A model generated the notes under the pieces. That model did no database searches, was not told the DNA's origin, and worked only from the letters and a program-made list of their open reading frames with translations. Below, in pieces: positions 1-42,714 of a stretch of 42,714 bases of DNA. Where the stretch lies: assembly GCA_024275455.1 (NCBI GenBank), contig JAJRZB010000449.1, positions 1 to 42,714 on the forward strand. Direction: 5' to 3'. The stretch is from Bacteroidota bacterium (GTDB lineage: Bacteria > Bacteroidota > Ignavibacteria > Ignavibacteriales > Melioribacteraceae). The position numbers and the translations under genes are program-made. Position 1 is the first letter of the stretch, and every line of letters begins with the position of its first letter.

Positions 1-867
1 CGGTTTGACTTAATACTTTCGATTGGTCAAGTTGTCCCTCATGAAGTTGTAGGGATGGCAAATTATAATAAAAATATTTTTGTTGGAACAGGAGGGCAAG
101 AGGGTATTAATAAAAGTCATTTTCTCGGAGCAGTTTATGGAATGGAAAGAATGATGGGGCATACTGATACGCCGGTTCGCAAGGTTCTTAATTATGCTTC
201 GGAAAAATTTGCAAATAATCTGCCAATAATATATATACAAACGGTAATAGGGAAAGACGAAGACAATAAGCTTGTCCTACGTGGTTTATTTATTGGTGAT
301 GATGATGAATGTTTCAAACTTGCAGCCGAATTATCATTAAATGTTAATTTTAAAATGTTAGATGAGCCCCTTAAAAAAGTTGTAGTATATCTCGACCCTT
401 CTGAGTTTAAGTCTACCTGGCTGGGAAACAAAAGTATCTACAGAACACGTATGGCTATTGCAGATGAGGGCGAGCTAATTATTTTAGCTCCAGGAGTAAA
501 ACAGTTTGGTGAAGATAAAGATATTGATATGTTAATTAGGAAATACGGTTACTTAACTACACCTGAAATACTAAAACTTGTTAATGAAAATTCTGACCTT
601 AAAAATAATCTTGGTGCAGCTGCCCATTTGATTCATGGTTCTTCGGAAGGAAGATTTAAAATTACCTATTGCACGAGTGAAATAACCAAAGAGGAAGTAG
701 AGAGTGTTAATTTTAATTATGCCAATCTTGAAGAAATGACTAGAAAGTATAATCCTGAAAAATTATGTGATGGATTTAACACAATGCCTGATGGAGAAGA
801 AATATTTTTTATCTCAAATCCTGCTTTAGGTTTATGGTCTTGGAAAGATAAATTTAAGATAAAGTAA
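1..867 (+). CDS. LarA-like (lactate racemase domain / DUF2088) protein, 5' truncated by the window edge
   Basis: Frame is open from base 1 (RFDLILSIGQVVPHEVVGMANYNKNIFVGTGGQEGINKSH); VVPHEV-G and INKSH resemble LarA-family motifs. Confidence 0.65.
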   Translation, partial: RFDLILSIGQVVPHEVVGMANYNKNIFVGTGGQEGINKSHFLGAVYGMERMMGHTDTPVRKVLNYASEKFANNLPIIYIQTVIGKDEDNKLVLRGLFIGDDDECFKLAAELSLNVNFKMLDEPLKKVVVYLDPSEFKSTWLGNKSIYRTRMAIADEGELIILAPGVKQFGEDKDIDMLIRKYGYLTTPEILKLVNENSDLKNNLGAAAHLIHGSSEGRFKITYCTSEITKEEVESVNFNYANLEEMTRKYNPEKLCDGFNTMPDGEEIFFISNPALGLWSWKDKFKIK

Positions 868-879
868 TAGGTCTTTGTA

Positions 880-2025
880 TTGTCAGAAAAAATTAAAATA
901 ATTGCAGATGATAAAATTCCTTTCTTAAAAGGAGTTTTGGAACCTTACGCTCATATTGAATACTATTCCGGTAATGAAATAACAAGTAAAAAAGTTAAAG
1001 AAGCAGATGCTATAATAATCCGTACAAGAACAAAGTGTGATGCAAGATTATTAGATGGAACTAAAGTTAAATTTATTGCTACGGCAACTATTGGCATTGA
1101 TCACATAGATGTTAAATATTGTAAAAGGAATAATATAAAATGGGTAAATGCACCAGGATGTAATTCTTCTTCTGTAATGCAATACGTAATGTCTGCGTTG
1201 TTTTCATTAGCTTTAAAAGAAAAATTCAACTTAGCTGAAAAAACAATAGGGATAATTGGTGTTGTAAATGTTGGAAGTAAAGTTCAGAAAGCTGCTGAAA
1301 TAATTGGTATGAATGTATTGTTGAACGATCCGCCCAGAGAAAGAAAAGAAGGAAAGAAACAGTTTTGCAATATGGAAAAAATTATTGAATTAAGTAATAT
1401 AATTACGTTTCATATCCCTTTAATAAAAGAGGGGATTGATAAAACTTTCCACCTTGTAAATAAAAAATTTATTACGAAAGTGAAGAACAAACCAATAATA
1501 ATAAATACTTCAAGAGGCGCAGTAATAAGAACCTCGGCATTAAAAAAAGCGATTAAAAATAATATAGTAAGCTATGTAGTTCTTGATGTTTGGGAAAACG
1601 AACCCGATATTGATTTGGAACTTATGAACTTAGTTGATTTTGCCACACCGCATATTGCCGGTTATTCAACAGAAGGGAAGGTTAATGGAACTACCGTTTG
1701 TGTTAATGAAATAAATAAATATTTTAATCTAGGATTGAAATCAAATTGGCTCCCGGAGAAAATTCCTAATGCTGAAGGCGGTAATGAAATTATAATTAAT
1801 TGTGAAAACAAATCTGAACAAAAAATTATTTCAGAAGCGATATTAGGAACTTATTCAATTGATAAGGATGATATAGTATTAAGAAACTTACCTTCAACAT
1901 TTGAAAAGCAAAGAGGGGAATATAGAGTTAGAAGAGAGTTTGAAAATTTTAACTTAATATTGAATGGGTGTAATTCCATTGTTATAAGTAAACTTATAAA
2001 ATTAGGTTTCAAAATTATAAAGTAA
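880..2025 (+). CDS. pdxB: Erythronate-4-phosphate dehydrogenase-like (PdxB family 2-hydroxyacid dehydrogenase)
   Basis: TTG start. FIATATIGIDHID, NAPGCNSSSV, LLNDPPR, VVLDVWENEPDID and TPHIAGYSTEGK match the PdxB pattern. Confidence 0.75.
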   Translation: MSEKIKIIADDKIPFLKGVLEPYAHIEYYSGNEITSKKVKEADAIIIRTRTKCDARLLDGTKVKFIATATIGIDHIDVKYCKRNNIKWVNAPGCNSSSVMQYVMSALFSLALKEKFNLAEKTIGIIGVVNVGSKVQKAAEIIGMNVLLNDPPRERKEGKKQFCNMEKIIELSNIITFHIPLIKEGIDKTFHLVNKKFITKVKNKPIIINTSRGAVIRTSALKKAIKNNIVSYVVLDVWENEPDIDLELMNLVDFATPHIAGYSTEGKVNGTTVCVNEINKYFNLGLKSNWLPEKIPNAEGGNEIIINCENKSEQKIISEAILGTYSIDKDDIVLRNLPSTFEKQRGEYRVRREFENFNLILNGCNSIVISKLIKLGFKIIK

Positions 2026-2081
2026 ATAATTACAATCGTGAATTTCTGATTCACAAAAACTATAATACAAAAGGAGTAAAA

Positions 2082-3533
2082 ATGAGTAAAGCAGATATCG
2101 GCTTAGTTGGTTTGGCAGTTATGGGCGAAAACCTTGTGCTTAATATTTAAAGTCATGGATATACTGTAGCTGTTTATAACAGAACAACATCAAAAGTTGA
2201 TAATTTTGTGAATGGTAGAGGTAAAGATAAAAATATAATTGGAACTCACTCAATTGAGGAATTTGTTAATTCATTGGAACGTCCGCGTAAAATAATGTTA
2301 ATGGTAAAAGCCGGAGCACCGGTTGATGTTTTTATTGAACAAATTATTCCGTACTTAGAAGAAGGTGATATTATTATTGACGGAGGTAATTCTCATTTTC
2401 CGGATACGATCCGAAGAACAAAATATCTTGAAGAAAAAGGATTATTGTTTATTGGTACTGGTGTTTCGGGTGGAGAGGAAGGGGCTTTACTTGGTCCTTC
2501 AATTATGCCGGGTGGTTCTCCGAAAGCTTGGGAATTTGTTAAGCCGATATTCCAATCAATTGCTGCAAAAGTAGAGGATGGTACACCTTGTTGTGATTGG
2601 GTAGGAGAAAACGGTGCCGGACATTGTGTGAAAATGGTTCATAACGGAATTGAATATGGTGATATGCAGCTTATTACTGAAGTTTATCAAGTTATGAAAA
2701 ATATGTTGGGTATGAATCATAATGAAATGCATGATGTTTTTGCTGATTGGAATAAAGGTGAACTTGATAGTTACTTAATTGAAATTACAAGAGATATTCT
2801 TGCATACAAAGATGAAGATGGAAGTCCGTTAGTTGAAAAGATCCTTGATACAGCCGGACAAAAAGGGACAGGTAAATGGACAGCAATTGCCTCACTTGAT
2901 GTAGGTGTTCCTCTTACTCTTATTGGGGAAGCAGTTTACGCACGAACACTTTCTGCGTTAAAATCTGAAAGAGTTGAAGCATCAAAAATTCTTTCGGGAC
3001 CAACTCCAAAATATGAAGGGGATAAAAAAGAATTTATAGAGGATTTACGCAAAGCTTTGTTAGCTTCCAAAATAGTCTCTTATGCCCAAGGGTATGTCTT
3101 AATGAAATCCGCTGCAAAGGAATACGGGTGGGATCTTAATTATGGCGGTATTGCTCTTATGTGGCGTGGCGGTTGTATTCTCCGTTCAATTTTTCTTGGT
3201 GAAATCAAAAAAGCTTTTGATAATAATTCGAAATTATCTAATTTAATGCTCGATTCATATTTTAAAGAAAAGATTGAGGAAGCGCAAAATTCTTGGAGAC
3301 GTGTGGTTGCTACTGCAGTATCAAATGGAATATGGATTCCTGCAATTTCAACAGCACTTAATTATTATGACGGATACAGGACAGAACGACTTCCTGCTAA
3401 TTTATTACAAGCTCAGCGTGATTATTTTGGTGCACATACTTACGAAAGAATTGATAGACCGAGAGGCGAGTTCTTCCATACAAATTGGACAGGACATGGT
3501 GGAACAACTTCTTCATCGACTTATAATGCTTGA
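2082..3533 (+). pseudogene. gnd: 6-phosphogluconate dehydrogenase (decarboxylating), interrupted by one in-frame TAA at 2148-2150
   Basis: [34 protein letters not shown]…; the frame reopens directly after the stop; remainder has GTGVSGGEEGALLGPSIMPGG, HNGIEYGDMQLI, GTGKWT. Confidence 0.85.
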
Positions 3534-3578
3534 TATATCACAACGATATTAAAAATAATTATTACTTAAAAATAAAAT

Positions 3579-4559
3579 ATGAAAAATATATTTAAAATCA
3601 TTTTGTTTATTAGTTTATCCTTTGCTTTGCTTTCATGCAGTAAGGTTACAGGAGTACGAAAGTTAAAGATAGGACATGGACTTGATCAATCTCACCCTGT
3701 TCATAAGGCAATGCTGTATTTAGCAGAAAAAGCTAAGGAAAAATCTAAAGGTAAATTAATAATATCAGTTTACCCAAGTCAGCAGCTTGGAACCGAAAGA
3801 GAATGTTTAGAGCTATTGCAAATTGGTAGTTTAGCAATAACGAAAGTATCAGCATCTGTGTTGGAGGGTTTCGCTCCGGAATTTAAAGTATTTAGCTTGC
3901 CTTATATTTTTAGAAATGATGAACATAAATTTAAAGTATTTGAAGGCAAAGTTGGAAAAAATTTATTATTGAGTCCGCAAAAATATTGGTTGCGTGGGTT
4001 ATGTTTTTACGATGCCGGAAGTCGCAGTTTTTATACAAAAGATAAACCCATTAAAACACCTGATGATTTAGTTGGATTGAAAATCAGAACTCAGGAAAGT
4101 GCTACATCGGTAAAGTTGGTTAATGCACTAGGTGCTTCAGCAACACCTATTTCATGGGGAGAACTTTACACTGCACTTCAACAGGGTGTTGTAGATGGGG
4201 CTGAAAACAATCCGCCAAGTTTTTATCTGTCGCGGCATTATGAAGTATGTAAATACTATTCACTTAATGAACATACTTCTGTTCCCGATGTTCTTGTTAT
4301 CAGTACAGTTGTTTGGAATGATCTTTCTGATGAAGAAAAACAGTGGATTCAAGAAGCTGCAGATGAATCTTATATTTATCAAAAGAAACTTTGGAAAGAG
4401 TCAACTATTGAATCGCTAAAAGCTGTTGAGGCTGCCGGAGTTAAAGTATTTTATCCTGATAAAAAACCTTTTATGGATAAAGTTCAACCAATGTTGGAAG
4501 AATATAAATCAGAAAAACAAATTTATGAGCTTATTCAAAAAATAAAAAATGTAAAATGA
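3579..4559 (+). CDS. TRAP transporter solute-binding protein (DctP family), lipoprotein-like signal
   Basis: Lipobox-like LLSCS; LKIGHGLDQSHPVHKAM, KIRTQES, GVVDGAENNPPSFY typical of DctP. Confidence 0.9.
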   Translation: MKNIFKIILFISLSFALLSCSKVTGVRKLKIGHGLDQSHPVHKAMLYLAEKAKEKSKGKLIISVYPSQQLGTERECLELLQIGSLAITKVSASVLEGFAPEFKVFSLPYIFRNDEHKFKVFEGKVGKNLLLSPQKYWLRGLCFYDAGSRSFYTKDKPIKTPDDLVGLKIRTQESATSVKLVNALGASATPISWGELYTALQQGVVDGAENNPPSFYLSRHYEVCKYYSLNEHTSVPDVLVISTVVWNDLSDEEKQWIQEAADESYIYQKKLWKESTIESLKAVEAAGVKVFYPDKKPFMDKVQPMLEEYKSEKQIYELIQKIKNVK

Positions 4560-5053
4560 TTTTATCTAATATTAAAAACAAAATTGACTATATACTTAAA
4601 TGGATACTTGTTTTCATTATGGCAGCAATGACTATAAATGTATTATGGCAAGTATTTTCCAGGTTTATTTTACAAAGCCCCAGTTCTATTACTGAAGAAC
4701 TCGCCCGTTATATGTTAATTTGGTTAGGGATTTTAGGTGCCAGTTATGTATCGGGACAAAAAATGCATCTTGCTATTGATTTACTTTCCACAAAATTAAA
4801 GGGAAAGGGTAAGTCATATTTGGAAATAATTATTCAGCTTTCCGTCTTTTCCTTTTCATTTTTCGTAATGGTTATTGGCGGGTTCAGATTGGTACAAATT
4901 ACACTTACATTGAATCAAATTTCTGCAGCTTTACAAATACCACTTGGTTATGTGTATTCGGTTATACCGATTAGCGGGATAATTATGATGTTTTATTCTA
5001 TAACATATATTATTGAAGAGTTGAAAAGAAAAAATAATTTTACCAAACATTAA
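4556..5053 (+). CDS. TRAP transporter small permease (DctQ family)
   Basis: Hydrophobic 165 aa; EELARYMLIWLGILGASY; ATGA overlap with the DctP gene. Confidence 0.88.
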   Translation: MILSNIKNKIDYILKWILVFIMAAMTINVLWQVFSRFILQSPSSITEELARYMLIWLGILGASYVSGQKMHLAIDLLSTKLKGKGKSYLEIIIQLSVFSFSFFVMVIGGFRLVQITLTLNQISAALQIPLGYVYSVIPISGIIMMFYSITYIIEELKRKNNFTKH

Positions 5054-5064
5054 TGAAGAGTTAA

Positions 5065-6363
5065 ATGGAAATTTATGAAATATTATTGTTGGTTATTTCT
5101 TTTATAGTATTGTTATCTATTGGTGTTCCAATTTCGTTCAGTATTGGTATTTCCAGTTTGTTAACAATGCTATTAAGCATAAGTACATTACCATCTTTAA
5201 CTACTGTTGCTCAAAGAATGGCAACAGGAATTGATAGCTTTGCTCTTTTAGCAATTCCTTTCTTTATTTTTGCCGGTCAACTAATGAATAGTGGCGGAAT
5301 TGCTCGACGTTTAATAAATTTTGCAAAAGTTCTAGTTGGTAAATTACCAGGCGGATTAGCATTCGTAAACATTCTTGCAGCAATGTTTTTTGGTGCTATA
5401 TCAGGGTCTGCTGTTGCTGCAGCATCTGCTATTGGCGGGTTTATGACACCTATTATGGAAAAAGAAGGATACAACAAATCATTCTCTGCAGCGGTTAATA
5501 TAACATCTGCCACTACCGGTTTAATTATTCCGCCGAGTAATATTTTGATTGTTTATTCTTTAGCAAGTGGGGGCGTTTCAATTGCAGCTTTATTTTTGGC
5601 AGGTTATATACCCGGTATTATTTTCGGTTTATCGCTAATGTCGGTATCATATATTTATGCAAAGAAACATAATTACAAGGTTAATTATCAATTCAATTTG
5701 GGTTATTCCGTTAAAAAGTTTTTAGATGCTGTTCCAAGTTTAATGTTAATTATTATTGTAATAGGCGGAATAGTTGCAGGCTACTTTACTGCTACTGAAG
5801 CTAGTGCAATAGCTGTTTTATATGCTTTTATACTTTCGGTATTTGTTTATAAAGAAATCAAGTTTAAAGACTTACCAACAATATTATTAAGTAGTGCTTC
5901 TACTACTGCAATTGTTATGCTATTGGTGGGTACCTCAATGGCAATGAGCTGGGTTATGGCTTATGAAAACATACCTCAGAACGTAGCACATGCTTTACTA
6001 ACTCTATCAAGTAATAAAATTGTTATTCTAATTATTATAAATATTATTTTATTATTCATTGGTACCTTTATGGATATGACTCCTGCTGTTTTGATTTTTA
6101 CTCCCATATTTTTACCTGTAGTTGTTGAGCTTGGGATTAACCCTATTCATTTTGGTATAATGATGGTTATGAACTTAAGTGTTGGTCTATGTACACCACC
6201 GGTTGGAAGTGTTTTATTTGTAGGATGCTCAGTTGCAGGGCTGCCAATTACAAAAGTTATAAAACCATTAATACCAATGTTTGCGGCAATGATCGTAGCA
6301 TTATTGCTTGTAACATATATTCCTGAATTAAGTCTTTCTATACCTGAATTTTTTGGGTATTAA
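5065..6363 (+). CDS. TRAP transporter large permease (DctM family)
   Basis: IPFFIFAGQLMNSGGIARRLI, AISGSAVAAASAIG, IPPSNILIVY, TPPVGSVLFVGC typical of DctM. Confidence 0.93.
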   Translation: MEIYEILLLVISFIVLLSIGVPISFSIGISSLLTMLLSISTLPSLTTVAQRMATGIDSFALLAIPFFIFAGQLMNSGGIARRLINFAKVLVGKLPGGLAFVNILAAMFFGAISGSAVAAASAIGGFMTPIMEKEGYNKSFSAAVNITSATTGLIIPPSNILIVYSLASGGVSIAALFLAGYIPGIIFGLSLMSVSYIYAKKHNYKVNYQFNLGYSVKKFLDAVPSLMLIIIVIGGIVAGYFTATEASAIAVLYAFILSVFVYKEIKFKDLPTILLSSASTTAIVMLLVGTSMAMSWVMAYENIPQNVAHALLTLSSNKIVILIIINIILLFIGTFMDMTPAVLIFTPIFLPVVVELGINPIHFGIMMVMNLSVGLCTPPVGSVLFVGCSVAGLPITKVIKPLIPMFAAMIVALLLVTYIPELSLSIPEFFGY

Positions 6364-6382
6364 ATTATAACTTGTTTAAAGT

Positions 6383-7288
6383 ATGATAGAAAGTAATCCA
6401 ACTCTACTTATTCTTGCCGGTGGTTTAGGTTCACGATATGGTAATCTAAAACAAATTGATGAAATTGGTCCGTGTGGTGAGAGAATAATTGATTATTCTG
6501 TCTATGATGCAATACAAGCGGGATTTAAAAAAGTTATTTACGTTATAAGACAAAATTTTGAAGAAGAATTTATTGAACATATTATCAATAGATTGCCTCC
6601 GGACATTAAAACCGGTTATGTCTTTCAAAAAATGGATTCATTTACTAATAATTTAGATATTTCTGAGGAAAGAACTAAACCGTGGGGAACAGGGCATGCA
6701 CTTCTTTCTGCTCAAGATGTTATAAACGAACCTTTTGTTGTAATAAATGCTGATGACTTTTATGGAGCAGAATCATATAAAATTGCTTATGAATTTTTAA
6801 CTTCGCAAGGTGATCCATCTCATTACGCCTTAATAGGGTTTAAACTTAAAAATACGTTATCTGATTATGGCACTGTATCTAGAGCAATTTGTGAAATTGA
6901 CAAAGAAAATAATATTACTTCTATTGTTGAAAGAACAGAAATAAAAAGAGAAAATAATATTATCTCGTATAAAAATAATGGCAGGTGGATAGAACTTTTA
7001 GGTACGGAAACTGTTTCGATGAATATGTTCGCTTTTTATCCGAGTATTTTTGAGAAATGTAAAAATAGTTTTAATTCGTTTTTAATTGAGAAAAGAAATG
7101 ATTTGCAGTCTGAGTTTTATATTCCTACTGCTCTAAATGAAATTATCAAGAATAGAGAAAATAAAATTAAGGTATTGGAAACTTCTTCTACTTGGTTTGG
7201 ACTTACATATAAAGAAGATAAAAAAATAGTTATAAAAAAAATACTTGAGTTGATTGAAAATCAAAAATATCCAAGAAAATTGTGGTAA
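6383..7288 (+). CDS. Nucleotidyltransferase family protein (sugar-1-phosphate NTP transferase-like)
   Basis: N-terminal LILAGGLGSRYGNLKQ; PWGTGHALLSAQDV; VINADDFYG. Confidence 0.85.
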   Translation: MIESNPTLLILAGGLGSRYGNLKQIDEIGPCGERIIDYSVYDAIQAGFKKVIYVIRQNFEEEFIEHIINRLPPDIKTGYVFQKMDSFTNNLDISEERTKPWGTGHALLSAQDVINEPFVVINADDFYGAESYKIAYEFLTSQGDPSHYALIGFKLKNTLSDYGTVSRAICEIDKENNITSIVERTEIKRENNIISYKNNGRWIELLGTETVSMNMFAFYPSIFEKCKNSFNSFLIEKRNDLQSEFYIPTALNEIIKNRENKIKVLETSSTWFGLTYKEDKKIVIKKILELIENQKYPRKLW

Positions 7289-7293
7289 AATAG

Positions 7294-8400
7294 GTGCAAA
7301 AAGTTCAAGATATAATAAAGAAGTTTAGAGTTTATGGTGATTTTGTATCATCAACTTCTTTTGGCAGCGGACATATTAATGAAACTTTTTTAGTTACTCT
7401 CAATCAAGCTGGTATAAAAGTAAAATATATTTTACGTAGTATAAATAATTTTGTTTTCAAGGAACCAATTCTAATTATTGAAAATACGGTAAATGTAACA
7501 GAATATATTAGAAATAAATTGCTTTTTGAAAATGAATCTGATTTGAGTAGAAAAGTATTAACATTAATTCAAAGTACTAATGGAGATTATTTTTTTGTTG
7601 ATAGTGAAAATAACTATTGGTGTTTACTGCTTTATATAGAAAAATCTTATTCCATAAACGAAGTTCAAACCGAAGTCCAAGCATTTGAAGCCGCTAAAGC
7701 TTATGCTAGATTTCAAAAACATTTAATAGATTTTGATATTTCTGAATGTCATCAGACAATTAAAAATTTTCATAATCTTACTAATAGGATTGAAGCTTAT
7801 AATGTTGCAGTTAATAGTGACTCTAAACAGAGAGTTAAAAGTGTTTCTCAAGAAATATTAGAAATTGAAAAATTCTCTTTCATACAAGAAAATTATATTG
7901 AACTAAAAAACAAAAATCTTCCCTTAAGAATAACACATAATGATACAAAAATTAATAATGTACTACTTGACAGTAGAACTAATAAAGGTTTATGTGTTGT
8001 TGATTTAGATACAATTATGCCGGGAGTAATTCTAAATGATTTTGGAGATATGGTCAGGTCATTTGTCTGTTCGGTTTCAGAAGATGAAAAAATAACCTCT
8101 AAGGTTAAAATTAGATTAAGAATTTTTGATGCTTTAGTAAGAGGATATTTAGGTGAATTAAAAGAAAGTCTAATAAAAGAAGAAATACTTAATTTAGTTA
8201 CCGGTTCTGAAATTATAATTTATGAACAAGCATTAAGGTTTTTAACAGATTACTTAATGGGAGATATATATTATAAAATTGAGTATGAAAATCAAAATTT
8301 GGATAGAGCTAAAAACCAACTAGCATTATTAAATAGTATTGTTGAATATTCTAACCAAATGCAAAGTATTGTAAATAATATTTATAATTCAGTTACATAG
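7294..8400 (+). CDS. Phosphotransferase family protein, N-acetylhexosamine 1-kinase (NahK)-like
   Basis: LRITHNDTKINNVLLD and CVVDLDTIMPGVILNDFGDMVRS kinase motifs; GTG start. Confidence 0.7.
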   Translation: MQKVQDIIKKFRVYGDFVSSTSFGSGHINETFLVTLNQAGIKVKYILRSINNFVFKEPILIIENTVNVTEYIRNKLLFENESDLSRKVLTLIQSTNGDYFFVDSENNYWCLLLYIEKSYSINEVQTEVQAFEAAKAYARFQKHLIDFDISECHQTIKNFHNLTNRIEAYNVAVNSDSKQRVKSVSQEILEIEKFSFIQENYIELKNKNLPLRITHNDTKINNVLLDSRTNKGLCVVDLDTIMPGVILNDFGDMVRSFVCSVSEDEKITSKVKIRLRIFDALVRGYLGELKESLIKEEILNLVTGSEIIIYEQALRFLTDYLMGDIYYKIEYENQNLDRAKNQLALLNSIVEYSNQMQSIVNNIYNSVT

Positions 8401-8475
8401 TATTTAATATTTGCTTAATAAATAATTTGTAACGAATAGAATATATTTTAAAATTTCATGTAGTAGAGGGTGTTA

Positions 8476-9954
8476 ATGAATCTATCATTACTAGATATTG
8501 TATTAGTAATAGTCTATGTTATTCTAATTTTGTTTTCAGGCACAATTGTAAAAAAATACATTAAAGGAATAGACAATTTTTTAGTTGCCGGCCGTTCAAT
8601 GGGTTTTCATTTAGGTTTATTATCTTTAATGTGTACTGAAATTGGGATGATAACATATGTATATTATGCAGAGCTTGGTTTTAAAGCCGGATTAGCTGCA
8701 CTCATTGTTGCATTCCCTCCGGTAATAGCATATTTCTTACTTGGTAAAACAGGTTTCATTATTAAGCCTTTGTTAGAAATGAAAATTAGCACTATCCCTG
8801 AATTCTTTTCAAAAAAATTTAGTAAAGGAGTTAGGCTATATATTGGGATTATTATGGCTGTTGGCGGGATATTAAATTTTGGCGTTTTCCCTGGAGTTGA
8901 AGCTAATTTTATAAATATAGTAACAGGAATTCCAAAAGAATACTTGTTAATAACAATGGCTACTATGTTAACTCTGGTGCTTATTTATACAATTGTCGGG
9001 GGAATGGTTTCTGTAATAGTTACTAATTATATTCAATATATCTTACTTAGTTTTGGGATGATATTCATAACTGTTTACGGAATTTATCATATCGGTTGGG
9101 GTAAAATAACTAATGCAGTTTTTACTAATTTAGGTGAAAAGGGATTTGATCCGTTTTTCCCATCGGTACTAAATGGTCAATTTGGACTTGGTTTTATTGT
9201 ATGGCAAATTCTTCTTTGGGTTGCTTTACTTGTTGGTTGGCAAGCAATTTCCATGAGATTGTTTTCATCAAAGGATTCTAAAACAGGACAAAAAATTTAT
9301 ACTTGGTCAGGACTTCTGTTTTTATCTAGCGGTATAATGCCCATTTTGTGGGGTGTAATGGCTATTGCTGTAGTTGGAAAAGATATTGATTCTTTGGAGG
9401 CATTACCTTTATTAATTGTCGAGATTGTTCCATCAGGTTTATTGGGAATAATTTTTGCTGCATTACTTGCAGCATCAATGTCAACCTATGCTAGCTACTT
9501 ACTTTCTTGGAGTTCTGTTGTTTCTCAAGATATAATTGGGAGTGTTGTAAGTTACATCACTAAGAAAAAAATGAGTTCAAAAGTACAGTTATTAGTTAGT
9601 AGAATTACAATGGCGGTTGTTATGCTGTTTATAATTTGGTGGTCCTTATTTCATGAAATGCAGGGGTATTTATATTTTTATCTTAATATGACAGGAATGC
9701 TATTTATACCAGGAGTTCTAATTTGTGTCGCATTCGGAATTTACTGGAAAAAATCTAGAACACTCGGAGCTTACTTAGCAATTACATTCGGTGCTATTTT
9801 ACCAATGTTATATTTGATTTGGCCTATTGAAGTACAAGACTATGCTTCTGAAATAGGTTGGGGTGGATTTGTAGCATCATTAATAGGAATGATAATCGGG
9901 TCATATTTACAAAATATTTTTCAACCACAAAGTGTGGAGGGAAAAACAATATGA
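8476..9954 (+). CDS. Sodium:solute symporter (SSS family)
   Basis: Multi-pass hydrophobic protein; DNFLVAGRSMGFHLGLLSL; GLLGIIFAALLAASMSTYASYLLSWSSVVSQDI. Confidence 0.9.
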   Translation: MNLSLLDIVLVIVYVILILFSGTIVKKYIKGIDNFLVAGRSMGFHLGLLSLMCTEIGMITYVYYAELGFKAGLAALIVAFPPVIAYFLLGKTGFIIKPLLEMKISTIPEFFSKKFSKGVRLYIGIIMAVGGILNFGVFPGVEANFINIVTGIPKEYLLITMATMLTLVLIYTIVGGMVSVIVTNYIQYILLSFGMIFITVYGIYHIGWGKITNAVFTNLGEKGFDPFFPSVLNGQFGLGFIVWQILLWVALLVGWQAISMRLFSSKDSKTGQKIYTWSGLLFLSSGIMPILWGVMAIAVVGKDIDSLEALPLLIVEIVPSGLLGIIFAALLAASMSTYASYLLSWSSVVSQDIIGSVVSYITKKKMSSKVQLLVSRITMAVVMLFIIWWSLFHEMQGYLYFYLNMTGMLFIPGVLICVAFGIYWKKSRTLGAYLAITFGAILPMLYLIWPIEVQDYASEIGWGGFVASLIGMIIGSYLQNIFQPQSVEGKTI

Positions 9955-10082
9955 ATTTATGGGAATATTTTTGGGGAGTTGTAATATTATTTTCAGTTGT
10001 TTCATTTACGTATATGTCAATAAAAGTAATATATAAAGGATTTAATGAGATGAAAGAAATGCTAACAAAATTAAATAAGTGA
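9951..10082 (+). CDS. 43-aa single-pass membrane protein, candidate symporter accessory subunit
   Basis: MNLWEYFWGVVILFSVVSFTYMSIKVIYKGFNEMKEMLTKLNK; ATGA overlap with the symporter stop; one hydrophobic helix plus a charged tail. Confidence 0.6.
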   Translation: MNLWEYFWGVVILFSVVSFTYMSIKVIYKGFNEMKEMLTKLNK

Positions 10083-10193
10083 ACTTATTTTTAAAGTAAG
10101 AATTTTTTGGCAAAGTATTTTATAATAAAAAAATATAAAACCGATTACCGTAATATTATGAAAATAATGATTAGTGCTTGTCTACTGAAAATT

Positions 10194-11999
10194 TTATCCG
10201 TATAAAGGTCCATAATTTTTACAAGCATTAAAATCAGCAGCTTCTAAATTATCAGTACCAAATGATTTCCATGAGCTAGGTCTAAAAATTCTGCTTTCAG
10301 CAATATTATGCATATTAACCGGTATCCGAAGCATTGAAGCAAGAGTAATTAATTTATCTCCAATATGTCCGTAACTAATAGCCCCGTGATTAGCACCCCA
10401 GTTAGCCATAACAGAATAAACATCAACAAAAGGTCCTTTGCCTGTGAGTATTGGAGCAAACCATGTTGTTGGCCAAGTAGGGTTTGTTCTACGATCAAGA
10501 ACGTCATGTACTTCTTTAGGTAAGTCAATTGTATAGCCTTCTGCAATTTGTAAAACCGGACCAAGTCCTTTTACAATATTAATTCTCGACATAGTTACCG
10601 GCATTTCTCCAATTGTAAGAAATTGTGAGGAATAACCTCCACCTCTGAAATATTCGAGTGCTGCTGGACACCAGCGTGTTGCATTCAAACATTCTTCAAC
10701 ATCTTCCTCGGTAATTTCCCAAAATGGTTTCATTACGGAATTCCCATTTTGTTTTTGTCTTCCGGTACCATCCAATGTTGTTGAGCCGGAATTAATTAAA
10801 TGAATTATACCTTTACTGGCTTTCCCCGAAAGTTCATAATTAGTAACTCTTTTTACAGATTCAGGACTCCAATAAGTCCTTACATCAGAAAATATTTGTG
10901 CCGTATCTGATAATAAATGACCGAATATCATTGAAGCCCCATTCAAACTATCATTTTCTGTAGCAACTGTAAAAGCTTCTCTAATTCCGTTCCAGTCAAA
11001 CGAAGAATTCAAAATTGCTTCTGAAAAATCACCGTTTGGAAAATGATCAGTCCATTGCCTTTGTCCTTGAAAACCTGAGATTAATGCATTGTGTCCATTA
11101 GCTTCTTCTTCGAATCCTAATTCTTTTAACTTAGGATTACCTATCATTAAATCTCTAATTATGATTGTCATTTTAACAACTGTTTCCCAATCCTTATCTT
11201 TTTGTTATCTGGAAAACTGAATTTTTTCTGAATTTATATCTTCACCTTCAATGCATTTATTTTTCACCCATTTAAGAGCTTTTTCAAACTCTTCTTTATC
11301 GTATATTTCTTCATCAATTCTTCTAATTAATTCGGACATATCAATGATAGAAGAGCGCATACCTAAATAATCTTAGAAAAAATCTTGGTCAACTATAGAA
11401 CCAACAATTCCCATAGATACACCCCCAATACCCAAGTAAGATTTATTTCTCATTTCTGCAACAGCCAAGCCAGCTTTAGCAAACAGTAATAATTTCTCTT
11501 TTACATCTTGAGGAATGGAAGTGTCATCACTATCTTGAACTTCTTTTCCGTAAATACTAAAAGTATGTAAACCTTTTTGGTTATAACCTGCTAAAGCAGC
11601 CGCTAAATAAACAGCTCCTGGTCTTTCAGTACCGTTAAACCCCCAAATAGCCTTTGGGGTTAAAGGATCAGTATCCATTACTTCAGTACCATAGCACCAA
11701 GCAGGCGTTACTGTTAAAGAAACACCAACACCTTCTCGAGCAAATTTCTCAGCTGCATTAGCAGCTTCTACAACTCCCCCAATAGTAGAATCTGCTATTA
11801 CACATTCAACTGGCATTCCGTTCGAGTGACGTAAATTGTTACTTATCAAATCAGCCGCTTTCTTTGCCATAGTCATAGTTTGTTCTTCTAATGATTCTCT
11901 TACTCCTTTGCGTCTTCCATCAATAACTGGACGTATTCCAATTTTAGGAATAGAACCTTGTAAACGAATTTTAGCTTTGGAATTATTTTTAAAAGTCAT
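10194..11999 (-). pseudogene. fucI: L-fucose isomerase, interrupted by two in-frame TAA codons (plus-strand 11373-11375 and 11205-11207)
   Basis: [78 protein letters not shown]…SSFDWNG, NWGANHG match FucI; all 602 codons are one frame apart from the two stops. Confidence 0.9.
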
Positions 12000-12058
12000 T
12001 TTTTAATAATCCTAATTTTAAAAGGAAAAAAATATATGAATAGATAATAGTAGAACAT

Positions 12059-13084
12059 TTATTTTTTATTTTTTGGTTTTGCAGTAGAATTTCTAATCTC
12101 AAACTTTGTATCTACACAAATTGTTTTAATAGGAGATTTCCTTTTTGATTCGATCTGCTTCAAGAGTAGATTGAATGCTTCTTCACCAATTCTTTTTCTA
12201 AAATGACTTATGGTAGTTAGTGGAGTTGCTAAATAGGGTGAATACAAACTATCAAAAAACGCTATTAAAGAAATATCCTCAGGAATTGATAAACCATTTT
12301 CCATAATAGCTTTGATAGCTCCAAGAGTAACAAGGTCACCCCCAGATGAAACAATTGCTGTTGGCAGTTTAGGTAATTTTAAAAGTTTTAGAGTTGCTTC
12401 ATAACCATCTTCAAATTCAAATCCTTCTCCAACAACATAGTTCTTGTTTTTTTGCAAGTTAAATTTCTTTAACGCTTTGTAGTAACCATCTAATCTATTT
12501 TTAATTGTGTAGATATGTTTTTGACCTCTTAAAAAAGCAATTCGCTTATGTCCTAATTTTACAAGATGTGAAACAGCTTTCATAACTGAATCAGCATTAT
12601 TTGTAATAACTGCATTAACTTTTAAGTTCTCAAAAACTCTATCAATAAGAACAAGGGGAATTTTCTTTTCTATTAAATCAACAATATGATCTTTACTATC
12701 CTGTACCGGAGCTAAAATAATTCCATCAACACCTCGAGATATCAATTGGTTTAGGAACAACAATTCTTTATCATGATCTTCATCTGTATTGCAGACAATT
12801 ACGGTATACTTTTTATTAAACCCAAGCTGTTCGATACGCCGAGCAATTCTTGCAAAATACGGATTAAGAATATCCGGAACAATAAGGCCAATTGTAAAAC
12901 TTTTTTTCATCCTTAAAGCTCTCGCAGTAAAATCCGGAATATAATTTAGTTCCTTTACCGCCTTTAATATCTTATCGTGTGTCTTTTCTGAAATTTTAAC
13001 ATTTTCTTTTCCGCGCAAAACTCGGGAGACGGTTGAGGGATGAACGCCAACATGAGCAGCAACATCCTTTAGTGTAGGGGCCAT
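12059..13084 (-). CDS. LacI/GalR-family transcriptional regulator
   Basis: N-terminal APTLKDVAAHVGVHPSTVSRVLRG helix-turn-helix; FTIGLIVPDILNPYFARI periplasmic-binding-like domain. Confidence 0.95.
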   Translation of the reverse strand: MAPTLKDVAAHVGVHPSTVSRVLRGKENVKISEKTHDKILKAVKELNYIPDFTARALRMKKSFTIGLIVPDILNPYFARIARRIEQLGFNKKYTVIVCNTDEDHDKELLFLNQLISRGVDGIILAPVQDSKDHIVDLIEKKIPLVLIDRVFENLKVNAVITNNADSVMKAVSHLVKLGHKRIAFLRGQKHIYTIKNRLDGYYKALKKFNLQKNKNYVVGEGFEFEDGYEATLKLLKLPKLPTAIVSSGGDLVTLGAIKAIMENGLSIPEDISLIAFFDSLYSPYLATPLTTISHFRKRIGEEAFNLLLKQIESKRKSPIKTICVDTKFEIRNSTAKPKNKK

Positions 13085-13149
13085 AATACAAATCCTTAAA
13101 ATCTAATCCTTTTCAAATTAAAATCTATAAAACCTTGAACGATACAAGA

Positions 13150-13161
13150 ACAATCGTTTGC
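13150..13161. promoter_or_regulatory. Candidate LacI-family operator O1 (ACAATCGTTTGC)
   Basis: Quasi-palindrome with central CG, 66 bp upstream of the lacI-type start codon; matches two other sites. Confidence 0.7.
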
Positions 13162-13178
13162 GGAATATTTTAATTTCA

Positions 13179-13202
13179 ATATATAATTTTAAAATTATAT
13201 AT
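13179..13202. repeat. 24-bp perfect AT palindrome ATATATAATTTTAAAATTATATAT
   Basis: Direct reading of the divergent lacI/gmhA-like intergenic region. Confidence 0.9.
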
Positions 13203-13263
13203 CAAAATTCTATTATTTAGTTTTTGCTTACAACATTGATTGTAATATTATTTTATTTCAGTA

Positions 13264-13290
13264 TTGTTTAAGTAAAATAGATTCTATAAT
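13264..13290 (+). promoter_or_regulatory. Possible promoter for the gmhA-like operon (TTGTTT, 15 bp, TATAAT)
   Basis: TATAAT at 13285-13290; operator O2 begins about 10 bp after it. Confidence 0.4.
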
Positions 13291-13300
13291 TTTACAATAG

Positions 13301-13312
13301 ACAAACGATTGC
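13301..13312. promoter_or_regulatory. Candidate LacI-family operator O2 (ACAAACGATTGC)
   Basis: Reverse complement GCAATCGTTTGT; 67 bp upstream of the gmhA-like ATG and just downstream of TATAAT at 13285-13290. Confidence 0.72.
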
Positions 13313-13378
13313 CTAAGTGTTTTGTTATTGCATTAAATGCTTATTATCAATTTTAAAAATATATATAAAGAGACATTT

Positions 13379-13966
13379 ATGAAAGATATTATCAAAAACG
13401 AACTGCTTTCTCATAAGGAAGTAATTGACCTTGTTATTGAATCATTAAGTGAAGATATTCTAAAAGCTTGTGAAGTTGCTTTGAATACTATTAACAGCGG
13501 AAATAAAATTATTCTTATGGGAAATGGGGGAAGTGCTGCAGATGCACAGCACATAGCAGCAGAATTTACCGGGCGGTATAAAATTGAAAGAAGAGGTTTG
13601 CCTGCAATTGCATTAACAACCGATACTTCTGCATTAACTGCTATTGGAAATGATTATGGATATGAATATATATTTGAAAGGCAAGTTGAGGCTTTAGCTA
13701 AAAAGGGTGATTTATTAATTGGGATATCTTCCACAGGAAATAGTGATAATATAATTAGAGCTTTTAAAAGAGGAAAAGAAATAGGTTGTAATACAATTGG
13801 TTTAAGTGGAAAAGGTGGTGGAAAATTTAATGGAGTCTGTGATCTTAATGTAATTGTTCCCTCTAATAATACACCCCGTGTGCAGGAAATTCATATTTTA
13901 ATTGGTCATACAATTTGTCAAATAGTTGATTCCTTTTATCAAAACTTAGCTGAGGAGAATGAATGA
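13379..13966 (+). CDS. SIS-domain phosphoheptose isomerase (GmhA-like)
   Basis: [63 protein letters not shown]. Confidence 0.88.
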
Positions 13967-15855
13967 TAAAATCTGAAATTGAAAAACTTCTTCAATCATT
14001 AGTAGATGTTAAAGTTGGTGTTATTGGGGATTTTGCTTTAGATGTTTACTATGAATTAAATCAAAATACAGGTGAATTCTCAATTGAAACCGGTAAACCA
14101 GTTACTTACGGTTCTAATATAAAAACTTATTTAGGCGCTGCCGGTAATATTGTTAATAATGTTATTTCATTGGGGGTGAAAGATGTATCGGTTTTTGGGT
14201 TTGTAGGTAATGATATTTTAGGAAGGGAGTTAATTTCTCTTTTTAATGAAAAAAAAGTTGATGCAGAAAACCTAATTGTTCTAGAAAATAATTGGGAAAC
14301 GTATGCATACATAAAACCTTTTGAAAGAAAAGAAGAAGGCAATCGGTTAGATTTTGGTTCGTTAAATAAACCTCCTGATGCAGAAATAGATAAATTGTTA
14401 AATAACCTTAAAACAAAGATAAAGGACTTGGATGTTCTTATAATCAATCAGCAATTTGTAAACCCAATGGTTGATGCTAAAACTTTAGAAACTTTAAATG
14501 AAATTATTCTAGAAAATCCGAATTGCAAAATATTCGGTGATTTAAGACAAAATAGTACAGATTTACAAACGGGTATTCTTAAAATGAATGTATATGAAAT
14601 TTCAAGAATACTTGACATTGAGATATTTGATGAAAAAGATACAAGTTTATGTATAGATAAAGCTAAACAAGTTCATAAAATAATAGGTAATCCGCTCTTT
14701 ATGACTCGAGGAGAAAACGGACTTATATATATAGATAGTGAAGAGTCTATTACTGTTCCGGGTATATATTTAACTGGAGATACGGATGAACTTGGGAGAG
14801 GGAATACTTGTGTTAGTGCATTTGCTGTTTCTCTTGGCAGTGGCGCAAGTATAAAAGACTCACTTGAAATTGCAAACGTGGCTTATGCAATAATTGTTAA
14901 GAGAATTAGACAAACCGGAACTGCAACACCCGAAGAAATATTAAAATTAGCGGATGATTGTTATTATAATTATGATCTAGCTTTAGCCCATGACCCAAGA
15001 AAAGCAAAATATTTTGAAAATACTGAAATTGAAATAATTGGTGATTTGCCTAATAATATCCAGATAAGAAATGTAATATTGGACCATGATGGCACCATCT
15101 CCACGCTTAGAGAAGGGTGGGAATTGGTAATGCATGAAGTAATGATGGAACTAATTTGCGGTGATAAACTTAAAGATTTGGCTACCGATGAATACAACAG
15201 AATTTCATTGAAATGTGAAAAGTTTATTAATGATACTACCGGAATACAGACCATAATTCAAATGCAAGGATTAAGAGATATTGTAATTGATGAAGGCTAT
15301 GTTCCAATATCTGAAGTTAAATCAGCCGGTGAATATAAGGCCATTTATCTTAATAAACTTATGGTTAGTGTTAATGACAGAATTGGGAAATTTAATCGTG
15401 GTGAGAGAACAATACACGATTTTACAATTTTAGGAGCGGTTAATTTTCTCAATGAATTAAAGAAGAAAGAGTTAACACTGTTTTTAGCTAGTGGTACTGA
15501 TGAAGTAAATGTGGTTGAAGAAGCTAATGCACTTGGTTATGGAGATATGTTTAACGGAGGTATCAGAGGATCGAAAGGTAATGAAATTGGTGATGCGAAA
15601 AAAATTGTTATAAATCGCATAATTTAAGAAGGGCACTGTGACGGATCAAATCTTATGGTAATTGGTGATGGACCGGTTGAAATTATTGAAGGCAGAAAAG
15701 TTGGAGCATTTTGCATTGGTGTCGCATCCGATGAAGTTAGAAGACATGGTTTAAATTATAGCAAGAGAACTAGACTTATCCGTGCTGGAGCAAATATAAT
15801 TATACCGGATTTTTCTCAATTAGATCAACTTTTAAATATTATTTTTAATAAATAG
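13963..15855 (+). pseudogene. PfkB-family (HldE/RfaE-like) carbohydrate kinase fused to a HAD-type domain, interrupted by an in-frame TAA at 15625-15627
   Basis: GDFALDVYYELN, GAAGNIVNNVISLGVKDVSVFGFVGND, DTDELGRGNTCVSAFAVSLGSG; HAD motif ILDHDGTISTLREGW; after the stop the same frame continues EGHCDGSNLMVIGDGPVEIIEGRKVGAFCIGVASDEVRRHGLN. Confidence 0.8.
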
Positions 15856-15867
15856 AAAGCTATTTTG

Positions 15868-18443
15868 ATGAATAATATTAAACTTGAAAAGAATTGGAAA
15901 TTACATTCGTCTGAGAATTTGAATCATGATGGCGGAAAGATATCTTTATCTGAATTTAATACTAGTGATTGGTATTCAGCTAAAGTACCCTCAACGGTTT
16001 TAGCTACTTTAGTAGAAAATGGGGTTTACCATAACCCATATTTTGGTACAAATCTTAAAAAAATTCCAACTGAACAGTTTAAGCAGCCATGGTGGTACCG
16101 ATCTGAATTTAATTTAGATGCTAAACAATCAAATAATACTGTTTTAATTTCTTTTGACGGAATTAATTATAAAGCTAATATTTGGATAAATGGAAGAATA
16201 ATAGCAGATACAAATACTGTTAATGGAGCTTTCCGAAGATTTCAGTTTGATATTTCAAAAGATGTCGCCGAAGGTAAAAATGTTCTTGCTGTAGAAGTGA
16301 TTCCGCCGAAACCAGGTGATTTTTCAATAGGTTTTGTTGATTGGAATCCTAACCCTCCGGATAATAACATTGGAATCTTTAGAGATGTTACTCTTCATTT
16401 TAATGGTGGAGTTTCAATTCGAAATCCGTTTGTTGAGACAAAAGTTGAGCTTAAAACATTACGCAAGGCAAACCTTAATATTTCGACCGAGATTGTTAAT
16501 CATACTGATAAAAAAGTGTCAGGTATTCTTCAAGGTGAAATTGAGAATATTAAATTTTTGAAATCTGTTGTCTTGGAACCTAATAAGACAAAAACCATAT
16601 ATTTTAATGCCGAGGACTTTCCTCAATTAATTTTTAAAAATCCAAAACTGTGGTGGCCGAATAGATTAGGTGACCCGAATTTATATGTTCTTCAATTGAA
16701 ATTTATTGAATCCGAAAAAATAATTGATCAGACTACTGTCTCATTTGGAATTAGGCAAATAGAAGATTACGTAAATGAAGGTGGGCACAGAGGATTCAAA
16801 GTTAATGGACATAAAGTTTTAATTAGAGGAGCTGGTTGGACAGATGATTTATTTTTACAAGACACTTATGAATCACTGAAAACCCAAATTGCTTATGTTA
16901 AAGATATGAACCTAAATTGTATTCGTCTTGAAGGTTTTTGGGGGAAAGACCAGAAATTGTATGACCTTTGTGATGAAAACGGAATATTAATTATGGTGGG
17001 TTGGAGTTGTCATTGGGAACATGAGGAATATGTTGGTAAACCGGTTGATAGCAGATACGGCGGTGTTGTTGAACCTGATGAAATTGATCTTATATCAAGA
17101 TCATGGGAAGACCAAGTTTTATGGTTGAGAAATCATCCTTCAATTTTTGTTTGGACTGTGGGTAGTGATTTACTACCGCATCCGGATTTGGAAAAAAAAT
17201 ATGTTGAAACTTTTAATAAATATGATACAACCAGACCATATTTGAATTCAACAGGTGGTATAGGCAGTGAACAGGGAATAATTTCCAGTTCGGAAATTAT
17301 TAGTGAAATAAGCGGTTCTTCTAGAGTGAAAATGTTAGGTCCTTATGCTTATACACCTCCAATTTATTGGTATACAAATAAAAATCTTGGTGGGGCTTAC
17401 GGATTTAATACGGAAACGTCTCCCGGTGCAAACATCCCTCCAATTGAAAGTATAAAAAAAATGATACCTGAAAATCATCTCTGGCCGGTAGATGAAGTCT
17501 GGAATTTTCATTGCGGCAAAAATAGTTTCTCTAATATAGATAGAACTTTAACTGCAATTGAAAAACGCTACGGTAAACCAGAAAGTGTTAATGATTTTGT
17601 TTTTAAATCACAATTACTAAATTATGAGTTGATGAGGCCAATGTTTGAAGCATTTCAAATTAACCAAGGAAAAGCAACCGGAATTATTCAGTGGATGCTT
17701 AACTCAGCTTGGCCAGAAATGTATTGGCAACTTTACGATAGTTATCTTATGCCGAACGCTGCTTATTTTGCTGCAAAAAAGCAAATGAACCTATACACAT
17801 TGTATATAATTACGGGAAGAATTCAATACATGTAGTAAATAATACGTTTAAGAGTATAAATAATCATAAAGCAAAAATTAGAATATTCAATATTAAGTCT
17901 AATATAATTTTCGAAAAAAATATAGATTTTTCTTTAAATGCAGAATCATCATTATTACTTTTTACTTTACCGGAATTATGTGACTTAACATCAGTATACT
18001 TTTTAGATTTAAGAGTAATTAACAGTAAAGGAGTTGAAGTAGAAAATAATTTTTATTGGTTATCAACTAAAAAAGATGTTCTTGATTATGATGCGGATTT
18101 TGAAGATTGGCCATTTTATACTCCAAGTAAGGAATATGCTGATTACACTTTATTGAATACTTTACCAAAAGTAAAACTAAGTATTAATTATAGTTATGAG
18201 AAACGAAAAGGTAAAGATTTTCTTATTGTATCATTAGAGAATAAGTCAAATACAATTGTTTTCTTTACTGAATTATTACTTTTTAATAAAAATACAGAAG
18301 AAGTAATTTTACCTGTTTTTTGGAGTGAAAATTATTTTAGTATTTTACCAAACGAGACAAGAGAAATTAAAGCTGATTATTCATTTGCTATGAAAAATGA
18401 AAAACCAGAATTAAGAATTAAAGGATGGAATCTAAATAATTAA
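15868..18443 (+). pseudogene. Glycoside hydrolase family 2, exo-beta-D-glucosaminidase/beta-mannosidase-like; -1 frame discontinuity at the A6 run 17775-17780
   Basis: VPSTVLATLVENGVYHNPYFGTNL, NCIRLEGFWGKDQKLYDLCDENGILIMVGWSCHWEHEEY, GAYGFNTETSPGANIP; in the -1 frame the protein continues KKANEPIHIVYNYGKNSIHVVNN…, as expected for CsxA-like GH2. Confidence 0.82.
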
Positions 18444-18482
18444 CTTTCCCAAGTTTGAAAATTAATAGCGGGAGGAACTAAA

Positions 18483-19762
18483 ATGCCTAAATTAGCAATT
18501 AATGGCGGAAGTCCGGTTAGAGATATAAAAAGTAACCCTTGGCCGGCTTGGCCCATTTGGGATGAGAATGAAGAAGAAGCTTTGATGTCGGTTCTACATA
18601 GTGGAGTGTGGTCTTATAATGGTCCTAAAGAAACAGAATTCAATAGATTATTTGCAGAGTTTACCGGTACAAAATATTCTATATGTGCTGCTAATGGTAC
18701 GGTAACCTTGCAGCTTGCACTAGAGGCTTTGGGAATTGGATTAGGAGATGAAGTTGTTTTACCAGGAATAACTTGGCAAGCAACTGCAGCAACAGTTATT
18801 GATGTTAATGCTACTCCAATACTTGTAGATGTTTGTGAAGATACATGGTGTATTAATCCCGATGAAATTGTGAAAGCGATAACCCCTAGAACAAAGGCAA
18901 TAATTCCTGTACATCTTTATGGTAACTTTGCCGATATGGATGCAATAATGGAAATTGCGAAGAAGCATAACTTAGCTGTAATTGAAGATTGTGCACATAA
19001 ACACGGTGGTGAATGGAACGGTAGAAAAGCCGGAAGTATTGGAGATGTTGGGAGTTTCAGTTTCCAGCTATCTAAACATTTAACTGCCGGTGAAGGGGAG
19101 CGCTAACAACGAATAATAGTGAGTTAGCAGAAAAACTTGACGCACTAAGAAATTGTGGTCGCAGACCGGAAGGTGAAGAATATATAGATGTTGATAAAGG
19201 TGCCGGAGTTTATGGGGATGAAGGTAATTTTATTCAATCCGGAAATTATAGGATTACAGAATTTCAAGCAGCAATTTTAGTTGAAGGCTTAAAAAGATTA
19301 CCGGAGCAAAATAAAATTCGCGATGAAAATGGGATTTATATAAATTCATTGTTGAAAGAATTACCTGGAATCCTTCCTATGCGAAGAGATGAAAGGGAAA
19401 CAAAGGAAGCATATTTTAATTTTTCCTTCAGGTATAAGAAAAATGAATTTAAGAATCTTTCCGTTGAAAAATTTAGAGGAGCTCTAACTGCTGAACTTGG
19501 TATATCTGCCGAACCTTCGTACGAACCTCTTAACATGGCTTCTCTCTATGTTCCGTTAACTAAACCGGCAAGACATAAACTAAATGACCGATATTGGGAA
19601 GATATTAATCCGGCTAGATTTAGTTTGCCTGTTTGTGAACAAATATTTAAAGAAGAATCTGTTTGTTTGCATCATAAAGTATTAATGGGTTCGAAAAAAG
19701 ATATGAAACTAATAGTTGATGCGATAAAAAAAATATATGATAATGTTGAAGAATTGATGTAA
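18483..19762 (+). pseudogene. DegT/DnrJ/EryC1 aminotransferase (AHBA synthase-like); one-base loss in the G run at 19095-19098
   Basis: GTVTLQLALEALGIGLGDEVVLPGITWQATA, HLYGNFADMDAI, IEDCAHKHGGEWNGRKAGSIGDVGSFSFQLSKHLTAGEG; restoring one G gives GALTTNNSELAEKLDALRNCGRRPEGEEY…, joining the ORF at 19349-19762. Confidence 0.85.
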
Positions 19763-19797
19763 AGTTTTATAAAAACCAATTATAAATTTTTAATAAA

Positions 19798-20802
19798 ATG
19801 AAAAGAATAAAAATAGCTTTAATAGGTTGCGGTTTTATTGCTGATTATCATGCAAGAGGATTACAATTATTGGATGATGTAGAAATTGCTGCGGTTGTCG
19901 GATTACCTTTGGAATCTGCGAAACTATTTGCAGAAAAATATAATATCCCGGATTTTACAACAGATTATTCCGATGTATTAGTTAGAAAGGATATTGATGG
20001 AGTAATAATAGGAACTCCGAATAAATTCCATGCTCCTTATGCAATAGAATTTATGAAAAACGGAAAAGATGTTTTTCTTGAAAAGCCAATGGCAATGAAC
20101 TCTATTGAGGGCGAAAATGTTATAAATGTTGCTGAAGAAAACAACAGAATTGTTATGGTTGGACATATGTGGCGTTTTGATGAAGAAACAAAATTTATTA
20201 GGGATTTAGTTCTATCCGGGAAAATAGGGAATATTGTAAAGACAAAAGGTTACGGAATACACGAAAATTGGGGACCTGAAGGTTGGTTTACTAAAAAGGA
20301 AATTGCCGGAGGAGGTGCGTTAGCTGATATGGGCGTTCATGCTATTGACACAGTAAGATTTATACTTGGTGATCCGAAGCCAAAAGAAGTTTATGCTAAA
20401 ATTGGTACTTATTATGGGGATTATGATGTTGATGATACAGGGATTATTATGATTACATGGGATAACGGAACAACATCTATTATAGAAAGCGGTTGGTGGC
20501 ATCCGCATATGGATGGTCCTGAAGCGAGTACACAATTATTTGGAACTAAGGGATACGCAGCTCTTTTTCCAACTAAAGTTAAATTCACTCCAAATAATGA
20601 TTTACAAGAAATTAAAATTCCTAAATTCAATAAAACTGAACATTGCGACCAATCAATTTATTCAAACCAAATGGCTCATTTTATAAATTGCATAAAAACA
20701 AGGAATACTCCTTCACCTGGTTTTAAAGAAGGGCAAACAGTTTTAAAAATAGTTGATGCTGCGTATAAATCCGCTGAAATTGGATCTGTTATAAGTTTAT
20801 AA
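19798..20802 (+). CDS. Gfo/Idh/MocA-family oxidoreductase
   Basis: KIALIGCGFIADYHARGL, VIIGTPNKFHAPYAIEFMKNGKDVFLEKPMA, GGALADMGVHAIDTVRFILG. Confidence 0.93.
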   Translation: MKRIKIALIGCGFIADYHARGLQLLDDVEIAAVVGLPLESAKLFAEKYNIPDFTTDYSDVLVRKDIDGVIIGTPNKFHAPYAIEFMKNGKDVFLEKPMAMNSIEGENVINVAEENNRIVMVGHMWRFDEETKFIRDLVLSGKIGNIVKTKGYGIHENWGPEGWFTKKEIAGGGALADMGVHAIDTVRFILGDPKPKEVYAKIGTYYGDYDVDDTGIIMITWDNGTTSIIESGWWHPHMDGPEASTQLFGTKGYAALFPTKVKFTPNNDLQEIKIPKFNKTEHCDQSIYSNQMAHFINCIKTRNTPSPGFKEGQTVLKIVDAAYKSAEIGSVISL

Positions 20803-20818
20803 AAATATTGGAGTTATT

Positions 20819-21661
20819 TTGAAGAATAAACAAATAATTGGGATTGATTTAGGCGGGACAAATATTAGACTTGGTTTAATAGAAGAAAATAGAATTTTAA
20901 GACTAATTTCTAAAAGAATTTCTTCCCAAGAAAATCAAAAAGTTATAATTGATGAAATAATTGAATCTATTTCCGAAATATTCAATGAGAATGTTCAAGG
21001 AATTGGCATTGGTGTGCCGAGTATTGTCGATATTGAAAGAGGAATAGTTTTCGAAGTTCATAACATTCCCTCTTGGCGAAAAGTACATCTTAAAGAAATT
21101 ATTGAAAATCAATTTAAAGTTTCTGTTAAAATAAATAATGATGTTAACTGTTTTGTTTTAGGGGAAAAATATTTTGGTAAAGGGAAGGGTTTTCATAATA
21201 TTGTTGGCTTAGCTTTAGGAACCGGGTTAGGTGGAGGCATTATAATAGATGGAAAATTATATTCGGGCAAAAATTGTGGTGCCGGAGAATTTGGGTTGAT
21301 AACATACAAAGATAAGAATTACGAATTTTATTGCAGCGGACAATATTTTAAAGAAGTACATAGGAAAATAGGTGAGGACGTTTTAAAAGAAGCGGAATCT
21401 GGCTTAAATACTTCATTACAAATATTAGATGAGTTTGGTAAACATATTGGGAATCTTATAAATTCATTAATGTATGCCCTGAATCCGGAAATAGTAATAC
21501 TGGGTGGTTCTGTAAGCAAAGCATATCCTTATTTCAAACAAAGTATGATGAAAACGTTAAAAAATCAACATGAGTTTAAAACCCAGTTAAATGATATTAG
21601 AATTGAAAACTCGGATTTGAAACAAGCAGCAGTATTAGGAGCAGCTAAGTTATTTGGCTAA
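20819..21661 (+). CDS. ROK-family sugar kinase/regulator-like protein
   Basis: IIGIDLGGTNIRLGLI, GIGVPSIVD, INNDVNCFVLGEKYFG, LALGTGLGGGIIIDGKLYSG, GAGEFG; TTG start. Confidence 0.88.
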   Translation: MKNKQIIGIDLGGTNIRLGLIEENRILRLISKRISSQENQKVIIDEIIESISEIFNENVQGIGIGVPSIVDIERGIVFEVHNIPSWRKVHLKEIIENQFKVSVKINNDVNCFVLGEKYFGKGKGFHNIVGLALGTGLGGGIIIDGKLYSGKNCGAGEFGLITYKDKNYEFYCSGQYFKEVHRKIGEDVLKEAESGLNTSLQILDEFGKHIGNLINSLMYALNPEIVILGGSVSKAYPYFKQSMMKTLKNQHEFKTQLNDIRIENSDLKQAAVLGAAKLFG

Positions 21662-21752
21662 CATACTTGAATGTTTTATTCTCAAAAGTATAAATAAACA
21701 CATTATTGAATTATTATTTAAGAGGCAAGTCCAAAATGTTATAATTTTTCGC

Positions 21753-21781
21753 TTGACAAATTATAATATTATTGTTAATGT
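21753..21781 (+). promoter_or_regulatory. Possible promoter (TTGACA, 17 bp, TAATGT)
   Basis: TTGACA at 21753-21758, TAATGT at 21776-21781; operator O3 begins 8 bp downstream. Confidence 0.45.
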
Positions 21782-21789
21782 TGAGTTAC

Positions 21790-21801
21790 GCAATCGTTTG
21801 C
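21790..21801. promoter_or_regulatory. Candidate LacI-family operator O3 (GCAATCGTTTGC)
   Basis: Same motif upstream of the duplicated-domain surface protein; follows TTGACA/TAATGT. Confidence 0.72.
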
Positions 21802-21938
21802 ACTAAGCAAATTTTATTCTGTATATTAAATAATACCTGAATATGAATTGGTTAATCTCACTTAAAGTATCTTTTCCTTCTCTTCTTACAAATATATTAA
21901 TCTCAAGAATATATCACTTTTCACAAAATGGAGGTAAC

Positions 21939-24017
21939 ATGAAAAAAACAGTGCACTTTTTATTTTTAGCACTATTTGTTTTGTCATTTTCTACATCATA
22001 TGCTCAAATAATGATGGATGGAGATGATGCTGATTGGGCAGATGTTCCGGTACTGTTCAATGCACCAAATAACGAAGATGGTGTTTTCCCTACAGAAGTT
22101 GGGGCTGTAGTTAACGATATAGTAGACATTAAGGAAGCCAAAGCTGTTGTTGTTGGCGATGTAATCTATGGATTACTTCGTTTTTGGGGCGGTCCTGCTT
22201 GGCCAAATAATGCCTATCAAAATGATCATGATGGTACAATATATCCTGAATCAAGAGGTTATTATCATTTCTTATTTGATTTAGATAATGATGTAACTAC
22301 CGGTTGGAATACAGCTTGGTACGAAGCTCATTATACTCCAGTTGGATATCTACAAAGTCTTGCTGTTGAAGGACAAGAACCAATTGGTGCTGAAGTAATG
22401 CAAGAATGGGGTGCTAGAACTAATGATGCCTGGAAACAACAAAATGAAGGTGCATCATATATTAGGAATCTTGATCACTGGGCTGCTGATTATTCCGAAT
22501 ATAACGGTGAAACAGATTTAGGTAGTGATTATGAAATTTTTAATATTACTGTTCCTAATGCTGATTCAGCAAAAATGATGATGTGGGAAGGTTCCGCAAA
22601 AATAAATAGCAGTGATGATGCAACTCTTGTTAGTGATATGTATTCTTATTGGGTTGGCCATGCTTGGGGAAACGATTTCCTTGAATTTGGATTAGAATGG
22701 ACTCCTATTAGAAAATATTATGCTAACAAAGGTATTAGTTATTTAAATCCTGGTGATGTTATTGGTGTTTGTGGTATGACTGAAACTCCAATTGATGACT
22801 GGGCAGTTGACATGACAACTCGCGGTGAAATAACTTTACCAACCGAGATGCCAATGCGTCCTGACGAATTTTCATTTGATGGTGATGAATCTGATTGGGC
22901 AGAAATGCCGGTATTAATCAGTGCCCCAAATAATGAGGATGGTGTATTCCCAACTGAAGTTGGTGCAGTAGTTAACGATATAGTAGATATTAAAGAAGTT
23001 AAAGGTAAAATTGATGCTGAAAATGTTTATTGGTATCTAAAATTCTGGGGTGGTCCAGCTTGGCCGAATAATGCTTACCAGAATGACCATGACGGTACAA
23101 TCTATAATGAATCTAGAGGATATTATCATATTTTAATGGATATCGATAATGATCTTACTACCGGTTGGAATACAGCTTGGTATGAAGCACACTATACTCC
23201 TGTTGGTTATTTACAAAGTCTTGCTGTTGAAGGACAAGATCCAATTGGTGCAGAAGTTATGTTAGAGTGGGGTGCCAGAACAAATGATGATTGGAAAGTG
23301 GCTAATGAGGGTGCTTCTCCAATTAGAAATTTAGATTATTGGGCTGCTGATTATTCTGAATACAATGGTGAAACAGATCTTGGTAGTGATTATGAAATAT
23401 ACAATTATGAAGTTATGGATAAAGACAGCACTACTGTTATGCATCATGATGGTCTCTTATTAAATAACTCAAGTGATGACCCAACAACAATGGATGGACA
23501 ACCGGATTGGATGGCACATAGTTGGGGTAATGATTTCTTAGAAGTTGGAATGTCTTTGCGTACATTAAGAAATTATTTCAAAACTAAAACCGGTATGGAT
23601 TATTTTAATGAAGGTGACGTTATTGGTATTTGCGGTATGACTGAAACTCCAATTGATGATTGGGCCGTTGATATGACAACAAGAGGTGAATTTAGTATTG
23701 TAACTGGAATTAATGACAACAGAAGTAACGTTGTTGCTGATAAATTTACTCTCGGTAATAATTATCCTAATCCATTTAACCCTTCTACAAATATCAGTTT
23801 TACAGTTACTAAATTAGCTAAAGTTTCTTTAGTTATTTATAATACTTTAGGTCAGAAAGTAAGAACTTTAATGGATAATAAAGAATTATCAGGAAATCAA
23901 TCAACAGTTTGGAATGGTAAAAATGATTTTGGAAGCAGTGTTCCAAGTGGTGTTTATTATTATAGAATGGAATCAGGCTCAAATTCAATTACAAAAAGTA
24001 TGGTCTTGTTAAAATAG
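21939..24017 (+). CDS. Secreted T9SS-sorted protein with two tandem ~270-aa domains (CBM9-like resemblance)
   Basis: GGAGGT ribosome-binding site before ATG 21939; signal peptide MKKTVHFLFLALFVLSFSTSYAQ; two near-identical domains; C-terminal NNYPNPFNPSTNISF…GVYYYRMESGSNSITKSMVLLK. Confidence 0.82.
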   Translation: MKKTVHFLFLALFVLSFSTSYAQIMMDGDDADWADVPVLFNAPNNEDGVFPTEVGAVVNDIVDIKEAKAVVVGDVIYGLLRFWGGPAWPNNAYQNDHDGTIYPESRGYYHFLFDLDNDVTTGWNTAWYEAHYTPVGYLQSLAVEGQEPIGAEVMQEWGARTNDAWKQQNEGASYIRNLDHWAADYSEYNGETDLGSDYEIFNITVPNADSAKMMMWEGSAKINSSDDATLVSDMYSYWVGHAWGNDFLEFGLEWTPIRKYYANKGISYLNPGDVIGVCGMTETPIDDWAVDMTTRGEITLPTEMPMRPDEFSFDGDESDWAEMPVLISAPNNEDGVFPTEVGAVVNDIVDIKEVKGKIDAENVYWYLKFWGGPAWPNNAYQNDHDGTIYNESRGYYHILMDIDNDLTTGWNTAWYEAHYTPVGYLQSLAVEGQDPIGAEVMLEWGARTNDDWKVANEGASPIRNLDYWAADYSEYNGETDLGSDYEIYNYEVMDKDSTTVMHHDGLLLNNSSDDPTTMDGQPDWMAHSWGNDFLEVGMSLRTLRNYFKTKTGMDYFNEGDVIGICGMTETPIDDWAVDMTTRGEFSIVTGINDNRSNVVADKFTLGNNYPNPFNPSTNISFTVTKLAKVSLVIYNTLGQKVRTLMDNKELSGNQSTVWNGKNDFGSSVPSGVYYYRMESGSNSITKSMVLLK
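22020..23690 (+). repeat. Tandem domain duplication, period 861 bp (about 287 codons)
   Basis: GDDADWADVPV at 22020 and GDESDWAEMPV at 22881; long identical peptide stretches shared by both copies. Confidence 0.9.
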
Positions 24018-24039
24018 GTCCTGTGTGGTTAGTGAATAT

Positions 24040-24069
24040 ATATGGGGAATAAACTTTTGTTCCCCATAT
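24040..24069 (+). terminator. Stem-loop: 10-bp perfect stem ATATGGGGAA / TTCCCCATAT, 10-nt loop
   Basis: Just after the stop of 21939-24017. No strong U tract, so possibly a 3'-end or processing hairpin. Confidence 0.5.
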
Positions 24070-24227
24070 CTATATTAGTTGGTTTTTAATATTAAAAAAA
24101 CGATGTTTTAAAATATGTTTGCTATTATTTTTTTAATTTCTGAGAATTATTAAAAGAATAGTAATAAATACATCTATCTAAAAGAGTTAAATTGATTAGT
24201 GATAAATTTTGAAACTTAGTAGGTTTT

Positions 24228-25646
24228 ATGACTTTTAATTCTTATCTGAAATATTTTGGATTACTTTTATTAACTGGTATTTTTTTGTTTGGATGCTCAG
24301 AATCAAAAGAGAATAGTGAATTAGCATCTTTTAAAAATGGGCATGTTTTAACCAATGAATACATAGATCATTTCTTACTCAGTTCAAAATATAAACCTGA
24401 CAAATTGCCAACCGAAGAAAACCTGAAAGAAATAGTTCTAAAAAAGGCTCTTGAAAAAATGGCAGTTCAAGAAGCAGAAAGTATGAATATTGATAAAGAC
24501 TCTCTTTATCAATACGTTATTCAAAATAATGAACGTAGATTACTCTATCAAAATTATGTGCAGTCCGAAATCACACCGACGGTTATTACAGATAGTTTAG
24601 TACAAAAATTTTATTCGGAATTTTCTCCACAATATCGAATGAAATACATTATGCGTCCTTTTTTGAAAAATTCTACGGAAGAATTTTTAAATTCACAAAA
24701 GAAAAAAATTGAAGAAGCATATAAACGTTTAAAAAACGGAGATAAATTTGAAGATATAACTCAAAAATATTCCCAGGATATTTCATCTAATAAAAAAGGT
24801 GGTGATATAGGCTGGATGATTAGGGAATCTATGGGTGATGAAGCTTTAAGAGAAGTTTATGATACTTTAACTCAATATACATATTCAAAACCTTTTAAGG
24901 GGTACGGCGGTTATTATATTTTATACAAAGGTAAAAAAAGAGAAGTTAGTGTGCCACCGTTTGAAAATATAAAACAACAAATTTGGAAAACTTTATACCA
25001 AAGTAGAAAAATCTTTATAGAAAATGCGATTGACAGAAGATTTAAGGAATTATCCAAAAAATATCATTATCAAGAATTTAGTGATATAGTAACAAAATTA
25101 CTTAAAAAAGCCGGAAGTAATAAGAACAAACCGAAGACAACAACACTTAATTTCGGAAATCTTAACAATAATGATAAAGCAACAATAATTGCTAAATATG
25201 ACGGCGGTGTTATTACGGTAAAAGATTTATTTGCTGATCGAAAAAGGTCTCCAACAAATGAAATTGAATTTTTTAATAGATTTAAAAGTATTTCGCGTCA
25301 ACATTTACTATCCAAACATGCCAAAGAATTAAATCTCCAGAATGTTGGTGCTTTGAAAGAACAGCTTAATAATATGAAGACTTCACTTTTAAGGACAATT
25401 CTTTATCAAAGAGTTGTTAAAGATAAAGTATTAGAACTGCTTTCGGAAAATAAAGATCTTAAAGGTGAAGAGAAAATAAGAAAAAGAAGCGAATATGAAA
25501 ACAGCCTAAGAACAGAGTTTGAAAATAAGTTGAAAATCAAGTATGAATTTAGATTCGAAACAAAAAACTTTAAAAAAGCATTAGAAATAGCATTGCAAAA
25601 AAAGAAATTACAAAATTCAGAATTAGATAAGAAAAAGAAAAATTAA
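24228..25646 (+). CDS. PpiC/SurA-type peptidyl-prolyl isomerase lipoprotein
   Basis: Lipobox LTGIFLFGCSES; parvulin-like YSQDISSNKKGGDIGWMIRESMGDEALREVYDTLTQYTYSKPFKGYGGYYILY. Confidence 0.8.
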   Translation: MTFNSYLKYFGLLLLTGIFLFGCSESKENSELASFKNGHVLTNEYIDHFLLSSKYKPDKLPTEENLKEIVLKKALEKMAVQEAESMNIDKDSLYQYVIQNNERRLLYQNYVQSEITPTVITDSLVQKFYSEFSPQYRMKYIMRPFLKNSTEEFLNSQKKKIEEAYKRLKNGDKFEDITQKYSQDISSNKKGGDIGWMIRESMGDEALREVYDTLTQYTYSKPFKGYGGYYILYKGKKREVSVPPFENIKQQIWKTLYQSRKIFIENAIDRRFKELSKKYHYQEFSDIVTKLLKKAGSNKNKPKTTTLNFGNLNNNDKATIIAKYDGGVITVKDLFADRKRSPTNEIEFFNRFKSISRQHLLSKHAKELNLQNVGALKEQLNNMKTSLLRTILYQRVVKDKVLELLSENKDLKGEEKIRKRSEYENSLRTEFENKLKIKYEFRFETKNFKKALEIALQKKKLQNSELDKKKKN

Positions 25647-25698
25647 AATAGATTTAACATGAATTTTTCACATTCAAAATTTGAGATAAATAATAGGT

Positions 25699-28626
25699 TT
25701 GATGATGAAACTAATCATTAAAAAAAATAACTTATTCTATTTTGTTTTAGCAACCCTTTATTTTACTTTATTTACATCTTTAATGTTTGCCGGTTCAACT
25801 GGTAAAATTGGAGGAAAAGTAACAGATGCTAATACAGGCGAACCACTACTTGGGGCTAATATTGTGGTTATGGATGGTAGTGGTAAAGGAACAGCTACCG
25901 ATATAAATGGTGAATATCTTTTACTAAACTTGTCTCCTAAAACCTATAAATTGCGAATTTCAATGATTGGGTACAAAACTGTTGAAATTTCTGAGGTGCG
26001 TGTTTTTATAGATAGAACGGTAAGAGTTGATATTAAGCTAGAAGAGCAGATAATTGAAGGTGAAGTTGTAGTAGTTGAAGCCAAAAGAGAAGCGGTTGAA
26101 TTAGATAGAACTAACACAGCCTCATATGTTAATAGTGAAGAAATTGAATCGTTACCGGTATCAACATTAAATGAAGTTCTTCAATTGCAGGCAGGTGTTG
26201 TTAAAGATGCCGGTGGAGATTTACATATAAGAGGAGGTAGATCAAGAGAAATTTCTTACATGATTGACGGGGTACCGGTTACAAATACATTTAGTCAAAG
26301 TGGAGGCTCAAATGTTAATGTAGAAAATAATTTTATTCAAGAATTGCAAGTAATAACCGGAACTTTTAACGCTGAATACGGTTCAGCTCAATCAGGAGTA
26401 ATTAATGTTGTAACAAAAGTACCTGATCAAAATTTTTCTGGTACAATTGAAGCTTTAAGTGGAGGATATTATGCCCCAAGTTCTCCTATGTATATTGGCG
26501 GGCTTGATAAATTTGATTTTTTAAATGAAAGTGAAGTTAAATTCTCAGTTTCAGTTCCAGTAAAGATAATCCCCGAAAGTTTAGGTAAATTGGGCTTTTT
26601 ATTTAACGGAAGAGTTGAAGATTCTAAGGGCTGGTTAAATGGTGAAAGAAGGTTTAGCCCGGAAGATGGTTGGGAAATTGCAGTTTACAGAGAATGGTAT
26701 AGAGCAAGATTTGATCCTCCTGACCCACTTGTAATTCCATTACCGGATTCTTTACATACTGGTGATGGAAAGATAATTAATATGGAAACCAGGAAAAACT
26801 TTAATTTTAATACAAAATTGGTATATCAGCCGTTTGCAGGCGTAACAACATCTTATAGCATTTTTTACAGTAAAGTTAATACTACAGATTTTAGAAATTC
26901 TTGGAAATTTACTCCAGATGCTATTCCAACAAGATACTCAGACAATATAACTCATATGGTTGTATTGACTCATACTCCAACGGATAATATTTATTATAAT
27001 CTTCGTTATTCTTATCAGATAAATCATGATAAAGAATATATGTATGAAAGTGCTGATGATCCTCGATATCAAAGTACATCAGTTAATCAATGGGATCCCG
27101 GTGCTATAACAGGTTTCGATTATGGAGGAATATACAGTTGGGACCGAAATTGGTTCGATCAATATATTAACTTAGTTAATGGTGATCTAACATGGCAAAT
27201 AAATAAAATATTGGAAATAAAATTAGGTTTTGAAGGCAAAGCGTATAATATTCATTATAAAAATGCGCCCATGAAGGAAGTGTTAGGACACGAGATAATT
27301 CAATACCCTTATACACAAAGTGAAATTCGTGCTTTTGAATTACCTTGGGAGTTTTTTAGAGATGCTACTAGGGACTACGAATATGGTAATATTCAATTAA
27401 GAGAAGCTCATCCTGATAGTTCTGCTGATGATTTGTTTTATATAGATTATACAAGAAAACCTTTTGAAGGAGCAGCATTTGCACAAACAACTTTAAATAT
27501 GGGTGAAATAGTACTTAATGCAGGGGTACGATTTGATTATTTTGATGCTCAAGATAGGTATGCCCCAACATATGTTAATGTTTTACCTGAGCTTGTTGGA
27601 GATGATCGATATTATGAAAAAGTAAAAAGTAAATATCAATTCAGTCCTAGATTTGGACTTTCTTTTCCAATATCAGATGGCGGTGCTTTACGTCTTTCTT
27701 ACGGACATTTTTTTCAAACACCCAGTTATCAAAAAATGTTTGATAATCCTGTACTTCCTCATTACAATCAATTTAGTATTGCTAATACAACAATTGGTAA
27801 TCCTAATCTAAAACCGGAAAAAACAATTCAATATGAAATCGGTGTGCAACAAGAAATAACATCTGATTTATCTACGGAATTGAGTGTTTTTTATAAGGAT
27901 ATTAGAGATTTGCTTGGTGTTGAATTATTGACTTTAAGTAATGCTACAACATTTAGAAGGTATATAAATAAAGAGTATGGAAGTTCTTCAGGGTTAACTT
28001 TTGCATTAAATTATAGATCTTCAGATGGTAGATTAACAGCAGGATTAGATTATACTTATATGGTAGCAAAGGGTACCTCATCTTCCCCTGAAGCTGCTTT
28101 GGATGTTCAGATACTTTCAGGACCAAGTCAAGGAGCATTTACTTTAGCAAAACGGAGAGTTGGGTATTTAAATTGGGATCAAACTCATTCATTAAATGCA
28201 ACTGTTAGTATACGCCCTATTGAAAAAACTTTAATTAGTATTATTAGTCGTATGGGTTCAGCATTACCATACACTCCAAGTACATTGGGTTATGGACTAG
28301 ACCTTCCGGGTGGATGGTGGGATAATATTGACAGGAAACCATTTCAATGGAATGTTGATTTGAGGGTTTCAAGAGGATTCGAAGTTTTTGGTATGGAGTT
28401 TTTAGCAAACTTGAATATATTTAATGTGTTTAATCACCTTATTGAAAATAGAGTTAATTCAATTACCGGTAGAGCAGGTCCAAATGCTTATCTACCGGAA
28501 ATTGCAAGTAGACGTTATTCTAGAATTAACCAAGTTGGTGATTTTACTCCAACTGAAGCGGATTATAATCCCTCATGGTATTCTCGTCCGAGATTTATAC
28601 AATTTGGTTTAGGGTTACAATTTTAA
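25699..28626 (+). CDS. TonB-dependent receptor with N-terminal carboxypeptidase-regulatory-like domain
   Basis: GKVTDANTGEPLLGANIVVMDGSGKGTATDINGEYLLLNLSP; plug domain VNSEEIESLPVSTLNEVLQLQAGVV…IDGVPV…EYGSAQSGVINVVTK; beta-barrel-like C-terminus. Confidence 0.92.
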   Translation: MMMKLIIKKNNLFYFVLATLYFTLFTSLMFAGSTGKIGGKVTDANTGEPLLGANIVVMDGSGKGTATDINGEYLLLNLSPKTYKLRISMIGYKTVEISEVRVFIDRTVRVDIKLEEQIIEGEVVVVEAKREAVELDRTNTASYVNSEEIESLPVSTLNEVLQLQAGVVKDAGGDLHIRGGRSREISYMIDGVPVTNTFSQSGGSNVNVENNFIQELQVITGTFNAEYGSAQSGVINVVTKVPDQNFSGTIEALSGGYYAPSSPMYIGGLDKFDFLNESEVKFSVSVPVKIIPESLGKLGFLFNGRVEDSKGWLNGERRFSPEDGWEIAVYREWYRARFDPPDPLVIPLPDSLHTGDGKIINMETRKNFNFNTKLVYQPFAGVTTSYSIFYSKVNTTDFRNSWKFTPDAIPTRYSDNITHMVVLTHTPTDNIYYNLRYSYQINHDKEYMYESADDPRYQSTSVNQWDPGAITGFDYGGIYSWDRNWFDQYINLVNGDLTWQINKILEIKLGFEGKAYNIHYKNAPMKEVLGHEIIQYPYTQSEIRAFELPWEFFRDATRDYEYGNIQLREAHPDSSADDLFYIDYTRKPFEGAAFAQTTLNMGEIVLNAGVRFDYFDAQDRYAPTYVNVLPELVGDDRYYEKVKSKYQFSPRFGLSFPISDGGALRLSYGHFFQTPSYQKMFDNPVLPHYNQFSIANTTIGNPNLKPEKTIQYEIGVQQEITSDLSTELSVFYKDIRDLLGVELLTLSNATTFRRYINKEYGSSSGLTFALNYRSSDGRLTAGLDYTYMVAKGTSSSPEAALDVQILSGPSQGAFTLAKRRVGYLNWDQTHSLNATVSIRPIEKTLISIISRMGSALPYTPSTLGYGLDLPGGWWDNIDRKPFQWNVDLRVSRGFEVFGMEFLANLNIFNVFNHLIENRVNSITGRAGPNAYLPEIASRRYSRINQVGDFTPTEADYNPSWYSRPRFIQFGLGLQF

Positions 28627-28645
28627 TAATAATTGTAGAAGTGAT

Positions 28646-29719
28646 ATGCAAAACTTAAAAATGAAATATTTAATTTTATTACTACTAATAATTGAAGCAT
28701 CCACTCAAATAATATTTGCTCAAGTTGATGCTAAAGATTTAGCATTTGATACGGATGCTGATAAAAGAGGTTCAGCAGCCGCAACAATGCTTGGCATTGG
28801 TGTAGGTGCAAGAGCAGAAGCACTTGGTGGTGCATTCGTAGCAATTGCCGATGATCCATCTGCGTTATATTGGAATCCGGCTGGAATTACTCAAATTAAG
28901 TCTATTTCCCTACAAGTAACTAAAACCGATTGGTTTGTTAATACCGATTTTAGTGTTTTAGATTTGGTTGTCCCATTACCATCACTTGGTTCGGCATTAG
29001 GATTTCATTTAGCAATGTTAGATTATGGTGAAAATCCCGTAAGAACTGTTTTTAGACCTGAAGGAACCGGAGAAACTTATTCAGCTTCAGATTTTGTTGC
29101 CGGGCTTTATTTTGCCATGGGGATTACTGATAGAGTATCAACCAGCTTAGGTGTAAAATATTTTAAACAAAATATTTGGCATGTTAGTGGTTCGGCTGTT
29201 GGGTTTGATCTTTCTATTTTATTTCAAACACCTCTTGAAGGGTTAAAACTGGGTGGAATGATTAGTAACTTAGGTCCTGAGTTTGGTTTATCTGGCAGGG
29301 ATTTAACAAGCATAATGGATGTTGACGGACGAAAGCCAATTTTTCTAAATAATGATAATGTTCCCATTAATCTTGCTACGGAAACTTATCCTCTTCCATT
29401 GTTATTCAGATTTGGAATTGCTTATAAATATTACCTAAGTGAAAATAATTCGCTAACAGTTGCAACAAATTTGAACCATCCAAGTAACAATGTTGAAACA
29501 GTTGATTTTGGTTTTGAAGCAAATATTTTTAATTCCTTTTATTTACGAGCTGGATATCAATCATTATTTGCAGATGCAGCCGAAAACGGCTTAACACTGG
29601 GTGCCGGAATCAATTATAAAGTTTTGGATATTGCTACTTTTGTTGTTGATTATTCATGGTCTGATTGGGGAGTTTTATCATCTGTTAATAGATTTTCAAT
29701 AGGTATTAGCGGTTATTAA
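28646..29719 (+). CDS. PorV/PorQ-family outer membrane protein
   Basis: MLGIGVGARAEALGGAFVAIADDPSALYWNPAGI motif; beta-barrel-like alternation. Confidence 0.85.
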   Translation: MQNLKMKYLILLLLIIEASTQIIFAQVDAKDLAFDTDADKRGSAAATMLGIGVGARAEALGGAFVAIADDPSALYWNPAGITQIKSISLQVTKTDWFVNTDFSVLDLVVPLPSLGSALGFHLAMLDYGENPVRTVFRPEGTGETYSASDFVAGLYFAMGITDRVSTSLGVKYFKQNIWHVSGSAVGFDLSILFQTPLEGLKLGGMISNLGPEFGLSGRDLTSIMDVDGRKPIFLNNDNVPINLATETYPLPLLFRFGIAYKYYLSENNSLTVATNLNHPSNNVETVDFGFEANIFNSFYLRAGYQSLFADAAENGLTLGAGINYKVLDIATFVVDYSWSDWGVLSSVNRFSIGISGY

Positions 29720-29873
29720 TGTTTAGATAAGATCTTTCAAATGTTTTTTTTCAGGTATCTAACAAAGGTACTGAAAATCTTAAGAAATGTTATTTCCAAA
29801 TATGTTAGTTTTCTTGCAATTTAGAAATCTTCTTAAGTTAATTGAATTTTAGAGTTAAAACAGGAGAACTTCC

Positions 29874-32800
29874 GTGCTATTTTTAAGAAGTCTTGGAAAA
29901 AAAGTTAGAAAAAATCTCACAATAATTATTGTATTACTCGCGTTACTTTTAAGTTCTTATTCAAATAATTTTGCTCAAGTGGCAGGTGCTACATCTGATT
30001 CAAATCCAATGCATTGGGCCAGGTATTGGGCAAGGGGTCTTTTTGATAGGAATTTAGTTTATACTACAGTATGGAATATAGGAAACATTAATGGATTAAG
30101 ATGGCCTGGTAGTCAAGGACTAAATTATCTTTCCAGTGCACATTTTCTTATTGCGGCATATGTAACAGACATGTCAGCCTATAAAGGTAAGGTAGTTCCT
30201 GAAACATGGGATGGAACTCAATTTGGGATACTTAGTAACGCATATCTTCCTCATGTTAGTAATGCAACAGTTGCACAATTGTCATCTGATAGAACACATC
30301 AACAGATTTGGCAGCCTATGCCCGGGTGGTACAATGATGGATTTTATGGGTTTATTTGGGGAATAAATGAAGATGTAAACCGTGATGGTCAATTAGATCC
30401 AAGTGAAGACGTTAACTTTAACGGGGTTTTAGATCTAAATCTTGATCCCCCGGAAAGTATATTAAAAAGCATGGCAATTAGTACGGATAAAAGAACATGG
30501 CCGGAATACTGGCCGGGAGGTTCATATGTTGGAGATACAAGACCTCCAGCCGGACGTCCTCCAAGAACTACCCGTGCTGGTGATCGTGCCGGTAGATGGA
30601 ATGGTGAATATAAAGCAGGGCCTATTGCAGATCAAGAAGCTATATATATGATGGATGATCATGAAAACGATTATTGGGAAGACTATACTGTATTACGTGA
30701 TTGGCCAATGAAAAATCCTGATGGGACACCTGATACAACCAAGTGGAATGATCCGGATGTAAATAATATTAGTATTAGAGGCACTGGTGTTGAAGTTGAA
30801 TCAAGAACTTACGCTTGGTTCCATCCGCTTGCCGAGGATATTCTCGTTTCAGTGTATAGAGTTAGAAATTATAGTGATTATAATCTTGATAGAGTTGTAA
30901 CGGGGATGTGGGCAGATGCAAATATTGTTCAGGGTACTTTTAATGCTGCCAATTATGTTGTTGCGGAATTTGGTGCCGGTGATGAAGGAAGACTTGAATT
31001 TGATATACTGTATCAATGGCATCAATTTCCTGATCAATTAAATCAATATCAAAAAATTGGAGTTTTTGGTTTCGCATTTCTTGAAAGTCCGGGTATTGAA
31101 TATAATGGTGAAGATGATGATAAAGACGGAATGGTTGATGAAGATATGGCTGATGGGATTGATAATGATGGTGATTGGAGACCCTTTGCGGATATTGGTC
31201 TTCCTGATATTGAAGGAACTGCTGGTAATGGAAAGTGGGATACTGAGGATGTAAACTTAAATGGTGGTTTAGATCCCGGTGAAGATGTTAATAAAAATGA
31301 TAAACTTGATTTTGAACCTGTTAATGATGATCGTGGTACAGATGGTATTGGTCCCGATGAAAACGGATGGCCAGGTCCCGATCCTGATGGGACCGAAGTT
31401 AATGGTTTAATTGATATCGGTGAGCCTAATTATGATATTACAGATATTGATGAAGCTGATCAAGCCGGACTTGGGCATGTATTCGTTTACGAGTTAAATA
31501 AAGAATTAAGAAATCAAAAAGGATTTTGGGAAAAATATTTAAGTAAACCCGGTTATGAAGTTGAAGAAACGGATGAAAATATATGTTTTATCTTCGGCGC
31601 TAAAGATGTTAGATTAGAAACTACAGACGCACTAAAACAAGCACAACGTCCGGAATGGAAAAGATTTACAATTGCGCTCCTGATGGGTGAAGACCAGGAA
31701 GATATTGTTAGGAATAAGGCAACAATGCAAAGTATTTATAACAATAATTATCGTTTTCTTACCCCGCCATTACAACCAACACTAATTTCTAATGTAACGG
31801 ATAGAAAAGTTCAGTTGTATTGGGATACCGATGCTGAGGGTTCTAAAGATCCGTTTTTCGGTCTTGATTTTAACGGATATAGATTATATAAGAGTACTGA
31901 CCCGGCTTTTCTCGATATTAAAACAATTACAGATGCGTTTGGTAATGTACTTCTTTTTGAACCACTTGAAATATTCGATAGATCAGATGATGGTTTAAGG
32001 GTAGCACATCCGGTACCATTCCCAAATTTAGGGGTGCATTACGATATGGGAAATAATAGCGGACTAAAACATTCGTATGTTGATACTCTTGTAGAAAACG
32101 GACGTACATATTACTATGCCGTAACTTCTATAGATGCTGGAAATGATTTTGATTTTTATGAAAGAGGGATTGTAACTGAAGATTATCCTTTACGTGCTAT
32201 GCCGAGCGAATCTCCGTCTAATATTACTGTAAATCAGTTGGGAGATGTTGTTTTTAGGGATCGAAACACTGCGGTTTGTACTCCTCAAGAACCCGCTGCA
32301 GGGTATACAGAACCTTATGTAGATTCTTTAAAAATTAAACATGTATCTGGATATGCCAGAGGAGGAAGATTTAATGTTGATGTGTTTAATAAGAATCATG
32401 CAACCGATCATCTTGGGGAAATATATCAGTTAACATTTAAGGATGATGGGTGGTTAACAGAAAAGACACCACTTTATAAATGGGGAAGTACACGTGGAAT
32501 TACCTTAATGAATATTACAACAGGTGATACACTTTTTGATTTTCAATATCCAGGTCCTTCAGCTTTTTATACAAATGGTTATAAAAGTATTGAAAGGGGA
32601 ATTTATGAAGGAATAAAATATGATTTTAATTTTCCTGTAGAAGACCTTGTTGATAATGATAACGATACTAAAAGGGAAATATCTATTATTAAATATAATG
32701 AGTTGGGAAGAGAAACTAATGAGTGGAAACAATGGGCAACTGATTCAAAGTCTAATGTTAGATGTAATGCAATAGAATTAACGGGGTCTAGTTTTGCATT

Positions 32801-33584
32801 ACCTAGAGATTTTGATTTGGTTGTTTATGATCATATTGTTGATACATCATATGCTCCGCCTCCAAATCCTCCGTTTCCACAATTATTAAATAAGTATCCG
32901 ATAAACTTTATTGTTTGGGATGTTACTGATCCGAATAATAAAATTAAAATGAAAGTAAGCGTTATTTATGAAAAGAATAAAACTGGAGGAAATTATTTGC
33001 CTCCGGAAATGTTTGGACAAATTTGGGATAGCACAAGAGTTGTAATTAGATTTCCTAAACATGAAAGTATTTCAGGCAATGACAGATATTGGTCATCTTG
33101 GGAAATGAGATTTTTTAAACCAGATTTTGCAAGAAAGGATACTACTGTTATTCCTCCGGCTCCTGGGGATATTTATAGTTTTAGAACAGAAAGAAACCCT
33201 ACGGAACAAGATACATTTCAATTTACAATTGATGGAGGCGAATGGTTGGCTAATGATGTAAATAGTTCTGAAAAGAAAAAGGTATATGTTGTTCCTGATC
33301 CGTATATTGCAGCAAGTACTTTAGAACCGATTTATGAATTAGCCGGTAATTCTCAAAGAAGAGTAGAGTTTGTAAATTTACCTCCGGAATGTACTATTTA
33401 TATTTTTACTGCCAGTGGTGAATTGGTGAAAAAAATACCACATAGTTCTCCTTATGATGTTGGCAGACATGCTTGGGATTTAACTTCGGAAGATGGACCA
33501 GAGGTAGCTTTCGGAATTTATTTCTTTGTTATTGAAGCAAAAGGCTTGGAAACACAAAGAGGAAAATTTGCTATTATTAAATAA
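29874..33584 (+). CDS. Giant (1236 aa) secreted surface protein with Asp-rich Ca-binding-like repeats, Fn3-like segment and T9SS-type C-terminus
   Basis: GTG start; signal peptide ending NNFAQ; DVNRDGQLDPSEDVNFNGVLDLN and DVNLNGGLDPGEDVNKNDKLD; C-terminus IYIFTASGELVKKI…GIYFFVIEAKGLETQRGKFAIIK. Confidence 0.75.
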   Translation: MLFLRSLGKKVRKNLTIIIVLLALLLSSYSNNFAQVAGATSDSNPMHWARYWARGLFDRNLVYTTVWNIGNINGLRWPGSQGLNYLSSAHFLIAAYVTDMSAYKGKVVPETWDGTQFGILSNAYLPHVSNATVAQLSSDRTHQQIWQPMPGWYNDGFYGFIWGINEDVNRDGQLDPSEDVNFNGVLDLNLDPPESILKSMAISTDKRTWPEYWPGGSYVGDTRPPAGRPPRTTRAGDRAGRWNGEYKAGPIADQEAIYMMDDHENDYWEDYTVLRDWPMKNPDGTPDTTKWNDPDVNNISIRGTGVEVESRTYAWFHPLAEDILVSVYRVRNYSDYNLDRVVTGMWADANIVQGTFNAANYVVAEFGAGDEGRLEFDILYQWHQFPDQLNQYQKIGVFGFAFLESPGIEYNGEDDDKDGMVDEDMADGIDNDGDWRPFADIGLPDIEGTAGNGKWDTEDVNLNGGLDPGEDVNKNDKLDFEPVNDDRGTDGIGPDENGWPGPDPDGTEVNGLIDIGEPNYDITDIDEADQAGLGHVFVYELNKELRNQKGFWEKYLSKPGYEVEETDENICFIFGAKDVRLETTDALKQAQRPEWKRFTIALLMGEDQEDIVRNKATMQSIYNNNYRFLTPPLQPTLISNVTDRKVQLYWDTDAEGSKDPFFGLDFNGYRLYKSTDPAFLDIKTITDAFGNVLLFEPLEIFDRSDDGLRVAHPVPFPNLGVHYDMGNNSGLKHSYVDTLVENGRTYYYAVTSIDAGNDFDFYERGIVTEDYPLRAMPSESPSNITVNQLGDVVFRDRNTAVCTPQEPAAGYTEPYVDSLKIKHVSGYARGGRFNVDVFNKNHATDHLGEIYQLTFKDDGWLTEKTPLYKWGSTRGITLMNITTGDTLFDFQYPGPSAFYTNGYKSIERGIYEGIKYDFNFPVEDLVDNDNDTKREISIIKYNELGRETNEWKQWATDSKSNVRCNAIELTGSSFALPRDFDLVVYDHIVDTSYAPPPNPPFPQLLNKYPINFIVWDVTDPNNKIKMKVSVIYEKNKTGGNYLPPEMFGQIWDSTRVVIRFPKHESISGNDRYWSSWEMRFFKPDFARKDTTVIPPAPGDIYSFRTERNPTEQDTFQFTIDGGEWLANDVNSSEKKKVYVVPDPYIAASTLEPIYELAGNSQRRVEFVNLPPECTIYIFTASGELVKKIPHSSPYDVGRHAWDLTSEDGPEVAFGIYFFVIEAKGLETQRGKFAIIK

Positions 33585-33601
33585 AACTGAAAGTTAAAAA
33601 T

Positions 33602-35176
33602 ATGTTACTTGGTTTGTTTAAAAGTAAAATTACTAAATACCCGATTATCATTTTTATAATCGGGTTATTTTTTATTTCATGTTCAAAAAATAAAATTCCT
33701 GAAGAAGAAATAGTTGCAAAAGTTGGTGATAGAATTATTACCAAAGATGAATTTAAAGCAAGTTTTGAATTTAGTGTATCGTTGCTAAGAAGGGGTGTAA
33801 ATCCGAGAAAAACATACCTCGATTATATGATTAAGGAACTCTTGATTGCAAACGAAGGATTTGATAAAGGATTTGATAAAAGTAAATATGTTACTAGTAG
33901 GGTAAAAAATCGGTCTGAAAATGATTTGTTGGAAGCATTCTATCTTAAAAATGTTCATTCAAAAGTTAATATACCGGAAGAAGAAATAAAAGATGCTTTG
34001 AAAAAAGCTACAGTTAAATTTAGACTATTAATTTGGCAAACACCAACTCTGGAAAAAGCAGCCTCCGCATATGATTCTGCATCTGAAACTGATTTGGAAG
34101 ATTATATTGAAAAGCAGATAAAAAAAATAGAAATTAAAAATATAAATAAGAAAAACTTTGAGACTGATTGGTTAGATTATTTAGACATTCCGCCAAACAT
34201 ATTTTCTGAAATTAAGAATTTAGAAATCGGAAAACCATCAAAACCTATACCTTACCAAGAAGGTTATGCAATATTTCAAATAATAGATTTAAAGAGGGAA
34301 GCTCTAAAAAGTGATGAGCTAATTGCAGGACCACGTAGAAAAAAAATTAAAGCTCGCTTGTATAATATTAGGTCTGATAAAATTATTCACAAAATTATGG
34401 ATTCGGTTCTTACACCACTTAATGTTAAGGTAAGAAGTAAAACAATTGATTTGATGGTTCAACCATTATATTCTTGGGTAAAAGATGGTATACCTGATAG
34501 AGGTTCAATTGTTAATAATCTAAAAGCCGTTTCAGATACATCAAAAGATTATTTAGTAAAACTAAGAGATTTATTACCGGAAAAATTGTACTCATCTGTT
34601 GATGGAATAACTACAGTTGAAGATTACTTTAATTATATTAATTATCATAGGAAAGTTATAAACTTAAGCGAAAACCCAATTGATCTGAAAAACAGACTTA
34701 TTACAGAAGTTGGCACTATGATAAAAAACAAAAAATTTATAAAGATTGCACAAGAAGAAGGATTTTTAGATTCTTCGAACATTGTTAACGATTTGGAATG
34801 GTGGAAAGAAAAATGGACGTATGATGTTTATCGGGAAAATTTAGTCAAGGATATAACAATTACTGAAGAAGAGATGAAAAAATATTTTAAGGAGCGATGG
34901 AGAGAGTTAAGAGTTGCTAATGTGGATACAACGAGATTTTATAAATATGAAACAGATGTATATAATGCAATTTTGTTTGAAAAGCATAATAGATTGCTTA
35001 ATAAAAAGATTACAGAGTTAAAACGAAAATATCCGGTTTGGATTAATGAAGAGGTACTAAATAGTATTGAGTTAAATGATGGACCAAAATCTTCCCAAAC
35101 AACATATTTTACCGTAAAAAAATTTTCAGGGGAACTTCTTGTTCCTACCGCAGATTTAGAATGGTTGTATTATTAA
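33602..35176 (+). CDS. SurA/PpiC-like lipoprotein, divergent
   Basis: Lipobox GLFFISCSKNK; VAKVGDRIITKDEFKASFEFS resembles the SurA N-terminal domain; same overall layout as 24228-25646. Confidence 0.65.
   Translation: MLLGLFKSKITKYPIIIFIIGLFFISCSKNKIPEEEIVAKVGDRIITKDEFKASFEFSVSLLRRGVNPRKTYLDYMIKELLIANEGFDKGFDKSKYVTSRVKNRSENDLLEAFYLKNVHSKVNIPEEEIKDALKKATVKFRLLIWQTPTLEKAASAYDSASETDLEDYIEKQIKKIEIKNINKKNFETDWLDYLDIPPNIFSEIKNLEIGKPSKPIPYQEGYAIFQIIDLKREALKSDELIAGPRRKKIKARLYNIRSDKIIHKIMDSVLTPLNVKVRSKTIDLMVQPLYSWVKDGIPDRGSIVNNLKAVSDTSKDYLVKLRDLLPEKLYSSVDGITTVEDYFNYINYHRKVINLSENPIDLKNRLITEVGTMIKNKKFIKIAQEEGFLDSSNIVNDLEWWKEKWTYDVYRENLVKDITITEEEMKKYFKERWRELRVANVDTTRFYKYETDVYNAILFEKHNRLLNKKITELKRKYPVWINEEVLNSIELNDGPKSSQTTYFTVKKFSGELLVPTADLEWLYY
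33639..33665 (+). other. Terminator-like hairpin inside the start of the second PPIase-like gene
   Basis: ACCCGATTAT-CATTTTT-ATAATCGGGT, 10-bp perfect stem and 7-nt loop, followed by TATTTTTTATTT. Confidence 0.5.
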
Positions 35177-35239
35177 GTTTTAAACCAAGTTTCATTTTAG
35201 AACAAATAGTTCCACTTAAAGTTTATAGGAAAAACGAAT

Positions 35240-36316
35240 ATGTTAAAATTACAAACCTTATTTTTTGTCTTTTTCTTGTTAGTGGTATCATGCACAAATA
35301 ATGAAATAAGTGAAAAGAAAATGGATAAATCTGCAATAGTAATAGAAGAATTTATTTATCAGATTGAAGATGCATTAACACCTCAATGCCATGCTTCAAC
35401 AATAGCAGCAACTGGTAATGTGATTGTTGCTGCCTGGTTTGGCGGCACTGCAGAAAAAAATGATGATGTAGGCATTTGGCTTTCTAGAAAAGTAGGCAAC
35501 AGATGGTCAACCCCGAAGGAAATAGTAAATGGAGTTCAAGATGACGGCAGCCGATTTCCTTGTTGGAATCCTGTGCTTTTTCAACCGAAAGATGGTCCTC
35601 TTATGTTATTTTATAAAGTAGGTCCAAATCCTCGTAAATGGTGGGGCTTGTATGTAACTTCTGAAGATAATGGTGTTACTTGGGGGAAACCAATAAGGTT
35701 ACCTGACGGAATTTACGGGCCTATAAAAAATAAATCTGTTGAACTCTCAAATGGGATTATACTTTCTCCAACCAGTACAGAAGATGATGGATGGAAAGTA
35801 CAAATAGAAATTTCTGCAGATAGAGGAAAGACTTGGCTATCTACCGGAGATTTAAATGATTCTGATGAATTTGGAGCAATCCAACCAACAATTTTACTTC
35901 ATGGAAAAGATACATTGCAAATACTTTGCAGAACTAAGAATAATGTTATCTCTCACTGCTGGTCATTTGATAATGGAAATAATTGGAGTAAAATGGAGTC
36001 TCTTGGTTTGCCAAATCCGAATTCGGGAATTGATGCAGTAACATTATCTGACGGAAGGTTTTTACTAGTTTATAATCCTACTGATAAAAATTGGGGTGAT
36101 CGAGTTCCTCTTTCAGTGGCAATATCAAAAGATGGTAAAAAATGGGAGGAAATTTTAGAACTAGAATCTGTTACTAATCCTGAAACTACAAACGAGGAAG
36201 AATATTCTTATCCATCTGTTATTCAAACAAAAGACGGACTTGTTCATATAGTATATACTTGGAACAGAAAGACAGTTAAATATGTTGTCCTTGATCCTTC
36301 TAAAATTAAAGTATAG
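35240..36316 (+). CDS. Sialidase-family (BNR/Asp-box) lipoprotein
   Basis: Lipobox LLVVSCTNN; CHASTIAATGNVIVAAWFGGTAEKNDDVGIWLSRK; repeated S.D.G.TW blocks; LPNPNSGIDAVTLSDGRFLLVYNPT. Confidence 0.8.
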   Translation: MLKLQTLFFVFFLLVVSCTNNEISEKKMDKSAIVIEEFIYQIEDALTPQCHASTIAATGNVIVAAWFGGTAEKNDDVGIWLSRKVGNRWSTPKEIVNGVQDDGSRFPCWNPVLFQPKDGPLMLFYKVGPNPRKWWGLYVTSEDNGVTWGKPIRLPDGIYGPIKNKSVELSNGIILSPTSTEDDGWKVQIEISADRGKTWLSTGDLNDSDEFGAIQPTILLHGKDTLQILCRTKNNVISHCWSFDNGNNWSKMESLGLPNPNSGIDAVTLSDGRFLLVYNPTDKNWGDRVPLSVAISKDGKKWEEILELESVTNPETTNEEEYSYPSVIQTKDGLVHIVYTWNRKTVKYVVLDPSKIKV

Positions 36317-36346
36317 TTAATATTAATAAAATAACGAGTAACAGAC

Positions 36347-37603
36347 ATGGTTAAATATATTTTAAAGCATCTATTATTATCGTTGTTAATATTTCAACCC
36401 ATTTATGGTAGTTCTTTCAAAGCCGGTGCTGCCAATAGAATTATTACGCCGGAACCTCTCTTACCTGTTTCCGGGGGAGTTGGAATACCAAATCCTGTAA
36501 CAGTTAAAAAGGGAGAACTGACTTCTCGTGCTTTAGTATTAGTTAAAGATGATACAAAGATTGCGATAGTATCTATCGATAATCTCGGGGTTCCAAAAAT
36601 AATAGGTGATCGTATTAGAGATTTAGTTCCCGAGATAGAACCTGAAAATATAATTATTGGTGTTACCCACACTCATAGTGCTCCTGATCTGTACGGATTT
36701 GCTGATGAAAAAGGAAACAGTGGTACAGATCTTAAATATATAGAGTTTGTTATTCAGCAAACTGCCGATGCAATAAACGAAGCTTTAACAAATATTCAAA
36801 GTTCGTATTTGAAAATTGCTGTAGGCAAAGCTAATGGAAAAATCGCTTATAATGCGTATGCTCCTCAATTATATGATCCGCGATGCGGTGTAATTCAACT
36901 TGTTTCTAATTCTAATAATAAAGTTATATCAACTTTGGTTAATTATGCAATTCATCCTGAAGTTATTGGAAGTAATCGTGGAATTTTAACACCTGATCTT
37001 ATTGGTCCCTTATATAACCGAATTGAATCTAAGATTGGCGGTATTGCAATATTTATGAATAGTGCACAAGGAGGTATGGTTACTGCCGATAATCGATTAG
37101 AAAATGGTAAAGAAGCGAATGATTGGAATGAATGTGTCAGAATTGGTGAGTTATTAGCTGATGAAGCATTAAGAATAATTTCTAAAGCTACTGTACAAAA
37201 AGATCCCGTAATTAATTCTGCTTACAAAGAAATAAACCTTCCGGTTGATTCTGACTTAATGAAGTTTATTCTAAAGAATTCAATACTGAATTATCAAATA
37301 TCCAATAGTGAAGTAGTGAAAACCAGAATGAATTTGCTTAATATCGGAACAGCTCAAATTCTTACTATTCCCGGTGAAGCATTACCAAATATTGGTTTTT
37401 ACTTGAAAAGGAAAATGAAAACAAATAATCCTTTTCTCTTTGGTTTAACAAATGATGCTTACGGTTACATTTTAACAAAAGAGGATTTCAATAGTTTTGA
37501 AAGATATAACTATATCACAAGAACCAGTTTGGGTGAAAAAACCGGAGAGATTATAATTAACAAAGCTTTACAGTTAATTAAAGAAAATCCGGGTTCTGAT
37601 TAA
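36347..37603 (+). CDS. Neutral/alkaline ceramidase N-terminal domain-like protein
   Basis: AGAANRIITPEPLLPVSGGVG; IIGVTHTHSAPDLYG; VNYAIHPEVIG; MNSAQGGMVTADNR. Confidence 0.75.
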   Translation: MVKYILKHLLLSLLIFQPIYGSSFKAGAANRIITPEPLLPVSGGVGIPNPVTVKKGELTSRALVLVKDDTKIAIVSIDNLGVPKIIGDRIRDLVPEIEPENIIIGVTHTHSAPDLYGFADEKGNSGTDLKYIEFVIQQTADAINEALTNIQSSYLKIAVGKANGKIAYNAYAPQLYDPRCGVIQLVSNSNNKVISTLVNYAIHPEVIGSNRGILTPDLIGPLYNRIESKIGGIAIFMNSAQGGMVTADNRLENGKEANDWNECVRIGELLADEALRIISKATVQKDPVINSAYKEINLPVDSDLMKFILKNSILNYQISNSEVVKTRMNLLNIGTAQILTIPGEALPNIGFYLKRKMKTNNPFLFGLTNDAYGYILTKEDFNSFERYNYITRTSLGEKTGEIIINKALQLIKENPGSD

Positions 37604-37623
37604 TACAAAAAATTGAGAGAAAT

Positions 37624-38841
37624 ATGAAAAAAGTTATTCTGCTAATATTGTTAGTTCAGTCAATATTTTATTCTCAAGATAGTATAAAGATTGATGGAAA
37701 TTTTGATGATTGGCTAAATATTCCTATTGCTGTTAAAGATTCGGCGAATAATGTTCATGATACTGATGGTTACCCGGAAGGAGGAACACCTGCTCAGCAA
37801 ATAGAATATTCTGATGTTGATATACTTGAGGTTAAATTTGCCAATGATGACTCTACTCTTTACGGTTATATGAAATCTACAGGAATAATCGGAAGAACTT
37901 CGGCTGATTCACTTGGGCATGCTAAGAAAGGACGCTATTATTTTATTTTCACAATTGATGTTGATGATAATGATACAACAGGCTATCAGCTAAGGGAAGG
38001 TGGTTATTATCCTGATAGTAAAGGTTACGATATGAACATGGAAGTTGAATTTTATGACGGTGCTTTTAATACCGGGCATTACATTAATCATGAATACATT
38101 TCTGAATCTGATTTTAATGCAAATTGGCAAAATGATCTTGAACAAGGAATAGTAAGATTAGCTCCAGGAACTTATGATTGGTATTCTCAATGGGTAATGT
38201 TTGCTGATTCAACATATGTTGTTGTTTCCGATAAGGGCCCGGTATATCAAGGAATAATAGCAATTGCAGTTTCGGAAGACGGACACGAGGCGGAAATGTC
38301 AGCTCCTTTCTGGGGATTTTTAAAAACATCGGAAGGGGAAAATATTATTGATGTTAATCAGAATATTATTGTGTCGGCATCATTAGAAGCAAGCGGAGAA
38401 CTTTCAGAGGAAGCCGTGAAACTTGGATATACACCTGGTTCAAAATCTGTGTGGGGTTCTAACACTGCAGAACCGTTTCTATATCATATAAAATCAAGTC
38501 TTGTTAGTATAGACAATGAGAAAAATATGCCCGAATCATTTGTACTCTTTCAGAATTATCCTAATCCGTTTAACCCGTCAACTACAATTAAATATTCAAT
38601 TCCTAATTTGGCTGTAACAAATGTAGCCTCTATAAATGTAGTCGCTGACTTTACTCAGCGAATAATTCTTAAAGTTTACGATGTGTTAGGCAGAGAGGTT
38701 TCCACACTTATAAATGAGAAACAACAACCTGGTAACTATGAAGTTCAATTTAATGCAAATAATTTACCGAGTGGAATTTATTTTTATAGAATTGCAATTT
38801 CCGGTTTTTCAGAAACAAAAAGGATGATTTTATTAAGATAA
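37624..38841 (+). CDS. Secreted protein with CBM9-like N-terminal region and T9SS type A sorting domain
   Basis: KIDGNFDDWLNIPIAV; FTIDVDDNDTTGY; C-terminal NYPNPFNPSTTIKYSIPN…LKVYDVLGREVSTLINEKQQPGNYEVQFNANNLPSGIYFYRI. Confidence 0.75.
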   Translation: MKKVILLILLVQSIFYSQDSIKIDGNFDDWLNIPIAVKDSANNVHDTDGYPEGGTPAQQIEYSDVDILEVKFANDDSTLYGYMKSTGIIGRTSADSLGHAKKGRYYFIFTIDVDDNDTTGYQLREGGYYPDSKGYDMNMEVEFYDGAFNTGHYINHEYISESDFNANWQNDLEQGIVRLAPGTYDWYSQWVMFADSTYVVVSDKGPVYQGIIAIAVSEDGHEAEMSAPFWGFLKTSEGENIIDVNQNIIVSASLEASGELSEEAVKLGYTPGSKSVWGSNTAEPFLYHIKSSLVSIDNEKNMPESFVLFQNYPNPFNPSTTIKYSIPNLAVTNVASINVVADFTQRIILKVYDVLGREVSTLINEKQQPGNYEVQFNANNLPSGIYFYRIAISGFSETKRMILLR

Positions 38842-38942
38842 TTTTTAGCAATTGCTAATATGGCAGTAGCTTTTTCCGTTAAAACCAATATTTAAGGTTA
38901 ACTTTACTTTTGTTCTTTCGCTAACATTTTTTGGTATTATAC

Positions 38943-40865
38943 ATGAGAAATAAATTTTACAATTCGTTTTTATTACTTTTTTTATCACTTATTTTAATTC
39001 CGTTAACAACTTCAGCACAACTAACAATTAAAGATTTGGATAATGAAGCGGTATTTAGTTTTTCAATTATGAGTGATAATAAAGGTTATTCAGTTGAAAA
39101 TACTAATATGTATAAATGTGATAAATGGATTAGAGAAGCAGGTGATCGTTTTATTTTAGGTTTAGGAGATCATGTTAAGGATAATAGAACAAATCAGTTT
39201 TTAAATTTAATTAAAAATGATTCATTATGGCATAACCATTTTTATCCTAATGTTGCCGATGGTGAAAATGAATTCTGGGGTGAGGAGCAAGGTGATTTAC
39301 TAGCCGGAGCACCTATACTAAAATATGTAGATTTGGATAAAAGAAAAAATGTAAAAATTAGAGATAACAAATGTGAGTATTATGCAATAGAAGAATATAA
39401 CGGAATAAAAGTTCATATAATTCAATTACATTATTCTGATACTCCAACAGATTCTCAAATAGCCTTTAATGAGAATAGCAGGCAATACTTAATGGATGTT
39501 CTGGATAGTATTAATAAAACTGATAATGATATTATTGTTGTTTTAGCACATACAGGACCTTGGGTTAACCAATTGAGTGAAGCGAGGAAATTAAAACTTA
39601 TGATGAAAGCCGATTTAGTTTTAGGAGCAACTACTCACAGATATGAAAGGTATTACTTTTTAGGTGAAAATATTAATACAGGTGCCATTGCCTTTAATAC
39701 CGGCTCTGTTGGCAATAGTGGACTTGATAATGGCTTTATGCAAGTTCATGTCTTAAAAAATCCAACAAGAATAATTGTCCAATATCAAAAAACAAGAAAT
39801 GATTCAAGAAAGTTGCAAGGGAAGGGTTTTGCTTACGAGAAAATTATTAATGGAAAAATAAGTGAAATTGATTGGAATAATTATTCATTAACTAATTCAA
39901 ATTGGAATGGACCGAACCCCAAAGTTGTAAATCAACTGAAAGCTATTACTAACAAATTTAAAAAGTATGATGTGATCTTAAAATCGGACAAGGATGAAGC
40001 TGAATATTGGGCAGGTGCACCTTCAGTAGTTAGAGATAGCAGCGGTACATTTTGGATGGCTGCAAGAATGCGATCACCGGAATATCCAAGGGGTTTGCGA
40101 GGATATGAAATTAGAATATTAAGAAGTGAAGATGGAATTAAATTTAAAAAATATCATTCAATCTTTCGGGAAGAAATACCAATTCCGGGATTTGAAAGAC
40201 CTTCACTATTAATTGACCCGAAGACAAATAAATTCAAGTTGTATGCTTGTGGACCTTGGCAGAAAGGACCTTGGTCAATAATTAAATTTGATGATGTTGA
40301 TGATCTTAAAAATATTAATCCAAAATCAGCTCACCCAATTATAACTGCTCCTGAAAAAAAGTATGAAAGGGATGTTTCAGTAAAGGAGTATAAAGACCCG
40401 TTCATAATATTTGCAGAAGGGAAATATCATTGTTTCGTTACAGGTTATATTAGAAAGAATGAGAGATTATTTCATTTTATAAGTGATGATGGTGAAAATT
40501 GGAAACCGGTTGGGAATATTAATCAGCCGGTAATTGATTTGAATTATTGGCATAATTTCTTTATCCGTCCTGCTTCTGTTTTGCCTTTGGGTATTGGCTA
40601 CTTATTTATTTATGAAGGTTCCAGTACACAATGGTATGATCCGGTTTATAATATTGGGACAGGTTTGGGTTTTACTTTTGATCTAAATAATATTTTTGAT
40701 TTAACAACTGAATCGCCCTTATTGCTGAGTAGTACTCCGGGAGAGTTTTATACTTATAGATATTCTCATTGGATGTGGGTAAGTGGTGAGATTTGGGTAT
40801 ATGCCGAAGTTGCAACTCCCAACAATTCACATGAAATCAGATTAACTAGATTAAAAGTCAATTAA
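38943..40865 (+). CDS. Secreted fusion: calcineurin-like phosphoesterase domain (divergent motifs) plus GH43/GH130-like propeller domain
   Basis: LGLGDHVKD, VADGENEFW, VVLAHTGPW, GATTHRYER; C-terminal WAGAPSVVRDSSGTFWMAARMRSPE and YKDPFIIFAEGKYHCFVTGYIRK…SDDGENWKPVGN. Confidence 0.62.
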   Translation: MRNKFYNSFLLLFLSLILIPLTTSAQLTIKDLDNEAVFSFSIMSDNKGYSVENTNMYKCDKWIREAGDRFILGLGDHVKDNRTNQFLNLIKNDSLWHNHFYPNVADGENEFWGEEQGDLLAGAPILKYVDLDKRKNVKIRDNKCEYYAIEEYNGIKVHIIQLHYSDTPTDSQIAFNENSRQYLMDVLDSINKTDNDIIVVLAHTGPWVNQLSEARKLKLMMKADLVLGATTHRYERYYFLGENINTGAIAFNTGSVGNSGLDNGFMQVHVLKNPTRIIVQYQKTRNDSRKLQGKGFAYEKIINGKISEIDWNNYSLTNSNWNGPNPKVVNQLKAITNKFKKYDVILKSDKDEAEYWAGAPSVVRDSSGTFWMAARMRSPEYPRGLRGYEIRILRSEDGIKFKKYHSIFREEIPIPGFERPSLLIDPKTNKFKLYACGPWQKGPWSIIKFDDVDDLKNINPKSAHPIITAPEKKYERDVSVKEYKDPFIIFAEGKYHCFVTGYIRKNERLFHFISDDGENWKPVGNINQPVIDLNYWHNFFIRPASVLPLGIGYLFIYEGSSTQWYDPVYNIGTGLGFTFDLNNIFDLTTESPLLLSSTPGEFYTYRYSHWMWVSGEIWVYAEVATPNNSHEIRLTRLKVN

Positions 40866-40932
40866 GAACTGAGTATTATTATTTTCGAAAACTATTCTTT
40901 AAAGTATAGTTAAGTTCTTAGGAGATAAAAAT

Positions 40933-42429
40933 TTGTTTAAAATTGGAACCACGATTCTTTATCTTTTACTAATATTTAGTTGTTCAATATTTAGTCAAGA
41001 CCCTCGTGAAAAAAATCATTCGATGAATATAGTTCCGTTTATTGATCAAAGTATTCAAAAATACTATGTTACATGGTCTAGTTCATCCGGTTCAAATGAT
41101 GGATGGCAGCATGATATTTATAATCAAATAATTTCATTTAGTTCTACAGGTGAAATTATTTTTGATTCTGCTCCGCATAGATTTATTGGAACCGGTAATG
41201 ATGAAGCACAGGAACCGGTTAGTGTTTCGATTAATCCAAAGAATAGTACAATGATTTCTGTTTGGGAGGATGGTAGTGGTTCAACGGTTGATATACGTGG
41301 ACAAATGCACAAACCCGATGGAACGATTATAAGAGAGAATTGGATTATTGCGGGTGGAAATGATTCTCAACATTCTCCGGATGTTGTTCATTTAGATGGA
41401 GTATTCTTAGTTTCACTAACGGATGAAGCTCCACCTGCTCAAACATCAATGAACGAAATTAGAATCTTAGATGATGAAACAGGTGAACAAATTTCTTCAT
41501 TTGAACTATCACCACGTAATGAAGACAATTGGTGGGCAGTAAGTACTTCTAACAATAAAAATATTGCATTTGTAGGATGGGGGAACGGTGAAGATTTTTT
41601 CGGCTCTGTTATTAAGATTAATGCTGATACTGTTTTAATTACACCTGAAAGATTCTATGTCTCTAATATATACCAATACTATTACAGCGTTGCCTGGTTG
41701 GAAAAATATGATAAGTTTATTGCTGTTGTAAAAGTGAATAGTAAGTCTGTTGTATGTTTAATTGATACGAATGGAGTTAGAAGTAATTTTACATCTATTC
41801 CTAATGCTCCGATTACAAGGGAAACTGAATTAGCTGTTAGTTGGAATGCTCAAGAAAATGTGTATAATATAATTTATACTTCAGGTTATAATAATCTATC
41901 TGTTCTAAAAGTGACTAACAGCAAAATTACTTTGACACAAATAATTAGTAATGTTTTAGAAAATGCTAATTGGCCCACTACTGGTATTGCCTGCCAATTT
42001 GTACATTCAATAGAAGGAAAAGATTTATGGGATTTAGATAAACGATTGTTTGTTGCATACAATAATGAGAATTCAAATAATGCAGTTTATCATCTTATAA
42101 ATATTGGTGATTTAACAAAAGTTAAAAGTACAAAACAGAATATACATTCGGAGAAAATAAAACTTTATCATGCTTATCCCAACCCTTTTAACCCATCTGT
42201 GATGATAAGATATAGGATACCCATGCGAGATAAAGTTTCATTGCGAATTTATAATGTACAAGGAGAATTAATAAAGATTCTGAAAAATAATATAATGCCT
42301 CCTGGAGAATATAATGTAGTATGGAATGGAGAGAATTCGCAAGGAGCTAAAGTGGGTTCTGGAGTTTATATAATAAGGCTCATATCAGGAAATTTTGTAA
42401 AATCAAATAAAATAATATTTCAAAAATAG
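40933..42429 (+). CDS. Secreted T9SS-sorted protein of unknown function
   Basis: TTG start; signal peptide; C-terminal AYPNPFNPSVMIRYRIPMRDKVSLRIYNVQGELIKIL…GVYIIRLISGNFVKSNKIIF. Confidence 0.7.
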   Translation: MFKIGTTILYLLLIFSCSIFSQDPREKNHSMNIVPFIDQSIQKYYVTWSSSSGSNDGWQHDIYNQIISFSSTGEIIFDSAPHRFIGTGNDEAQEPVSVSINPKNSTMISVWEDGSGSTVDIRGQMHKPDGTIIRENWIIAGGNDSQHSPDVVHLDGVFLVSLTDEAPPAQTSMNEIRILDDETGEQISSFELSPRNEDNWWAVSTSNNKNIAFVGWGNGEDFFGSVIKINADTVLITPERFYVSNIYQYYYSVAWLEKYDKFIAVVKVNSKSVVCLIDTNGVRSNFTSIPNAPITRETELAVSWNAQENVYNIIYTSGYNNLSVLKVTNSKITLTQIISNVLENANWPTTGIACQFVHSIEGKDLWDLDKRLFVAYNNENSNNAVYHLINIGDLTKVKSTKQNIHSEKIKLYHAYPNPFNPSVMIRYRIPMRDKVSLRIYNVQGELIKILKNNIMPPGEYNVVWNGENSQGAKVGSGVYIIRLISGNFVKSNKIIFQK

Positions 42430-42439
42430 AGAGGACATA

Positions 42440-42714
42440 ATGCGTATACGAAAATCTGTTTTATTTATTTTTACCATTTCAACGTTATTTATTAACATAC
42501 AATGTATTGGACAAGAGAAAGTTAAGTCTACTGCAATTTGGGAACCTGTTCCAAAAGTAGTAACTCCGGGAATAGGAACTGCTCCTCCTTCCGATGCAAT
42601 AGTTTTATTGGATGGTACTAACCTTGATGAATGGGAAAGCACAAAAGGAGGTAAGGCTAAATGGAAACTGGAGGACAACGGTATGACAGTGGTTCCAAAA
42701 TCCGGAAGTATACG
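42440..42714 (+). CDS. DUF1080 / 3-keto-disaccharide hydrolase domain protein, 3' truncated by the window edge
   Basis: MRIRKSVLFIFTISTLFINIQCIGQEK…DAIVLLDGTNLDEWESTKGGKAKWKLEDNGMTVVPKSGSI. Confidence 0.75.
   Translation, partial: MRIRKSVLFIFTISTLFINIQCIGQEKVKSTAIWEPVPKVVTPGIGTAPPSDAIVLLDGTNLDEWESTKGGKAKWKLEDNGMTVVPKSGSI

Follow-up and report, generated by a model that had tools for sequence, protein, structure and literature searches.

The closest described systems are multi-operon regulons of the LacI family, such as those of CcpA, FruR, PckR and GapR (PMC4052901). Operators of this family usually lie 30–140 bp before genes, and 13 bp is a known peak in the spacing of the sites (PMC4052901). 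Among the family members of Bacteroides, KdgR, UxaR, UxmR and UxuR are given for uronates (PMC3878776). The survey of the LacI family (PMC4052901) contains no mention of "Ignavi", and a literature search on LacI and TonB in Ignavibacteria found nothing.

We propose that the stretch of DNA analysed here (the window; 42,714 nucleotides of contig JAJRZB010000449.1, from a member of the Melioribacteraceae) encodes, at 12059–13084, a LacI repressor that acts on its own gene and on a multi-operon regulon, and that a predicted operator at 21790 brings a TonB block under its control. Judged from the sequence, this reading has a probability of roughly 0.85. Mechanisms of this type are familiar, and the case is one of ordinary bacterial sugar regulation.

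The LacI repressor and the cytoplasmic sugar block

The repressor gene, the two predicted operators beside it and the genes that bound the cytoplasmic block are as follows:

12059..13084, minus strand: LacI-family repressor with recognition helix HPSTVSRVL (PF00356, 57.9 bits; PF00532, 113 bits; PF13377, 95.7 bits)
13150..13161, plus strand: predicted operator ACAATCGTTTGC, lacI side of the lacI-gmhA divergent region, putative autoregulation
13301..13312, minus strand: predicted operator GCAATCGTTTGT, gmhA side of the lacI-gmhA divergent region
13337..13966, plus strand: SIS-domain sugar-phosphate isomerase, gmhA-like (TIGR00441, barely over the cut-off), opening the cytoplasmic block
20819..21661, plus strand: ROK-family sugar kinase (PF00480), the last gene ahead of the operator region at 21790

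The protein joins an N-terminal LacI helix-turn-helix to a periplasmic-binding-like effector domain, and PurR and CcpA are among its nearest solved structures and family models. Since it falls under every equivalog cut-off (RbsR 242.9 against 382, PurR 232 against 501, CcpA 195 against 442), no named function was given. It has orthologues in two relatives, G019 (84%) and G026 (61%); a search of genome contigs with the protein brought up distant relatives from actinobacteria and no others. Predicted sites lie at its own promoter region, and both are kept in G019 at the same position and with the same 151-bp spacing, the site at 13150 falling within a 15-nt block that is invariant between the two genomes; ACAATCGATTGT is found ahead of lacI in G026. 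By comparison with G019, the gmhA-like gene likely starts at 13379.

Several genes of this region are broken. The fucI gene (10194–11999, minus strand) carries two in-frame TAA stops (11373–11375 and 11205–11207) and is still 86% identical over its length to the intact gene of G019; the stops may represent recent decay or an assembly error. The genes for a GH2 glycosidase (15865–18450) and a DegT aminotransferase (18483–19762) have one frameshift each and continue in another frame; the broken genes of the cytoplasmic block may reflect a decaying pathway or sequence errors. Genes for the DegT aminotransferase, a Gfo/Idh/MocA dehydrogenase and the ROK kinase are consecutive at 18483–21661, an order that recalls the amino-sugar gene sets of the kanosamine/AHBA type.

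The predicted operator and probable promoter of the TonB block

Behind the ROK kinase gene are a probable promoter, the third predicted operator and the surface-protein/TonB block:

21753..21781, plus strand: probable promoter, TTGACA-17-TAATGT or CTTG-N20-TAATGTTG (-33/-7, Bacteroidota-like)
21790..21801, plus strand: predicted operator GCAATCGTTTGC, ahead of the surface-protein/TonB block
21939..24017, plus strand: secreted surface protein, internally duplicated, with a type IX-type C-terminal sorting signal (CHU_C, Por_Secre_tail); first gene of the block
24228..25646, plus strand: PPIC-type peptidyl-prolyl isomerase, lipoprotein-like (PF00639; 54% to the syntenic G026 gene)
25699..28626, plus strand: TonB-dependent outer-membrane receptor (PF00593/PF07715; 70% to the syntenic G026 gene)
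28646..29719, plus strand: PorV/PorQ-family outer-membrane protein (NF033709, over the cut-off; 73% to the syntenic G026 gene)
29874..33584, plus strand: large surface protein (70% over its first 353 residues to the syntenic G026 gene, which ends at a contig end)

An earlier reading of the window, made from its letters alone (the sequence-only reading), had described a TTGACA-17-TAATGT promoter ahead of the 21790 site, 138 bp from the site to a duplicated surface protein and 8.5 kb between the cytoplasmic and the cell-surface functions. All of this was confirmed: the hexamers occupy 21753–21758 and 21776–21781 with a 17-nt spacer, the ATG, with a GGAGG, is at 21939, the surface protein is internally duplicated, and the 8.5 kb separates the sites at 21790 and 13301. 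The site had also been called a third identical operator, which is not correct, as ACAATCGTTTGC and GCAATCGTTTGT differ from GCAATCGTTTGC at the end bases. The three have CAATCGTTTG in common, and those at 13150 and 13301 each show one mismatch to GCAAWCGWTTGC.

TAATGT agrees with TATAAT at only three of six positions and is thus a weak -10, below the scan threshold, which is why the promoter is missing from the sigma-70 scan list; by that scan it is not distinguishable from chance. The -33/-7 promoter type of Bacteroidota has TTTG and TAnnTTTG, and we take CTTG-N20-TAATGTTG to be the better fit to this type. Relative to the promoter elements, whose position gives the presumed start, the operator spans about +2 to +13.

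This is not a canonical SusC/SusD locus: a TonB receptor is present at 25699, and no SusD family was detected among the 27 window proteins scanned. The large surface protein at 29874, without matches in Pfam and NCBIfam, is probably co-transcribed with the block. Farther along the window another large secreted protein (38931–40865), with no Pfam match, lies downstream of BNR-repeat sialidase-like and ceramidase-like genes.

Distribution of the motif in the genome

Counts were obtained by pattern searches and from fetched contigs of the 3.74 Mb assembly (549 contigs, 89% complete). A genome-wide scan for the motif, which the sequence-only reading had proposed as a check, showed RCAATCGTTTGY to be enriched, with 10 copies against 1.7 expected (Poisson P ~1e-5). 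It was uninformative for the perfect 12-mer GCAAWCGWTTGC, whose single copy in 3.74 Mb (0.53 expected) is close to chance, and which was rejected as evidence for a regulon. Significance from the window alone was also rejected, matches with up to two mismatches (7 against 4.5 expected) showing no enrichment there.

There are 14 copies of the shared core CAATCGTTTG in the genome (3.74 Mb), against 8.3 expected under a first-order model. Eleven of these copies are intergenic, with about 9% of the sampled contigs lying outside ORFs (P ~7e-10), a share that may be too low an estimate, mechanical ORFs being part of the ORF list; the copy at C289:11067 was scored as intergenic after its ORF start had been moved to fit the G019 orthologue. 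The remaining three are coding, in a flagellar-cluster gene (C443) and in frames of C476 and C491. When the three sites of the window were left out of the training set, the resulting matrix ranked them first (13302), second (21791) and fourth (13151) of all positions in the window; at the lowest of the three scores, 0.2 chance matches are expected. A further match at 42039 was taken as chance, being inside a coding frame. The form and placement expected of LacI operators, an even CG-centred palindrome 30–140 bp upstream, are seen at 21790 (138 bp), and the genome holds 12 intergenic sites.

The intergenic operators are nearly all asymmetric at the centre (CAATCGTTTG, 11 sites), and of eight symmetric forms one is intergenic and the others coding; this observation covers contigs C3, C153, C263, C284, C289, C490 and C322 of the genome (G000). 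Many symmetric operators are used in G026, unlike in the window genome.

Predicted operators on six other contigs precede sugar-catabolic, TonB or secreted-protein genes:

C3: a GDPD gene and a ThuA gene
C153: 3-keto-disaccharide hydrolase and GlcNAc 2-epimerase, a BT_2158-like dehydrogenase (below the cut-off) and a xylose-isomerase-like protein
C263: a metallo-beta-lactamase-fold protein; also a GSU2086-family protein, followed downstream by a transporter-like gene and ribulokinase
C284: two proteins with sorting tails and an amidohydrolase
C490: two sites, between aldehyde dehydrogenase and iron alcohol dehydrogenase on one side and GDPD and alpha-L-rhamnosidase on the other
C289: a second TonB-type operon; a DUF3078 protein

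The predicted target set is a sugar and cell-surface regulon and not a collection of random genes. No recognisable operator accompanies the genes at 55–9954, within the window's first 10 kb. The first of them (55–867), truncated at the contig start, scores 459.7 bits with the NCBIfam model "nickel-dependent putative hexonate epimerase" (cut-off 500) and adjoins 6PGDH-like and TRAP-transporter genes.

Conservation in related genomes

In G026, which belongs to another genus, an orthologue of the surface protein (C385, 65% identity over the full length) is followed by the same genes for the PPIase, TonB receptor, PorV and large protein (54–73%). Upstream of this block lie GCAATCGTTTGT and GCAATCGATTGG, 13 bp apart. 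Conservation ahead of orthologues, on which the sequence-only reading had made its proposal depend, was therefore found for this block; the position itself is not conserved, the distance from operator to ATG being 138 bp in the window and about 440 bp in G026. The lacI, fucI and gmhA genes of G026, with sites of their own, are on a different contig from the TonB block, which argues that the link between the two is the operator and not adjacency. Sites are also kept in G026 and/or G019 ahead of the DUF1080, GSU2086-like, ALDH/GDPD and DUF3078 operons, the first genes of which are 70–93% identical. In G001, a relative of the same genus, a close orthologue of LacI is missing (37%), as are RCAATCGTTTGY sites. 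The second TonB operon, on C289, matches C293 of G026 at only 39% over 231 residues, too little for orthology to be claimed.

The suggestion that one LacI-type regulator governs both the surface/TonB block and the sugar genes of the cytoplasm is thus well supported, by the site kept in G026 and by the different character of the genome's only other detected LacI. In the phrase "one coordinated locus" the shared control stands and the single locus does not, given the operators on six other contigs, the siteless genes at 55–9954 and the separate blocks in G026. The TonB block should instead be regarded as one member of a dispersed regulon.

Proposed regulation and alternatives

We infer binding by LacI, repression through this binding and release by a glycan breakdown product. 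When no sugar effector is present, a LacI dimer would bind the CG-centred near-palindrome at 21790 (about +2 to +13) and block transcription of the surface-protein/PPIase/TonB/PorV block; it is this place behind the promoter from which repression by a transcription block is argued. Bound to the two lacI-gmhA operators, the same protein would repress its own gene together with the cytoplasmic sugar operon. Similar operators ahead of operons on the six other contigs would also be bound by it. A product of glycan breakdown would release it. The fucI, ribulokinase, alpha-L-rhamnosidase and 3-keto-disaccharide hydrolase targets suggest an effector derived from a pentose or deoxyhexose, or from a glycoside.

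Perhaps a different LacI-family protein reads the 21790 site, either the one encoded on C227, next to what we take from its sequence to be a uxaC-like gene, or one missing from the 89% complete assembly, in which case the blocks would not be under the window's repressor. Relatives do have several LacI paralogues, some of which, at ~35% identity, carry the RCAAWCGWTTGY core at their promoters as well. However, two LacI genes and no more were detected in this genome, and G026 retains the sites alongside an orthologue of the window's LacI. The C227 protein has the helix KVTVSKAL and palindromes of the TTAACCGTTAA/TTTAACGATTA type at its own promoter; as both helix and palindrome differ, it was rejected as the reader of the site. 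A paralogue with the same specificity residues, which the sequence-only reading had named as a competing explanation, was accordingly not seen in this assembly, 89% complete as it is. Across the order the operator motif tracks the type of recognition helix. Among 29 LacI loci with a readable helix, which are related homologues and hence not independent counts, RCAAWCGWTTGY occurs exactly or with one mismatch within 300 bp upstream of lacI in 23 of 25 with an [ST]TVSR helix and in none of the four with MMTVSR or VATVSR. G026 is represented here by the first gene of a tandem lacI pair; the pair (C93:1567–3647; 61% and 50% to the window's gene) lies ahead of fucI, in a genome that also uses symmetric operators. 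We consider control by another LacI unlikely.

Activation is established for some multi-operon members of the LacI family, FruR among them, and the window's LacI might act as an activator or dual regulator at the 21790 promoter, in the way that Cra/FruR does at certain promoters. The sites of G026, so far upstream of the ATG, would suit this, but the operator of the window begins at about +2 behind the promoter elements, a repressor position, and most other sites in the genome are close before genes, so that activation appears similarly unlikely. Finally, AT-rich intergenic DNA might have produced the site by chance, with the TonB block regulated otherwise. This agrees with the single perfect GCAAWCGWTTGC and the unremarkable number of two-mismatch matches in the window, but is made very improbable by the two sites upstream of the G026 block, by the excess of the core across the genome and its intergenic bias, and by the second rank of the operator by a matrix built from other sites.

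Repression of a dispersed regulon by the window's LacI provides a hypothesis for an uncharacterised TonB/PorV surface block without a recognisable SusD. The common operator groups some ten dispersed operons, and this grouping helps to assign unknown proteins, namely the GSU2086-like, DUF3078 and duplicated surface proteins.

Comparison with known systems

With the regulons of CcpA, FruR, PckR and GapR (PMC4052901) the present system shares the even CG-centred palindrome, autoregulation (here predicted from sites), the control of many sugar operons, the 30–140 bp placement and the 13-bp overlapping pairs, the last in the relative G026. It differs in that its targets are not those of central glycolysis; they are secreted and TonB surface genes together with peripheral catabolic operons. 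A broader view, offered tentatively, is that a lineage-specific multi-operon LacI might couple SusD-less secreted/TonB surface machinery to dispersed pentose, deoxyhexose and 3-keto-glycoside operons, and in this genome might favour asymmetric CAATCGTTTG operators over the symmetric ones that G026 also uses. The PurR boxes of Haemophilus (PMC3739930) and the MalR operator of Streptococcus pneumoniae (PMC4451989) have nearly the same core, GCAAACGTTTGC; most of the present sites, by contrast, have an asymmetric centre, and the genes they precede are not those for purines or maltose. The Bacteroides regulators KdgR, UxaR, UxmR and UxuR (PMC3878776) are likewise LacI proteins of sugar use in TonB-rich Gram-negatives, but in place of uronate genes the predicted targets here are fucI, ROK, GH78, 3-keto-disaccharide hydrolase and the TonB/PorV block.
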